A stretch of 64,000 bases of DNA from Caenimonas koreensis DSM 17982. Its GTDB lineage: Bacteria; Pseudomonadota; Gammaproteobacteria; Burkholderiales; Burkholderiaceae_C. The notes beneath the pieces are model-generated. The model was not told the origin of the DNA and ran no database searches. It saw only the letters and a program-made list of their open reading frames with translations. Positions 1 to 64,000 of this stretch are shown piece by piece. The number at the start of each line of letters is the position of its first letter. Position 1 is the first letter of the stretch. Made by a program: the position numbers and the translations under genes. The stretch spans positions 62,001 to 126,000 of the forward strand of contig NZ_WJBU01000015.1 in the NCBI RefSeq assembly GCF_009646335.1. The letters run 5' to 3'.

Positions 1-144
1 GAACTTGCCCTGGCCGGGCTCGTGCTGGACGATGCGGTGTTCGGCCAGCGGCTGCTCGGGCACCACGGCGTTCTCGCGCTCGAGGATTGCCTCGATCTCC
101 TCTGTGGTGAGCTGCTCGTCTTCAGGCTGTCGTGGCTTGGGCAT
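1..144 (-). CDS. Hypothetical protein, N-terminal part (runs off the window edge)
   Basis: An open frame reads leftwards from an ATG at 144 to the window edge without a stop. The 48 visible residues begin MPKPRQPEDEQL and are rich in Glu, Gln and Pro, with a predicted helix around EEIEAILEREN. I do not recognise a family. It is divergent from the AbrB-type gene, and a perfect 9-bp inverted repeat lies between the two. There is no strong Shine-Dalgarno sequence before the ATG, so the start is tentative. Confidence 0.5.
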   Translation of the reverse strand, partial: MPKPRQPEDEQLTTEEIEAILERENAVVPEQPLAEHRIVQHEPGQGKF

Positions 145-184
145 GGTGGAGATGGGTGGGCGCGACGCGCATGCGCCCACTTTT

Positions 185-216
185 TTATACTGCAGAAGTT
201 GAAACGCGCAGTATAA
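185..216. promoter_or_regulatory. 9-bp perfect inverted repeat in divergent promoter region
   Basis: TTATACTGC at 185-193 is repeated in inverted orientation as GCAGTATAA at 208-216, separated by 14 bases. Each arm carries TATACT, close to a -10 hexamer on its own strand, so the element could be two back-to-back promoters or a dimeric operator between the divergent genes. No consensus -35 is evident for either direction. The function is inferred from symmetry and position only. Confidence 0.4.
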
Positions 217-285
217 GAATCGTCGTTGAATCTTCAGGCGCGAACGGTTTCCTGCTGCGGCGATACTCAAGTTTCGCCCGCCGCC

Positions 286-1332
286 ATGAACTCCCTTGCC
301 ACGCGTGTTGTCCTGACTTTGCTGCTCGCATGGGCTGCGGCGCTGGCGTGCACGTGGCTGCACACGCCTATCCCCTGGATGATCGGGCCGCTGGTGGCAA
401 CGTCGCTCGCTTCCATCCTCGGTCTTCCCACTCGCAGCTTCGCGCCGTTTCGCAACGCCGGCCAATGGGTGATCGCCACCGTGCTCGGCCTGTACTTCAC
501 GCCGCAAGTGGTGGCGCTCGTCGCGAGCCTGTGGTGGGCGATCACGCTCGGCGTGATCTGGGCGCTCGGGCTGGGTTGGGCCTTTGGCAAATGGCTGGAC
601 CGCAGCACGGCACTGGCCACCATCACCGACGCACATGTGCGCCGCGCGACAAGCTACTTCGCAGGCTCGATCGGCGGCGCTTCGGAGATGACGCTGCTGG
701 CCGAGCGCGAAGGCGGCCGCACGGACCTGGTGGCTGCGTCGCACAGCTTGCGGCTGCTGGTTGTCACGCTCCTGATTCCCTTTGCCTTCACCTTCGGCGG
801 CCTGCACGGCCTGGACCCGACAGTGCCCGGCCCGCGCGTCGTCGAATGGCTGGGGCTCGTCCTGCTCATGACGCTGACGGGCGCAGGTGCATGGCTGATG
901 CAGCGCACGGACCGCGCCAACCCGTGGTTCATTGGCGCATGGCTCGTGTCGATGGGGCTGACGATGAGCGGCCTGGAGCTGTCGGCCGTGCCGCAGTGGA
1001 TGTCGAACGGCGCGCAGCTGGTGATCGGTGTCAGCCTGGGGGTGCGCTTTTCTGCCGAGTTTGTGCACACCGCGCCGCGTTGGCTTGGCCGGGTTGCCGT
1101 GGGAACGGTGGCGATGATCGTGCTGTCGGCGTTGTTCGCTGCGGCGCTGGCGTGGGCGGCAGGCTTGAGCTGGGCAACGCTCATCCTCGGTACATCACCG
1201 GGCGGCATCGCCGAGATGGCGATTACCGCGAAGGTGCTGCAACTGGGCGTGCCCGTCGTGACGGCTTTTCAGGTCGTGCGCCTGGTCACGGTACTGCTGC
1301 TCGTCGGCCCGCTTTTCAGGTGGTTGCGGTGA
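286..1332 (+). CDS. AbrB-type duplicated membrane protein
   Basis: This 348-residue protein is almost entirely hydrophobic, with about ten membrane segments. It belongs to the Gram-negative AbrB-duplication family, often annotated as AbrB family transcriptional regulator or ammonia monooxygenase although it is clearly an integral membrane protein. The internal duplication is visible: GGASEM at 130-135 and GGIAEM at 306-311, each followed by a similar hydrophobic segment containing SLRLL or FQVVRL. The ATG at 286 is preferred over an in-frame ATG at 226 because the upstream stretch is not membrane-like and the family starts with a transmembrane helix. The substrate is unknown; transport is likely but unproven. 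Confidence 0.8.
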   Translation: MNSLATRVVLTLLLAWAAALACTWLHTPIPWMIGPLVATSLASILGLPTRSFAPFRNAGQWVIATVLGLYFTPQVVALVASLWWAITLGVIWALGLGWAFGKWLDRSTALATITDAHVRRATSYFAGSIGGASEMTLLAEREGGRTDLVAASHSLRLLVVTLLIPFAFTFGGLHGLDPTVPGPRVVEWLGLVLLMTLTGAGAWLMQRTDRANPWFIGAWLVSMGLTMSGLELSAVPQWMSNGAQLVIGVSLGVRFSAEFVHTAPRWLGRVAVGTVAMIVLSALFAAALAWAAGLSWATLILGTSPGGIAEMAITAKVLQLGVPVVTAFQVVRLVTVLLLVGPLFRWLR

Positions 1333-1363
1333 GCGGGCTGCGACCGGCCATTCGCGCTGCGCG

Positions 1364-1636
1364 TCAATGCATGACCAGCGGGTTCTGCGCAAGCTCGGCG
1401 TAGCCGTCGAGCGTTTGCTCGACCTCTTCCTGGGTCGGTGTATTGAGCTGCCAGGCCGTGATCTGCTTCTGGAAGGATTCAGCCCACGGGCCGTCGAGGT
1501 AAACCTCTTTGTTGGAACGCTTGTCCACAATCTCGAAACCATGCCGCGGGATGCGCGGTGCAGCCTCGCCGTTCAGGGGTTCGTTGGCCTGCATGTGCAC
1601 AACCACGAATGATTCGGAGTCATAAAGCATTTGCAT
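1364..1636 (-). CDS. DUF3567 family protein
   Basis: A 90-residue protein beginning MQMLYDSESF and containing HGFEIVDKRSNKEVYLDG, the hallmark of the small betaproteobacterial DUF3567 family. Its function is unknown. The ATG at 1636 is chosen because an AAAGGAA ribosome-binding site lies 5-11 bases upstream and family members start with MQMLY; a longer open frame reaching 1789 has no such support. It is soluble and acidic at the C-terminus, and lies downstream of and on the same strand as the DUF3108 gene. Confidence 0.85.
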   Translation of the reverse strand: MQMLYDSESFVVVHMQANEPLNGEAAPRIPRHGFEIVDKRSNKEVYLDGPWAESFQKQITAWQLNTPTQEEVEQTLDGYAELAQNPLVMH

Positions 1637-1739
1637 CTGGAGTTCCTTTGCCACGTATGTAGCAACGTTCGGGCCGCTTTCAAGGAGGACCCCGCTTGAC
1701 TGCCAAAGGCGCCCCATGCCGTAAAGATAAGCAAAGGCG

Positions 1740-2768
1740 CTAACGCCTCGTGTCGGTGCCCAGCCACTGCTGATCCGTCCAATCGCCATTGGCGTTTGTC
1801 AGACGCACGCGCACGGGCACGTAAGCCATGCCGCGAGCCAGCCACAGTTCGATGCGCTGGTCGAAGTCCCGGCGCGGATGGCGTGTGAGTTTCAGGGTGG
1901 CGATGCTGACCGGTGCGCCCGCCGCAGGCAGCGTGAGCGACTCGTCGCCGTCCACGGCAAACAGCCACTCTTGCGCATCGCGCGTGGTCGCCGTGGGGAT
2001 CGCTATCGTCGACCCCGGCCCGAACTTCGCAGGATCGCCGCCCACGAGCGCCGCGATCTGCATCATCACGCTGAGCCTGTCCTGCGTGCCAGCCATGAGG
2101 AGTTGCTCTGGCGCGTTGCTGCTGAACACGACGCGCCCGCCGTCGCGATCGAAGTGCGTCGCCTGCTCCCCACGCGAACGGTCAGAAAAGCGCTTGGGCG
2201 CCAGGCCATCGGCTGTGATGGCGCCGCTGCTGATTTGCGTTCGCACCGGCATCGACGGTGCGCTGACCTGCAGCATGACCTCGTACTCGTGGCCGTCATG
2301 CCGCCACAGCAGTTCGCTGCTGCCTTCGGTGGTCTTGCCTTTGGTGAAGGCCGTGACCTGGTAGGCCAGGCGAGTCGATGCAGGCACTGCAAGCGCCAGG
2401 CGGGGGCCATAGGCGTCGGCCTGGGGCGCCGGTGCCTGTTCACTGCCGCGCGCCGGCTGGGCGCGCGTTGGTGTGTCGGCAAGCGTGAGGGTGGGCGCGC
2501 CAGCGGGCGCGGGCAGGGCGGCCCTTGCAGCCGCCACCGGCTTGGCAGGCACAGGCATGCCTTGCCCAGGCGATGCTGTTGAGGCCGTTGCCGGCGAATG
2601 GGCGGCGGCGTTCTCGCTCGTGATGGTGCGCGTGACCAAAGCCTGCACTCGCCCAGCCCCGGGCATGCGAACGGCTGTTCCCGCAGGCAGTAGCAACGCG
2701 ACATGGACAGCGCAGACAACAACCGTGATCGCGGCCAGCGGCCGCCAGTTCCTCGCGTACACGCTCAA
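1740..2768 (-). CDS. DUF3108 domain protein
   Basis: About 343 residues. An N-terminal membrane anchor (roughly residues 12-32, AAITVVVCAVHVALLLPAG) is followed by a long Ala/Pro-rich linker and then a DUF3108-type beta-rich domain over the last 210 residues. The family is periplasmic and of unknown function. The start is not an ATG. A TTG at 2768 overlaps the stop of the IclR gene (TTGA) and a GTG lies at 2762; the longer open frame reaching 2921 runs antisense-free but inside the IclR gene and is rejected. The overlap implies translational coupling with the regulator. Confidence 0.75.
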   Translation of the reverse strand: MSVYARNWRPLAAITVVVCAVHVALLLPAGTAVRMPGAGRVQALVTRTITSENAAAHSPATASTASPGQGMPVPAKPVAAARAALPAPAGAPTLTLADTPTRAQPARGSEQAPAPQADAYGPRLALAVPASTRLAYQVTAFTKGKTTEGSSELLWRHDGHEYEVMLQVSAPSMPVRTQISSGAITADGLAPKRFSDRSRGEQATHFDRDGGRVVFSSNAPEQLLMAGTQDRLSVMMQIAALVGGDPAKFGPGSTIAIPTATTRDAQEWLFAVDGDESLTLPAAGAPVSIATLKLTRHPRRDFDQRIELWLARGMAYVPVRVRLTNANGDWTDQQWLGTDTRR

Positions 2769-3544
2769 CCCGCGTAGCCAAGGTCGGCTGACAGTTGCTT
2801 CGCCGCGGCGCGCAGCGGCTTGTCCACGGCGCCGTTCCATTGCGAATCGAACGTGCCCGTTGGCCCGAGCGCGACCAGGCCCAGTGCGATGTGACCGTCC
2901 GAATCGAACACCGGCGCGCAAAAGCCGACGATGCCGGGCAGCAGCGTATCGACGACACGTGCGGCGCCACGCTCGCGCACTTGCGCGAGCAACGCCCGTG
3001 CATCAGCCAGCGTGGTGGGGGTGTCGGTGCGGCCCTGCTTCTGTGCGCGAGCCATCTCGTCCTTGAGCATCGGCGTGATGGCGTCTTTGCCCAGGTGAGC
3101 CGCAAAGCATTGGCCCGTGGCTGACGTGAGTAGCGGCATCACGTCGCCCAGCCGGAGATTCACCGTCACCGCTTGCGGCGACTCTTCCCAGTGGACGATC
3201 GTCGGGCCGTGGTTGCCCCAAACGGCGAGCGCGAGCGTATGGCCGATCTGCTCAGTCAGGGTGGCGATGCGAGCCCGCGCGAGCTTGACGGCATCGAGCC
3301 GCGAGAGCGACGCCAGGCCGAGCTTGAGCGCTGCCGGGCCGAGGTCATAGCGGGTGCTTGATGCATCCTGCACCACGAGTTCGAGCCGCTGGAAACTCAC
3401 CAGGTAGCGGTGCGCCTTGGCAGCGCTCATGCCCGCGGCGGCTGCGAGGTCGCGCAGCATCAAGGGGCCCGCCGAGCGGGACAATACATCGAGCAGCAGG
3501 AAGCCCACTTCGACCGACTGGATGCCGGCGCGTTCTTTCACCAT
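2765..3544 (-). CDS. IclR family transcriptional regulator
   Basis: 259 residues with the IclR layout: a winged helix-turn-helix at about 8-65 (SVEVGFLLLDVLS, then LRDLAAAAGMSAAKAHRYL) and a GAF-like effector domain at about 80-255. It is divergent from the FAH-family gene with a 98-bp gap holding an AT-rich dyad. This is the usual arrangement of a local regulator controlling the neighbouring catabolic gene and itself. The effector cannot be told from the sequence. Its stop overlaps the DUF3108 start. Confidence 0.88.
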   Translation of the reverse strand: MVKERAGIQSVEVGFLLLDVLSRSAGPLMLRDLAAAAGMSAAKAHRYLVSFQRLELVVQDASSTRYDLGPAALKLGLASLSRLDAVKLARARIATLTEQIGHTLALAVWGNHGPTIVHWEESPQAVTVNLRLGDVMPLLTSATGQCFAAHLGKDAITPMLKDEMARAQKQGRTDTPTTLADARALLAQVRERGAARVVDTLLPGIVGFCAPVFDSDGHIALGLVALGPTGTFDSQWNGAVDKPLRAAAKQLSADLGYAG

Positions 3545-3559
3545 GGCCTCGTTCCGTTA

Positions 3560-3580
3560 GAATTACGATTAGGTAAATTC
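3560..3580. promoter_or_regulatory. AT-rich dyad between iclR-type gene and FAH hydrolase gene
   Basis: GAATT at 3560-3564 and AATTC at 3576-3580 flank an 11-base centre within an AT-rich island in an otherwise GC-rich divergent region. IclR proteins commonly bind such imperfect palindromes near their own promoters. Assignment to this regulator is inference from position. Confidence 0.3.
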
Positions 3581-3642
3581 ATTTCACAATGCGTAATGTC
3601 CAGCGGACTCTAGCGCATTCGATTGTCCGGTACAAACGATCC

Positions 3643-4653
3643 ATGAAACTCGCCACCTACAAAGATGGTTCGCGCGACGGCCAGCTCGTCGTCGTCTCGC
3701 GCGACTTGAGCACGGCGCATTACGCGACCGGCATCGCAGACAAGCTCCAGCAAGCACTGGACGACTGGGGCTTCATCTCGCCGCAGTTGCAGGACTTGTA
3801 CGAGACTTTGAACAATGGCAAGGCGCGCCACGCCTTCCCGTTTGACTCCAGGCAATGCATGGCGCCGTTGCCGCGTGCGTATCAATGGGCTGATGGCTCC
3901 GCCTACATCAATCACGTCGAGCTGGTGCGCGCCGCGCGCAAGTCTGATGTGCCGGGCACGTTCTACGCCGACCCCCTGATGTACCAGGGCGGCAGCGATG
4001 ATTTTCTCGGGGCCAATGATGATGTGCCGGTGCCCAAGGAGGCGTACGGCATCGACTTCGAGGCCGAGATCGCCGTGATCACCGGTGACGTGCGCATGAT
4101 GTCCACGCCCGAGCAGGCGCTCGACGGCATCCGGCTCGTCATGCTCGCCAATGACGTGAGCTTGCGCAACCTGATCCCCGATGAACTCGCCAAGGGCTTC
4201 GGTTTTTTCCAGAGCAAGCCCGCCACCGCATTCAGCCCTGTGGCCGTCACGCTCGACGAGCTCGGCGAGTCATGGGACAAGGGCCGTGTGCATCTCACGC
4301 TGCAAAGCACGTGGAATGGCCGCAAGGTCGGCATGTGCGAAGCCGGGCCCGAGATGACGTTTCACTTCGGCCAGTTGATTGCACACATCTGCAAGACGCG
4401 CAATGTGCGCGCCGGCAGCATCGTCGGCTCGGGCACGGTGAGCAACAAGGGTGTCACCGGTGCCGATGGCAAGACGACGTGGCCCAAGGGCTACAGCTGC
4501 ATCGCCGAAAAGCGTGCGATTGAAACGATTCAGGACGGCAAGCCCACGACGGAATTCATGAAGTTCCATGACACGATCCGCATCGAGATGAAGGGGCTGG
4601 ACGGGCAAAGCGTTTTTGGCGCGATTGACCAGGAGATTGTTGAGGCGAAGTAG
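3643..4653 (+). CDS. Fumarylacetoacetate hydrolase (FAH) family protein
   Basis: 336 residues. The FAH fold occupies about residues 75-330, with the acidic metal-binding stretch DFEAEIAV at 138-145 and the conserved GSGTVSNKG near the C-terminus. Members cleave carbon-carbon bonds of acylpyruvates or oxalyl-type ring-cleavage products using a divalent metal. The start at 3643 (MKLATYKDGS) is favoured over an in-frame ATG at 3589, which would add a non-conserved extension through the promoter region. Its divergent IclR neighbour suggests induction by an aromatic or related catabolite. The exact substrate is not determined. Confidence 0.85.
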   Translation: MKLATYKDGSRDGQLVVVSRDLSTAHYATGIADKLQQALDDWGFISPQLQDLYETLNNGKARHAFPFDSRQCMAPLPRAYQWADGSAYINHVELVRAARKSDVPGTFYADPLMYQGGSDDFLGANDDVPVPKEAYGIDFEAEIAVITGDVRMMSTPEQALDGIRLVMLANDVSLRNLIPDELAKGFGFFQSKPATAFSPVAVTLDELGESWDKGRVHLTLQSTWNGRKVGMCEAGPEMTFHFGQLIAHICKTRNVRAGSIVGSGTVSNKGVTGADGKTTWPKGYSCIAEKRAIETIQDGKPTTEFMKFHDTIRIEMKGLDGQSVFGAIDQEIVEAK

Positions 4654-4678
4654 CCACAAAGCGACGCCTCATTCGGGC

Positions 4679-6100
4679 CTACAGCCGCAACCAGGGCGTC
4701 CCGGAAACCTCGGCCTGCGTATGCGCCAGCGTTTCCAGAAAGGTGTTGCACCACCAGTGCACGTCACATCGGCGAATCGTGGCCAGCAGGGCCTGGTGCC
4801 GGGTGCGGCGCTCCTCGATCGGCATATGCAACGCCAGATTGATGGCGTTTGCTGTTGCCTCGATGTCATACGGATTCACCAGCAGCGCCTCTTTCAGCTG
4901 CTCCGCCGCCCCCGCGAAGCGTGACAGCACCAGCACACCCGGATCGGCAGGATCCTGCGCCACGACGAACTCCTTGGCGACCAGATTCATCCCGTCGCGC
5001 AGCGGCGTGACGAGCGCCACGCGACTGGCACGGTATAGCCCCGGCAGGCGTGGCCGCGCGACGTTGCGGTGCATGTAGCGCACCGGCATCCAGTCGAGCT
5101 CGCCGTAGTTGCCATTGATCGATCCGCACAGCGACTCGATCTCGTGCAGGATGTCGGTGTAAGCGTCGACCTCCTCCCGGCTCGGCGATGCAATCTGGAT
5201 CAGCGTTGCAACACGGCGGTTCTCCGGGAAGTTCTGCAGCAGCGAGCGAAACGCCTGCATGCGGTGGGGCAAGCCCTTTGAGTAGTCGAGCCGGTCCACG
5301 CCCACCAGCAGCTGCCTGCGCGAATACTCGCGCGTCATGCGCTCGTACATCTCGCGGCCCTCGCTCGCCTGGCCGAGCGCCACAAACTCGTCGACGTCGA
5401 TGCCGATCGGGAAAGCGCCCGCCTGCACCGTTCGGTTGAAGGCGCGCCAGCGCCCACGCCCCAAGTCCTGTGCGTGCGCCTCGGCCTGCACATAGCGGCA
5501 GAAGTGCTCGTGGTCCGCGTTGCTCTGGAAGCCCACCAGGTCGTAGGCAAACAGGGCGCGGATCAACCAGTCGTGCCCCGGAATCGCCGCAAGAATCAGC
5601 GGTGGCGGCAGCGGAATATGCAGGAAGAAGCCGATGCGCTGCGTGCAGCCCAGTGCCCGCAGTTCTGCAGCGAGCGGAATGAGGTGATAGTCGTGAATCC
5701 AGATGATGTCGTCGTCGCGCAGCAGCGGCCTGAGCTTTTGTGCAAAGAGCTGGTTCGCCTTGCGATAGCCCGTGATGTACGCCGGGTCGAAGTCCGCCAG
5801 ATCGAGCCGGTAGTGAAACACCGGCCACAACACACCGTTCGAATAGCCGCCGTAGTAGGCGTCGTAGTCCTGGCGATCAAGGTCCATGGTCACCAGCTTC
5901 ACGGGCCCGGCCTGATGCGTGTGCAATGGACGCTCCTGCGCATGCGGGCCAGGCTCGCCGGGCTCTATCGTCTTGCCGCTCCAGCCGAACCACATGCCGC
6001 CGGTGTTGTTCAACACTTCGGCCAGCGCGACAGCAAGCCCGCCCGCCGCCGTCTTGCGCGGGTCGGCGACACGGTTGGAAACCACCACGAGCCGCGACAT
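4679..6100 (-). CDS. otsA: Alpha,alpha-trehalose-6-phosphate synthase
   Basis: 473 residues, the usual OtsA length (GT20 family). It makes trehalose-6-phosphate from UDP-glucose and glucose-6-phosphate in the cytoplasm. Visible family features are the N-terminal SNRVADP and AAGGLAVAL loop, the IWIHDYHLIPLA motif, GVDRLDYSKGLPHRM and the nucleotide-sugar site PLRDGMNLVAKEF. It is last in a three-gene operon; its ATG overlaps the stop of the GH15 gene (ATGA at 6100), so translation is coupled. The ATG at 6100 is chosen over a longer open frame because the protein begins canonically with MSRLVVVSNRV. Confidence 0.95.
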   Translation of the reverse strand: MSRLVVVSNRVADPRKTAAGGLAVALAEVLNNTGGMWFGWSGKTIEPGEPGPHAQERPLHTHQAGPVKLVTMDLDRQDYDAYYGGYSNGVLWPVFHYRLDLADFDPAYITGYRKANQLFAQKLRPLLRDDDIIWIHDYHLIPLAAELRALGCTQRIGFFLHIPLPPPLILAAIPGHDWLIRALFAYDLVGFQSNADHEHFCRYVQAEAHAQDLGRGRWRAFNRTVQAGAFPIGIDVDEFVALGQASEGREMYERMTREYSRRQLLVGVDRLDYSKGLPHRMQAFRSLLQNFPENRRVATLIQIASPSREEVDAYTDILHEIESLCGSINGNYGELDWMPVRYMHRNVARPRLPGLYRASRVALVTPLRDGMNLVAKEFVVAQDPADPGVLVLSRFAGAAEQLKEALLVNPYDIEATANAINLALHMPIEERRTRHQALLATIRRCDVHWWCNTFLETLAHTQAEVSGTPWLRL

Positions 6101-7887
6101 CAGATCACCGTGTCCCAGGGTGCGGACAAACGCACGGCGGCGTTGATCAGCCCCACCATCGAATACGTCTGCGGGAAGTTGCCCCACATCTCGCCCGTGA
6201 CGGGATGCGTGTCTTCGGACAGCAGCCCGAGCGGATTGCGGTTCTTGAGCATCACCTCGAAGATCTCGCGCGCCTGCGCCTTGCGGCCAATACGCGCCAG
6301 GGCATCGATGCGCCAGAACGTGCAGATGTTGAACGACGTTTCCGGCTTGCCGAAGTCGTCGGCCGCTTCATAGCGGCGCATGTAAGGACCGTCGCACAAG
6401 TACTTCTCGAGCGTCTCGACCGTCGAGACGAAACGCGCGTCGTTCGGGTCGATGAAGCCCACCTCGGCCATCAGCAGCACGCTCGCATCAAGATCGCGCC
6501 CGCCAAAACTCTCTGCGAAGGCCTGCCGATCTTCGTTCCACGACTCGCGCAGGATGCGCTCGCGGATGACGTCGGCGCGCTCACGCCAGTAGCGAATGCG
6601 CGGCGGCAGGTCCAGCGCAAACGCCACCTTGGCGAGCCTGTCGCACGCCGCCCAGCTCATGAGCGCGGACGAGGTGTGGATGCGTGCGCGTGTGCGCAGC
6701 TCCCACATGCCCGCGTCAGGCTGGTCGTAGACGCGAAAGGCCTGCTCGCCCACTGCTTCGAGATGATGAAATTCCTGCTGGCCCGCGCGCCGGAACAGCC
6801 GGTGATCGTGGAACGCCTGCGATGCGCCCAGCACGATGTTGCCGTACACGTCGTGCTGAAAGTGTTCCTGGGCCTGGTTGCCCACACGCACCGGCCCCTG
6901 CCCGCGATAGCCCGGCAGGTGGTTCAGGATTGCCTCGGGCAGCTGCTCTTCCTGGCCAATGCCGTACAGCGGCTGGATGTGCCCGCCGCCCGAACGCACG
7001 ACGATGTTGTTCAGCCAGCGAAGGTACTCTTCCATCGTCGCGACTTCCGACAGGCTGTTGAGCGCGCGCACGACGAAAAAGGCATCGCGCAACCAGCAGT
7101 AGCGGTAGTCCCAGTTGCGGCCGCTGTCCGGTGCTTCCGGAATGCTGGTGGTCATCGCAGCCACGATGGCGCCCGTGTCTTCGAACAGGGTGAGCTTGAG
7201 CGTGATGGCAGCGCGGATCACCGCGTCCTGCCACTCGAGCGGAAGCGACAAGGCGCGCGTCCAGCTGCGCCAGTAAGTGGCAGTCTCCTGCTCGAAGCCG
7301 AGTGCCGTCTCGCCAATGCCGGTCAAGAGCGTCTCATCGGGCCCGAGGATGAAATTCATCGGCCGGTCGATCACGAAGTGCGTGCCCGAGAGCAGGTAAG
7401 CCAGCGGCGCGTCGGTGTTCAAGCGCAGGGTTGTGTCGGGGCCGATGAAGCGCAGGTGTGTGCTGCCCTGTGTGACGACCGGCTCGCGCTGTCCCCAGTC
7501 GAAGCGCGGCGCCAGCACCACGCGCACGCGCGGCGAGCCAGACAACACGCTGATGCGGCGCACGAGTGTGAGCGGGCGGAATGTGCGCCCGCGGTTGAAA
7601 AATCGCGGCGCGAAGTCGGTGATCTCAATGCCCTGGCCCTGCGTGTCGAACAGGCGAGTGCGCAGGATGGCGGTGTTCGGCTCGTAGGCCTGTTCGCTGT
7701 GCGCGAAGTTTTCCAGCTCGAACGCCCAGTGGCCGGCGCTGTCGCCCGGATCGAGCAGCGCGTTGAATACCGGGTCACCGTCGAATCGCGGAAGGCACAT
7801 CCACACGATGCGGGCGCGCTCGTCAATGAGTGCGCTGTAAGCGCAATTGCCGATGATGCCGAGCTTGAGTGAGGGGTTGGCGCTCAT
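6100..7887 (-). CDS. Glycoside hydrolase family 15 protein (trehalase or glucoamylase type)
   Basis: 595 residues. It has an N-terminal beta-sandwich (about 1-250) and the (alpha/alpha)6 catalytic barrel with conserved NWDYRYCWLRDAFF, and SALMSWAACDRLAKVA further on. GH15 enzymes in bacterial trehalose clusters act as trehalases or alpha-glucosidases. Sitting between otsB and otsA it most likely trims or recycles trehalose or a related glucoside. It is joined by 4-bp ATGA overlaps on both sides (7884-7887 and 6100-6103). The substrate cannot be settled from sequence. Confidence 0.88.
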   Translation of the reverse strand: MSANPSLKLGIIGNCAYSALIDERARIVWMCLPRFDGDPVFNALLDPGDSAGHWAFELENFAHSEQAYEPNTAILRTRLFDTQGQGIEITDFAPRFFNRGRTFRPLTLVRRISVLSGSPRVRVVLAPRFDWGQREPVVTQGSTHLRFIGPDTTLRLNTDAPLAYLLSGTHFVIDRPMNFILGPDETLLTGIGETALGFEQETATYWRSWTRALSLPLEWQDAVIRAAITLKLTLFEDTGAIVAAMTTSIPEAPDSGRNWDYRYCWLRDAFFVVRALNSLSEVATMEEYLRWLNNIVVRSGGGHIQPLYGIGQEEQLPEAILNHLPGYRGQGPVRVGNQAQEHFQHDVYGNIVLGASQAFHDHRLFRRAGQQEFHHLEAVGEQAFRVYDQPDAGMWELRTRARIHTSSALMSWAACDRLAKVAFALDLPPRIRYWRERADVIRERILRESWNEDRQAFAESFGGRDLDASVLLMAEVGFIDPNDARFVSTVETLEKYLCDGPYMRRYEAADDFGKPETSFNICTFWRIDALARIGRKAQAREIFEVMLKNRNPLGLLSEDTHPVTGEMWGNFPQTYSMVGLINAAVRLSAPWDTVI

Positions 7888-8627
7888 GAGGCTGCCTTGG
7901 CGGCGAGCGCTGCGGCGGCGGCCTGGAGCTGCAGGCGGCAGTCGGCGGGGGAGGGAAGGCGCTGCCACGCGACGCTGGTGCCAGCACCGACCTTCACACC
8001 CATTCCGTGCATGCGCTGAACGGTTGCGAAGCCAACTTCATCGGTGATGTCATCGCCGATGAACACGGGTGAGCGGCCCGCGAATGGCGCTTCCTTCATG
8101 AACGCTTCGATCGCCAGGCCCTTGCTGGCACCGCCCGGCTTGGCTTCGGCCACCATCTTGCCGCGCAGCAGCGTCACGCCGGGCGACTGGGCTACAGCCG
8201 CTTCCATGGCGGCGATGCACTCGGCTTCGAGCTGCGGCGCCTGGCGGTAGTGCAACGCGATCGAGCCGCGCTTGATTTCGATTCGCAGGTCCGGATGGCG
8301 CGCTGCCAGTGCCTGCACCACCTCTTCCACCCGCTCCAGGGAATAGGTGCTGAGCAGTGTGATTTCACCACTCGCATCGCGGCGCTCGGCGCCGTGCACG
8401 CCGGCACTGGGCAGTCTCAGCGGTGCAAGGTACGCATCGACCTGCTCGATCGGCCGGCCCGAAATGATCGCGACGGCGCCGCCCAAAGAGTGCTGAAGCG
8501 ACTCGAGCGCGGGAGACAGGCCGCTCGGGACGAGCACCTCGTCAGGCTGTGGCGCGATGTCCACCAGCGTGCCGTCGAAGTCCAGGAAAAGCGCGCATGA
8601 GGGAAACAGGAAATCCACCAGGTTCAT
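7884..8627 (-). CDS. otsB: Trehalose-6-phosphate phosphatase
   Basis: 247 residues of the HAD superfamily. Motif I is FLDFDGTLVD near the N-terminus and motif IV is FIGDDITDEVGF towards the C-terminus, both typical of OtsB. It dephosphorylates the OtsA product to trehalose. It is first in the otsB-GH15-otsA operon, whose promoter must lie in the 172-bp gap before the divergent enoyl-CoA hydratase gene. The ATG at 8627 is preferred over the longer frame to 8714 because it places the DxD motif at the usual distance from the N-terminus. Confidence 0.93.
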   Translation of the reverse strand: MNLVDFLFPSCALFLDFDGTLVDIAPQPDEVLVPSGLSPALESLQHSLGGAVAIISGRPIEQVDAYLAPLRLPSAGVHGAERRDASGEITLLSTYSLERVEEVVQALAARHPDLRIEIKRGSIALHYRQAPQLEAECIAAMEAAVAQSPGVTLLRGKMVAEAKPGGASKGLAIEAFMKEAPFAGRSPVFIGDDITDEVGFATVQRMHGMGVKVGAGTSVAWQRLPSPADCRLQLQAAAAALAAKAAS

Positions 8628-8685
8628 GCACGCTACGCTACCAGACGTGCTGCGCTGCAACCAGATCGCCCGTGCGCTTTGCCCC

Positions 8686-8701
8686 GTAGGACTAGGCCTA
8701 C
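8686..8701. promoter_or_regulatory. 16-bp near-palindrome upstream of the trehalose operon
   Basis: GTAGGACTAGGCCTAC is a dyad with a single mismatched pair, 59 bp upstream of the otsB start. It matches 10 of 14 positions of the enterobacterial RcsAB box (TAAGAATATTCCTA) and resembles sites of LuxR/RcsB-type response regulators. Stress control of trehalose synthesis through such a regulator is plausible but inferred. Confidence 0.35.
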
Positions 8702-8799
8702 CGGCGCACGGCAAAGAGGTGACTCAGCACGGGAGGTCCTGCATGGCCGTACAGTGCAAGCTGCGTGAGACAACGCGCCATCATTGAAGGAATACGCCC

Positions 8800-9594
8800 A
8801 TGGACTATTCGCGCTACGAAACTCTCTCGATCACCCGTCGCGGCCCGCACGATTCAGTGCTCGACATCCAGATGCGCGCCTTGAACGGCAAACTGCCGAC
8901 AGCGGGCCACGAAGGCCACCGTGAACTTGCGCAGATCTGGCGGGATGTGGGCGACGATGAGTCTGTGCGATGCGCTGTGTTGCGCGGCGAAGGGCTTGGT
9001 TTTTCCGGCGGCGGCGACCTGGCTTTGGTCGAAAACATGGCGAGCGACTTCGAGGTGCGCACACGTGTCTGGAAGGAAGCGCGCGACCTGGTCTACAACG
9101 TCATCAACTGCGACAAGCCCATCGTGAGTGCGTTGCATGGCCCGGCAGTGGGCGCTGGATTGGTGGCGGGCTTGCTGGCAGACATCTCCATCGCCGCCAG
9201 GACCGCAAAGATCGTCGATGGCCATACGCGGCTGGGCGTGGCGGCGGGCGACCATGCCGCTATCGTGTGGCCCTTGCTTTGCGGGATGGCAAAAGCGAAG
9301 TACTACCTGATGTTGTGCGAGTCCGTGACGGGTGAGGAGGCCGATCGCATTGGCCTTGTGTCGATGGCGGTGGACGCTGAGGACTTGCTCCCGAAGGCAT
9401 ACGAAGTTGCAGATCGCCTCGCCAATGGTTCTCAGAGCGCCATACGCTGGACGAAGTACTCGCTCAACAACTGGCTGCGCCAGGCGGGCCCGGCGTTCGA
9501 CACGTCACTGGCGCTGGAGTTCATGGGCTTCGCGGGTCCCGATGTGAAGGAGGGAATTGCATCGCTGCGCGAGAGGCGCACGCCGAACTTCTGA
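8800..9594 (+). CDS. Enoyl-CoA hydratase/isomerase family protein
   Basis: 264 residues of the crotonase fold. The two oxyanion-hole segments are visible as [11 protein letters not shown] and [19 protein letters not shown]. Members hydrate or isomerise acyl-CoA thioesters. GAAGGA upstream of the ATG at 8800 serves as ribosome-binding site. It is monocistronic and divergent from the trehalose operon, so context does not name a pathway. The usual catalytic Glu pair cannot be assigned confidently from reading alone. Confidence 0.85.
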
Positions 9595-9617
9595 CGCTCT
9601 GGGATAATCTCGCCCAC

Positions 9618-9983
9618 ATGCAAGCCCTGCGCCGCGCCCATTTCCTCGCCCGCCTCGTGCTGGCGTGGTTCGTGTTGTCGCTCGGCGTGGCTGTCGCAGC
9701 GCCCATCGTCAATCCGGTCGGCATGCAGCTGATCTGCTCGGCCGGCGGCGTGATGAAGGTGTTGCCGGCGAGTTCCAGCGGCGAGCAGCCCAGCACGGCG
9801 CAAACGATGGACTGCCCGTTGTGCGCGTCCGTCTCGGCGCCGCCTCCGGCCACGCTCGAGTTGGTGCAGTTGCACCAGCGCGCCGTGGCCCTGGTGGCCG
9901 TCGAGCCCGAATCGCGCATTGTCCAGGCCGAAGCGGCGCCGCAACCGGCGCGCGGGCCACCCGCGGGCAAGCGCCTCCACTAG
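9618..9983 (+). CDS. DUF2946-type exported protein
   Basis: 121 residues with an N-terminal hydrophobic signal segment (about 10-28, ARLVLAWFVLSLGVAVAA) and the family's CPLC motif in TMDCPLCAS. Proteins of this type are regularly encoded next to copper-related TonB-dependent receptors and YcnI/PCuAC proteins, exactly as here, so a role in periplasmic or outer-membrane copper handling is likely. No biochemical function is established. Confidence 0.75.
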   Translation: MQALRRAHFLARLVLAWFVLSLGVAVAAPIVNPVGMQLICSAGGVMKVLPASSSGEQPSTAQTMDCPLCASVSAPPPATLELVQLHQRAVALVAVEPESRIVQAEAAPQPARGPPAGKRLH

Positions 9984-10042
9984 AGCCCCCGCGCCTGGTT
10001 GATCCGCGCGGGGAATTCCCCCGTTTGCAGGAAAGAACCAGC

Positions 10043-12409
10043 ATGTTTCGCCGTTCCTTGCCGCGAGCCTGTGCGCTCGCACTTTCACCCGTAGTTGCGC
10101 CTGCGCTACTTCTTGCCACCCCCCTCGCTGCCTGGGCCGACCACCCAGGCGACTCGCAGGCGCGCTCGCTTGGCGTCGTCACCGTCATCGGTGGCCAGCC
10201 CACGTCACTGCCCACGCAGATACCGACCACGCTGGAAGTCATCACGCGTGAACAGATCGAGCAGTCGATCAATGCGACTGACAGCGAAGACGCGCTGAAG
10301 TACTTCCCCAGCCTGCTCGTTCGCAAGCGCTACATCGGCGACTACAACCACGCCATCCTGTCCAGCCGCGCATCGGGCACCGGCAACAGCGCACGCTCGG
10401 CGGTGTACGCCGACGGCATCCTGTTGTCGAACTACCTGGGCAACGGTGTCGGCGGACTGAGCTTTCCGCCGCGCTGGGGGTTGGTCACGCCCGAAGAGAT
10501 CGAGCGCGTCGATGTGATGTACGGCCCGTTCTCTGCGGCCTATCCGGGCAATTCGGTCGGTGCGGTGGTGGACTACGTCACGCGCATGCCTCGCAAATTC
10601 GAGGCGCACGGCAAAGTGGGCTACGTTTCGCAGCCCTTCGCGCTTTACAACACGAATGCCACCTATCGAGCGTGGCAAACGAGCGCTTCGGCGGGGAACA
10701 AGGCCGGTGACCTGTCGTGGTTCATCAACTTCAACCACACGGAAAGCCACGGCCAGCCGCTGACCTTTGCCACGCGGCTGGTGAGTGCGGGAACCGTGGG
10801 CAGTGCAGGCACGCCCGTCACGGGCGCGGTGCTCGAGCGCAACAACGCGAACGCGCCGTGGTACGTGCTGGGCACCGGCACCGAATACGAAACGCGGCAG
10901 GATCACGTCAAGGCCAAGCTGGCTTACGACCTCGGATCAGGCTTGCGGGCGGCGTACACGCTGGGTGTGTGGCAAAACACGTCGACCGGACGCCCTGTTT
11001 CGTACTTGCGCAACGCGGCGGGGCAAGCCGTGTACAGCGGCGCGGTGAACATTGACGGCCGCTCCTTCTCGCCATTGACCGGCGGCGACTTTGCCTTGAC
11101 CGATGAGCGCCTCACGCACGTGATGCACGGCTTGTCGCTCAAGACGCACACGCAGGGTGTCTTCGACTGGGAAGTCGCAGCCAGCCTCTACGACTATTCG
11201 CGCGACCAGAAGCGGCAGAACAGCGCGGCAAATACCTTGCCTGGTGCAGCAAGCGGCGGCGCGGGAACGATAGCCGACGGCGGCGGCACGGGATGGCGCA
11301 CGCTGGCGCTGAAAGGCACGTGGCGGCCCGCTGGCGTGGCGGGGCCGCACATCATTGACTTTGGCGTGCAGGACGACGCGTTTGCACTGCGCTATCTCAC
11401 CTCCACGATCACTGGTGACTGGACGCGCGACGGCGCAGGCGCAGTTGCCAGCAATGTCGGCGGCAGAACGCGCTTGCAGAGCTTCTACGTGCAAGACGCG
11501 TGGGCGTTTGCACCGGGCTGGAAGACAGTGCTCGGCGCGCGCGCTGAAGCGTGGTCAGCCATCAACGGGTACACGCAGATTCCCGCTGCCACGCCCGCGG
11601 TCAACACGCAGTGGCCATCGCGGCGCGAAGCCTTTGTGTCGCCCAAGGCGGCGCTGTCGTGGCAATTTCAAAGCGACACGGTGCTCAAGGCTTCTTTGGG
11701 CCGCGCGATCCGCTTCCCGACGGTGGGCGAGCTCTACGGCGCAACGTCAACGGCGAATTCGCAATACATCAACGATCCGTTGCTGCGGCCTGAGCGCTCG
11801 TGGACGGGCGAGCTCAGCGCGGAAAAGGATCTGGCCAATGCGCTGCTTCGCGTGACCTTGTTCGCCGAAGACACGCGCGACTCGCTCTATTCGCAAACCA
11901 CGTTTGATCCGCTTGCCAACCGCAATGTCAGCCGTGTGCAGAACGTGGGCCGTATCTCAACGAAGGGTGTCGAGGTTGCGTATAGCGGCGTCGACGTGTT
12001 TCGCAAGGGGCTGGACGTCAACGCCAGCGTGACCTACGCAGACTCAGTGATCAAGGAAAACGCCGGTTTTGTCAGCGTGCGGGGCGACACCATCGGCAAG
12101 CAGCAACCCAACATCGCGAAGTGGCGCGCGACAGCGCTCGTCGCGTATCGTTGGAACGACCGCTGGTCAACGTCGGTTGGCGCGCGCTACAGCGGCAGGC
12201 AATACCGCACGCTGGACAACAGCGACGTCAATGGCTACACCTACCAGGGGGTGAGCAAGTTCTTCACTGTCGATGCGCGTGTGCGTGTGAAGCTGAACGA
12301 GCAACTCTCTGCCGCGTTCGGCATCGATAACCTCAATAACGACAAGTTCTGGAATTTCCATCCTTACCCGCAGCGCAGCTACAGCGCAGAATTGAAGTAC
12401 GACCTATGA
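10043..12409 (+). CDS. TonB-dependent outer-membrane receptor (probably copper-related)
   Basis: 788 residues. A signal peptide (about 1-32, ending AAWA) is followed by a plug domain at about 45-165 (ITREQIEQ, then ERVDVMYGPFSAAYPGNSVGA) and a C-terminal beta-barrel ending in the aromatic-rich SAELKYDL. The ATG at 10043 is chosen; the open frame extends back to 9665 through the DUF2946 gene but that part reads as an out-of-frame shadow. It overlaps the next gene by 4 bp (ATGA). Its neighbours, DUF2946 and YcnI-PCuAC, point to copper or copper-chelate uptake; ferric-siderophore uptake is the main alternative. Confidence 0.85.
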   Translation: MFRRSLPRACALALSPVVAPALLLATPLAAWADHPGDSQARSLGVVTVIGGQPTSLPTQIPTTLEVITREQIEQSINATDSEDALKYFPSLLVRKRYIGDYNHAILSSRASGTGNSARSAVYADGILLSNYLGNGVGGLSFPPRWGLVTPEEIERVDVMYGPFSAAYPGNSVGAVVDYVTRMPRKFEAHGKVGYVSQPFALYNTNATYRAWQTSASAGNKAGDLSWFINFNHTESHGQPLTFATRLVSAGTVGSAGTPVTGAVLERNNANAPWYVLGTGTEYETRQDHVKAKLAYDLGSGLRAAYTLGVWQNTSTGRPVSYLRNAAGQAVYSGAVNIDGRSFSPLTGGDFALTDERLTHVMHGLSLKTHTQGVFDWEVAASLYDYSRDQKRQNSAANTLPGAASGGAGTIADGGGTGWRTLALKGTWRPAGVAGPHIIDFGVQDDAFALRYLTSTITGDWTRDGAGAVASNVGGRTRLQSFYVQDAWAFAPGWKTVLGARAEAWSAINGYTQIPAATPAVNTQWPSRREAFVSPKAALSWQFQSDTVLKASLGRAIRFPTVGELYGATSTANSQYINDPLLRPERSWTGELSAEKDLANALLRVTLFAEDTRDSLYSQTTFDPLANRNVSRVQNVGRISTKGVEVAYSGVDVFRKGLDVNASVTYADSVIKENAGFVSVRGDTIGKQQPNIAKWRATALVAYRWNDRWSTSVGARYSGRQYRTLDNSDVNGYTYQGVSKFFTVDARVRVKLNEQLSAAFGIDNLNNDKFWNFHPYPQRSYSAELKYDL

Positions 12410-13281
12410 ACAAGCACCTCTTTGCCTTTGTTGCCGCGCTCGCTCCCCTGATGGTAGGCGCCCACGCTTCGCTCGAAACGCCCATCGCCGAAACAGGCGC
12501 CGCCTATCAAGGCGTGCTGCGCATCGGGCATGGATGCGACGCCTCGCCCACCACGGCGCTCGCGATGCGCCTGCCTGCCGGCTTCGAAGGCGCGCGGGCG
12601 CTGCCCAAGCCCGGCTGGACGGTTGATACCAAGCCCGGCGTGCTGAGCTGGACGGCGGCGTCGAAAGACGCGGCGTTGCAGCCCACGCAGCGCGGCGAAT
12701 TCGCTTTCGCCGTGACAGCGCCGCGCGCTGCAGGCCCTGCCTGGATCAAGGTGCTGCAAACCTGCGAGAAAGGCGCGCAAGACTGGGCTGACGTGCCAGC
12801 CGCCGGCACTTCGGTCGCCGGCATGAAGACGCCGGCCATGTTGCTCGCCGTGCTCGCGCCGCGCGAATTCGCCATGGCGAAGATGCTGCCGCGCGTCGAG
12901 GGCGGCTGGGTGCGCGGCACGGTGCCCGGCCAGTCGGGCACCGGCGCATTCATGCGGCTGACGGCCAGCGAGCCGGTGCAGCTGGTGGGGGTGACGACGC
13001 CCGCTGCCGGCACTGCGGAGGTCCATGAAATGAAAATGGAAGGGGACGTGATGCGCATGCGCGCCATGCCCAAGCTCGACCTGCCCGCCGGCCAGGTCGT
13101 CGAGCTCAAGCCGGGCGGCTATCACCTGATGCTGACGGACTTGAAGCAACCCTTGCAAAAAGACACGACCGTGCCGCTCACGCTGGTGTTTCGCAATGCC
13201 CGCGGGCTGGAGAGCCGCATGGACGTCAGCCTGCCCGTTCAGATGCTGGGCCCGGATGCAATGGGCGGCCACAAGCACTGA
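12406..13281 (+). CDS. YcnI (DUF1775) - PCuAC copper-binding fusion protein
   Basis: 291 residues. Signal peptide 1-19 ends in GA; cleavage would leave His20 as the mature N-terminus (HASLE), the ligand position described for YcnI copper proteins. DUF1775 spans about 20-160. A PCuAC domain follows at about 165-285 and carries the full copper motif H207-X10-M218-X21-H240-X-M242. Single-domain YcnI is about 180 residues, so this is a true fusion. It is translationally coupled to the TonB receptor and probably passes Cu(I) to cuproenzymes in the periplasm, such as the cytochrome oxidase CuA site. Confidence 0.88.
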   Translation: MNKHLFAFVAALAPLMVGAHASLETPIAETGAAYQGVLRIGHGCDASPTTALAMRLPAGFEGARALPKPGWTVDTKPGVLSWTAASKDAALQPTQRGEFAFAVTAPRAAGPAWIKVLQTCEKGAQDWADVPAAGTSVAGMKTPAMLLAVLAPREFAMAKMLPRVEGGWVRGTVPGQSGTGAFMRLTASEPVQLVGVTTPAAGTAEVHEMKMEGDVMRMRAMPKLDLPAGQVVELKPGGYHLMLTDLKQPLQKDTTVPLTLVFRNARGLESRMDVSLPVQMLGPDAMGGHKH

Positions 13282-13330
13282 GGTTGGGGTAAGCTGTACG
13301 GACTGCACCAAAGCGAACCGGAGCGCGGCC

Positions 13331-13996
13331 ATGAGCGACGATCAATCGATGGGTTTCGGCAAATTCGTGCCCGGATTCGACTTCCTGCAGAACCTCGCGA
13401 AAAGCGCTTCGCACACGCTGCCGCAGATGCCCAATCTGTCGAATTGGGTTGCGCCGACGCTCAACGTCGAAGAGCTCGACAAGCGCATCGGCGAATTGAA
13501 GGCGGTCCACTTCTGGCTGGACCAGAACTCCAAGGCGCTGGGCGCGACGATCCAGGCGCTCGAAGTGCAGAAGATGACGCTGGCCACGCTCAAAGGCATG
13601 AACTTCAACATGGGCGATGTCGCCAATGCGCTCAAGCTCAAGGCGGCTGATACGGTGATCACCGGCGTGCAGAAAGTCAGTGAAGCAGCGGCGGACTCGG
13701 CAACGGCAATCTCCAACGCAGCCGCCAAGCAGAAAACGACGACTGGCAAACGTAGGGCTGCGAGCAAGGCGGCTGCGGCACCCCATGTTGTGGACCCGAT
13801 GCAATGGTGGGGCGCGCTGACCCAGCAGTTCCAGCAGATCGCGACCACGGCCATGAAAGACGCCGCCACGCAGACAGCCGTGGACACGGCCAGGAACGTG
13901 GCCACTGGCGTTGCACGTGGCGCGCTCAAGTCAGCCACAGGCATGGCGAAGGCTGCAAGGGCCGGCGCGCGCAAGGGCCGCGCCGCGAAGAAATGA
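13331..13996 (+). CDS. phaM: PhaM-type polyhydroxyalkanoate granule regulatory protein
   Basis: 221 residues. The N-terminal part contains the characteristic NLSNWVAPTLNVEELDKRI and LKAVHFWLDQN, then a helical region, and a C-terminus rich in Lys, Arg and Ala (KAARAGARKGRAAKK) like the histone-like tail by which PhaM binds DNA. In Ralstonia PhaM activates PHA synthase and tethers granules to the nucleoid. The start at 13331 has a GGAGCG upstream. Its stop overlaps the FIST gene start as ATGA. Confidence 0.85.
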   Translation: MSDDQSMGFGKFVPGFDFLQNLAKSASHTLPQMPNLSNWVAPTLNVEELDKRIGELKAVHFWLDQNSKALGATIQALEVQKMTLATLKGMNFNMGDVANALKLKAADTVITGVQKVSEAAADSATAISNAAAKQKTTTGKRRAASKAAAAPHVVDPMQWWGALTQQFQQIATTAMKDAATQTAVDTARNVATGVARGALKSATGMAKAARAGARKGRAAKK

Positions 13997-15240
13997 AGCT
14001 GTTCCCCTTCGGCCACGCCACGCATCCGCAATGGCAGATGGCAGCGGGCCTGGTGCTCGCGCAGGTACGGGCGCAAATGGCCCTGCACGGCTATGCCAGC
14101 TCGCCGACGCTGGGCATTCTCTACATCACCGATCACTACGCCAATGACGCGCAGGACATCCTGGACCATCTGGGCGCCGAGCTGCCCGAGATCACGGACT
14201 GGTCTGGCACGGTAGGTGTGGGCATAGCATCGTCGAACGTAGAGTACTTTGACGAGCCAGCCCTTGCCGTGATGCTCTGCGAGCTGCCCACGGACCAATA
14301 CCGTGTGTTCTCGGGCGTCGCCCCGCTGGGCCTGGGGTTCGAGCCCCACACGGCGCTGGTCCATGCCGACGCGAGTACGCCGGATGTGGCCGAGCTCATC
14401 GCAGAGATGGCGGGTCGTACGGCGACGGGCTACCTCTTCGGCGGTCTTTCGGCCAGTCGCACGCAGGCGGTGCAGTTTGCGGTGGGCGGCAACGGCAACA
14501 TCCGCGGCCATGGAGCGGCGGGCGGGGTGTTTCGAGGCGGGCTGTCGGGCGTTGCTTTCGGCGAAGGCATCACGCTGGTGTCGCGCGTGACGCAGGGCTG
14601 CCAGCCAGTCGCGCCGCAGCGCCTGATCACGGCGGCGCAGGGCAACGTCATCACCGGGCTTGATGGCGAGCCTGCCCTCGATGTTTTACTGCGCGACACG
14701 CATATCTCGCTCGATGAGCCCGAGCAGGCCATGAGCGCACTGCGCGCGACGCTCGTCGGGCTGGTGGAGCCGGGTGCCGACGCCGTAGCGCGCACGGGCA
14801 ACTTCGGCGCGGATGTGGTCGTGCGCCACATCATCGGCCTCGATCCGGGCCGGCGCGGCGTGGCCGTGGCTGACCAGGTCGAGACGGGCATGCGCATGGC
14901 CTTTTGCCAGCGCAATTCGGTGGCGGCGCGTGCTGACCTGGTTCGCATTTGCGCCGAGATTCGCGAAGAGCTGGAGCCGCAGGAGATGACGCTGCCGGTG
15001 GCTGCCGCCCTCGCTTCGAACGACGCCCAGGCGGCGCCCAGCCCCGAGCGGCGCATTGCCGGGGCGATTTACGTGAGCTGCGCCGGGCGTGGCGGGCCAC
15101 ACTTTGGCGGGCCGAGCGCCGAGCTGCAGATCGTGCGGCGCGCGCTCGGCGATGTGCCGCTGGTCGGCTTTTTTGCCGGCGGCGAAATTGCACGCAACCA
15201 CCTGTACGGATACACCGGCGTGCTCACCGTTTTCTGCTGA
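13993..15240 (+). CDS. FIST domain sensor protein
   Basis: 415 residues made of an N-terminal FIST domain (about 25-230) and a C-terminal FIST_C domain (about 235-400, including GGPHFGGPSAEL and FFAGGEIARNHLYGYTGV near the end). FIST domains are proposed to sense small ligands such as amino acids and usually feed signal-transduction pathways; here no kinase or cyclase domain is attached. The ATG at 13993 overlaps the phaM stop, so the two proteins are probably made together. Confidence 0.87.
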   Translation: MKLFPFGHATHPQWQMAAGLVLAQVRAQMALHGYASSPTLGILYITDHYANDAQDILDHLGAELPEITDWSGTVGVGIASSNVEYFDEPALAVMLCELPTDQYRVFSGVAPLGLGFEPHTALVHADASTPDVAELIAEMAGRTATGYLFGGLSASRTQAVQFAVGGNGNIRGHGAAGGVFRGGLSGVAFGEGITLVSRVTQGCQPVAPQRLITAAQGNVITGLDGEPALDVLLRDTHISLDEPEQAMSALRATLVGLVEPGADAVARTGNFGADVVVRHIIGLDPGRRGVAVADQVETGMRMAFCQRNSVAARADLVRICAEIREELEPQEMTLPVAAALASNDAQAAPSPERRIAGAIYVSCAGRGGPHFGGPSAELQIVRRALGDVPLVGFFAGGEIARNHLYGYTGVLTVFC

Positions 15241-15242
15241 CT

Positions 15243-16418
15243 ATGGCGACTCGCAAATCTCACCGCATTCCCACGCTCTGGCAAGGCTTTCGCTGGTCGC
15301 TCGGCGCCGACGCTTCAGGCGGCGGCACGACGCCGTATCGCATGGCGTGGCGCGCGCTGAACGCAACGCTGTGGCACAGCAGGGCCATGAAACGCTGGAT
15401 GACGGTGGTGTACGAGCTGCACTCGCGCAAAGTCATCGAAGACATGCCGGGCGAGTATTTGCGGGCCGTGCGCCCGTATGTGCACCGCGGTGTCGGCTTC
15501 AACGAACGCGTCGTGCAGCTGATCGACCATATGGACTGGCTCGAAGGTGCCTTCCAGCGCGCAGCGTTCGAGCAGATTGTGTCGGGCCAGCCGCTGACCC
15601 TTGTCGAGCTGACGGCGCCGCGCGGCTACGACTACGTGCGGCTGCAGTTGCAGCAGGCGCCGCTGCCCAGCCCCGAAGGCGACATGCTGCTTTCGCTCAA
15701 CCTGCAGCGTTCTGCCGACGTGCAGCACAAGGCAGAAAACGTGGAAGCAGCGGTGCTGGCGTTCAGCCGTTTTCGCATCGACGACAAGCCCTGCCTGGTG
15801 ATCGGCGGTGTGCGCGGCCAGCGCCATCCAACGCAGCGCGTGAGCCTGACGGAGCTGAGCCAGGCACTGCAGGGCTGGAAGCCGTCCGTGTTGCTCGTGC
15901 GCGTGGCGCAGGAGCTTGCGCGCTACTGGCAGCTGCACCTCATCGGCCTGGACCCGGCTGCGCACCGGTTGCACGACTGGTCGTATCGCTGGAAGAAGAA
16001 TCGCCGCGAATCGGGACAGCGGATCTTTGCTGCCTACGACGCGTTGTGGGATCACTTCGACTGCAAGCCCGGGCCGCTGGGCTGGGTCGTGGTGCCGCTC
16101 AATTCCGACGAAAAGCTTGCGGCCACTGCGCTGTCGCCCGAGAAGCGCGCGCGGCAAACCAGCCGCGCCGACTACTGGATTCGCACACGCAACGTCATGC
16201 GCGCCGAATTCAGGCGGCTGTTGCAAAAGCCTGTGCGCGAGGCGCGCCTGTCGCACCTGACGGAGACGATGGATCGCGAGAGCATGCGGGCGCGGCTGAA
16301 CTACCCCGACGTGATCAAGGACGAATTCGACTTCGACGACGACAGCCAGGACAGCCAGAACAGCGAAGACATGGTGCCGTCGCGCGTGCTGGCGACGGGG
16401 CCGGGCAACCTGGTCTGA
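15243..16418 (+). CDS. VirK/YbjX (DUF535) family protein
   Basis: 391 residues, cytoplasmic. The DUF535 core contains YLHRGV-like YVHRGVGFNER, then MLLSLNLQ, FRIDDKPCLVIGGVRGQR and the C-terminal DYWIRTRNVMRAEFRRLL. The family includes Salmonella VirK and Escherichia YbjX, implicated in envelope or virulence phenotypes, but the biochemical role is unknown. It starts 2 bp after the FIST stop and so belongs to the phaM-FIST transcription unit. The C-terminal 30 residues are acidic (DEFDFDDDSQDSQNSED). Confidence 0.82.
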   Translation: MATRKSHRIPTLWQGFRWSLGADASGGGTTPYRMAWRALNATLWHSRAMKRWMTVVYELHSRKVIEDMPGEYLRAVRPYVHRGVGFNERVVQLIDHMDWLEGAFQRAAFEQIVSGQPLTLVELTAPRGYDYVRLQLQQAPLPSPEGDMLLSLNLQRSADVQHKAENVEAAVLAFSRFRIDDKPCLVIGGVRGQRHPTQRVSLTELSQALQGWKPSVLLVRVAQELARYWQLHLIGLDPAAHRLHDWSYRWKKNRRESGQRIFAAYDALWDHFDCKPGPLGWVVVPLNSDEKLAATALSPEKRARQTSRADYWIRTRNVMRAEFRRLLQKPVREARLSHLTETMDRESMRARLNYPDVIKDEFDFDDDSQDSQNSEDMVPSRVLATGPGNLV

Positions 16419-16441
16419 GGTGTGCTCGCTACTGTTGCTGC

Positions 16442-17173
16442 TCAGCGCCGCAAGGCCGCGAACGCGCCGAACTCCCAGCTGCGCATCGCCAGCAGCAGCG
16501 TGTAGCCCTCGCGCTCTTTCTCGGGCATGCGCTGGTCGGCATGGTGCTGCTGCGCAAAGTCTTGCGCGACGCGCTGCAGCCGTTCCAGAAATGACGGTGC
16601 AAGCCCGCGCGAGATCGAGCCGTGCACCAGCAGCAAGCCTTCGCCCACACCATCGAAGCTGCCCGAGAAGTAGTCGAGCACGGCGTGTTCGCGGAAGAAA
16701 TCCATCACCGGCCCATGCGCGCGCCAGCGGAAAGTCTTTGCCAGTTTGAGTCGGTAGCGGTTGAGTGGCCGCAATTCGATGATGCCGATGCGATCGAGCT
16801 GCGCGAAGTACTTGATGCACTCCGCCTGCGACAGGCGATAGGAAGACGCGACTTGCTCCAGCGTCCACTGGCTCAGCACGCAGATCGCGCATAGCAGCAG
16901 CTTCTTGTCGGCGACAACGGCGCGCTCTTGCTCCAGCGTCAGCTCGGTGAGCAGCGGCTGCGCGTCGGCCACGCGCCGCGCGAGTTCACCAAAGTCGAGC
17001 TTGAGCGCGCGGCAGATGGCGTCGATGCGCGAGAGCGGCATGTCGCCTTTGGCCAGCATGCGCTTGACGCTCGATTCAGCCATGCCCAATGCAGCGGCGA
17101 GGTCGGCGTAAGTCATCTGCGCGAGCTTGAGTTCCTTCTTGAGCGCGGTGACGAGGTCGGCAGTGGTGCTCAT
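16442..17173 (-). CDS. XRE-family helix-turn-helix regulator
   Basis: 243 residues. An N-terminal XRE-type helix-turn-helix at about 8-62 (LAQMTYADLAAALGMAESSVKRML) is followed by a long C-terminal domain that I do not recognise beyond related proteins of the same length. The ATG at 17173 (MSTTADLV) is chosen over the open frame reaching 17398, because a 21-bp dyad lies 8 bases upstream and likely overlaps its translation start. That suggests autorepression. It is divergent from the lysophospholipid transporter-acyltransferase gene, a plausible target. Confidence 0.8.
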   Translation of the reverse strand: MSTTADLVTALKKELKLAQMTYADLAAALGMAESSVKRMLAKGDMPLSRIDAICRALKLDFGELARRVADAQPLLTELTLEQERAVVADKKLLLCAICVLSQWTLEQVASSYRLSQAECIKYFAQLDRIGIIELRPLNRYRLKLAKTFRWRAHGPVMDFFREHAVLDYFSGSFDGVGEGLLLVHGSISRGLAPSFLERLQRVAQDFAQQHHADQRMPEKEREGYTLLLAMRSWEFGAFAALRR

Positions 17174-17180
17174 GGCAGCG

Positions 17181-17201
17181 TGGTATCCCCAGGAGATACC
17201 A
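17181..17201. promoter_or_regulatory. 21-bp operator-like palindrome at the XRE gene start
   Basis: TGGTATC at 17181-17187 and GATACCA at 17195-17201 form perfect 7-bp arms; two more pairs near the centre also match, leaving one mismatched pair. The dyad ends 8 bases from the XRE start codon and about 100 bp from the divergent LplT-PlsC start. This is the geometry of an autoregulatory operator. Binding by the adjacent regulator is inferred. Confidence 0.5.
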
Positions 17202-17301
17202 ATGGGTCCAAAAGCCGCCAATGTATTCCTCTTTGGTGAGGCTGACATGCTTTGCAAGCAGAATGCAGGCGGAAATTGAAACGCAACCTGAAGGAACCTG
17301 C

Positions 17302-19227
17302 ATGTCGGACGCCATCGCACAGGACACACAGTCGAAGGCCGCCGGGCGCGAGCACCCGAACCAGTTCGCACTGCTCGGCCAGCGCCGCTTCGCGCCATTC
17401 TTCTGGACGCAGTTCTCTGGGGCCGCCAACGACAACCTGTTCAAGTTCGCTTTCACGGTGATGGTGACTTACCAGCTGCAGGTGAGCTGGCTGCCGCCGG
17501 CACTGGCGGGGCTGGTGATCGGCGCGCTGTTCATCCTGCCGTTCCTGCTGTTCTCCGCGACGAGCGGGCAGCTCACGGACAAATACGACAAGACTTTCAT
17601 GATCCGGCTCGTGAAGAACCTCGAAGTCGCCATCATGCTGGTGGCGGCCTATGGTTTCTGGACGGACAACGTGGTCGTGCTGCTTGCGTGCGTGTTCCTC
17701 ATGGGGCTGCACTCCACGCTCTTCGGCCCTGTGAAATTCGCCTACTTGCCGCAAGTGCTCAACGAACGCGAACTCACGGGCGGCAACGGCATGGTGGAGA
17801 TGGGTACGTTCGTCGCGATCTTGCTAGGCAACGTCGCCGGCGGGTTGATCGTCGCGATTCCGGAAGTGGGGCGGCAAGACGTGGCTATCGCGTGCGTGCT
17901 GCTCGCCATCGTCGGGCGTGCTGTTGCGCAAATGATTCCGTCAGCGCCGGCCACCGATCCGGGGTTGAAGGTCAACTTCAATCCGGTGAGCGAAACGTGG
18001 CGCAACCTCAAGCTCGCGCATGGCAATGTCGTTGTGTTCCGCTCGCTGCTCGGCATCAGCTGGATGTGGTTCTTTGGCGCGGTGTTTCTCAGCCAGTTCC
18101 CGAGCTTTGCGAAGGAAGTGCTTCACGGCAATGAGCAGGTGGCTTCGATGCTGCTGGTGGTGTTCTCGATTGGTATCGGTATCGGTTCGCTGCTGTGCGA
18201 AATCCTGTCGCGGCGTCACGTTGAGATCGGGCTGGTGCCGCTGGGTGCGATCGGCATGAGCGTGTTTGCAATCGACCTGTATTTCGCATCGCGCGGGCTT
18301 GGCGATCCGGGTGCATCGCTCACGCTGTCGCAGTTCATGGGTATCGCGGCGCATTGGCGCGTGCTCGCGGACCTGGCGCTGCTGTCGCTCTTCGCGGGGC
18401 TATACAGCGTGCCGATGTACGCGTTGATCCAGCTGCGCAGTGTGCCGACGCACCGCGCCCGCATCATCGCGGCGAACAACATCCTGAATGCGCTGTTCAT
18501 GATCGCCAGCTCTATCCTGGCCGGTATCGCGCTGAAGATCGGCATGACGATTCCGCAGATCTTTCTTGCCGTCGGTATCGCGAATGCGCTCGTCGCGGCC
18601 TACATCTTCTTGCTGGTGCCCGAGTACCTGCTGCGATTCGTGGCGTGGGTGTCGTCGCGCTTTATCTATCGCTTCGATGTGAAGGGCGATGAAAATATTC
18701 CGACGCAAGGCGCTGCGATTCTCGTGTGCAACCACGTGAGCTTTGTGGATGCGGTGTTGCTCATGGCCGCAAGCCCACGCCCGATCCGCTTCGTGATGGA
18801 CCACCGCATCTTCAAGGTGCCGGTGCTGGGCTGGCTGTTCAAGCTCGCGAAAGCGATTCCTATCGCGCCGCGCGCCGAAGACCCTGCCGCTTATGAAGCG
18901 GCGTTCGCCGCGGCGGCGCAGGTGCTGCGTGAGGGTGACTTGCTCGCCATCTTCCCCGAAGGCGCAATCACGCGTGACGGTACGTTGCAGGAATTCAAGG
19001 GCGGCATCATGAAGATCCTGGAGCAGCAACCGGTGCCCGTGATTCCGATGGCACTGACGAACCTGTGGGGCTCGTACTTCAGCCGCATTGAAAAGGGCGG
19101 CGCAATGGTGCGGCCGTTCCGGCGCGGTGCGTTCAGCCGCGTGGGGTTGAATGTCGGCACGCCGGTGCCCGCGGCGCAAGTGCAGCCCGCCTTGCTGCGG
19201 GAGCGCGTTGCGCAGTTGATGGCCTGA
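17302..19227 (+). CDS. LplT-PlsC fusion: lysophospholipid MFS transporter with acyltransferase domain
   Basis: 641 residues. Residues about 20-440 form an MFS transporter of the LplT type, with about twelve membrane helices starting at FSGAANDNLFKF. The C-terminal 190 residues are a 1-acylglycerol-3-phosphate acyltransferase (PlsC) domain with the catalytic N477-H-V-S-F-V-D483 (NHX4D form) and the substrate motif FPEG at 551-554. It should flip lysophospholipids inward and reacylate them. AAGGAA precedes the ATG at 17302. Enterobacterial Aas also carries an acyl-ACP synthetase domain; that is missing here. Confidence 0.9.
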   Translation: MSDAIAQDTQSKAAGREHPNQFALLGQRRFAPFFWTQFSGAANDNLFKFAFTVMVTYQLQVSWLPPALAGLVIGALFILPFLLFSATSGQLTDKYDKTFMIRLVKNLEVAIMLVAAYGFWTDNVVVLLACVFLMGLHSTLFGPVKFAYLPQVLNERELTGGNGMVEMGTFVAILLGNVAGGLIVAIPEVGRQDVAIACVLLAIVGRAVAQMIPSAPATDPGLKVNFNPVSETWRNLKLAHGNVVVFRSLLGISWMWFFGAVFLSQFPSFAKEVLHGNEQVASMLLVVFSIGIGIGSLLCEILSRRHVEIGLVPLGAIGMSVFAIDLYFASRGLGDPGASLTLSQFMGIAAHWRVLADLALLSLFAGLYSVPMYALIQLRSVPTHRARIIAANNILNALFMIASSILAGIALKIGMTIPQIFLAVGIANALVAAYIFLLVPEYLLRFVAWVSSRFIYRFDVKGDENIPTQGAAILVCNHVSFVDAVLLMAASPRPIRFVMDHRIFKVPVLGWLFKLAKAIPIAPRAEDPAAYEAAFAAAAQVLREGDLLAIFPEGAITRDGTLQEFKGGIMKILEQQPVPVIPMALTNLWGSYFSRIEKGGAMVRPFRRGAFSRVGLNVGTPVPAAQVQPALLRERVAQLMA

Positions 19228-19236
19228 TGCCCGCCG

Positions 19237-20274
19237 CTACGCCGCTACGTCCTCTGCGCTATCGAGCCACCCCACCAGCGCGAGCCGGGCTTTCAGGTCG
19301 GCGAGCAGGGCCGGGTCTATGTCGTGACTCTGTCGCACGCGCGCCCACCACTCGGCGATCGCGCGCTTGAGCTCGTTGTAGCCCTCGGCGGCGTGGCTGG
19401 CCAGCATCGCAGCCAGTCCGGCAGCGATGCGCGGGTGCACTCTTGGGTTCAGTATTCGCTGGACGCCTTGCGGCATTAGCGCCCACGGTGCGTAGCGCAT
19501 GCGCAGTGCGTCCCAGTTCGCCAGCCTCAGGATTTCCGGCGGCATGGGCTCCCCAGCGCGGTCAGTCAGTTGGAGCGATCCCTCGATCGCCGGCCGCTCG
19601 AATTCTTGCGGAAGACTCGTCAAGTGGTTGCCAGACAAGCCGAGGTACCGCAGCGAATTCAGCCCACCAATTTCAGCCGGCAGATGTCTCATTTCGGTAT
19701 AGCTCAAGTCGAGCGCCAGCAAGCCACTGAATCGTTCAATGGCAGAGGGTAGATACAACAGTCGCGTTTGTGCCAAATAGAGAATATTCAGGCCCGTGAG
19801 CTCCCAGAATTCATCCGGGAGATGCGTCAGTGGATTGCCATTCAGGCGCAGTTCACGCAAGGCACTCAACCGCCCTATCTGGGCCGGCAACTGCGTCAAC
19901 TGGTTGTTCGTCAATTGGATGGATCGCAAGTTCACCAGCTCCCCGATTTCGGCGGGCAGTTCTGTGAGTTGGTTGTCATTCAAAACGAGGTCACGCAAGT
20001 TCGTCAGCAGCCCGATTTGCGCAGGCAATTGCACGAGGTTCATGCCGTTCAAGTTCAAAGGAGCCGTTTGGTCTGCCGCCACCCCTTGATGGGCTCGATG
20101 CCAATTCAGGACGACTCTGGTGAGTTCGCGCCGGGCGCCCGCTTCCTGCGGCGGCGCGGCATCGACCCATTGGTCCAGGCCGCTTTCGAGAGTTGGCGTA
20201 CGCGCTGCAGCCGCTCCCCCTGGGAACTGGAACGGCGCGGAACGCATATGAACGGGCCGACTGGTCAGGCTCAT
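19237..20274 (-). CDS. Leucine-rich-repeat protein, possible secreted effector
   Basis: 345 residues. About seven 23-residue leucine-rich repeats span roughly 73-228, of the form LRxLxLxxNxLTxLPxxIGxLxx. The N-terminal 50 residues are polar, rich in Ser, Pro and Ala, without a Sec signal. The C-terminal 110 residues are helical. Such LRRs are common in type III effectors of plant-associated betaproteobacteria, but no secretion genes lie nearby and I found no PIP-box (TTCG-N16-TTCG) upstream. The ATG at 20274 is chosen over a much longer frame that runs through two genes on the other strand. It converges on the LplT-PlsC gene. Confidence 0.8.
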   Translation of the reverse strand: MSLTSRPVHMRSAPFQFPGGAAAARTPTLESGLDQWVDAAPPQEAGARRELTRVVLNWHRAHQGVAADQTAPLNLNGMNLVQLPAQIGLLTNLRDLVLNDNQLTELPAEIGELVNLRSIQLTNNQLTQLPAQIGRLSALRELRLNGNPLTHLPDEFWELTGLNILYLAQTRLLYLPSAIERFSGLLALDLSYTEMRHLPAEIGGLNSLRYLGLSGNHLTSLPQEFERPAIEGSLQLTDRAGEPMPPEILRLANWDALRMRYAPWALMPQGVQRILNPRVHPRIAAGLAAMLASHAAEGYNELKRAIAEWWARVRQSHDIDPALLADLKARLALVGWLDSAEDVAA

Positions 20275-20406
20275 GGTGACTTTCTTTGACTGTGGATGGA
20301 CTGCGTGCGGTTTGTCACCGCTACTGTTTGGTAACCACCATCCGGTCGTGCGTTCCATTGACGGGGAAGGCGCGTCACGTCGGAAAGTCTCGCCTTGCGA
20401 TACCGG

Positions 20407-20421
20407 CAGGCTCGAAGCCTG
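20407..20421. repeat. Perfect short inverted repeat in divergent gap
   Basis: CAGGCT at 20407-20412 and AGCCTG at 20416-20421 form a perfect 6-bp dyad with a 3-base centre, in the 229-bp region between the LRR gene and the exported hypothetical gene. It may be a small operator or the stem of a leader hairpin. Nothing else of note was seen in this gap. Confidence 0.25.
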
Positions 20422-20503
20422 ACTCGTTGCGCAAAGGTGGCGGCGATTGGGCATGGCCCGCGGCAGACTCTGGCGCATGTTCAACAACGTTAAAGAGTGA
20501 CAC

Positions 20504-20950
20504 ATGCAGGTCTTGGGAAAAATACGTGCCGCTTCTGTCGTGGTCGCGGTTGCCATGGCTTTGTCGCTGCCCGCGCACGCACAGAGCGAAGCATCGGCGC
20601 TGTCGGCACTGCCTGTTGCATCTGTCGTTGCCACGGGTGCGAGCGCGGCGAGCGCCGTGGTGGCAGCGCCAGTCATGTTGTCGACGGCCGGCGCGGTGCT
20701 GGTGGTCAAGAGCGTGGAGTTGTCGGCGCGCGGCACGGTGTACTTGCTCGAGCGTGCTTCGGATGGCGCGCAGGTCAGTGTCGAAGTCGTGGGCCGTGGC
20801 GTGGGCGCCGCGTCAGTTGCTGCCGGCGCATCGGTTGCGACCAGCGTGATTGGTGCAGGCACGGTGCTGTCGGTGGCGGGCACGGCGATCGCCTTCATCC
20901 CGAATGCGATCGGGCGCGCGCTTCTGTACAACGAGCGGGTGTCGTCATGA
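20504..20950 (+). CDS. Hypothetical exported protein
   Basis: 148 residues with a clear signal peptide (about 1-26, ending AHAQ). The rest is rich in Ala, Val, Ser and Gly, with two hydrophobic stretches that could insert in a membrane. I do not recognise a named family. Its TGA overlaps the ATG of the DUF2145 gene (ATGA at 20947), so the two are translationally coupled and likely act together in the periplasm or envelope. Confidence 0.7.
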   Translation: MQVLGKIRAASVVVAVAMALSLPAHAQSEASALSALPVASVVATGASAASAVVAAPVMLSTAGAVLVVKSVELSARGTVYLLERASDGAQVSVEVVGRGVGAASVAAGASVATSVIGAGTVLSVAGTAIAFIPNAIGRALLYNERVSS

Positions 20951-21753
20951 AGCCGTGGTCTCGTTGGTGGATGGTGACGCTGGCTGTCTGCGCTGCAGCG
21001 CTGGCGGCGCCGGTCCATGCGGGCCGCTCGTGTGAGACCCACCAGCCGACGGTCTCGTCCATCACGCGGGGTCTTGCACTGGCCCAAAAGACGGCGCAGG
21101 CGCTGGATGCCAGCGGAGCCGATGTCGTGCTGCTCGCACGCGCGGGGCAGGACTTGTCGAAGTACGGCTTGCGCTATTCGCATCTCGGCTTTGCCTATCG
21201 TGTGCTTGCGCCCGACGGTGGTCATGTTTGGCGTGTGCTGCACAAGCTCAACCAATGCGGCACGGCTGAAGCGAGCATCTATCGCCAGGGGCTCGGCGAA
21301 TTCTTCCTGGACGATCCGTGGCGCTATGAAGCGGCGTGGGTTGCGCTCGATTCGAATGCGCAAGCGCGCTTGCTGCCGCTGCTGCAGGACAACGATCACA
21401 GCACTGCGCTTCACATCAAGCCCTACAACATGGTGAGCTACGCATGGGGGCTGCGCTACCAGCAGTCCAACCAATGGGCGCTGGAGACGCTGGCCGAAGC
21501 GATCGAGCCCGGCGCTGTCTCGCGTGAACAGGCGCAGGCCTGGTTGCGGTTGAAGGACTATCGGCCGACAACACTGCAGATTGGCGCGCTCACGCGGCTG
21601 GGCGGCCGGCTCACTGCAGCCAACGTTGCCTTTGATGACCATCCACCGGAGCGGCGTTTCAGCGACAAGATCGACACGGTGACGGTTGATTCGATCTTTG
21701 CGTGGCTGCAACGCACGGGCCTGGGCGGCGCGCCATACGTGGTGCGCGAGTGA
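20947..21753 (+). CDS. DUF2145 family exported protein
   Basis: 268 residues with a signal peptide (about 1-26, ending VHAG), then a conserved domain containing YGLRYSHLGFAYR, ASIYRQGLGEFFLDD and ALHIKPYNMVSYAWGLRYQQSNQW, typical of DUF2145. The conserved Cys, His and Asn pattern recalls cysteine-peptidase-like folds, but the function is unknown. It is coupled to the preceding exported protein. Confidence 0.8.
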   Translation: MKPWSRWWMVTLAVCAAALAAPVHAGRSCETHQPTVSSITRGLALAQKTAQALDASGADVVLLARAGQDLSKYGLRYSHLGFAYRVLAPDGGHVWRVLHKLNQCGTAEASIYRQGLGEFFLDDPWRYEAAWVALDSNAQARLLPLLQDNDHSTALHIKPYNMVSYAWGLRYQQSNQWALETLAEAIEPGAVSREQAQAWLRLKDYRPTTLQIGALTRLGGRLTAANVAFDDHPPERRFSDKIDTVTVDSIFAWLQRTGLGGAPYVVRE

Positions 21754-21770
21754 AGGCGAGCAGCTAGTCG

Positions 21771-23943
<2,173 letters not shown>

Positions 23944-24005
23944 GCTGCTTGAGGGCTGTACGGACCCGTTCCAAGTGATTGAAGATGACAGTGCAGAATT
24001 GTCCC

Positions 24006-26069
24006 ATGCCTGTGAACGCGACGATGACAGCCCCCCAGAAAGCCCTGCGCAAGCTGGGCCTGGAGCGCGACATCGATCTCGCGCTGCACTTGCCGCTGCG
24101 CTATGAGGACGAGACGCGCATCGTGAAGCTGCGCGATTCGCGCGAGGGCGATCTGGTGCAGATCGAGGCGACTGTCACTTCGTGCGACATTGCCTATCGC
24201 CCGCGCCGCCAATTGCTGGTGACGGTGGACGACGACAGCGACACATGCGTGCTGCGCTTCTTCACGTTCTATCCGTCGCTGCAGAAGGCGCTCGCTGTTG
24301 GCAACAGGGTTCGCCTGCGTGGTGAGCTCAAAGGCGGGTTTTTGGGCTGGACGATGATGCACCCGGCGATCAAGCCGGCGGGCGGTGAATTGGCCACGGC
24401 GCTCACGCCCGTTTATCCGACTGTCGCTGCCCTTCCGCAGGCGTACTTGCGCAAAGTGGTGTTGAGCGGGCTGGCGCGCGCGGACTTGTCGGATACCTTT
24501 CCGCCGGGCGTCACGCAGCAGCTGCGACCGCAGGTCTGGCCGTTGCAGGACGCGCTCAGGTTTTTGCATCAACCGACACCCGACGTTTCTCTCGGCACAC
24601 TGGAAGACAAGACCCATCCTGCGTGGCAGCGGTTGAAGGCCGAGGAGCTGCTTGCGCAGCAGCTGTCGCAGCTGGAGAGCAAGCGTGAGAGGGCGGCGTT
24701 GCGCTCGCCTGCATTCGCGCTGACGGCTGGCGGCATTCACTCTCAATTGCTCGACGCGCTGCCGTTCAAGCTGACGCTCGCGCAGCAGCGGGTGTGCAAG
24801 GAGATCGCGCAGGACATCGCCCGAGAGATGCCTATGCATCGACTGCTGCAAGGCGATGTGGGTTCTGGCAAGACAGTGGTCGCCGCACTGGCAGCGGCGA
24901 TTGCGATCGACGCGGGCTGGCAGTGCGCATTGATGGCGCCGACCGAAATTCTTGCTGAGCAGCACTTCCGCAAATTGATTGGCTGGCTGGAGCCGCTGTT
25001 CGTCGCACGCGGGTTGCGTGTGGCGTGGCTCACCGGCAGCCAGAAGAAGAAAGAGCGCAACGAGATGCTCGCGCTTGTCGCCAGCGGCGAAGCAGCATTG
25101 GTCGTCGGCACGCATGCGGTGATCCAGGACCATGTGGTGTTCAAGCGGCTTGGCCTGGCCGTGATCGACGAGCAGCATCGCTTCGGCGTGGCGCAGCGGC
25201 TGGCCTTGCGAGCCAAGATGAGTGAGCCCGGCCACGAGCCGCACCTGCTGATGATGTCTGCGACGCCCATACCGCGCACGCTGGCGATGAGCTACTACGC
25301 TGACCTGGATGTGTCGACGATCGACGAGTTGCCGCCGGGTCGCACACCGATCGTGACTAAAGTGATTGCGGATAGCCGGCGTGATGAAGTCGTCGAGCGC
25401 ATCCGCTCGCAAGTCGCGCAGGGCAGGCAGGTCTATTGGGTGTGCCCCTTGATCGAGGAGAGTGAGGCGCTCGACCTGACCAATGCGACCGAAACACACG
25501 AAGCTCTCAGTGCGGCTTTGCCGGGTGCGATGGTCGGTTTGCTGCACTCGCGCATGCCGCCCGCAGAGAAGAAGGCGGTAATGTCGCTGTTTGTTGGCGG
25601 GCAGATGGCCGTGCTGGTGTCGACCACGGTCATCGAAGTGGGCGTTGATGTGCCGAATGCGTCGCTCATGGTGATCGAGCATGCAGAGCGATTCGGCTTG
25701 TCGCAGATGCACCAGTTGCGCGGGCGCGTGGGGCGTGGCAGTGCTGCATCTGCGTGCGTATTGCTCTATTCATTGGGCGAGTACGGCAAGCTCAGCGAGA
25801 TGGGGCGTGCGCGATTGAAGGCCATGGCCGAGACAACGGATGGTTTTGAGATCGCGCGGCGCGACCTGGAGATTCGCGGGCCGGGGGAGTTCCTGGGGGC
25901 ACGTCAATCGGGTGCGGCCATGCTGCGATTCGCTGACCTGGCCACTGACGTTGCGTTGCTGGAGTGGGCGCGTGCACTCGCGCCGCAGATGCTCGACCTG
26001 CACCCTGAATTGGCACGCCGGCACGCTGCGCGCTGGTTCGGTGGAAAATCGGAATTCCTCAAGGCCTGA
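24006..26069 (+). CDS. recG: ATP-dependent DNA helicase RecG
   Basis: 687 residues. The N-terminal wedge/OB domain (about 45-150, [15 protein letters not shown]) precedes the helicase core with Walker [10 protein letters not shown], the DEXH box [18 protein letters not shown] and the C-terminal RGRVGRG motif VI. It remodels stalled forks and Holliday junctions. The start is uncertain: ATGs at 23985, 24006 and 24024 are in frame and none has a strong ribosome-binding site. It leads a recG-oxyR-ubiA run with gaps of 13 and 29 bp. Confidence 0.95.
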
Positions 26070-26082
26070 AAACGAAACCTGA

Positions 26083-27036
26083 ATGACGCTCACCGAGCTG
26101 AAATACATCGTCGCTGTCGCGCGCGAAAAGCACTTTGGCAAGGCGGCCGATGCCTGCTTCGTGTCGCAGCCGACGTTGTCGGTGGCCATCAAGAAGCTCG
26201 AAGAAGAGCTGGAGGTCAAGCTGTTCGAGCGCAGCGCCAATGAGGTGAGCGTCACGAACCTCGGCGAGGAAATCGTGCGCCAGGCGCAAAGCGTGCTGGA
26301 GCAGGCCGCGAACATCAAGGAGATCGCCAAACGCGGCAAGGACCCGCTGGCCGGGCCGCTGAAGCTCGGTGTGATCTACACCATCGGGCCGTATTTGCTG
26401 CCTGACTTGGTGCGCCAGTCGATAGAGCGCACGCCGCAGATGCCGTTGATGCTGCAGGAAAACTTCACTGTGAAGCTGCTTGAGATGCTGCGCATGGGTG
26501 ACATCGACTGCGCGATCATGGCTGAGCCGTTTCCCGATACGGGGCTGGCCGTCGCTGCGTTGTATGACGAACCCTTCATGGCGGCGGTGCCGAGTACGCA
26601 TCCGCTGGCAGCAAAGAAGACGATCACTTCGCAGGAGCTCAAGGCCGAGACCATGCTGCTGCTCGGCACCGGTCACTGCTTTCGTGATCATGTCCTGGAG
26701 GTGTGCCCGGAATTCGCGCGGTTTTCAAGCGACGCCGAAGGCATTCGCAAGAGCTTCGAAGGCTCGTCGCTGGAGACGATCAAACACATGGTGGCGGCGG
26801 GCATGGGTGTGACGCTGGTGCCGCGCTTGTCGGTACCCAAAGAAGCGCTTGGTGCCCGGCAACGGCGCCGCCACGACGACATGTCATTCATCAAGTACAT
26901 CCCCTTTGACGGCGATCCGCCGACGCGCCGTGTGGTGCTGGCCTGGCGGCGCAGCTTCACACGATATGAAGCGATTGCAGCGTTGCGCAATTCGATTTAC
27001 GCGTGCGAGTTGCCTGGGGTAAGGCGTCTGTCGTGA
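26083..27036 (+). CDS. oxyR: Hydrogen-peroxide sensor OxyR
   Basis: 317-residue LysR-type regulator. The helix-turn-helix is at about 3-62. The regulatory domain keeps the peroxide-sensing pair Cys199 and Cys208 in [12 protein letters not shown], at the same numbers as in Escherichia coli OxyR, which distinguishes it from CysB-like paralogues. It should form a disulfide on oxidation and activate catalase and peroxiredoxin genes. It is 13 bp downstream of recG, an association also known in Pseudomonas. Confidence 0.93.
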
Positions 27037-27065
27037 CTGATTTCCGATCGAGCGAAGAAGTGACG

Positions 27066-27923
27066 ATGGGCGAACGATTCCGGTTGTACCTCGACCTGAT
27101 TCGCTGGAGCCGACCGGCCGGATGGCTTTTGCTGCTGTGGCCCACGCTGAGTGCGTTGTGGATCGCCGCGCACGGCTTTCCCGGCTGGCATCTGTTGGCG
27201 GTGTTCGTGCTGGGCACGATCCTGATGCGCAGTGCCGGGTGCTGCGTGAATGACGTGGCCGATCGTGATTTCGACAAGCACGTCAAGCGCACCGCAGCCC
27301 GGCCAGTGACATCGGGGCGCGTCTCTGTAAAAGAGGCGTTGGTGCTCGGCGCATTGCTCGCGCTTTGTGCCTTCGGCCTGGTTCTGACGACCAATGCAGT
27401 GGCCGTCACGTGGTCGTTCGCAGCGCTGGCGATCAGCCTGGTGTATCCGTACGCAAAGCGTTTTGTGTCAATGCCACAGGCCGTGCTGGGCGTGGCTTTC
27501 AGCTTCGGCATTCCAATGGCCTTTGCTGCCGTTCAGTCACGGGTGCCGCTTCTCGCATGGGTGCTGCTCGTGGGCAACCTGTTCTGGGTGCTGGCCTATG
27601 ACACGGAATACGCGATGGTCGATCGCGATGATGATTTGCGCATTGGCATGAAGACGTCGGCGATCACGCTGGGTCGTGCGGATGTGGCGGTGGTAATGGG
27701 GTGCTACGCGGCATTCCTTGCAATCTGGGCGGTCGCGTTGATGGAGCGCATCCCGTTGATCGCACTTGCGACGGGCCTGCTGGCGGCAGCCGCGCAGGCG
27801 GTGTGGCATTTCACCTTGATCCGCAGCCGCTCGCGTGATGGTTGCTTCAAGGCCTTTCGCCTGAATCACTGGGTGGGTTTTGCTGTGTTCGCCGGTATCG
27901 TTGCTGGCTACGCCATCCAATAG
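27066..27923 (+). CDS. ubiA: 4-hydroxybenzoate octaprenyltransferase
   Basis: 285-residue membrane protein with about nine helices. It prenylates 4-hydroxybenzoate in ubiquinone synthesis. The two Asp-rich prenyl-diphosphate sites are [11 protein letters not shown] and [13 protein letters not shown]. The ATG at 27066 ([13 protein letters not shown]) matches homologues and has GAAGAAG upstream. A GTG at 27033 overlapping the oxyR stop is an alternative start that would add 11 residues. Confidence 0.93.
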
Positions 27924-27925
27924 CT

Positions 27926-28762
27926 TCAACGGCCGAATTCGTCGCCCAGCTCTGCCGCGCGCCGGTTTGCGGCATGCAGCGCCTTGATGAATAGTGAGTG
28001 CAGGTTGTCGCGTTCCATCGATGTGATGGCGGCGTAAGTCGTCCCGCCCTTGGATGTGACGCGCTCGCGCAAGACGGCGGGTTCGTCGCTCGATGCAGTC
28101 GCCAGTGCGGCTGCGCCGGTGAAAGTACCGAGCGAAAGGCGATACGCCTGATCGCGTGACAGACCCATTTCGACGCCTGCCCGGGTCATTGCTTCAAGGA
28201 AGAAGAAGACGTAGGCGGGGCCTGATCCTGAGAGGGCGGTGACCGCATCAAGCTGCTCTTCGCGATCAACCCACAGCCATTCGCCCGTTGTCGCGACGAT
28301 CTGCTCGACTAGCGATTTGTCATCGGCTGAGACTGCATCACGGGCGAAGAGAGCCGTCATGCCCTTGCCGATCAGCGCAGGTGTATTGGGCATGGAGCGC
28401 ACGATGCGCTGGGTGTCCAGCCACTGGGCAATGCTGTCGCTGCGAATGCCGGCGGCAACACTCAAGTGCAACGCATCACTTGCATGGGCGCGAACGGACA
28501 AGGCTGCATCGCGGAATGTCTGGGGCTTGACGGCCCAGACGAGCAGAGCGGCATCTGCCAATTCAGGTCCCGCGCTTTCCCTCGCGCTGACGCCGTACTC
28601 TGCAGCGAGTTTGTCGCGCGCGTGCGCGAATGGCTCGACGACCTGGATGTTCGCAGGCGGTACACCCTGGCGCAGCAGGCCCCCGATGATGGCGCTGGCC
28701 ATGTTTCCGCCGCCAATGAATGCGAGGCGAAGCCCCGTAAGCGTTTCGTTCTTGTCGGTCAT
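27926..28762 (-). CDS. proC: Pyrroline-5-carboxylate reductase
   Basis: 278 residues. N-terminal NAD(P)-binding motif FIGGGNMASAIIGGL and the C-terminal dimerisation domain with TALSGSGPAYVFFFLEAM and VTSKGGTTYAA are typical of ProC. It carries out the last step of proline synthesis. It converges on ubiA (2-bp gap) and is divergent from glpD. Confidence 0.95.
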   Translation of the reverse strand: MTDKNETLTGLRLAFIGGGNMASAIIGGLLRQGVPPANIQVVEPFAHARDKLAAEYGVSARESAGPELADAALLVWAVKPQTFRDAALSVRAHASDALHLSVAAGIRSDSIAQWLDTQRIVRSMPNTPALIGKGMTALFARDAVSADDKSLVEQIVATTGEWLWVDREEQLDAVTALSGSGPAYVFFFLEAMTRAGVEMGLSRDQAYRLSLGTFTGAAALATASSDEPAVLRERVTSKGGTTYAAITSMERDNLHSLFIKALHAANRRAAELGDEFGR

Positions 28763-28808
28763 CGGTCGAGTCTAGCGCGGCGTCTTTCGTGGGTGACAAT
28801 GCAGTCGC

Positions 28809-30377
28809 ATGAACCGTGAACAACTGATTTCACGGCTGGCGCGACCGGCCGCGTACGACATTGCCATCATCGGTGGAGGTGCCACCGGCTTGGGCGTTGC
28901 CCTGGACGCGGCCGCGCGCGGTTTTTCTGTGGTGCTTGTGGAGTCGCACGATTTCGCAAAGGGAACGTCCTCGCGGGCAACCAAGCTGGTTCATGGTGGA
29001 GTGCGCTACCTGGCGCAGGGCAATATTGCACTGGTGCGCGAAGCACTTCATGAGCGCACTACGCTACTGAACAACGCACCGCACATCGCTCAACCATTGC
29101 CGTTCGTGATGCCCTCCTATCGCTTCTGGGAGACTCCGTTCTACGGCGCGGGCCTGAAGATGTACGACGCCTTGGCTGGATCGGCAGGCTTGGGGGCGAC
29201 CGAGTTCCTCGATCGCAAGCAGACGCAGACGTGCCTGCCGACGATTCGCGCCGACGGGCTCAAGGGCGGCGTGAAGTACTGGGACGGCCAGTTCAACGAT
29301 GCCCGTCTGGCACTCGCGTTGGCGCGGACAGCTGCGAGCAAGGGTGCGCTGCTCGTGAACTACTGCCCCGCAATCTCCCTGATTCATGAGCAGGGCAAGG
29401 TAGCTGGATTGACCTGCATGGATTCGGAAACCCGCATCCAATATGACTTGCACGCGCGATGTGTGATCAACGCCGCGGGTGTCTGGGTGGACGAGTTCAG
29501 GCAAAAGGATGGCGAGGCAATCGGACGGCCGGTCCGGCCTATGGTTGCGCCGAGTCAAGGCGTGCACATCGTGGTCGACCGGGAGTTTTTGCCCGGCGAA
29601 CATGCGTTGATGGTTCCCAAAACCGAAGACGGGCGCGTGCTCTTTGGGGTGCCGTGGTTGGGTAAAGTCATTCTGGGCACTACGGACACGCCACGCGACG
29701 ACCTGTCGAGAGAACCCAGGCCGTTCAAGGATGAGCTGGAATTCATCATGTCGGAATCTGCGCGCTACCTGGTGCGCCCGCCAGCGCGTGAACATATCAA
29801 GAGCATGTGGGTGGGCCTGCGGCCGCTGGTCAAACCACAAGGCGACGACGGCGAGGACACGAAGGCGTTGAGCAGGGAGCACACGGTGCTGGCCAGCCAT
29901 AGTGGCCTGGTCACCGTGACGGGGGGCAAGTGGACCACTTATCGCGCCATGGCCGAAGATGTCCTGGAGAAGTGTTTTGAGAAGCGTTTGCTGGAGCGCT
30001 CTCCATCGGGAGTGACCGCAAACTTAAAGTTGACGGGCGCCGAGAATTTGCCCGACGAGTTGCCCCCTCTCAGTGCGCCGCCGGGGTTGCATTCCTATGG
30101 CGGCGAAGCCGCATTCGTCGGTTCGCTCGAAGGCGCAGAACGAGAGTTGGCGGGCGGCCTGACAGAGGCAATGGTGCGATTCGCAGCCCGCTATGAATAT
30201 GCTCGCACGGTCGAAGACGTCTTGGCCAGGCGAAGCCGCCTCTTGTTTCTCGATGCAAAGCTTGCCGCGTCGATCTCTGCGGCGACGGGCGACATTCTCC
30301 GGCAGGAAGCAGGAATTGATCCACAGGTCGAGGCCTTTGATCAACTAGCTAGCTTGTATCTGACTTTGCCGGGATGA
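28809..30377 (+). CDS. glpD: Aerobic glycerol-3-phosphate dehydrogenase
   Basis: 522 residues. An N-terminal FAD motif IAIIGGGATGLGVALDAAARG and the conserved SSRATKLVHGGVRYL and GGKWTTYRAMAEDVL identify it. It is a membrane-associated flavoenzyme oxidising glycerol-3-phosphate to dihydroxyacetone phosphate and passing electrons to ubiquinone. No other glp gene is nearby. It ends 22 bp before the spc operon promoter, which is an uncommon neighbour for ribosomal genes. Confidence 0.94.
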   Translation: MNREQLISRLARPAAYDIAIIGGGATGLGVALDAAARGFSVVLVESHDFAKGTSSRATKLVHGGVRYLAQGNIALVREALHERTTLLNNAPHIAQPLPFVMPSYRFWETPFYGAGLKMYDALAGSAGLGATEFLDRKQTQTCLPTIRADGLKGGVKYWDGQFNDARLALALARTAASKGALLVNYCPAISLIHEQGKVAGLTCMDSETRIQYDLHARCVINAAGVWVDEFRQKDGEAIGRPVRPMVAPSQGVHIVVDREFLPGEHALMVPKTEDGRVLFGVPWLGKVILGTTDTPRDDLSREPRPFKDELEFIMSESARYLVRPPAREHIKSMWVGLRPLVKPQGDDGEDTKALSREHTVLASHSGLVTVTGGKWTTYRAMAEDVLEKCFEKRLLERSPSGVTANLKLTGAENLPDELPPLSAPPGLHSYGGEAAFVGSLEGAERELAGGLTEAMVRFAARYEYARTVEDVLARRSRLLFLDAKLAASISAATGDILRQEAGIDPQVEAFDQLASLYLTLPG

Positions 30378-30399
30378 CGCAGCAGTATCAATTAGCCAT

Positions 30400-30428
30400 T
30401 TGACAGGCGCTTGCCGGCTTGCCATAAT
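30400..30428 (+). promoter_or_regulatory. Near-consensus sigma-70 promoter of the spc operon
   Basis: TTGACA at 30400-30405 (perfect -35) and CATAAT at 30423-30428 (5 of 6 -10) are separated by exactly 17 bp. The predicted start near 30435 gives a leader of about 145 nt before rplN. It is the strongest promoter-like match I noticed in the window and drives rplN onwards independently of any S10 operon. Confidence 0.75.
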
Positions 30429-30473
30429 CGCGGGCTGCGCTTTTTGGAGCGCATATCTGCCCAATGCGGAATT

Positions 30474-30545
30474 GTTGTGAGTGGTTCACAGCGAGGACGA
30501 CGGGCCCAAGACTGATCTGATTCGCATATGCCGGGCTTTTCCGGC
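30474..30545 (+). promoter_or_regulatory. Structured rplN leader with two hairpins
   Basis: In the predicted 5' leader a 7-bp stem (one G-T pair) forms from 30474-30480 and 30486-30492 around the palindrome TGTGAgtggtTCACA. A second 5-bp stem, GCCGG/CCGGC, uses 30530-30534 and 30541-30545. No terminator U-run follows either. Such leaders can carry ribosomal-protein feedback sites; in Escherichia coli spc control by S8 acts within the operon at rplE, so a role here is only a suggestion. Confidence 0.35.
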
Positions 30546-30579
30546 GGCGTGGGTTGGATACAAGTTGGGAATATTTGAA

Positions 30580-30948
30580 ATGATCCAGACAGAATCCCGG
30601 CTCGAAGTCGCCGATAACACCGGTGCAAAGTCCGTTCTTTGCATCAAGGTGCTCGGTGGTTCCAAGCGTCGCTACGCCAGTGTGGGCGACATCATCAAGG
30701 TGAGCATCAAGGAAGCCGCTCCGCGTGGTCGCGTCAAAAAAGGCGAGATCTACAGTGCTGTGGTTGTCCGCACCGCCAAGGGCATCCGGCGCGCTGATGG
30801 CTCGCTGGTCAAGTTCGACGGCAACGCCGCCGTGCTTCTCAACAACAAGCTGGAGCCGATCGGCACTCGCATCTTTGGGCCCGTTACGCGTGAATTGCGT
30901 ACCGAGAAGTTCATGAAGATCGTGTCCCTGGCTCCTGAAGTTCTTTGA
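30580..30948 (+). CDS. rplN: 50S ribosomal protein L14
   Basis: 122 residues, exact family length, beginning [17 protein letters not shown]. It binds 23S rRNA near the L19 interface. First gene of the spc operon here; rplP, rpmC and rpsQ, which precede it in many proteobacteria, are absent. The ATG at 30580 is chosen over an upstream in-frame ATG at 30481 inside the leader. Confidence 0.98.
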
Positions 30949-30961
30949 AGAGGACGAGTCC

Positions 30962-31279
30962 ATGAACAAGATTCGCAAAGGCGACGAAGTCATCGTGCTC
31001 GCGGGCCGTGACAAGGGTAAGCGCGGCAAGGTGGTTCTGCGCAAGGATGATGACCACGTCATCGTCGAAGGCATCAACATCGTCAAGAAGCACACCAAGC
31101 CAAACCCGATGAAGGGTGCAACTGGTGGCATCGTTGAGAAGTCAATGCCGATCCACCAGTCCAATGTGGCAATTTTCAATGCCGCAACAGGCAAGGCTGA
31201 TCGTGTGGGCATCAAGTCCGTAGACGGCAAGTCCGTTCGGGTCTTCAAGTCCAGCGGTGACGAAATCAAGGCGGCATGA
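30962..31279 (+). CDS. rplX: 50S ribosomal protein L24
   Basis: 105 residues with the KOW motif near the N-terminus ([19 protein letters not shown]). It is one of the two initiators of 50S assembly, binding the 5' end of 23S rRNA. Thirteen bases follow rplN. Confidence 0.98.
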
Positions 31280-31281
31280 CC

Positions 31282-31821
31282 ATGGCAAGACTTCAAAAAC
31301 ACTATCGCGAGAAAGTCGCTCCGGAGTTGATGGCCAAGTTTGGCTACACCTCGCCGATGCAGGTTCCGCGCCTGACCAAGATCACCCTGAACATGGGTGT
31401 GTCTGAGGCGGTGGCCGACAAGAAGGTGATGGACAACGCTGTTGGTGATCTGACCAAGATCGCGGGTCAAAAGCCTGTTGTGACCAAAGCCAAGAAGGCT
31501 ATTGCTGGCTTCAAGATTCGCGAAGGCCAGGCAATTGGTGCCATGGTGACGTTGCGCGGCGTGCGGATGTACGAGTTCCTCGATCGTTTCGTCACTGTGG
31601 CTCTGCCCCGTGTTCGTGACTTCCGCGGGATTTCTGGCCGTGCGTTTGACGGCCGTGGCAACTACAACATCGGTGTGAAAGAGCAAATCATTTTCCCCGA
31701 GATCGAATACGACAAGATCGACGCGCTGCGCGGTCTCAATATCAGCATCACGACGACGGCCAAGAATGACGAGGAGTGCAAGGCTCTTCTGGCTGGCTTC
31801 CGTTTTCCCTTCAAGAACTGA
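31282..31821 (+). CDS. rplE: 50S ribosomal protein L5
   Basis: 179 residues, starting [21 protein letters not shown]. It binds 5S rRNA and contacts the P-site tRNA. Two ATGs are close: 31276 overlaps the rplX stop as ATGA and would add MT, while 31282 gives the usual betaproteobacterial N-terminus. I prefer the latter. Confidence 0.97.
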
Positions 31822-31829
31822 GGTTCCCA

Positions 31830-32135
31830 GTGGCAAAGAAAGCTTTGATCGAGCGCGAGCTCAAGCGAGACAAACTGGTGGCCAAGTACGCGAAGAAACA
31901 CGCGGAGCTCAAGGCTGCATCTAACGACCAGAAGAAGAGCGAAGCCGAGCGTATGGCTGCCCGCCTGGAACTCCAGAAGTTGCCGCGAAATGCCAATCCG
32001 ACGCGCCAGCGCAACCGCTGCTCCATTACCGGCCGTCCGCGCGGAACGTTCCGCCAATTCGGTCTGGCCCGCAGCAAGATTCGTGAACTGGCCTTCGCAG
32101 GGGATATCCCCGGCGTGACCAAAGCCAGCTGGTAA
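31830..32135 (+). CDS. rpsN: 30S ribosomal protein S14
   Basis: 101 residues, the long zinc-free form of S14. It uses a GTG start at 31830 ([11 protein letters not shown]). The C-terminal [19 protein letters not shown] is the conserved rRNA-binding part; the Cys pairs of the zinc form are not present. Confidence 0.97.
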
Positions 32136-32151
32136 GGCGAGGAGATTTGAT

Positions 32152-32547
32152 ATGAGCATGAGTGATCCCATCGCCGACCTGCTGACGCGCATTCGCAATG
32201 CGCAGATGGTGGCGAAGCCCACGGTTTCGGTGCCGTCTTCCAAGGTGAAGGTTGCTATTGCCCAAGTCCTGAAGGACGAGGGTTATATCGACGGTTTCCG
32301 CGTCGTGACTGACGCTGGTAAGAGCGAGCTTGAAATCAGCCTCAAGTACTACGCTGGCCGGCCCGTGATCGAGCGCATCGAGCGTGTGAGCCGCCCTGGC
32401 CTGCGCGTCTACAAAGGCCGCGATGCCATCCCCCAAGTGCAGAACGGACTTGGTGTGGCTATCGTCACGACGCCGCAAGGTGTGATGACTGATCGCAAAG
32501 CGCGCGCTACCGGCATCGGTGGCGAAGTGCTCTGCTACGTCGCCTAA
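32152..32547 (+). CDS. rpsH: 30S ribosomal protein S8
   Basis: 131 residues, starting [18 protein letters not shown] and ending [13 protein letters not shown]8 is an early 30S assembly protein and, in Escherichia coli, the translational repressor of the spc operon. GAGGAG precedes the ATG. A second ATG six bases later is possible. Confidence 0.98.
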
Positions 32548-32563
32548 GGCAAGGAACAGCAAA

Positions 32564-33097
32564 ATGTCCCGAATCGGAAAAATGCCCGTCGCCGTGCCGC
32601 AAGGCGTCGATGTGGCCATCAAGGAAGACCAGATTAGCGTCAAGGGGTCTGGTGGCAATCTGTCGCTGATCCTGAATGCTCTGGTCAAAATCACGATGGA
32701 AGATGGCAAGCTGAGCTTTGTGCCTGCCAACGAGTCGCGTGAAGCGAACGCAATGAGTGGCACGTTCCGCCAGTTGGTCAACAACATGGTGAACGGCGTG
32801 ACCAAGGGCTTCGAGAAGAAGTTGAGCTTGGTCGGCGTGGGCTACAAGGCTGCAGCACAAAACAACAAGCTGAACCTGACGGTTGGTTATTCGCATCCCG
32901 TCAATATTGAAATGCCTGCTGGCATCACGGTGACGACGCCTACACCGACGGAAATCGTCGTGAAGGGCGCCGACCGCCAACGCGTCGGTCAAATCGCCGC
33001 AGAGATTCGTGCCGTTCGTCCGCCGGAGCCTTACAAGGGTAAGGGCATCCGTTATTCGGACGAGAAGATCACGATCAAAGAAACCAAGAAGAAGTAA
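32564..33097 (+). CDS. rplF: 50S ribosomal protein L6
   Basis: 177 residues, full length, with two related alpha/beta domains and the C-terminal [13 protein letters not shown] typical of L6. It lies by the GTPase-associated centre of the 50S subunit. The start at 32564 ([14 protein letters not shown]) follows an AAGGAA ribosome-binding site. Confidence 0.98.
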
Positions 33098-33108
33098 GGA
33101 GCAGGCAC

Positions 33109-33474
33109 ATGTTGACCAAAAAAGAGCAACGTCTGCGCCGCTCGCGCCAGACCCGCATCCGGATTGCGACGCAAGGAGTTGCGCGCCTGACGGTGAATCG
33201 CACCAACCTTCATATCTATGCAACCGTCATTTCAGAAGACGGCAGCAAGGTGATCGCCACCGCGTCGACTGCACAGGCAGATCTGCGCAAGGCGCTCGGC
33301 GGTTCCGGCAAAGGCGGCAACACTGCAGCTGCAGCGCAGGTCGGTAAGTTGATCGCTGAAAAGGCGAAAGCTGCCGGCGTCGAAGCCGTCGCGTTCGATC
33401 GCGCTGGTTTCCAGTATCACGGCCGTGTCAAGGCGCTGGCCGAAGCCGCTCGCGAAGCGGGCCTGCAGTTCTAA
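33109..33474 (+). CDS. rplR: 50S ribosomal protein L18
   Basis: 121 residues, starting [19 protein letters not shown], with a basic N-terminus and the C-terminal [21 protein letters not shown] signature. It binds 5S rRNA together with L5 and L25. Confidence 0.98.
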
Positions 33475-33492
33475 CGGACACGAAAGACCATC

Positions 33493-34014
33493 ATGGCAAG
33501 AGTTCAGGCAAAACCCCAAGGTGACGGTCCCGAAGACGGGATGCGCGAAAAGATGATCGCGGTCAACCGCGTGACCAAAGTTGTGAAGGGTGGCCGTATT
33601 CTCGGTTTCGCCGCATTGACTGTGGTTGGCGACGGTGACGGCAAGGTCGGCATGGGCAAGGGCAAATCCAAGGAAGTGCCGGCCGCTGTGCAGAAGGCGA
33701 TGGAAGAAGCCCGTCGCAACATGACCAAGGTTTCCCTCAAGAACGGTTCGCTCCACCACACGGTATTCGGCCAGTGGGGTGCTGCCCGCGTCATGATGTC
33801 GCCCGCCCCGCGCGGTACCGGCATCATTGCAGGCGGCCCGATGCGCGCCGTGTTCGAGGTGATGGGCATTACCGACATCGTGGCGAAGAGCCACGGTTCG
33901 ACCAATCCCTACAACATGGTTCGCGCCACGTTCGACGCACTTCGCAATTCCACGACCCCTTCGGCAGTGGCTGCCAAGCGCGGCAAGTCGGTCGAAGACA
34001 TCTTCGCCGCCTGA
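33493..34014 (+). CDS. rpsE: 30S ribosomal protein S5
   Basis: 173 residues with the double-stranded-RNA-binding domain near the N-terminus ([17 protein letters not shown]) and the C-terminal fold ending [12 protein letters not shown]. It influences decoding accuracy. Position in the spc operon is canonical. Confidence 0.98.
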
Positions 34015-34028
34015 TTCGGAGAAACGAC

Positions 34029-34214
34029 ATGGCTACTCAAAAGAAGACCGTGAAGATCAAGCTGGTTCGCAGCCCGATCGGCACGAAGGCTGACCACCGC
34101 GCCACCGTGCGCGGTCTGGGTCTGCGTAAATTGAACAGTGTCAGCGAGCTGGAGGATACCCCTGCAGTGCGCGGCATGATCGACAAGATCGATTACCTCG
34201 TGGCAGTAATCTGA
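34029..34214 (+). CDS. rpmD: 50S ribosomal protein L30
   Basis: 61 residues, starting [18 protein letters not shown], with [18 protein letters not shown] in the middle. Small basic L30 protein, common but not universal in bacteria. Ribosome-binding site GGAGAAA precedes the ATG. Confidence 0.97.
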
Positions 34215-34222
34215 GGCACGAT

Positions 34223-34654
34223 ATGGAACTCAATACCATCAAGCCGGCTGACGGCGCCAAGCACTACAAGCGCCGTGTCGGTCGCGGCATCGGTTCCGGC
34301 CTGGGCAAAACTGCCGGCCGTGGCCACAAGGGCCAAAAGTCGCGTGCTGGCGGCTACCACAAGGTTGGCTTTGAAGGCGGCCAGATGCCGCTGCAACGGC
34401 GTTTGCCCAAGCGCGGCTTCAAGTCGCAATCGGCAAAGTACAACGCGGAGATCAGCTTGGCTGCGCTCGAGCGTCTGGGTGCTGCCGAGGTCGACATGCT
34501 CTCGCTGAAACAAGCGGGCCTGGTCGGTGAAATGATCAAGAACGTCAAGGTCATCAAGGCTGGCGAACTGACGAAGGCTGTCAAGCTGACTGGCATCAAT
34601 GCCACGGCTGGTGCCAAGGCTGCTATTGAAGCCGCCGGCGGCAGCCTCAGCTGA
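34223..34654 (+). CDS. rplO: 50S ribosomal protein L15
   Basis: 143 residues. The glycine-rich basic N-terminus ([21 protein letters not shown]) and [15 protein letters not shown] identify L15, a late 50S assembly protein that threads through 23S rRNA. Confidence 0.98.
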
Positions 34655-34684
34655 GCTGGATGGCTCTGATCAACAGGAAACCCA

Positions 34685-36004
34685 GTGGCAACTAGCGCAG
34701 CACAAATAGCGAAGACCGGCAAGTACGGCGACTTGCGTCGCCGGCTGGTGTTCTTGTTGCTCGCGCTCGTGGTGTACCGCGTCGGCGCGCATATTCCAGT
34801 GCCAGGCATTAACCCTGATCAGCTCGCGCAGTTGTTCAAGGGGCAGCAGGGCGGCATTTTAAGTTTGTTCAACATGTTCTCCGGTGGAGCGCTTTCGCGT
34901 TTCACGGTGTTCGCGTTGGGCATCATGCCGTACATCTCTGCTTCGATCATCATGCAGTTGCTCACGTACGTCGTGCCGACGTTCGAGCAGCTGAAGAAGG
35001 AAGGCGAAGCGGGCCGCCGCAAGATCACGCAGTACACCCGCTACGGAACGTTGGGTCTGGCTCTCTTCCAATCGCTCGGCATTGCGATGGCTCTTGAGGG
35101 TTCGGCAGGCCTCGTGATGAATCCTGGGTTCGGGTTCCGCATCAGTGCGGTCGTGAGCCTGACCGCAGGCACCATGTTCCTCATGTGGTTGGGCGAGCAA
35201 ATTACAGAGCGCGGGCTCGGTAACGGTATTTCCATACTGATCTTCGCCGGCATTGCGGCGGGCTTGCCGAACGCGATTGGCGGTTTACTCGAGTTGGTTC
35301 GCACGGGTGCGATGAGCATCCTGGTTGCGATCTTCATTGTGGCGGTCGTTGGCTTGATCACGTACTTCGTGGTTTTTGTCGAGCGCGGCCAACGCAAGAT
35401 TCTCGTGAATTACGCGCGGCGCCAAGTTGGCAACAAGGTGTATGGCGGGCAGTCGTCACACTTGCCGCTCAAGTTGAACATGGCTGGTGTGATCCCGCCG
35501 ATTTTCGCTTCGTCCATCATTTTGTTGCCTGCCACGATCGTTAGCTGGTTCTCGTCCGGTGAAAGCATGCGTTGGCTCAAAGACATCGCGGGCGAGCTGG
35601 CGCCCGGTCGGCCGATTTACGTCATGCTGTATGCCGGTGCGATTGTGTTCTTCTGCTTCTTTTACACAGCGCTGGTGTTCAATAGTCGTGAAACGGCCGA
35701 CAACCTTAAGAAGAGTGGCGCGTTCATTCCAGGCATTCGGCCTGGTGAGCAGACCGCTCGCTACATCGACAAGATTCTGGTTCGCTTGACGCTTGCTGGT
35801 GCTGTTTACATCACCTTTGTCTGTCTGCTGCCTGAGTTTCTGATTCTGAAGTACAACGTGCCGTTCTATTTTGGGGGCACTTCCTTGCTGATCATCGTTG
35901 TTGTGACGATGGACTTCATGGCCCAGGTTCAGAATTACCTGATGTCCCAGCAATATGAATCGTTGTTAAAGAAGGCCAATTTCAAGACATCGCTGGGTGG
36001 TTGA
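34685..36004 (+). CDS. secY: Preprotein translocase subunit SecY
   Basis: 439 residues with ten membrane helices, the channel-forming subunit of the SecYEG translocon. Conserved parts include [11 protein letters not shown], the plug region [19 protein letters not shown] and the C-terminal [12 protein letters not shown]. It uses a GTG start at 34685. The usual next gene in many betaproteobacteria, infA, is missing; a 132-bp gap leads to rpmJ. Confidence 0.97.
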
Positions 36005-36136
36005 TTTGGGATGCGGGCTGTTGCGTTCGGACACCTGCAGTGGCAAGTTTTTGAATAGTTGACGCGCTGCAACTTGGCAGTGATTCAGAGTCGTGTTTCG
36101 CGCCAGGTAGTTGGCAGAAAGTTTTAGGAGAAAGTC

Positions 36137-36250
36137 ATGAGAGTTTCGGCTTCGGTCAAGAAAATTTGCCGCAACTGCAAGATCATTCGCCGCAAGGGCG
36201 TTGTCCGCGTGATCTGTACAGATCCGCGCCACAAGCAGCGCCAAGGCTGA
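36137..36250 (+). CDS. rpmJ: 50S ribosomal protein L36
   Basis: 37 residues, starting [15 protein letters not shown] and ending DPRHKQRQG. The zinc ribbon is intact: Cys11, Cys14, Cys27 and His32 (C-X2-C-X12-C-X4-H). A strong TAGGAGAAAG ribosome-binding site precedes the ATG. It opens the alpha-operon part of the cluster; a possible weak promoter (TTGACG at 36059, poor -10) lies in the gap upstream. Confidence 0.97.
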
Positions 36251-36275
36251 TTGCAAGAGATTTAGAGGAAAAAGC

Positions 36276-36641
36276 ATGGCACGTATCGCTGGCATCAATA
36301 TTCCGCCGCACCAACACGCCGAGATCGGCCTGACGGCGATTTTCGGCATTGGCCGCACCCGCGCGCGCAAGATCTGCGAAGCGACCGGTATTCCGTACGC
36401 GAAGAAGGTAAAAGACCTGACCGACGGCGACCTGGAGAAGATTCGCGACGCGATCGGCCAGTTCACCATTGAGGGTGACCTTCGCCGCGAGACGACGATG
36501 AACATCAAGCGTTTGATGGACATTGGTTGCTATCGCGGGTTCCGTCATCGCCGTGGCTTGCCGATGCGTGGTCAGCGCACGCGCACAAACGCCCGTACCC
36601 GCAAGGGTCCGCGCAAGGCCGCTCAGGCCCTTAAGAAATAA
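36276..36641 (+). CDS. rpsM: 30S ribosomal protein S13
   Basis: 121 residues, beginning [20 protein letters not shown] and ending [21 protein letters not shown]. The basic C-terminal tail reaches the P-site tRNA. Canonical alpha operon position. Confidence 0.98.
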
Positions 36642-36659
36642 TCGGGAAAGAGATAAGTC

Positions 36660-37064
36660 ATGGCAAAAGCTCCCGCCAATAACGCTGCGCAGCGAGTGCG
36701 CAAGAAGGTTCGCAAGAACGTGTCCGACGGCGTCTGTCACGTTCATGCATCCTTCAACAACACGATCATCACGATCACCGATCGCCAGGGCAACGCCCTG
36801 AGCTGGGCGTCGTCAGGTGGCCAAGGCTTCAAGGGTTCGCGCAAGTCGACACCTTTCGCAGCTCAGGTCGCTTCTGAAGTCGCTGGTCGCGCCGCGATCG
36901 AACAAGGCATCAAGAACCTCGACGTCGAAATCAAGGGCCCCGGGCCTGGTCGCGAGTCGTCAGTTCGGGCTTTGGCCGCGCTCGGCATCCGGATCACGTC
37001 GATCGCTGACGTGACCCCGGTCCCGCACAACGGTTGCCGCCCTCAAAAGCGTCGTCGTATCTGA
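36660..37064 (+). CDS. rpsK: 30S ribosomal protein S11
   Basis: 134 residues. Conserved [32 protein letters not shown] and the C-terminal [15 protein letters not shown] identify S11, which lies on the platform near the mRNA exit site. Confidence 0.98.
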
Positions 37065-37086
37065 AGATTTATTAACCAAGCCCACC

Positions 37087-37110
37087 GCCGGCAGCGCACG
37101 CGCTGTCGGC
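37087..37110 (+). promoter_or_regulatory. Strong intercistronic hairpin upstream of rpsD
   Basis: GCCGGCAGCG at 37087-37096 pairs with CGCTGTCGGC at 37101-37110 (10 bp, one G-T pair) around a CACG loop, in the 102-bp gap between rpsK and rpsD. No U-run follows, so it is not an intrinsic terminator. It may be an RNase processing site or part of an S4 feedback element. Confidence 0.45.
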
Positions 37111-37166
37111 TCCCGCAGCGACATCGATGATGGACGCCTGCGGCAGATGAAGCAAAGGAAAGCAAA

Positions 37167-37790
37167 GTGGCACGTTACCTCGGCCCCAAGGCCAAACTCT
37201 CCCGCCGTGAAGGCACAGACCTGTTCCTCAAGAGCGCACGCCGCTCTATCAGCGACAAGTCGAAGTTCGATTCCAAGCCGGGCCAGCATGGCCGCACCTC
37301 TGGCCAGCGCACGTCCGATTTCGGTCTGCAACTGCGCGAAAAGCAGAAGGTCAAGCGCATGTACGGCATTCTTGAGCGCCAGTTCCGCAAGTATTTTGAA
37401 GAAGCTGATCGTCGCAAGGGCAACACCGGTGCAAACCTGTTGTTCATTCTTGAGTCGCGTCTGGACAACGTGGTGTACCGCATGGGTTTTGGCTCTACGC
37501 GCGCCGAAGCACGCCAGCTCGTGTCGCACAAGGCCATCACTGTCAATGGCGGTGCCGTCAACATCCCGTCGTACATGGTCAAGACGGGCGATGTCGTAGC
37601 CGTCCGCGAAAAGTCGAAGAAGCAAAACCGGGTTGTTGAGGCTCTGCAACTTGCACAGCAGGTCGGCATCCCTGCTTGGGTCGAAGTGAACGCTGACAAA
37701 GCCGAAGGCGTCTTCAAGAAGGTGCCGGATCGCGATGAGTTCGCCGCCGACATCAAGGAAGCGCTGATCGTCGAGTTGTATTCGCGTTAA
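37167..37790 (+). CDS. rpsD: 30S ribosomal protein S4
   Basis: 207 residues, starting [20 protein letters not shown], the zinc-free form, with an S4 RNA-binding domain at about 97-157 ([27 protein letters not shown]). S4 nucleates 30S assembly and represses the alpha operon in enterobacteria. The preceding hairpin could belong to such control. Confidence 0.98.
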
Positions 37791-37792
37791 CG

Positions 37793-37808
37793 CTTCACCA
37801 CGGTGAAG
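37793..37808 (+). promoter_or_regulatory. Small hairpin between rpsD and rpoA
   Basis: CTTCAC and GTGAAG form a 6-bp stem with a CACG loop right after the rpsD stop. About 25-45 nt later the sequence is T-rich, including a run of seven T. Together they could act as a weak terminator that lowers rpoA expression relative to ribosomal proteins, but stem and U-run are not adjacent. Confidence 0.3.
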
Positions 37809-37930
37809 ACGAGGCAGCCACGCTGTTTTCGTCCCAGTTTTTTTGTTCCCTCCGCGTGGGGCACCGCGCGCAGGGCACTTCACCAGCCTTACCGGTGTAA
37901 CGAGCCGGGGGTATTGAGAGGAAGTCCTGA

Positions 37931-38920
37931 ATGCAAACCAACCTGCTGAAACCCAAAGCGATTAACGTCGAACAGCTTGGCACCAACCGTGCCAAGGTCA
38001 CTCTGGAGCCGTTCGAGCGTGGCTACGGCCATACGCTCGGTAACGCGCTGCGCCGGGTGCTGCTGTCTTCGATGGTCGGCTACGCCGCCACTGAAGTGAC
38101 TATCGCCGGCGTCCTGCATGAATACTCGTCGATTGATGGTGTGCAGGAAGATGTCGTTTCGATCCTGCTGAATCTGAAGGGTGTGGTCTTCAAGCTCCAC
38201 AACCGCGATGAAGTCACCTTGTCGTTGCGCAAGGATGGCGAAGGTGTCGTGACGGCTGCCGATATTCAAACGCCCCACGACGTCGAGATCATCAACCCTG
38301 ACCATGTCATTGCCCACCTTTCCCAAGGTGGCAAGATCGACATGCAAATCAAGGTCGAGAAGGGCCGCGGCTATGTGCCAGGCACGATGCGTCGTTATGC
38401 AGACGAGCCCACGAAGTCGATTGGCCGCATTGTGCTCGACGCTTCATTCTCGCCAGTCAAGCGCGTGAGCTACACGGTGGAAAGCGCCCGCGTCGAACAG
38501 CGTACCGACCTGGACAAGTTGGTCGTTGAAATCGAAACGAACGGCGCGATCACCGCGGAAGACGCAGTGCGTGCCTCCGCGAAGATCCTCGTGGAGCAGC
38601 TCGCTGTGTTCGCGCAACTTGAGGGCAGTGAACTGGCCGCCTTCGACGCGCCGGTTCAGCGCAGCTCGCAACAGTTCGATCCGATCTTGCTGCGTCCTGT
38701 GGACGAGCTTGAACTCACGGTCCGCTCGGCGAACTGCCTCAAGGCAGAAAACATCTATTACATCGGCGACCTGATCCAGCGTACAGAAAACGAGTTGCTC
38801 AAGACTCCGAATCTGGGTCGCAAGTCGCTCAATGAAATCAAGGAAGTACTTGCCTCGCGTGGCCTCACGCTCGGCATGAAGCTCGAGTCCTGGCCGCCGG
38901 CCGGCCTCGACAAGCGTTAA
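37931..38920 (+). CDS. rpoA: RNA polymerase subunit alpha
   Basis: 329 residues. The N-terminal assembly domain (about 1-230) contains [21 protein letters not shown]; the C-terminal promoter- and activator-binding domain (about 250-320) contains [18 protein letters not shown] and [13 protein letters not shown]. It is separated from rpsD by 140 bp. GAGAGGAAG is a good ribosome-binding site. Confidence 0.98.
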
Positions 38921-38987
38921 TTTTTAAATGAGTGCACCGCGCAGTACCTGATCCGGCTGCGCGTTCATATAAGGAAAGGAAAGCACC

Positions 38988-39383
38988 ATGCGTCACGGCC
39001 ACGGCCTTCGTAAACTCAATCGCACCAGCGAGCACCGCCTTGCGATGCTGCGCAACATGATGAACTCGCTGCTCCAGCACGAGGCCATCAAAACCACGGT
39101 GCCCAAAGCCAAGGAACTGCGTCGCGTCGTCGAGCCGATGATCACGCTCGCCAAGGAGCCGACGCTTTCCAACAAGCGCCTGGCCTTTAACCGCCTGCGC
39201 GACCGCGATATCGTGACAAAGCTTTTTGCCGAACTGGGCCCGCGCTACAAGGCGCGCCCTGGTGGTTACACCCGCATCCTCAAGATGGGCTTCCGTGTTG
39301 GCGACAACGCACCGATGGCACTCGTTGAATTGGTCGATCGTCCCGCGCCTGTCGATGCTGCTGATGCCCCTACGGCTGAATAA
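38988..39383 (+). CDS. rplQ: 50S ribosomal protein L17
   Basis: 131 residues, starting [21 protein letters not shown], with a short acidic C-terminal extension ([10 protein letters not shown]) common in this order. Last protein gene of the alpha operon; followed by the initiator tRNA. Confidence 0.98.
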
Positions 39384-39415
39384 GTAGGCAGGCGCAGTCT
39401 ATAATCAACACATAC

Positions 39416-39492
<77 letters not shown>

Positions 39493-39498
39493 AATTCA

Positions 39499-39528
39499 AC
39501 GCCCACCTTTCTGGTGGGCGTTTTTTTT
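39499..39528 (+). terminator. Intrinsic terminator after tRNA-fMet
   Basis: ACGCCCACC at 39499-39507 pairs perfectly with GGTGGGCGT at 39513-39521 around TTTCT, followed by a run of eight T from 39521. This should end transcription of the rplQ/tRNA unit before the degraded bch genes. Confidence 0.93.
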
Positions 39529-39644
39529 CGTCTCGTCAGATGGAGAGCCGCAGATCAAACGACCTATTCGTGATGGGCCAATGCGCTTCTGCACAAGTTC
39601 AGAGCTGCCCGAACGTCAATTGGATATGACGTACTGATCAGTCT

Positions 39645-40675
39645 ATGGCACTGACATTTCCTTTTTCCGCGATAGTCGGTCAGGACGAGATGAAGCTGGC
39701 AATCCTGGCGACAGTTGTCGATTCCCGCTTCGGGGACGTTCTCGTTATCGGCGATAGGGGCACAGGCAAGTCCACCGTAGCCCGCGTATTTGCCGCCTTG
39801 CTCCCGCCCATGCGGACCATCGCGGGATGCCGCTATGGCGGCAAGCCTGATGCGCCAGCCCCCGCATGCCAAGACTGCGACGTGATGCGCTCGGCCTCCA
39901 AGGTTGCGCCACGGATTGCACGCGAGCCGGTACCCGTTGTCGATCTCCCCCTAGGCGTCACCGAAGACCGCGTCGTCGGGGCACTGGAGCTGGAGCGCGC
40001 TCTGGCGCAGGGCGTGAAGGCATTCGAGCCTGGCCTGCAAGTACGTGCCAACCGGGGCTTTCTCTACATCGACGAGGTCAACCTGCTGGAAGACTACATC
40101 GTGGACGTGTTGATCGATGTCGCCGCGTCGGGTGAAAACGTTGTGGAGCGCGAGGGACTCAGCGTGCGGCATCCGGCGCGGTTTGTCCTGGTTGGCAGCG
40201 GCAACCCAGAAGAGGGCGAACTGAGACCTCAACTGCTGGATCGATTTGGCCTGTCGGTCGAAGTCAAGACGCCGCACGAACTGGAGGAGCGAATCTAAGT
40301 CTTTCGCCTGCGCGACTGCTTCGAACGCGATCCGCAGGCTTTCACGGATCACTGGAAGAAGGAAGTTGAGCGCACCCGCCGCCGGATCGTCGCCGGACGG
40401 GGGCGACTCGAGGCAGTCGAAGTGCCGGACTCAGCGCGTGTGAGAGCTACTCAGCTCTGCACCGAACTGGGCACCGATGGCCTGCGTGGTGACCTCACGC
40501 TGATTCGCGCTGCGCGGGCACTAGCGGCACTGTAAGGCGACGCCGCAGTGGGTGATGCGCACATTCGGCGCATGGCCGCACCACCCCTGCGCCATCGCCT
40601 GCGACACAATCCGTCGATGATGCCGGCTCGACCGTGCGTGTGGAACGCGCCGTGGCGCAGTTGATGGGGCGTTAA
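39645..40675 (+). pseudogene. bchI: Magnesium chelatase ATPase subunit BchI, degraded
   Basis: The first 217 codons are intact: Walker A GDRGTGKST at 36-44 and Walker B FLYIDEVNLL are present. A TAA at 40296 falls where a Glu is expected (ERI*VFRLRDCFERDP). The same frame then carries clear BchI sequence (LRGDLTLIRAARALAAL) to a second TAA at 40533, again in place of Glu. One base is missing near 40613, after which the natural C-terminus (DDAGSTVRVERAV) reads on in another frame to TAA at 40673. The reading ends overlap bchD as TAATG. Mg-chelatase makes Mg-protoporphyrin for bacteriochlorophyll. Confidence 0.88.
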
Positions 40676-41591
40676 TGCCTGGAATCCCGTCCGATGCGCT
40701 GGGCCCTGACTCGGTCTGGGCGGCTGCGCGCTTGGCGGCGGATCCCGTTGGGCTCGGTGGTGCGGCCTTGCGCACACGTGCCGACTCGGCTCACGCTGCA
40801 TGGGCCTCGCGATTGCGAGCCTGGCTTCCCGAAACAACGCCTTGGCGCGGCGTGCCTCACTACACCAGTGATGCCGCCCTGCTCGGTGGACTCGACCTCG
40901 GCGCCACCCTTCAGGCGGGCAGGCCTGTGGCACAAGCGGGGCTACTTGCATTGACGGACGGCGGAGTCATTGTGCTGCCTACAGCAGAGCGCATGACGGC
41001 GAGCCGGGTGGTGCTGCTGGCATCCGTGCTGGCCTGGCGCTTGGAGTCGACTCGTTGCAGGCGCCACTGCAGGCGCAGCGCGTGCGGCCGAAGCGCTCGA
41101 TGCAAAGACCGAAGTCCAGCAGAAGCATGCAGCTCTCGCGGCGCGGCTTGTGTTGGGTCCGCGTGCTACCCAGGTCCCTGTGCCACCAGATCAGACTGAG
41201 TTGCCCGACACACAGCCGAGGCCGCCGAGGCGCCTTCGCCCCAGCAGGAACCGGCGCCGCAAAAACCCGCGGAGCGCGACGACGACAACGCCGTAGGCGA
41301 TGAACAGGCGCCCAGCGCTGACGCTATCGACGACATGGTGCTAGAGGCCATTCCGGCCGGACTGTTGGCCAGCTTGAAGCTCGACGGTAGCCGCAAAAGC
41401 TGCGTGGTTGCCGGCCGCTCAGGTGCCGCGCATCCTCGTCCTACGCGAAGGAAGATGTGGAACCGCTTCTCGCTGACTGCCACGTGCGGCGCAGCCGCGC
41501 GGCCGTCATGGCCTTTCGTGGCGCCGGTGCGGAGCTGTTGTTGCCACCGACGCGCTCACTCGCGCGCGCCAAGCGCAGTCTCGCCGATCTG
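40675..41591 (+). pseudogene. bchD: Magnesium chelatase subunit BchD, degraded
   Basis: Recognisable BchD pieces appear in order but in changing frames. 40675-41035 gives the N-terminus (LAADPVGLGGAALR, LLGGLDLGATLQAGRPV). After a deletion of the central AAA part near 41037 comes ALGVDSLQAPLQAQ; a frame change near 41084 gives AALAARLVLGPRATQ; another near 41220 gives the acidic-proline linker with DDDNAVGDEQ and DDMVLEAIPAGLLASL. A second deletion near 41435 removes the MIDAS part, and from 41448 EPLLADCHVRRSRAAVMAFRG and LLLPPTRSLARAKRSL remain. The gene breaks off at 41591. About 305 codons remain of an expected 550-600. Confidence 0.83.
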
Positions 41592-41780
41592 GTGATTGCA
41601 ACGTCCGTGCTGGACGGGCTGGCGCTGGATTACCGCGGCACTGTGCGCGCAATTCCACCGGGCGACTACTCGCTCAAGCTGCTCCCTGGCCTTTGCCGGA
41701 TGCTGGCCGTGCGCAACCAGCTCGCTGGCGAGAACCTGCTGTCGCTTGTGGCCTGGTTGCTAGCCGCAGGTGTTGCGCAC
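41592..41780 (+). other. Unidentified remnant joined to the bchD fragment
   Basis: The frame of the last bchD fragment continues without a stop to 41903 but no longer resembles BchD. Instead it reads VIATSVLDGLALDYRG, IPPGDYSLKLLPGLCRML and AVRNQLAGENLLSLVAWLL. It looks protein-like rather than random, so it may be a fragment of another lost gene fused by deletion. I cannot assign a family. Beyond 41780 it overlaps the HiPIP remnant on the opposite strand. Confidence 0.3.
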
Positions 41781-41931
41781 TCAGCCCTTCTTGACCCAGG
41801 AGCTGCAACAGCCGTCGCGTCTGCTTCTTCGACCGTGGCAGCATTGCCTGCGCCATGGCCTTCGTTCCCGCCAGCAGCGAGGTGCCTGCGGCCAGTTGCA
41901 TGAAGACCACTCTGCGCTTGCTGCCGCTCAT
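41781..41931 (-). pseudogene. High-potential iron-sulfur protein (HiPIP), degraded
   Basis: A GGAGAG ribosome-binding site leads to MSGSKRRVVFMQLAAGT and ending TKAMAQ, a Tat-type signal sequence of HiPIP precursors. After a frame change near 41848 the mature N-terminus continues as NAATVEEADATAVA, then jumps directly to CSSWVKKG and a stop, the usual HiPIP C-terminus (WCSAWVKK type). The intervening 45 or so residues, with three of the four [4Fe-4S] cysteines, are deleted. HiPIPs donate electrons to the reaction centre in several purple bacteria, which fits the neighbouring bch remains. Confidence 0.75.
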
Positions 41932-42065
41932 GGGCGACTCTCCCGAAAATGAAAAACGGGTGCCGCCGAAACGGCGCCGCAAATGCAGGGGCGTCATCAG
42001 GTTGCGTCATTTGTCGCTGGGGCTTGTGCCGTCAGCGCGGCTGTGCTCCTTGATCAGACGCTAAC

Positions 42066-42785
42066 CTACTGCCCGTTGACACTTTTCCGGGCCTGCATAG
42101 CACGACGCACGACTGCGGTCAGTTGATCGGGTGCATCGATGAAATAGGCGTCTGTGGGCGGTTCGCCATGCCCGTAACCCCAGCTGACCCAGGCCGCGTG
42201 GGCGCCCGCCGCCCGGGCCGCCCCCATGTCGGCGATCGAGTCGCCGACCATCAACAACTCGCCGGGCGCGCGGCCAAGATCGTGCGCGGCCCTGGCAAGC
42301 AGCGCCGGCCCGGGCTTGCGGTCTTCGCGGCGATCTGCGCCGTAAACGGCCGTGAGGTACGGCGACAGGTTTGCTGCAGCAATCACTGCACGCGCCAATG
42401 CGGTGGGCTTGTTCGTCACGACCACCAGGGGGCACCATGCTGCCAGTTCACGAAGCGCGGCTTCCATGCCCGCATAGACGGTGCCCAACCCAAGTGGCGC
42501 GGCAAGCGTCGCGGCGTCGAAGCCTCTGCGCAAGGCAGCGGGATCAGCATGTGCCGTGACATCGCCGCGCGCCCGCATGAAAGCGATGGCCCGGGCGATC
42601 AGCGCATCGGGTCCGTCACCGACCCAGCCGCGCACGGCGGCCACGTCGAACGAATCCATCCCACCGAGAAGCCGGGCCTCTCGCAACGCATGGTTCAGTG
42701 CATGGGCGATGTCGGGCGCGCTGTCCACCAGCGTGCCATCGAGGTCAAGCGCAACCGCCTTGACGGGGAGCTTCGAGCCGGTCAA
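42066..42785 (-). CDS. gph: Phosphoglycolate phosphatase
   Basis: 239-residue HAD hydrolase. Motif I is ALDLDGTLVDSAPDIAHALN, motif II VVVTNKP and motif IV MVGDSIADMGAARAAG, all typical of Gph. It removes 2-phosphoglycolate formed in DNA repair or, in autotrophs, in the Rubisco oxygenase reaction. It abuts the SDR gene directly (no gap), so the two are one transcription unit. Confidence 0.9.
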   Translation of the reverse strand: MTGSKLPVKAVALDLDGTLVDSAPDIAHALNHALREARLLGGMDSFDVAAVRGWVGDGPDALIARAIAFMRARGDVTAHADPAALRRGFDAATLAAPLGLGTVYAGMEAALRELAAWCPLVVVTNKPTALARAVIAAANLSPYLTAVYGADRREDRKPGPALLARAAHDLGRAPGELLMVGDSIADMGAARAAGAHAAWVSWGYGHGEPPTDAYFIDAPDQLTAVVRRAMQARKSVNGQ

Positions 42786-43469
42786 TCAGGTCTTGCCAGT
42801 TACCGGAAGCAGTGCGCCTGTGATGGCGCCCGCAGCATCCGACAGCAGGAATGCAATCGTCTTTGCGATGTCTTCGCCCTTGACCCATCGGCTGTGGTCG
42901 GCATCGGGCATGTCGGCGCGGTTTTGGGGTGTGTCGATGGTGCTGGGGAGCACTGCATTGACGGTGATGCCTTGCAGCTTGACCTCATCAGCCAGCGACT
43001 CGGTGAACCGCATGACGCCTGACTTCGACGCCGCATAGGGCCCCATGCCGTTTGCACCCTTGAGCGCGCCCATCGCGCCGATATTCACGATGCGCCCGGT
43101 GCCTGCGCGCTGCAAGTGCGGCAGCACAGCCTTGGACGCATTCACGCACGTCATCAGGTTGATCGCGAACTGCTGCTGCCACTCCTGCAAGGCGTCGCTG
43201 GAGGCGACCGTCTGCCAGCGAAACCCGCCCGCGATATTGACGAGGGCGTCGATGCGGCCGAATCGAATGGCAACTTCATTCATGACACGCGCCACATCGG
43301 GCAGCGATGACAGATCGACCTGCCATGCGACCGCGCCCGCAGGAGCTTCGCGCGTCACGACATCCAGCAGTGCGCACTGCGCGCCTTGATGCAGTGCCTC
43401 TTGCGTCATCGCACGGCCGAGCTGGCCGAATGCGCCGGTGATGACAACGACTTTGCCAGTGAGTTCCAT
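42786..43469 (-). CDS. Short-chain dehydrogenase/reductase
   Basis: 227 residues with the classical SDR elements: cofactor motif TGAFGQLG near residue 11, NIAG in place of NNAG, catalytic Tyr and Lys in YAASK and a final proline-rich loop. The substrate is unknown. First gene of the SDR-gph pair. The variant VNIAGG is still compatible with activity. Confidence 0.88.
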   Translation of the reverse strand: MELTGKVVVITGAFGQLGRAMTQEALHQGAQCALLDVVTREAPAGAVAWQVDLSSLPDVARVMNEVAIRFGRIDALVNIAGGFRWQTVASSDALQEWQQQFAINLMTCVNASKAVLPHLQRAGTGRIVNIGAMGALKGANGMGPYAASKSGVMRFTESLADEVKLQGITVNAVLPSTIDTPQNRADMPDADHSRWVKGEDIAKTIAFLLSDAAGAITGALLPVTGKT

Positions 43470-43557
43470 GTGGAGGGTTGTAGCAGAAGCGGCATTCGAA
43501 ACACAACCCGGCGCAGGTGCACCTGAGCCTTTGCTGCGAGCTAACTGCTACGTAAGA

Positions 43558-43575
43558 AGCCGCTAAGGAGCGGCT
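43558..43575 (+). repeat. 7-bp hairpin upstream of the DUF4148 gene
   Basis: AGCCGCT at 43558-43564 and AGCGGCT at 43569-43575 form a perfect stem around AAGG, 56 bp before the DUF4148 start. It lies where the promoter or leader of that gene should be and may stabilise its mRNA or serve as an operator. The remaining part of the 161-bp gap shows nothing distinctive. Confidence 0.35.
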
Positions 43576-43630
43576 AATCGCCGCTGCCTACATTCACTTC
43601 ATCAACAACGCAACGCAAAGGAAACTCATC

Positions 43631-43996
43631 ATGAACCGCAACATCGCTTCCATCCTCGTCGTCACCGCCGCCGCATTCGCTGGCCAGGCCTTCGCCGAAA
43701 CACCGACGATCGATACGACCAACTTTGTCCCGGTCCAAAGCCGTGCGCAAGTGCAAGCCGACCTCGCCGCCTACAAGCAAGCTGGCGTCAATCCGTGGTC
43801 AACGCAGTACAACCCGGTCAAGACATTCCGCAGCACGCAAACACGCGCGCAAGTGACGGCGCAATACATGGCCGATCGTGATGAAGTCGCCGCGACGACT
43901 GGTGAAGACAGTGGCTCCGCGTACCTCGCCCAAGGCACGACGAACCATCTTCCTGCCAGCGCCACGCTGGCAGGGGACTTCGTCAAGGTGAACTGA
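43631..43996 (+). CDS. DUF4148 family exported protein
   Basis: 121 residues with a signal peptide (about 1-22, ending AFA), then the DUF4148-type repeats SRAQVQADLAAYKQAG and TRAQVTAQYMADRDEV. These small periplasmic proteins are multiplied in Burkholderiales genomes and are of unknown function. It has its own terminator and is therefore monocistronic. Confidence 0.85.
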   Translation: MNRNIASILVVTAAAFAGQAFAETPTIDTTNFVPVQSRAQVQADLAAYKQAGVNPWSTQYNPVKTFRSTQTRAQVTAQYMADRDEVAATTGEDSGSAYLAQGTTNHLPASATLAGDFVKVN

Positions 43997-44016
43997 GCGC
44001 AGCAAGCGCAAAAGAC

Positions 44017-44046
44017 AAAGCCCGGGTGACCGAGCTTTTTTTTTTT
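44017..44046 (+). terminator. Intrinsic terminator after the DUF4148 gene
   Basis: AAAGC and GCTTT with an inner CGG/CCG stem around GTGA (one C-A mismatch) are followed by a run of eleven T (44036-44046). It ends 22 bp before the tRNA-Arg gene on the opposite strand. Confidence 0.75.
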
Positions 44047-44067
44047 GGGATTTGCCAATGGCAATCC

Positions 44068-44143
44068 TGGTGCGGCTGGCGGGGATCGAACCCACGACCC
44101 TTGGCTTCGGAGGCCAATACTCTATCCACTGAGCTACAGCCGC
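44068..44143 (-). tRNA. tRNA-Arg (CCG anticodon)
   Basis: 76 nt including encoded CCA on the minus strand. Acceptor GCGGCTG/CAGCCGC, D-arm GTAGCTCAGTGGATAGAGT, anticodon loop CTCCGAA giving CCG, T-loop TTCGATC. It reads CGG arginine codons. Confidence 0.95.
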
Positions 44144-44214
44144 ATTGCGTGATGCGAGCGTGCATTATCCCTGATGCGGGGCGAGCCCCCGAATGCGTGC
44201 GACACCCTCAGGGT

Positions 44215-44239
44215 TTGACCGGGGTGCGCTGGCTATAAT
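44215..44239 (+). promoter_or_regulatory. Possible promoter of the cytochrome c5 gene
   Basis: A perfect TATAAT lies at 44234-44239, 40 bp before the start codon. TTGACC at 44215-44220 resembles a -35 but is only 13 bp away, shorter than normal, so the -10 may work with another -35 or with an activator. Confidence 0.35.
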
Positions 44240-44279
44240 CGAAGGTTGATTGCAACAGCCCGCCCAACTCGAGGATGTC

Positions 44280-45191
44280 ATGAGCGATAGCCCGCACGAA
44301 GAAGCCCACACCGGCCCGGTCAAGAACCCCAAGCAGCTGCTGATCGCGGTGTTTTTCTCGTTCGTCATTCCGGTGTTCGCGATCATCGGTCTGGTGTACT
44401 ACGTTGTTTCTGCAAGCAAGCCTGCTGGCCAGGCTACCGCTGATGGCAGGCCGCTGGCAGGCGTCACCACTGACGACCTTGAACGAGCCATCGCAGCGCG
44501 CATCCGCAAAGTGGGCTCCGTCGAAATCCGCGACGCGAATCGCCCGCTCAAGCCGGGCGAAGAAGTCTTCAAGGCCCAGTGCACGAGCTGCCATACCGCA
44601 GGCGTGGCAGGTGCCCCGAAATTCGCCGACGCCGCCGCATGGGCTCCCCGCATCAAGACAGGCTACGACGCACTGCTGGCTTCGGCCTTGAAGGGCAAGG
44701 GCAATATGCCTGCCCAGGCGGGCGGCGATTTCGACGACATCGAAATTGGACGTGCAGTGGCGTACATGGCCAATGCCGCCGGTGCCAAGTTCGCTGAGCC
44801 CGACCGGCCCGCTGCAGCCGCCGCCGCATCGGCCTCGGCGCCAGCCGCTGCAGCTGCCGCAGCCCCGGCGGCCACCGCGGCGCCCGCTGCTGCCACCGTT
44901 GCCGCAGCTGCCCCTGCGGCAGCCGCCGCCCCTGTCGTCGCTGCCGCAGGCGGCGGCGCTGGCGAAGCGCTCTACAAGCAGGCTTGTGTTGCGTGCCACG
45001 GTGCCGGCCTGGCTGGCTCGCCCAAATTTGGTGACAAAGCCGCTTGGGCACCTCGCATCGCTCAGGGCATTCCGGTGCTGGTGACGAACGCGATCAAGGG
45101 CAAGAACGCCATGCCCCCCAAGGGCGGCAGCACCGCCTCTGACGCAGACATCAAGGCGGCAGTCGAATACATGGTCAGCGCAGCGAAGTAG
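44280..45191 (+). CDS. Membrane-anchored dihaem cytochrome c5
   Basis: 303 residues. One N-terminal membrane helix (about 19-44) anchors the protein; two c5-type haem domains follow with haem sites CTSCH at 101-105 and CVACH at 236-240, joined by a 50-residue Ala/Pro linker. The methionine ligands are in KGNMP and KNAMPPKGG. Such proteins shuttle electrons between the bc1 complex and terminal oxidases or other periplasmic acceptors. The ATG at 44280 is preferred over 44250, which lies in the promoter region. Confidence 0.92.
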   Translation: MSDSPHEEAHTGPVKNPKQLLIAVFFSFVIPVFAIIGLVYYVVSASKPAGQATADGRPLAGVTTDDLERAIAARIRKVGSVEIRDANRPLKPGEEVFKAQCTSCHTAGVAGAPKFADAAAWAPRIKTGYDALLASALKGKGNMPAQAGGDFDDIEIGRAVAYMANAAGAKFAEPDRPAAAAAASASAPAAAAAAAPAATAAPAAATVAAAAPAAAAAPVVAAAGGGAGEALYKQACVACHGAGLAGSPKFGDKAAWAPRIAQGIPVLVTNAIKGKNAMPPKGGSTASDADIKAAVEYMVSAAK

Positions 45192-45203
45192 TTTCGCTGA
45201 CTC

Positions 45204-45234
45204 CAAAAAAAGCCGGTCACTGACCGGCTTTTTT
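45204..45234. terminator. Bidirectional terminator between convergent genes
   Basis: AGCCGGTCA at 45211-45219 and TGACCGGCT at 45221-45229 form a near-perfect palindrome flanked by A7 on one side and T6 on the other, so it can end transcripts from both sides. The stop codon of the leftward gene (45217-45219) lies within its stem. Confidence 0.9.
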
Positions 45235-45765
45235 CATGGTGTTGGCGTGGCGTGCCGCTGGGCTCAGGACAAAGCCGAACCTGCAGGCAAGTTCCGTCGA
45301 GCGGATCGGCCGCGGTGCCCACTGCCCTGATTCGACGGCGTCTGAAGCTGTCTCCATGTCGAGCGCGTGGACGATGCCGAATCCGATGTCGGTATCGAGA
45401 AACAGGCGACCCAGATCATCGAGTACGACGCGCTGCACCCGAGCAGGGCGGCCCGTGTGCGACGTCACCATCCGTTCGTCACCAAGCCGAAACACCAGGG
45501 GTGCTGCTTCCAGCTCAACATAAACGCGCTGCGGGCCGTTCTGGAAGAACCACTGACCCTCGCCGTCGCATTCGTAGTTGCGCTGGATGAAGTCAATGAG
45601 CTTCTCGTGCGTGAGCAGCGAGCCTTTGCTGGCGGGGAACGGGCCTGCGTGCTGCGTGCGGTCGTCGCGCATGTACCAGTTGCCGCGTGCGTCAAGGCCG
45701 AGCCAGCCGAAGCAGTGCGGCACATTCGGCCATTTCGCAATTGCCTGTCGAACAATGTCGTCCAT
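45217..45765 (-). CDS. Conserved Burkholderiales protein of unknown function
   Basis: 182 residues, soluble, beginning MDDIVRQAIAKWPNVPHCFGW, with YMRDDRTQHAGPFPASKGS and FFQNGPQRVYVELEAAP. I recognise it as a small family conserved in Burkholderiales and usually annotated with a DUF294x number; no function is known. The ATG at 45765 is chosen; the longer frame to 45897 runs through a terminator-like hairpin 25 bp upstream. Its stop sits within the terminator shared with the cytochrome gene. Confidence 0.8.
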   Translation of the reverse strand: MDDIVRQAIAKWPNVPHCFGWLGLDARGNWYMRDDRTQHAGPFPASKGSLLTHEKLIDFIQRNYECDGEGQWFFQNGPQRVYVELEAAPLVFRLGDERMVTSHTGRPARVQRVVLDDLGRLFLDTDIGFGIVHALDMETASDAVESGQWAPRPIRSTELACRFGFVLSPAARHANTMKKAGQ

Positions 45766-45789
45766 CAGTTCATTATCCCGCCGCACCAT

Positions 45790-45875
45790 AAAAAAACGCC
45801 GCATGCGCGGCGTCCTGGAGGGGCATCTCGTGGGATGCCTGCAATGATTCTGATGTTCTGGAGGTTGTCTCCTCG
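45790..45875 (-). ncRNA. Candidate small RNA or leader: three hairpins ending in a terminator
   Basis: Read leftwards the region offers a GGAG/CTCC-type hairpin (45860-45872), a 6-bp GGCATC/GATGCC hairpin with 6-nt loop (45822-45839) and a 7-bp ACGCCGC/GCGGCGT hairpin with 4-nt loop (45796-45813) followed by seven U. No open frame fits the segment. It is either an independent RNA of roughly 100 nt or a transcription attenuator ahead of the gene starting at 45765. No clear promoter was found upstream. Confidence 0.45.
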
Positions 45876-45933
45876 GTCCCTCGTCCGTGACTGACATTCA
45901 AGCCCGTCTGCGAGTGCGCAAACTTTAATTGCC

Positions 45934-45948
45934 GCACTCCTGTAGTGC
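45934..45948. promoter_or_regulatory. NtrC-like enhancer site
   Basis: GCACTCCTGTAGTGC has the GCAC-N7-GTGC form of NtrC sites with 5-bp inverted arms. Its centre is about 160 bp upstream of the predicted amtB transcription start, a usual distance for a sigma-54 enhancer. A single site is seen; enhancers often have two. The rest of the 365-bp gap from 45766 to 46130 is taken up by the hairpin series and the sigma-54 promoter. Confidence 0.5.
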
Positions 45949-46076
45949 ATCAGGACTTTCCCGCCCCGTGCAGCTTGTGCCTCAACGCGGCAAAAGGGTG
46001 CGGCCGCTTGCAAGCGCGCCTGTGGCGTGTCGTTGTGCTGAGCTGCGATGGCGCAGGCCCCGCGCAGGCGTTCATC

Positions 46077-46092
46077 TGGCATGCAATATGCG
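46077..46092 (+). promoter_or_regulatory. Sigma-54 promoter of the ammonium transporter gene
   Basis: TGGCATGCAATATGCG matches the TGGCACG-N4-TTGCW consensus with the invariant GG and GC exactly 10 bp apart (two mismatches elsewhere). Predicted start near 46103 leaves a 28-nt leader to the ATG at 46131. Nitrogen control of ammonium transporters through NtrC and sigma-54 is well known. Confidence 0.6.
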
Positions 46093-46130
46093 ACGGCGTG
46101 AGCGTTGGGAAACAAACAAGGGGTCGCTTG

Positions 46131-47615
46131 ATGCGCACAGTAGTCACTCGAATCGCGCTGTCCGCTGGTGTGTTGCTCAGCCTGCACTCGGCAGCCTTCA
46201 GCCAGCAACCGGCTGCCCCCGCCGCTGCCGCACCCGCCGCCATCGTCGCTGCACCTGCACCCGATCCAACCGCACCGGCTGCTGCCAGCCAGGCAGCGTC
46301 TGCACCTGCCGCTGCGCCCGCAGTGGCTCCGGCACCGGCTGCCGCTGCGCCTGCCTCTGCACCGCCGCCGCTCACACGCCCCTCGCTGGTTGCCAACGAA
46401 ACCATCAACGGCGCAGACACGGCATGGATGATGACCTCCACCGCGCTCGTCCTGATGATGACGTTGCCAGGCATTGCGCTCTTTTATGCCGGCATGGTCC
46501 GCAAGAAAAGTGTCATCAACACCATGGCATGCGTCGTCGCCATTACCGGCCTGGTGTCGCTGCTGTGGTTCATTGCCGGCTATTCGTGGGCGTTCACGCC
46601 GGGCAATGGCTTCATTGGCAACAGCAGCAGGATGTGGTTCGAAGGTCTCAACTACCTCAAGGATCCTGGCAAGGTGATGGTGAGCCACATCGCGCCGAAC
46701 ATTCCCGAGTCGGTCTATTCGATGTTCCAGCTGACGTTCGCCATCATCACGGCTGCGCTCGTCGTCGGCTCCTTTGTGGAGCGCATGAAGTTCTCCGCGA
46801 TGCTCTGGTTCGTGGGCCTGTGGTCGCTCCTGGTGTACGCGCCTGTTGCGCACTGGGTGTGGGAGCCGGGTGGCTGGCTCGCCCAGATGGGCGCACTCGA
46901 CTTTGCAGGCGGCTCTGTCGTCCACATCAACGCCGGCGTGTCGGGCCTGGTCTGCGCGTACTTCCTCGGGCCGCGTCGCGGCTATGGGCGCGAAGCCTTC
47001 GAGCCATTTAACCTTGGCCTCACGATGGCCGGTGCCGGGCTGCTCTGGGTTGGCTGGTTCGGCTTCAACGCAGGCTCTGCGGTGGCGTCGGACGGCCGCG
47101 CCGGTCTTGCGATGGCCGTCACGCATATCGCTGCGGCTGCAGGTGCCATGTCCTGGATGTTCGGCGAATGGGTGATTCGCGGCAGGCCCTCACTGCTTGG
47201 CCTGTGCTCCGGTCTCGTCGCGGGCCTGGTGGCCATCACGCCTGCGTCGGGCTTCGTCACGCCGTCGTCCGCGCTCATCATTGGCACGGTGGCGGGCCTT
47301 GCCTGCTACTGGGGTGCAACAGCGCTCAAGCGGCTGCTGCGTGCCGACGATTCGCTCGACGTGTTCGGCGTGCATGGCATTGGCGGCATTGTTGGCTGCA
47401 TCTTGACCGGCGTGCTGAGCAACAAGGCGATTTCTGGCGTTGAAGGCAGTGTGGTGGTGCAGTTGATCGATGCGGGCGCGGTGCTGCTCTACAGCGGCGT
47501 CATGACAGCCATCCTGCTGGTCTTCGTGAGGTTCCTCGTGGGCTTGCGCGTCGATGAGCAGACCGAGCTCACGGGCCTGGACATCGGCCAGCACCGCGAG
47601 CGGCTCGCGAACTAG
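46131..47615 (+). CDS. amtB: Ammonium transporter AmtB
   Basis: 494 residues. A signal-like N-terminus (about 1-24, ending AFS) is followed by an unusually long Ala/Pro stretch (about 27-85) before eleven membrane helices. The pore twin-histidines are H265 (SVVHINAG) and H415 (FGVHGIGG); the family signature DFAGGSVVHINAG is intact. The ATG at 46131 follows the sigma-54 promoter. No glnK is adjacent within the window. An upstream frame to 45945 is rejected because it spans the promoter. Confidence 0.93.
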   Translation: MRTVVTRIALSAGVLLSLHSAAFSQQPAAPAAAAPAAIVAAPAPDPTAPAAASQAASAPAAAPAVAPAPAAAAPASAPPPLTRPSLVANETINGADTAWMMTSTALVLMMTLPGIALFYAGMVRKKSVINTMACVVAITGLVSLLWFIAGYSWAFTPGNGFIGNSSRMWFEGLNYLKDPGKVMVSHIAPNIPESVYSMFQLTFAIITAALVVGSFVERMKFSAMLWFVGLWSLLVYAPVAHWVWEPGGWLAQMGALDFAGGSVVHINAGVSGLVCAYFLGPRRGYGREAFEPFNLGLTMAGAGLLWVGWFGFNAGSAVASDGRAGLAMAVTHIAAAAGAMSWMFGEWVIRGRPSLLGLCSGLVAGLVAITPASGFVTPSSALIIGTVAGLACYWGATALKRLLRADDSLDVFGVHGIGGIVGCILTGVLSNKAISGVEGSVVVQLIDAGAVLLYSGVMTAILLVFVRFLVGLRVDEQTELTGLDIGQHRERLAN

Positions 47616-47636
47616 CGCCGCCCCAAGGAGTAAGCC

Positions 47637-48098
47637 ATGCTGGTCAGCCAGAAACTCGCGATTGCCGCCCACTTGCACGTGATGCTGCGCCGCAAGACAG
47701 GCCGCGTGACCGATACCGAATGGATGGCCGAAAACCAGGAATACGCGCTGGAGATCGTGAGGTTCGCGCGTGTGAAGGCGGCCGAAGACGGCCACCCGGA
47801 ATTGCTGGAGTGGGCCGACAAGCTCGAGCGCGCTGCGCTTGAGCCCTCGCCCGTCAAACGGCCCCTGGCGCAGACCGCTGTGCAGCTGCTCAAGGAGCGC
47901 AACATCCGGGAAGTGCTGTCGGGCGCGCTGCCGCCGGCGCCAGCACCGGCCGCGGCCCCGGCACCTAATACCGGCTTCAGTCACTCCACCTACAACGACG
48001 CTGGCACGGCATCAGGCTTTTCGGAGTCAACCTTGGGCGAAGGCAAGCCCAAGCCGCAAGACCCGGCAGCGCCGAGCTACGTCGGCCGGCTGCGCTGA
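47637..48098 (+). CDS. Conserved hypothetical protein
   Basis: 153 residues, soluble. The first 90 residues are well formed and helical (MLVSQKLAIAAHLHVMLRRK, TDTEWMAENQEYALEIVRFAR); the rest is a low-complexity Pro/Ala/Gly/Ser tail. A strong AAGGAG precedes the ATG. It lies 21 bp after amtB and may be cotranscribed with it. I recognise no named family. Confidence 0.75.
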   Translation: MLVSQKLAIAAHLHVMLRRKTGRVTDTEWMAENQEYALEIVRFARVKAAEDGHPELLEWADKLERAALEPSPVKRPLAQTAVQLLKERNIREVLSGALPPAPAPAAAPAPNTGFSHSTYNDAGTASGFSESTLGEGKPKPQDPAAPSYVGRLR

Positions 48099-48111
48099 GC
48101 CGTTCGCGCCC

Positions 48112-49746
48112 CTAGGTTCCTCGCGCGTCGGCGCGGATCCACTCAGCTGCCTTCTCGGCCATCATCAGCGTCGGTGAATTGGTGTTGCCGCTGGTGATGG
48201 TGGGCATCGCGCCGGCATCCACCACGCGCAGGCCGGCAATGCCGCGAACGCGGAAGTTCGAATCCAGCACCGCCATCGGGTCCTCGTCGCGACCCATCTT
48301 CGTGGTGCCGATCGGATGGAAGATGGTGGTGGCGATATCGCCCGCCAGCCGCGCCAGGTCGTCGTCGGTTTCGTACTGCGCGCCGGGCTTCCACTCGACC
48401 GGTTTGTACTTCGCCATCGCAGGCTGGGCGGCAATCCGCCGAGTGACGCGCAGTGAATCAGCGGCGACCTTGCGGTCCGCCTCCGTGCTCAGGTAGTTCG
48501 GCGCAATCAGTGGCGCATCTTCGAAGCGGTTGCTGCGGATTTGCACGGTGCCGCGGCTCGTCGGGTTGAGGTTGCACACGCTGGCCGTGAACGCATCGAA
48601 GCTGTGCAGCGGCTCGCCAAAGGCATCGAGGCTGAGTGGCTGCACGTGATATTCGAGGTTGGCGTAGGGCATGTCCGGCGAGCTGCGCGTGAATGCGCCA
48701 AGCTGGGACGGCGCCATGCTCATCGGCCCTTTGCGCGTGAAGGCGTACTGCAGCCCGATACGGGCCTTGCCCATCCACGAATTTGCGATGGTGTTGAGTG
48801 TGGGCACACCGTCGACCTTGAAGACCGCGCGGATCTGCAAGTGGTCCTGCAAGTTGGCGCCGACACCGGGCGAATCGTGAACGACGCTGATGCCGTGCTG
48901 GCGCAGCACCTGCGCAGGCCCGATGCCCGAGAGCTGCAGCAGTTGCGGCGAGCCGATGCTGCCCGCGCACGAAATCACTTCCTGCGCGGCGGTGACGGTG
49001 ATCATCTCGCTGCCTGTCCACACCCGCACGCCGGTGCATCGCTGCGTGCCGTCGGGCTGCTTCTCGATGACCAGGTTGACCGCCTGCGCCGTCGTCCAGA
49101 GCTCGAAGTTCGGGCGGCCGTAGCAGGTCGGGCGCAGGAAAGCCTTGGCCGTATTCCAGCGCCAGCCGTCCTTCTGGTTGACCTGGAAGTAGCCGACGCC
49201 TTCGTTGTCGCCGCGATTGAAGTCTTCGCTGTGCGGAATGCCCGCCTGCTGCGCGGCTTGCGCGAATGCGTCGAGCACATCCCATCGAACGCGCGCCCGC
49301 TCCACACGCCACTCGCCGCCTGCGCCGTGCATCTCGTCGGCGCCCTTGTAGTAGTCCTCGTGCTTCTTGAAGTACGGCAGGCAGTTGTCCCACGTCCAGC
49401 GCGCGTCACCGGTGGCGCTGGCCCAGCCGTCGTAGTCGCGCCGCTGGCCGCGCATGTAGATCATTCCGTTGATCGACGAGCAGCCGCCCAGTGTCTTGCC
49501 GCGCGGATAGCGCAGCGCACGACCGTTGAGCCCCGCGTCGGCTTCAGTGTTGTAGAGCCAGTCGGTGCGCGGATTGCCGATGCAATACAGGTAGCCCACC
49601 GGAATGTGGATCCAGTGGTAGTCATCACGCCGGCCTGCTTCGAGCAGCAGCACACGCGTTTGCGAATCGGACGTCAGGCGATTGGCGATCAGGCAACCCG
49701 CCGTGCCGCCGCCGATGACGATGTAGTCGAAGGAGGTGTCGCTCAC
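48112..49746 (-). CDS. GMC family FAD-dependent oxidoreductase
   Basis: 544 residues. The FAD-binding motif YIVIGGGTAGCLIANRL at about 8-24, the GMC signature PRGKTLGGCSSINGMIYMRG, the second signature GSIGSPQLLQLSGIG and the C-terminal IGTTKMG and GNTNSPTLMMAEKAAEWI are all present. Relatives include choline dehydrogenase and the alcohol dehydrogenase AlkJ. The substrate is probably an aliphatic or polyether alcohol but is not fixed by sequence. Confidence 0.9.
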   Translation of the reverse strand: MSDTSFDYIVIGGGTAGCLIANRLTSDSQTRVLLLEAGRRDDYHWIHIPVGYLYCIGNPRTDWLYNTEADAGLNGRALRYPRGKTLGGCSSINGMIYMRGQRRDYDGWASATGDARWTWDNCLPYFKKHEDYYKGADEMHGAGGEWRVERARVRWDVLDAFAQAAQQAGIPHSEDFNRGDNEGVGYFQVNQKDGWRWNTAKAFLRPTCYGRPNFELWTTAQAVNLVIEKQPDGTQRCTGVRVWTGSEMITVTAAQEVISCAGSIGSPQLLQLSGIGPAQVLRQHGISVVHDSPGVGANLQDHLQIRAVFKVDGVPTLNTIANSWMGKARIGLQYAFTRKGPMSMAPSQLGAFTRSSPDMPYANLEYHVQPLSLDAFGEPLHSFDAFTASVCNLNPTSRGTVQIRSNRFEDAPLIAPNYLSTEADRKVAADSLRVTRRIAAQPAMAKYKPVEWKPGAQYETDDDLARLAGDIATTIFHPIGTTKMGRDEDPMAVLDSNFRVRGIAGLRVVDAGAMPTITSGNTNSPTLMMAEKAAEWIRADARGT

Positions 49747-49779
49747 AGCGAATCAGCCGGTGCGGTCACTCCAGCCGCC

Positions 49780-49851
49780 GACGGGCCGCCCCTAGGCGGC
49801 TGAGCCCCCTCGGGGGGCAGCGCATTACACGAAGTGAAAAGCGTGGGGGCC
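49780..49851. repeat. Extragenic palindromic repeat of Comamonadaceae type
   Basis: About 70 bp between the GMC and mmsA genes carry nested palindromes: GGGCCGCCCCTAGGCGGC, then GCCCCCTCGGGGGGC, then CACGAAGTG. This GC-rich pattern, ending GAAAAGCGTGGGGGCC, resembles dispersed elements I have seen between genes in Acidovorax- and Variovorax-like genomes. Only one copy is visible in this window. It could act as a terminator or REP-like element. Confidence 0.55.
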
Positions 49852-49852
49852 A

Positions 49853-51394
49853 TTATTTAGCTGTGGGCATGACGAATTCAGCGCCTTTGCCGATGCTCTC
49901 GGGCCAGCGCTGCATGATCGACTTTTGCTTTGTATAGAAGCGAACGCCTTCCTCGCCATAGGCATGCATGTCGCCAAACAGGCTCTTTTTCCAGCCGCCG
50001 AATCCGTGCCACGCCATCGGCACCGGAATCGGCACGTTGATGCCGACCATGCCGACTTGCACCTGACGCGAGAACTCGCGCGCCACATTGCCGTCGCGCG
50101 TGAAGCATGAAACACCGTTGCCGTACTCGTGCGAGTTGATCAGCTCCAGCGCAGCAGCCATGTCTTTGACGCGAACGCACCCCAGCACCGGGCCAAAGAT
50201 CTCTTCCTTGTAGATCTTCATCTCGGGCGTGACGTTGTCGAACAGCGTGCCACCGATCCAGAAGCCGTTGTCGCAACCGGCACCGGCCTTCGCGCCCTGG
50301 AACGCGCGGCCATCAACAACGAGCTTCGCGCCTTCATCGGCGCCAATGCCGATATAGCCCGTGATGCGGCTCGCAGCCGCGCTGCTGATGATCGGGCCCA
50401 TCTCCGCGTCGAGCTCGACGCCGTTCTTGATCTTCAGCTGCTTCGTGCGGGCTTCCAGCATCGGCATGATGCGGTCGGCTGCATCGCCCACCAGCACGGC
50501 GAGCGAGATCGCCATGCAACGCTCACCGGCAGAGCCGAAAGCCGAGCCGATCAACGCATCGACGGCCTGGTCCATGTCGGCGTCAGGCATCACGACCATG
50601 TGATTCTTTGCGCCGCCCAGCGCCTGCACACGCTTGCCGTGACGTGCGCCGGTTTCATAAATCTTCTGCGCGATCGCGGTGGAGCCGACGAACGACACGG
50701 CCTTCACATCCGGGTGTTCGAGCAGTGCATCGACAGCATCCTTGTCGCCCTGCACGACGTTGAATACGCCGTCGGGCAGGCCCGCTTTTTTCAGCAGCTC
50801 GGCCATCATGATCGAGGCCGACGGGTCGAGCGGGCTGGGCTTGAGCACGAAGCAATTGCCCGCCGCAATCGCAACCGGGTACATCCACATCGGCACCATC
50901 ACCGGAAAGTTGAACGGCGTGATGCCCGCAACGACGCCGAGCGGCTGGCGCATCGTCCAGTTGTCGATGCCGGTCGATACCTGGTCGGTGTAGTCGCCCT
51001 TGAGCAGCTGCGGAATGCCGCAGGCAAATTCGACGATGTCGATGCCGCGCGTGACCTCGCCCTGTGCGTCGGTGAAAACCTTGCCGTGTTCGGCAGTGAT
51101 CGCATGCGCCAGCTTGTCGCGCTCCTGGTTCAGCAACTCAAGGAACTTGAACATGACTCGCGCGCGGCGGATCGGTGGCGTGTCGGCCCAAGCGGGAAAC
51201 GCGGCTTGCGCAGCGGCAACAGCAGCATCGACTTCAGCGCTGTTCGCCAATGCGACCTTGCCGGTGACGACGCCCGTGGCGGGGTTGAATACATCGGCGG
51301 TGCGGCCACTGTGGCCTGCTACCGTGCGGCCATTGACCCAGTGGCCAATCGAAGCGGCCGCGGCTTGCGCGAGGGATTTGTCAGGTGCGTTCAT
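49853..51394 (-). CDS. mmsA: CoA-acylating methylmalonate-semialdehyde dehydrogenase
   Basis: 513 residues of the aldehyde dehydrogenase superfamily. The catalytic cysteine is C293 in [11 protein letters not shown] and the family-specific [15 protein letters not shown] and [19 protein letters not shown] are intact. It converts methylmalonate semialdehyde to propionyl-CoA in valine, inositol or propanoid breakdown. It is 10 bp downstream of the AtuA gene, so probably in the same operon. Confidence 0.93.
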
Positions 51395-51404
51395 AGTCGT
51401 CAGT

Positions 51405-53219
51405 CTAGTCCAGCCATGCTTTCGGCACGGTCACCGGCATCGTCAACAGGATTTGCGCCATGCCCTTGCCGAGCGGGTCGTTGCGCAGCGATGCCATACC
51501 GCCGCCATCGAGGGCGCGCGTGCACACGAAATTCATCGCATGCAGGCCGGGCAGGTCATAGCGGGTCACCGTACCTGTGACCAGGTGCGCCAGCCATTGC
51601 GCGACGCGCTCTTCGCTCAATTGCTCGCGAAGCACCGACAACCACTCGGGCTGGCGCGCGATGATGCCGATGTTCGACGTGTCACCCTTGTCGCCGCTGC
51701 GGCCCCACGCGAGGCGCACGAGCGGGACTTCAATTTGTTCACCCGTGTCATCCCAGTCTGTCGCGGTAAAGCCTGCGAAGAATTCGGGCCGCTCGGGCGC
51801 AGGCACAGCGCGCAAGTCCGCGGCCGGAACAGCAATCGACCGTGCGCTTTCGCCAGTGATCACGCGTGGCTGCACCCGCTGCTTGGACACAAGAAAAGCA
51901 AACTGCTTGATGGCGGGCGAGGGCCGCGGCCTGCCATCGGCACCGGTGGTGCCGGGCGACCACGACGTGCCAGCAGGCGCGATCTCTCGCGCGAAGATGT
52001 CGAGCGCGGCCTTTTGCGGATGCATCGCGCTCACTCGCAGCACCACTTCACGCACATCGATGCCATTGGCATGCGGCCCGAAGTTGCCCAGCTCACTGCC
52101 GAGCAACTCGATCTTTGTGCGGCTGTAATCGGCCAGCCCCGCGCGGCGGAACAGTTCGCGTGTGCGCTCCAGAATGGCTTCGCCGGTGCGCTGCGCCTTT
52201 CGCACTGCGTCGATGCCGACGATGGTGAGCTGCGCGCTGCAGCGAAAGCCGTCAAGGTAGGTGGCTGACACTTTGTACGACGGCCCGGGCGCGAGGCCGC
52301 GCGCGCCCGTCACGCGAACGCGATGCGCGCCCGGCACCTGCTCGACGCGCACTTCGCTGAAATCGCACGTCACGTCCGGCAGCAGGTAGCGCTGCGGGTC
52401 GCCGATCTCGTAAAGAATCTGCTCGCGCACGACGGCGGTGTTCACCAGCCCGCCGGTGCCTGGCGGCTTGGTGACGACGAACGAGCCGTCTGCCGCGCAT
52501 TCGATCACGGGGTAGCCGATGTGCGGCCAGTCGGGCACGTCTTCCCAGTCGGTGTGCAGGCCGCCCGTGGCCTGGCAGCCGCATTCGATGATGTGGCCGG
52601 CGAGGCTGCCTTGCGCGAGCAGCGCGTAGTCGTCCGCCTGCCAGCCGAATTCGTGCATCAGCGCGCCGAGTGTGACGGCGCTGTCAACGCAGCGGCCCGT
52701 CACCACGATCTGGGCGCCGTCGTCCAGCGCCTCTTTCACGGGCAGTGCGCCGAGATAGGCGTTGGCCGTGAGCAGGTGTTCGGGCAAGGCCGTGCCGCTT
52801 TGCATCTCGACCGTGCCTTCTTCGCGCAACTGCGCAGCGAGCGGCAGCACGTCGTCGCCCACGACCACTGCAACCTTGATGCTCACGCCCAGTTGCGTGG
52901 CCAGCGCTTCGATCGCCCGGGCGCACGCCTTGGGGTTCACGCCGCCCGCATTGCTGATCACGCGGATGCCCTGCGCGGCGACATCTTTCAGGATCGACTT
53001 GAGCGTGACGGAAACGAAGTCGGTCGCGTAGCCCAGCTCGGGATCTTTGGCGCGCGCCGCCGCCAGGATCGACATCGTCAGCTCGGCCAGGTAGTCAAAG
53101 ACGAGGTAGTTGACCTGGCCGTGCTGCACCAGCTGCGGTGCGCCTACGCTGCTGTCGCCCCAGAAGCCCGACGCGCCGCCGATGCGCACGACCTTGCCCG
53201 CTGCTTTTGCGCTGTTCAT
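51405..53219 (-). CDS. Acyclic terpene utilisation AtuA family protein (DUF1446)
   Basis: 604 residues. N-terminal DUF1446 region starts [20 protein letters not shown] and includes [21 protein letters not shown]; the C-terminal part ends with [14 protein letters not shown], which is typical of AtuA/LiuX-like proteins. AtuA is needed for citronellol and geranyl-CoA degradation in Pseudomonas, but close relatives occur in other acyl-CoA pathways. The ATG at 53219 lies 2 bp after the enoyl-CoA hydratase stop, so the genes are cotranscribed. Confidence 0.87.
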
Positions 53220-53220
53220 G

Positions 53221-54003
53221 TCACTCGCCCTTCCACTCGGGCTTGCGCTTTTGCTGGAACGCGGCCTGGCCTTCACGCGCATCGTCCGTGAGCGTGAAGA
53301 GCGCGATCTGGCTTTCGGTGAACGCGACGGATTCCTCGAACGCCATCGTCTCGATCTTTTTCATGGTGTACAGCCCGCGCCGGATTGCCGCCGGTGATTT
53401 GTCGAGCATGCGCTGCAAGAGCCATTCCAGTTTGGCGTCCACGTCATCGTCGACGTAGTTCACCAACCCATAGTCAAGCGCTTGCGCAGATGTAATGGGC
53501 TCACCGGTGATGCACATCTCGGCCAGGCGCCGGCGGGGAATGAGGTGCTGCAGCACCGACAGCACCTGCGCCGGGAACACGCCGACTTTCACCTCGGGCA
53601 GGCCGAAGACAGCGTGTGTCGAGGCCACGGCCATGTCGCACATCGCGAGCAGGCCCATGCCGCCAGCCATGCACGCGCCATTCACGCGCGCAATCAACGG
53701 CACGTTGCTCGCCTTCGCGCGGCGCAGCAGCTGCGCCAGGTGTGCATACGGCTGTGAATAGTCGGAAACGAAGGCCTTCGCGGCTTGCAGATCGGCGCCC
53801 GAGCAGAAAGCCTTGGTGCCCGCGCCCGTGATGACGATCGCTCGCACGGTGCGGTCGGCCTGGGCCATGTCGATGGCGCTCGCGACGCCAGCCACAACGC
53901 CGTGGCTCATCGCATTGCGGCGCTCTTCACGCTGGATGGTCAGCCACAGCACCGGGCCGCGTCGGTCGACGCCAAGCTCGGGCAGGCCAGCAGGCTCAGT
54001 CAT
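53221..54003 (-). CDS. Enoyl-CoA hydratase (AtuE/LiuC-like)
   Basis: 260 residues, crotonase fold. Oxyanion elements AFCSGADLQAAK and NGACMAGGMGLLAMCDMAVAS are visible, and FGLPEVKVGVFP is the conserved active-site loop. Next to an AtuA-family gene it may hydrate a branched or isoprenoid enoyl-CoA such as isohexenylglutaconyl-CoA. First gene of the three-gene catabolic unit; divergent from the lipid-transport operon. Confidence 0.88.
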   Translation of the reverse strand: MTEPAGLPELGVDRRGPVLWLTIQREERRNAMSHGVVAGVASAIDMAQADRTVRAIVITGAGTKAFCSGADLQAAKAFVSDYSQPYAHLAQLLRRAKASNVPLIARVNGACMAGGMGLLAMCDMAVASTHAVFGLPEVKVGVFPAQVLSVLQHLIPRRRLAEMCITGEPITSAQALDYGLVNYVDDDVDAKLEWLLQRMLDKSPAAIRRGLYTMKKIETMAFEESVAFTESQIALFTLTDDAREGQAAFQQKRKPEWKGE

Positions 54004-54161
54004 GCCGTCTCCTTGCAGGTGCTTCGTTTATACCCGGCGTGCCAGCGGGCACCGTGTCACCGCCGCACCACGGAAGGCAGCTCGCGGCGCGGATTCCACC
54101 TTGCGCGCGCTGGTGTGCAGTTACGATCACACACTCTTTCTCCCGCATGCCTTTTCCATCC

Positions 54162-55283
54162 ATGGCCGATTCGACGCCCCGCATCGAGCAGCAGCCTGCA
54201 CAAGGGGATGGGCGCGTGCGCATTGCAGGCGACTGGACGGCCGGCAGTTTCGCCCGGCCCGGCCTCGTGAAGTCGCTGGAGGCTGCGCTCGACGCGGCTG
54301 CGCGTGCCGCCAAGGGCTGGGACCTGGCCGGGGTCACGCACCTTGACCACGTGGGCGCGCAACTGCTTTGGGACCACTGGGGCCGCAAGTGGCCCGAGAC
54401 CATTGACCTGCCTGCGCACCAGCGTGCAGTGCTCGAGCGAGTCGCCAAGTTCACGGTGCAGCCGCCGCCACCCAAGAAGAGGTCATTGCGCAGCATTTAC
54501 CTCGGCTTCGGCGAGTCGTTGCTCCATGTGGGCGACCACCTGAAGTCGATGCTCGCGCTCATCGGGCAGCTGGCCTTGAACCTGGGCAAACTCGCCCGTG
54601 CGCCACATGAGGGGCCGTGGCGCGATGTGTCTGGCAATCTCTATCGCATTGGGGCGACGGCGCTGCCGATTACCGCACTGGTGGGCACGTTGATTGGCGT
54701 GGTGCTGGCGTACCTGACTTCGCAGCAGCTCAAGCAGTTCGGCGCCGATGCGTTCATCGTCAACATCCTGGGCGTTGCGCTCATTCGAGAACTGGGCCCG
54801 ATGCTCGCCGCCATCCTGATCGCCGGGCGCTCCGGTTCGGCCATCACGGCGCAGATCGGCGTGATGCGCGTGACAGATGAGCTCGACGCCATGAGCGTGA
54901 TGGGCATCTCGCACAGCTTCCGGCTCGTGATGCCGCGCGCCATCGCGCTGGCAATAGCCATGCCGCTCATCAGCACTTGGACAACGCTGTGTGCGTTGGC
55001 GGGTGGCATGTTCGCGGCAGATATTTCGCTGGGAATCACGCCGACGTTTTTCATGAACGCGCTGCCGCAGGCCGTGCAGTTCAACACCCTGGTGCTGGCC
55101 GTGAGCAAGTCGGTGGTGTTTGGCTTTTTGATCGCGCTGATCGGCTGTCACTTCGGCCTTCGCGTCAAGCCCGATACGCAGAGTCTGGGTGAAGGAACCA
55201 CAGCCTCTGTGGTCACGTCGATCACGGTCGTGATCCTGGTCGATGCGCTCTTTGCGGTCGTGTTCAAGGACGTGGGGATCTGA
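54162..55283 (+). CDS. MlaE-type ABC permease with N-terminal STAS-like domain
   Basis: About 373 residues. Residues roughly 12-105 look like a STAS domain (RIAGDWTAGSF, then LDHVGAQLLWDHWG), the fold of MlaB; residues 130-370 are the MlaE permease with GVALIRELGPMLAAILIAGRSGSA. The fusion supplies in one chain what Escherichia coli encodes as MlaE and MlaB. The start is either 54162 or 54147; neither has a strong ribosome-binding site. The stop overlaps the ATPase start (TGATG). Confidence 0.87.
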   Translation: MADSTPRIEQQPAQGDGRVRIAGDWTAGSFARPGLVKSLEAALDAAARAAKGWDLAGVTHLDHVGAQLLWDHWGRKWPETIDLPAHQRAVLERVAKFTVQPPPPKKRSLRSIYLGFGESLLHVGDHLKSMLALIGQLALNLGKLARAPHEGPWRDVSGNLYRIGATALPITALVGTLIGVVLAYLTSQQLKQFGADAFIVNILGVALIRELGPMLAAILIAGRSGSAITAQIGVMRVTDELDAMSVMGISHSFRLVMPRAIALAIAMPLISTWTTLCALAGGMFAADISLGITPTFFMNALPQAVQFNTLVLAVSKSVVFGFLIALIGCHFGLRVKPDTQSLGEGTTASVVTSITVVILVDALFAVVFKDVGI

Positions 55284-56104
55284 TGGACGAATTCGTTCCC
55301 AGCGAACTGCCCGCCACCGGCGAAGCGATGGTCGAGATCCGCAAGCTGTGGAGCGTGTTCACGACGCCCGAGCGGACGTTCACCGTGCACCAGGATCTGG
55401 ACCTCACGGTACAGCGCGGCGAGGTGCTGTCCATCGTCGGTGGCTCGGGCACGGGCAAAACGGTGTTGCTGCGCCAGATACTGGGCCTTGAAAAGCCGTC
55501 CAAGGGCGAGATCCGCGTGCTCGGCCAGCCGGTGGAGCAACTCGGCGCGCGGGGTGCGGCCAGCCGCGTGGGCATGCTGTTCCAGCACGGCGCGCTGTTC
55601 TCGGCATTCAGCCTGCTCGAGAACATCATGTTCCCGCTGCGCGAGCTCAAGGAGCTGCCCGCCGGGCTGATTCGCGAAGCGGCGATGGTCAAGCTGCAGA
55701 TGGTCGGGCTCAAGCCCGACGACGCCGACAAAATGCCGGCCGACCTGTCGGGCGGCATGATCAAGCGGGCTGCGCTGGCGCGGGCGCTGGTGATGGACCC
55801 GCCGCTGCTATTGCTCGACGAGCCCACGGCTGGGCTCGACCCCGACAGCTCCGACGGTTTTGTGACGCTGCTGCGATCGCTGCACCGCGACATGCAGCTG
55901 ACGGTGATCATGGTCACGCACGACCTGGACACGCTGTTCGAGTTGTCCACACGCATTGCGGTGCTGGCTGACAGGAGAGTCATCGTCAATGACTCGCCCA
56001 AGGAAGTCATTGCCTTCCAGCATCCGTTCATTCACGAGTTTTTCCTCGGCGAACGCGGCCAGCGCGCAATGGAGCTGTTGCGCGAATATCCGTTTGCCGT
56101 GTAG
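55283..56104 (+). CDS. MlaF-type ABC transporter ATPase
   Basis: 273 residues. Walker A GGSGTGKTV, signature DLSGGMIKR, Walker B LLLLDEPTAGLDP and the switch His in VTHDLD are complete. It powers lipid movement between the membranes with the neighbouring permease and MCE protein. It overlaps the permease gene by one base. Confidence 0.93.
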   Translation: MDEFVPSELPATGEAMVEIRKLWSVFTTPERTFTVHQDLDLTVQRGEVLSIVGGSGTGKTVLLRQILGLEKPSKGEIRVLGQPVEQLGARGAASRVGMLFQHGALFSAFSLLENIMFPLRELKELPAGLIREAAMVKLQMVGLKPDDADKMPADLSGGMIKRAALARALVMDPPLLLLDEPTAGLDPDSSDGFVTLLRSLHRDMQLTVIMVTHDLDTLFELSTRIAVLADRRVIVNDSPKEVIAFQHPFIHEFFLGERGQRAMELLREYPFAV

Positions 56105-56116
56105 AAAGGGCCACAG

Positions 56117-57073
56117 ATGGAAAACAAAGCTCATGCACTTGCAGCTGGTATCTTCGTTGTCGCGGTGACGGCGCTGCTGGTCATGCTGGCAGCCTGGCTC
56201 ACGCGCGACACGGGCGAGCGCGACACTTACGAGATTTCCACGCGTGAGACGGTGTCGGGCCTGCAGTCGCAGGCGGCAGTGCGTTATCGCGGCGTCGATG
56301 TGGGCAAAGTCTCGGCGATCAGCTTTGACCCGAAGGCCGTTGGCAACGTGCTCATTCGCCTTGAGGTCGATCACGAAGCGCCTGTGACCACGGAGACGTT
56401 TGCACAGCTGAGCTATCAAGGTGTGACGGGGCTGGCCTTCGTGCAACTCGACGACAGCGGCAAGGCAGCCAAGCGGCTTGGGCCCGACAACGCCAATCCG
56501 CCGCGCATTCCGCTGCGCCCGAGCCTGCTGTCGAAGCTGTCGTCACGCGGCGAAGAGATCCTCGACAAGGTGGAAAAGGCCGTGACGCGCGTCAACCAGG
56601 TGCTCGACGAGCCGAACCAGAAGAAGTTCGCCGTGATGCTCGACAACCTTGGCATCGCTGCGGGCGATGCGAGCCAGCTCGCCAGGCGGCTGGACAACAC
56701 GGTCACCAAGGGCGTGGACCCTGCCATCGCCGAAGCGCGCACGACGATGAAGTCGTTGCAGGGCACTGCCGATGAAGTGGGCAAGACCGCTGCGGACTTC
56801 GGCAAGACCGCGCGGCGCCTGAATGAGAAAGACGGGCCGATCGACCGTATTGCACAAGGTACGGAGTCACTGTCGCATGCGGCCGACTCGTTCAACGCCT
56901 CGACGCTGCCACGCGTCAACCGCGTGACTGAAGACACCTCGCGTGCCGTGCGCCAGCTCGGCCGCGCGGCCAACAGCATTCGCGACAATCCACAGTCGCT
57001 GATTTACGGCAACGGGCCGGTCGAGCCCGGGCCGGGTGAGCCAGGCTTCACGCCACCGGGGAGCGGGAAATGA
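56117..57073 (+). CDS. MCE/MlaD family lipid-binding protein
   Basis: 318 residues. One N-terminal membrane helix (about 7-27) and a single MCE domain at about 40-120 (SGLQSQAAVRYRGVDVGKV) followed by a long helical C-terminal region. The family forms hexameric rings carrying phospholipid across the periplasm. The C-terminal extension is longer than in MlaD of Escherichia coli (about 180 residues) and more like other proteobacterial MCE systems. Confidence 0.92.
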   Translation: MENKAHALAAGIFVVAVTALLVMLAAWLTRDTGERDTYEISTRETVSGLQSQAAVRYRGVDVGKVSAISFDPKAVGNVLIRLEVDHEAPVTTETFAQLSYQGVTGLAFVQLDDSGKAAKRLGPDNANPPRIPLRPSLLSKLSSRGEEILDKVEKAVTRVNQVLDEPNQKKFAVMLDNLGIAAGDASQLARRLDNTVTKGVDPAIAEARTTMKSLQGTADEVGKTAADFGKTARRLNEKDGPIDRIAQGTESLSHAADSFNASTLPRVNRVTEDTSRAVRQLGRAANSIRDNPQSLIYGNGPVEPGPGEPGFTPPGSGK

Positions 57074-57741
57074 GCGAAATGAGCAAGACCACCAACTCGG
57101 TCGCTGGCGGGTTGGAGACTGTGACGAAACTCGTTGCGATCGCCTGTGTTGCGTTGCTCGCGGCCTGTGCGACGCCTGACAAGCCGACGCGCGCCACGGT
57201 CTATGACTTCGGCCCGGGCGTCGCTTTCGGGGCGCCGACTGCCTCGACCACGCAGCCAGCGCTCGTGCTCGGCGACATCGACGCCACCGGTGCGCTGGAC
57301 AGCAACTCGATCAACTATCGGCTGGGCTATGCCGATGAGAACCAGCTGCGCCCGTATTCGCAGGCGCGCTGGAGTGCGCCGCCGCCGCAGCTGATCCGCC
57401 AGCGCCTGCGCGAGCAGTTGGGCCGTGAGCGCGCCATCCTGGACTTGAACGAAAGCGCTGCGCTCGCACGAGCTGCCGGTGTGCAGCCGCGCGTGCTGCG
57501 GGTGGATCTTGAGGAGTTTTCGCATTTCTTTGAATCAGCTGCACAGAGCTATGGCTTGATTCGCCTGCGCATCACGCTGATGGAGAACACGGCGGGCGGG
57601 GAGCGCCTGGTGGGGCAGCGAACAGTGGTGGCCCGTGTACCCGCGGCAACCCCCGATGCAAGCGGCGGCGTGAAGGCCATGACGGCAGCGACGGACGCTG
57701 CGTCGCTCGACATCGCCAAGTGGCTCGCGCAGCAGCGCTGA
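57070..57741 (+). CDS. ABC-type transport auxiliary lipoprotein (PqiC-like)
   Basis: 223 residues. A lipoprotein signal ends with the lipobox LLAAC at about residue 34. The mature part matches ABC_trans_aux proteins such as PqiC/YmbA (LVLGDIDATGALDSNSINYRLGY, then PYSQARWSAPP). It overlaps the MCE gene by ATGA. It is expected to sit in the outer membrane and receive the MCE conduit. A second ATG at 57079 is possible. Confidence 0.87.
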   Translation: MSEMSKTTNSVAGGLETVTKLVAIACVALLAACATPDKPTRATVYDFGPGVAFGAPTASTTQPALVLGDIDATGALDSNSINYRLGYADENQLRPYSQARWSAPPPQLIRQRLREQLGRERAILDLNESAALARAAGVQPRVLRVDLEEFSHFFESAAQSYGLIRLRITLMENTAGGERLVGQRTVVARVPAATPDASGGVKAMTAATDAASLDIAKWLAQQR

Positions 57742-57768
57742 GCCAGCCGGATCTCCAAGGCGTCTCAC

Positions 57769-58335
57769 ATGGCAGTCACCGACACGCTCGAAGCGCAAAT
57801 GGCCAGGCGAGGCCTGGAGATGCTTGGCGCGTGCCACAAGCTGTCTGACCAGCATGAGCTGCTGCTGGTGTCCGCGCTCCTGCGCGACTTCACGGCAGCT
57901 GAAGCCGACCAACTCGGCTCGACGATGCTGAAGATTCGGGCGCGGCCGGGCCAGTTGCTCATCGCCGAAGGGGAGTCGAGCGACTGGATGATGTTGCTGC
58001 TCACTGGCACGGTCGATGTGGGCAAGCGCCGCATCGGCGCCGATCCTGAATCGCAGGATCCGCACGATGTGACGCGTCTGGCGGTGCTCAAGGAAGGCGC
58101 CGTGATCGGCGAGATGTCCATGCTCGACGGCGAGCCGCGTTACGCGAGCTGCTGGGCATTGAGCGAAGTCGAGGCGGCCGTGCTCTCGCGTGGCGCCGTC
58201 ACGCAGCTGATCAACCTGCAGCCCGCTGTGGGCGCGAAGCTGCTCGTGAAGCTGACGCAGTTGCTGGCGCAACGGCTGCGCAACACCAGCAGCCAGCTGG
58301 TCAAAGTGCTCACCAAGCAGGACGCAGCTACCTAG
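57769..58335 (+). CDS. Cyclic nucleotide-binding domain protein without DNA-binding domain
   Basis: 188 residues. A Crp-type cNMP-binding domain covers about 38-160, with GQLLIAEGESSDWMMLLLTG and the phosphate-binding loop near GAVIGEMSMLDGEPRYASC. There is no helix-turn-helix, so it is not a complete transcription factor. It follows the lipid-transport lipoprotein by 27 bp and may sense membrane or nucleotide signals. It converges on and overlaps marC by 8 bp. Confidence 0.8.
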   Translation: MAVTDTLEAQMARRGLEMLGACHKLSDQHELLLVSALLRDFTAAEADQLGSTMLKIRARPGQLLIAEGESSDWMMLLLTGTVDVGKRRIGADPESQDPHDVTRLAVLKEGAVIGEMSMLDGEPRYASCWALSEVEAAVLSRGAVTQLINLQPAVGAKLLVKLTQLLAQRLRNTSSQLVKVLTKQDAAT

Positions 58336-58966
58336 CGAGGCCCGGGAAGAGTTTCACCAGGCCGAGCGCCATCACTTCCACGGCGAGCGCCGCGAGGATC
58401 AAGCCCATCAGTCGCGTCATCACATTGATACCGGTTTTGCCGAGCACGCGGGCTATCGGGTCTGCGAGCGCAAAGCAGATGGCCGTTGCCAGGCCGATCA
58501 CCACGCCGTAGCCCACCAGCATCGACAGCTGCAGGATGTTCTGCGCTTTCTCGGCGTAGATCACCACGGTGGACATCGTCGCGGGGCCGGTGAGCAAGGG
58601 AATGGTGAGGGGCACCACGGCGATGCTTGCGCCCATCGCCGCTTTTTGCGCGCCGTCTTCGAGTTCGTTGGTCGAGGGCTTTGCTTCGGCCGGCTTGGCG
58701 TTCAGCATGTTCATCGAACTGATAAGCAGCAGCATGCCGCCGCCGACTTGAAAGCTCGCGAGCGAAATGCCAAAGAAGTCGAGGATCTGCAGGCCCAGCA
58801 GGGCGCTCGCCGCGATCACCAGGAATGCGCTGAACGATGCCACGACCACCGTACGCCGGCGCTGCGCGCGCGAGAAGCCCTGCGTGTAATGAATGAAGAA
58901 GGGCACGATCGCCAGCGGATTGACGACCGCCAGCAGCGTGATGAGGGGCTTGAAGTCGACGGCCAT
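58328..58966 (-). CDS. MarC family integral membrane protein
   Basis: 212 residues with six membrane helices; starts MAVDFKPLITLLAVVNPLAIVPFF, with the conserved VPLTIPLLTGPATMSTVVIYA. The family's function is unknown; it is not required for multiple antibiotic resistance despite the name. Its ATG overlaps the stop of the SDR gene (ATGA), so the two are coupled. Confidence 0.9.
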   Translation of the reverse strand: MAVDFKPLITLLAVVNPLAIVPFFIHYTQGFSRAQRRRTVVVASFSAFLVIAASALLGLQILDFFGISLASFQVGGGMLLLISSMNMLNAKPAEAKPSTNELEDGAQKAAMGASIAVVPLTIPLLTGPATMSTVVIYAEKAQNILQLSMLVGYGVVIGLATAICFALADPIARVLGKTGINVMTRLMGLILAALAVEVMALGLVKLFPGLAR

Positions 58967-59712
58967 CAGCGCCCTCCGGATACGTCGACGAGCGACATCG
59001 TGGTGTAGCTGGCGTCTGGCGAGAGCAGCCACACGATGGCCTGCGCCACCTCGAGCGCGGTGCCGCCGCGCTGCATCGGCACCTGGTGTGCCAGTTGCGC
59101 CACCCGGTCGGGGATTCCGCCGGAAGCGTGGATGTCGGTTTCAATCAGGCCCGGGCGCACAGCGTTCACGCGGATGCCTTCGGCAGCGACCTCTTTCGCG
59201 AGACCGACAGTGAATGCATCGATGGCACCTTTGGCTGCGGCGTAGTCCACGTATTGCCCGGGCGCACCCAGGCGCGACGCGGCACTCGACACATTGACGA
59301 TGGCGCCGCCGCGGCCGCCGTGCAGTGTGCTCATGCGCCTGACCGCCTCGCGCGCGCAGATGATCGAGCCGATGACGTTGATGTCGAACATGCGGCGCAG
59401 GCGCTCGTGGCTCATTTCATCGACGCGCGACTTCATGTCAACCACGCCCGCGTTGTTCACGAGCGCCGTGAGGGGCCCGAGTTCACGGTCGACGTGTTCG
59501 AACAGGGCCATCACCTGGTCTTCATGGGCGACGTCGCCCTGCATCGCGATCGCCCTGCCGCCGATGGCGCGGATGCTCGCGACGACCTCATCCGCGGCGT
59601 GGCGATTGGTGGCGTAGTTCACCGCGACGGCGTAGCCCTTTTCAGCGGCGAGCAAGGCTGTTGCCGCGCCGATGCCCCGGCTCGCGCCTGTCACCAATAG
59701 CACTTGATCCAC
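58966..59712 (-). CDS. Short-chain dehydrogenase/reductase
   Basis: 248 residues with a complete SDR set: TGASRGIG near residue 8, NNAG, catalytic Ser in VSSAAS and Tyr-x3-Lys in YAAAKG, and NAVRPGLIETDIH. Typical of glucose/3-oxoacyl-ACP-reductase-like SDRs. The substrate is unknown. Divergent from the dienelactone hydrolase gene. Confidence 0.9.
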   Translation of the reverse strand: MDQVLLVTGASRGIGAATALLAAEKGYAVAVNYATNRHAADEVVASIRAIGGRAIAMQGDVAHEDQVMALFEHVDRELGPLTALVNNAGVVDMKSRVDEMSHERLRRMFDINVIGSIICAREAVRRMSTLHGGRGGAIVNVSSAASRLGAPGQYVDYAAAKGAIDAFTVGLAKEVAAEGIRVNAVRPGLIETDIHASGGIPDRVAQLAHQVPMQRGGTALEVAQAIVWLLSPDASYTTMSLVDVSGGR

Positions 59713-59849
59713 TGCGTTCTCCTTCTGGCTGCGGGGACATTACAGCAAACTCGGCACGCCGGCGTCATAGGCGGTACCTTGACGCGCCGCGCCAGCAGCG
59801 AAATCATCAGCGGCACACTTGCACGCCAATTCATCAGGAGCAACGCGAA

Positions 59850-60533
59850 ATGGGATCTCTCATCGAACTCAAGGCCGCCGACGGCATGGTTGTGCCCGCT
59901 TACCTTGCGCAGCCTGCTGGCAAGGCCCGGGGTGCTGTCGTGGTTCTGCAGGAAATCTTCGGCGTCAACTCGCACATTCGCTCTGTGGCCGATGGCTATG
60001 CCGGGCAGGGCTATCTGGCGATAGCACCGGCGACGTTTCACCGTGTCAAACCTGGCGTCGAACTGGGCTACGAGGCTCAGGACATGACGGCCGGCTCGGC
60101 GTTGAAGGCGGCCGTTGAAGCGCTGCCGGCGCCAGGCGTCATGCAGGACATCCAGGCGGCGATTGGTCATGTAGCAGCTGCGGGCAAGGTGGGGATCGTC
60201 GGCTATTGCTGGGGCGGCCTGCTGACCTGGCGCGCCGCGTGCATGCTCGACGGGCTGTCCGCCGCTTCGTCCTACTACGGCGGCGGCGTCACGACGCCCG
60301 GTGAGGTGGCGCGCCAGCCGAAGGTGCCGGTGCTCGCGCATTTCGGCGACAAGGATCACTGGATTCCGCTTGATGGCGTCGAAGCTTTCAAGAGGGCGCA
60401 CCCGGAGGTTGAAGTGCATATCTACGCCGCCAACCACGGCTTCAATTGCGACCAGCGCGGCTCGTATGACGCGCCTGCTGCCAACCTCGCGCGTGAACGC
60501 ACGCTTGCTTTTTTTGCCAAGCACCTCGCGTGA
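59850..60533 (+). CDS. Dienelactone hydrolase family protein
   Basis: 227-residue alpha/beta hydrolase. The nucleophile is Cys in GYCWGG, the acid Asp in FGDKDHW and the base His in ANHGFNC, the Cys-Asp-His triad of dienelactone hydrolases. AGGAGC precedes the ATG at 59850. It begins a three-gene unit with an amidohydrolase and a GST; carboxymethylenebutenolidase activity is possible but no chlorocatechol genes are present. Confidence 0.9.
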
Positions 60534-61405
60534 TGCGCGGCACGACCATCATTGCAGGGCTGGCAGCCGCCGTCGCGCTGTGCGGTGCGGCGCGCGCTGC
60601 CGACTACAGCGGCCCTTTGTTCGATGGCCACCTGCACTACAACGAAGAGGCGCAGTCGCCGCATCCGCTGGCCGACGTGCTCGCGCGCATGCAGCGCAAC
60701 GGCGTGAAGGCCATCGCAGCCAATTCCCGGCCCAACGACGGTACGAAGGCGCTCGCTGCTTCGCCGCAAACAAAGCAGGCCGGTGTGACGGTCGTGCCTT
60801 TCGTGCGGCTGTACCGCAACCGGGCCGACTACGACAACTGGTTTCGCGACGACACGATCTACGAGATGGTCCAGGCCGAGCTGGCGCGTGGGACAGACGC
60901 GGGGCCGTTCAAGGGTATTGGCGAGTTCCATCTGTACGACAGCGCAAATGCCAATGGCCCCGTCGCGAAGAAGTTGATGGCGCTCGCCGAGGAGCGCGGC
61001 CTGGTGGTGCTGGCGCACGTGGACGATGTGGCCATCGACTTGCTCATGGCGAACACGCCCAGCAAGGGCCAGCGCACGCGGCTGGTGTGGGCGCACACGG
61101 GCATTGGCGGTGCACCGGTGACGCGGGTCGAGCAGCTGCTGGCGAAGTACCCGCAGTTGATGGGCGAGTTGTCGTATCGCCCGGGGCTGACGTGTGACAA
61201 CGGCCAGTTGTGCCCCGAGTGGCGCGCGTTGCTGCTGAAGTATCCCGGACGCTTCATGATCGGCTCGGATACATGGGTCAATCAGCGCTGGCAGTATTAC
61301 GACGAGCTGATGAAGGGCTATCGCACCTGGCTGGGTGAGTTGCCGCCAGACGTGGCGCGAAAAATCGGCTGGGATAACGCGGCGAGCCTGTACGGGGTCA
61401 AATGA
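60533..61405 (+). CDS. Exported amidohydrolase-family protein
   Basis: 290 residues with a signal peptide (about 1-22, ending ARA). The TIM-barrel metal motif [10 protein letters not shown] (HxH) near residue 32 and later AHVDD, WAHTG and GSDTW fit amidohydrolase-2-like metal enzymes. Periplasmic location is unusual for that group. Start ATG at 60533 overlaps the previous stop; a GTG at 60530 is an alternative. Confidence 0.8.
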
Positions 61406-62055
61406 TCAGGTTGTACTTCTATCCGGCAACAGCAGCGATGATTCCGCACATCGTGCTGGAAGAGATTGGCGAGCCCTACGAGCGCGTGCTCGTGGACCGC
61501 GCGGCCGGTGCACACAAGCATCCCGATTTTCTGGGCCTCAATCCCAACGGGCTGCTGCCCGTGTTGACCGATGGCAATCTCGTCCTCTATGAGACAGCGG
61601 CCATCGTGCTCCACCTGTGCGACATGCACCCCGGGGCCTTCCTTGCACCTGCGCTGCGCACTGCTGAACGCGCCCACTTCTACAAGTGGCTCGTGTGGCT
61701 GACCAGCACGCTGCAGACCACGCTGATTGTCTATTTTTATCCCGAGCGCTGGGTCAACGAAGGCAATGAGCAAGGTAGTGCTGAGGTGAAGGCGCAGGCG
61801 GAGATGCGGGTGGCGGCGCTGCTGGAGCAGCTCGATGCTGAACTGGCTCGAACGGGCGGCCCATGGTTCATGGGCGCGAAATACACGGCGCTCGATGCCT
61901 ATGTGTTCACGCTCTGCCGCTGGACTCGCAACTTCAGCATGCAGGCGCCAGCGCGCAGCAGGCCGCTTCTGGGGCCGTATCTCCAGCGCATGCTCGCAAG
62001 ACCTGCATTGCAGCGTGTGATTGCCCATGAGGAACTGGCGCCGCCGCTGGTGTGA
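61402..62055 (+). CDS. Glutathione S-transferase
   Basis: 217 residues. The N-terminal thioredoxin-like domain (about 1-78) contains NPNGLLPVL and the glutathione-binding ETAAI; the C-terminal helical domain contains [18 protein letters not shown]. Role in detoxification or stress is assumed. It overlaps the amidohydrolase gene by ATGA. Confidence 0.9.
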
Positions 62056-62088
62056 GTCCGGCTCGCGTCTGGTGCGCCCCTGCCGGCG

Positions 62089-63186
62089 CTATCGCTTGAC
62101 GCGTGAGATGTAGCGCATGCGCCAGAAGGCGAGCATCACGCCGATACCGATGCCGGCCATCAGCACAAATGTCATCCACATGGCGGGCGGCGAGTGAATG
62201 AGCGGCAGGAACTCGAAGTTCATGCCGAAAAAGCCGGTGATGAAATTAAGGGGCAGGAAAACGGCGGTCAAGGCCGTGAGCACGCGCATGATTTCATTGG
62301 TGCGATGCCCCAGCACCGAGAAGTGGATCTGCACTGCGGTTTCCGCGCCTTGCTCCATCCGATGCACATGGTGCAGCACGCGCTGGATGTGCTCGACCAC
62401 GTCACGCGCGCGGGCAAGCAGGGTGTCTTGTTCAGCCTGGGCCATCCAGGGCGCAGGTTGCTCTCGTTGCGCATCGAGCCACTCCATCATTGCGTCGTTC
62501 TGGCCTTCGCACAGATCCTCCAGTTTGTGCAGCGCCAGGCGTGCGGCCATCAGCGCGCTCCAGTTCGCCTCGCGAGAGCGGGGCGCCAGCAACTCGTGCT
62601 GCCAGCGGTCAAGCTCTGTGGACAGGCCTGTGCGCAGTTCAAGATAGCTGTCGACGATCAGGTTGAGCATGCGCAGCATCAGATCGGCTGGACTCGAGGG
62701 CAGGCGGCTGCGCGCCGCCGCACTGAGGCCCTCGGTGTGGATGGCATCCTGGAGATATCGCTGAACGAAGGTTTTCGCCGAATAGCATCCGGCCGGATGT
62801 ACGGTGATGAGCAACCGGTCGAAGACGACAAATCCGACGGCGCGGGTGGCGATCCGCTGGAAGGCCGCCAGCGCAGAGTTGGCGGGCGCTGCCGTATCGG
62901 ACGCGTCGCCGGTTTCGGCGTCGGTGGCCAGGCGCCGGAAGATGATCAGGTCGTAGACAGACGTGTAGTCGTAGCGCGATGGATGGTCACCGTTGCCCAG
63001 ATCCTTCAGGTGCAGGTCGAGAACGGGCGAGCCGCCCAGCGTTTGCGCTGCCGTCTGCACAGAAGCAGCCTGCTCTACCAGGGACTCGCGGTCGACGAAT
63101 ATCCAGATGAAGCCGTTGGCGGGCGCCGCGTCGGGCAGGCGCTCCAGAAAGCGCAGCGTGCCCGGTGTGAACTCGATGATCTGCAT
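62089..63186 (-). CDS. CorA/ZntB-type divalent cation transporter
   Basis: 365 residues: a long N-terminal cytoplasmic domain and two C-terminal membrane helices. The GMN selectivity motif appears in TGFFGMNFE, and the sequence before it, LTAVFLPLNF, is conserved. This is the CorA superfamily; Mg, Co or Zn could be the ion. The ATG at 63186 is preferred over a longer frame running into hemB. It lies 17 bp after hemB. Confidence 0.9.
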   Translation of the reverse strand: MQIIEFTPGTLRFLERLPDAAPANGFIWIFVDRESLVEQAASVQTAAQTLGGSPVLDLHLKDLGNGDHPSRYDYTSVYDLIIFRRLATDAETGDASDTAAPANSALAAFQRIATRAVGFVVFDRLLITVHPAGCYSAKTFVQRYLQDAIHTEGLSAAARSRLPSSPADLMLRMLNLIVDSYLELRTGLSTELDRWQHELLAPRSREANWSALMAARLALHKLEDLCEGQNDAMMEWLDAQREQPAPWMAQAEQDTLLARARDVVEHIQRVLHHVHRMEQGAETAVQIHFSVLGHRTNEIMRVLTALTAVFLPLNFITGFFGMNFEFLPLIHSPPAMWMTFVLMAGIGIGVMLAFWRMRYISRVKR

Positions 63187-63203
63187 TGGCCGGCGTCGTA
63201 CTG

Positions 63204-64000
<797 letters not shown>

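Follow-up and report, generated by a model that had tools for sequence, protein, structure and literature searches.

Decayed bchI, bchD and probable HiPIP genes in Caenimonas koreensis DSM 17982: the likely scar of a lost photosynthesis gene cluster

Positions 39645-41931 of a 64 kb stretch of the Caenimonas koreensis DSM 17982 genome (the window) are very likely what remains of a bacteriochlorophyll photosynthesis gene cluster (PGC) that was lost; we put the probability of this reading at roughly 0.85. At least two cluster genes are disrupted there, the order and orientation are those of an intact cluster, and the functional set is absent from the genome. An earlier reading of the letters alone (the sequence-only reading) had described bchI, bchD and HiPIP here as remnants of photosynthesis genes, all broken. 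This description stands: by their profile matches, the identity of the bchI and bchD remnants is certain, that of HiPIP is probable, and the genome has no PufL/PufM match.

Results

Three broken genes between two tRNAs

From tRNA-Met to tRNA-Arg, the genes run bchI (+), bchD (+), probable HiPIP (-), gph-like (-), SDR (-), DUF4148 (+). With their flanks, the features are as follows.

38988..39383, + strand: rplQ, the conserved left flank; together with the tRNA it aligns at 80-87% DNA identity to most genomes of the genus
39416..39492, + strand: tRNA-Met(cat), from ARAGORN; left border of the extra block; compared relatives align to 39493-39532
39645..40675, + strand: bchI remnant; 217 codons open, stops at 40296 and 40533, frame change at ~40613
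40675..41591, + strand: bchD remnant; N-terminal part up to ~41031, scraps in the middle, VWA piece at 41457-41591; right end approximate
41781..41931, - strand: probable HiPIP remnant; signal peptide, shifted mature start, last 8 residues and stop
42066..42785, - strand: gph-like HAD phosphatase; open, in the extra block, no photosynthesis gene
42786..43469, - strand: SDR gene; open, in the extra block
43631..43996, + strand: DUF4148 protein; in the extra block
44068..44143, - strand: tRNA-Arg(ccg), from ARAGORN; right border; compared relatives resume at 44057-44068
44250..45191, + strand: cytochrome c with two cbb3-type domains (cyc2 here); conserved right flank

In a profile search, the open stretch 39645-40295 matched the BchI family TIGR02030 with an E value of 1.1e-102 (343.6 bits), and the next piece, 40299-40532, carries on along the same profile (E = 3.1e-19, 69.4 bits). 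Both pieces are below the curated cut-off for a full-length member (466.95 bits), and, by its sequence, the window's bchI is a remnant and no functional BchI. Its best family is BchI, not cobaltochelatase or YifB. A match search gave 76% identity to BchI from G085, a genome of the same genus, versus 55-63% for a weaker class of matches across the family. In a frameshift-aware alignment with the same protein (336 residues, 73.8% identity), the lesions are two in-frame stops (40296 and 40533) and a single frame change near 40613. The bchI stop codon (40673-40675) overlaps the start of bchD (40675). Protein matches on the minus strand over bchI were taken as antisense shadows of it and set aside.

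The bchD remnant matches NF009943 at 40675-41196 (E = 9.3e-31, 107 bits) and at 41457-41900 (E = 5.1e-17, 61.6 bits). These scores are far from the cut-off of 571 bits, and the N-terminal and VWA parts expected of BchD (NF009943/TIGR02031) do not lie in one open frame. Two comparisons place big losses near 41031 and at 41430-41457, with exact edges that differ; the two internal losses are very roughly 60-90 codons. Both comparisons also give four frame changes and an aligned path without an in-frame stop. What is retained is approximately the first 110 residues (to 41031), then scraps, and then the VWA piece. The lesions claimed in the sequence-only reading, which were two stops and a frameshift in bchI and deletions and frame changes in bchD, are thus borne out.

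On the minus strand, 41931-41781 reads as a Tat-like signal, then VEEADATAVA in a shifted frame, and finally CSSWVKKG with a stop after it. The iron-sulfur core is lost, and the last cysteine alone remains. Against a profile of 23 HiPIP proteins, the C-terminal 16-mer is the top hit among all six frames of the window (18.8 bits; the next is at 9.1). Whole HiPIP proteins gave no match to the full window at E = 1e-3, and searches of the 2.6 kb region alone gave pieces with E values of 0.002-0.007. The longest frame is without a match in NCBIfam or Pfam, and no mature PF01355 domain with its four cluster cysteines is present. From these similarities, we consider 41931-41781 a probable HiPIP remnant; the earlier statement that three cluster cysteines are gone fits a remnant in which the last of the four is the one kept, provided that it is indeed HiPIP. 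The remnant probably belonged to the photosynthesis cluster, an assignment that is made from its position.

Genes that the genome lacks

The PufL/PufM profile PF00124 has no match in the C. koreensis genome, so reaction-centre genes pufL and pufM were not found by this profile; as a control, it matched in one of 14 named genomes (Synechococcus). We also queried the genome with the DNA of three 20 kb PGC stretches. The G028 stretch covers the 3' part of bchI, bchD, bchO, crtE, crtF, bchCXYZ, and pufBALM. The G076 stretch covers bchD, bchI, puhE, acsF, puhC, puhB, puhA, lhaA, bchM, L, H, B, N, F, and ppsR. The G085 stretch covers bchH, bchL, bchM, lhaA, puhA, puhB, acsF, puhE, crtI, B, C, D, A, and pufC, M, L, A. 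The G028 and G076 queries recovered the window itself at 68-74% identity, which serves as an internal control. The other queried PGC genes (a set that excludes bchG, bchP, and pucC) were not found in this genome by DNA, a search that would miss cluster genes decayed well below ~68% identity. The genome-wide search for pufLM, bchCXYZ, and crt genes that had been suggested earlier found none, by the PF00124 profile and the 20 kb queries.

Six strong pieces on contig C42 from the G028 query were rejected as further cluster DNA: the scanned open reading frames there have cytochrome c assembly, CcmE, CcmF, and CcmH domains and form a ccm block. Four leftover DNA matches of 37-152 bases, to crtE, bchL, bchH, and bchL parts of the queries (on C11, C37, C41, and C23), are presumed paralogues. 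When 44 cluster proteins and HiPIPs were compared with the 64 kb window, bchI and bchD alone matched (labels such as crtE, crtF, and crtA in this protein set are our own assignments, made in part from product names). Across 41560-42070, where a deletion junction would lie, there were weak alignments only and no convincing piece of bchO or bchP, and the junction itself cannot be seen. As a separate observation, the PGC in G028 has DNA that matches this genome's ccm block, with crtE on one side of it and bchO on the other (L045, G028:C104, 11188-15785).

BchI and HiPIP as markers of phototrophy

In the family, 115 of 399 genomes match the window's BchI at 1e-20, and 65 do so at 3.1e-86 or better. 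PufLM is also present in 61 of these 65. The four others are C. koreensis itself, G017, G355 (84% complete), and G338 (79% complete). Conversely, just two of 63 genomes with PufLM (G132 and G461) have no strong BchI match. The remaining BchI matches are 48 at 55-63% identity, which we take to be another chelatase class, plus G363 and G107, both of which hold a stop. BchI is a good marker of phototrophy in this family.

Within the genus (60 genomes), seven have BchI at 2.7e-97 or better (C. koreensis, G085, G017, G026, G006, G028, and G089), and G002 has a weaker match. Five of the 60 carry PufLM (G006, G028, G034, G085, and G089). G034 is rated 100% complete and has no BchI match at 1e-20; its puf-crt genes are on a contig of 11 kb whose end falls within pufL (L049, G034:C30).

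HiPIP behaves differently. It is present in 16 of 59 genus genomes (the copy in G087 is a fragment), and 13 of these 16 are without PufLM; C. koreensis itself has an intact copy elsewhere (C12:104719-104916). This rules out HiPIP as a photosynthesis-only marker. The sequence-only reading tied all three genes to photosynthesis alone, a view that is supported for bchI by the 61 of 65 co-occurrences but fails for HiPIP.

An intact cluster and the site of the scar

In G085, contig C2 carries HiPIP and then bchP at 78.4 kb, and continues through puf to bchZYX at the contig end; C7 carries bchX, bchC, crtFE, bchO, bchD, and bchI. Because the ends of C2 and C7 share an exact 119-base overlap, G085 has one cluster, of ~42.0 kb. 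Its outermost genes, bchI (beside bchD) and HiPIP, lie at opposite ends and face inward, as in the window. Outside this cluster, there was no PGC match in 16 kb beyond bchI (L172) or in ~22 kb beyond HiPIP (L237 and L238). Unlike the window, the G085 cluster is complete, with open frames, and it occupies another chromosomal site with different neighbours. The genes that had been called adjacent do adjoin in the window, but they are not natural neighbours: since bchI/bchD and HiPIP are at opposite ends of the cluster in G085, their adjacency points to a lost interior.

In four same-genus genomes (G034, G035, G003, and G019), alignment to the window breaks off at 39493-39532 and resumes at 44057-44068; their two tRNAs are 0.2-0.9 kb apart. 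The window's block of ~4.5 kb is therefore extra. One of the four, G034, is a PufLM carrier yet has the short tRNA-Met/tRNA-Arg site. In 25 of 29 rplQ loci, cyc2 was not seen within flanks of ~1.5 kb or less; in a longer stretch from one of these 25, G012, it does appear, past ~4.9 kb of other DNA that separates the two tRNAs and has no match to cluster proteins. A shared tRNA/cyc2 neighbourhood is thus supported by a few loci and may not be general across the genus. As a side observation, the tRNA-Met/tRNA-Arg interval holds differing inserts (window 39493-44068; G012, L184, 5408-10297) and may be an insertion hotspot.

Rhodoferax sp. D15.bin.5 (L071) shares with the window tRNA-Arg, the cytochrome c gene, and the gene after it; beyond these come PPK2, an FrhB/FdhB-domain gene (presumably bciB), and a full-length bchI; the start of bchD comes after bchI at the contig end. 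Here, bchI-bchD has the opposite orientation to the window's. With bchI-bchD beside the same tRNA-Arg flank, this interval can flank a PGC. An intact cluster at the window's exact site and orientation was not found in any genome compared.

Comparing relatives at the gph locus, as the sequence-only reading advised, was misdirected, because gph belongs to the extra block and what relatives share is the tRNA-Met/tRNA-Arg interval. We dropped gph as a syntenic anchor: the window's gph protein is unmatched in the compared bchI or rplQ loci. Among the matches listed for 59 genus genomes, long DNA matches to the SDR part are in G015 and G012, off their rplQ contigs.

We propose that an ancestor, whether of long phototrophic descent or a recipient of the cluster by transfer, had a PGC of ~42 kb with the G085 layout, bounded by tRNA-Met on the rplQ side and by tRNA-Arg on the cytochrome c side. 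Its two inward-facing ends would have been bchI-bchD and HiPIP. Phototrophy would then have been lost, with one or more large deletions taking out the DNA that separated the 3' part of bchD from the 3' end of HiPIP, and the stranded ends would have decayed through point changes and short insertions and deletions. A cluster at this site, a deletion that joined its ends, and decay after that deletion make up the simplest reading of the arrangement.

Alternatively, a bchI-bchD-HiPIP fragment might have arrived in the tRNA interval with gph, SDR, and DUF4148 in a failed or partial transfer and never have worked. This would fit the absence of ~39533 to 44056 from the four short-site relatives, the patchiness of PufLM in the genus, and the other DNA between the same tRNAs in G012. 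However, one random fragment would hardly bring in both ends of a G085-type cluster, each facing inward, and L071 has bchI-bchD beside the same tRNA-Arg flank. We consider such a transfer improbable.

Age of the loss

If a cluster was lost here, the open part of bchI gives a rough relative age. It departs from the consensus at seven of 97 columns that are invariant in 87 intact rows; when intact rows were left out one at a time, they departed at 0.21 columns on average and three at most. (The set left out C. koreensis's own copies, G002, G064, plasmid records, duplicates, and matches of <200 residues; a rebuilt alignment had 87 rows and 97-98 invariant columns.) About three quarters of random changes alter the amino acid, so seven of 97 corresponds to roughly 0.03 substitutions per site (95% Poisson range 0.013-0.065) from the time when constraint was lifted. 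When pairs were compared within three bins matched for third-position divergence, second-position divergence for the window averaged 0.151, 0.148, and 0.159, versus means of 0.120, 0.133, and 0.135 for intact pairs, and it was below the 95th percentile of intact pairs in every bin (0.155, 0.164, and 0.168). This agrees with relaxed constraint in direction only. These departures fit a loss that is recent on the scale of the genus, as a relative age and not a date, and so favor the earlier view of a fairly recent loss.

In a tree of the open part (94 rows), the window has a long end branch (1.14; median 0.08) and belongs to a group of 66 rows whose order is not resolved. By tree path, its nearest rows are G085 and G026, in a tree whose bootstrap had not converged. 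The BchI tree does not place the window, and no donor can be named from it.

The genome is in 43 contigs and the lesions are known from the assembly alone, so the genes could in principle be intact in the organism, or the contig foreign, through an error of sequencing, assembly, or binning. But several lesions of different kinds fall within 2.3 kb, and the genes to either side are open and match their families; the contig is 133,730 bases long and has ribosomal protein genes; the assembly is 100% complete with 0.56% contamination; and invariant columns are changed to excess even in the open part of bchI. We think an artefact very unlikely. It is just as hard to believe that the open 217-codon piece is still useful as an ATPase: its frame is open, its second-position divergence is within the range of intact pairs, and its nucleotide-binding motifs look kept in our alignment, but a stop cuts off the C-terminal part, seven of 97 invariant columns are changed, and its partner bchD is broken.

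Published losses and the value of a scar

Loss of phototrophy has been invoked, for example in PMC3338782, for the scattered distribution of photosynthesis in Proteobacteria. The same source describes PGC loss in Citromicrobium JLT1363 as compared with JL354, with flanking gene order kept. As with C. koreensis, a non-phototroph stands beside a phototrophic relative with the cluster missing. In JLT1363, however, one hypothetical gene replaces the PGC, whereas here both cluster ends are partly readable. The words "pseudogene," "remnant," and "bchI" did not turn up in the text of that paper (PMC3338782). A 2025 review mentions remnant carotenoids in non-phototrophic Acetobacteraceae (PMC12654162). 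In the open-licence literature, we found no description of bchI, bchD, and HiPIP decayed to remnants in Rhodoferax.

Lost clusters often leave nothing readable, and so loss and original absence look alike. This scar gives the direction of change (loss of function), the likely site (the tRNA interval, next to which a relative has the same genes), the likely mode (interior deletion that spared both ends), and a rough relative age; with a set of such scars, gains and losses could be counted separately in the family. This PGC fossil is ordinary in kind and unusually readable.

Partial clusters in other genomes

Two genomes of the same genus, G017 (100% complete) and G026 (90%), have bchI-bchD-bchO without a PufLM match. 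In both, bchI and bchO are above the curated cut-offs, and bchI has no departures at the invariant columns. A third genome, G363, is from the same family (96% complete, 4% contamination), has no PufLM match, and shares its genus with the PufLM carriers G290 and G482. There, bchI is without its first ~125 codons, at a sharp break, and the bchD and bchO frames are open (L263, G363:C100, 13167-16604); this is perhaps a second, independent partial loss of a PGC. All three are draft assemblies, which were searched with PF00124 and, on the fetched stretches, with cluster proteins. They are like C. koreensis in that the bchI-bchD part persists where PufLM was not found, and unlike it in that bchI and bchO pass their cut-offs in G017 and G026, while G363 has a shortened bchI and open bchD and bchO frames.

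That a bchI-bchD end is left in each of these PufLM-less genomes is a pattern that deserves a test rather than a rule. bchIDO is one of four conserved bch regions, according to the 2025 review (PMC12654162). It is conceivable, although we hold it as doubtful, that PGC loss in the family is repeatable, with large deletions leaving the bchI-bchD(-bchO) terminus for last. Intact G017 and G026, truncated G363, and decayed C. koreensis would then be possible successive stages, and bchIDO in G017 and G026 may be selected for a non-photosynthetic use. No further cluster-set protein matched in the stretches fetched from these two genomes (L050 and L051), where the open bchI-bchD-bchO genes lie at 11878-15547 (L050, G017:C184) and 6481-10195 (L051, G026:C54).
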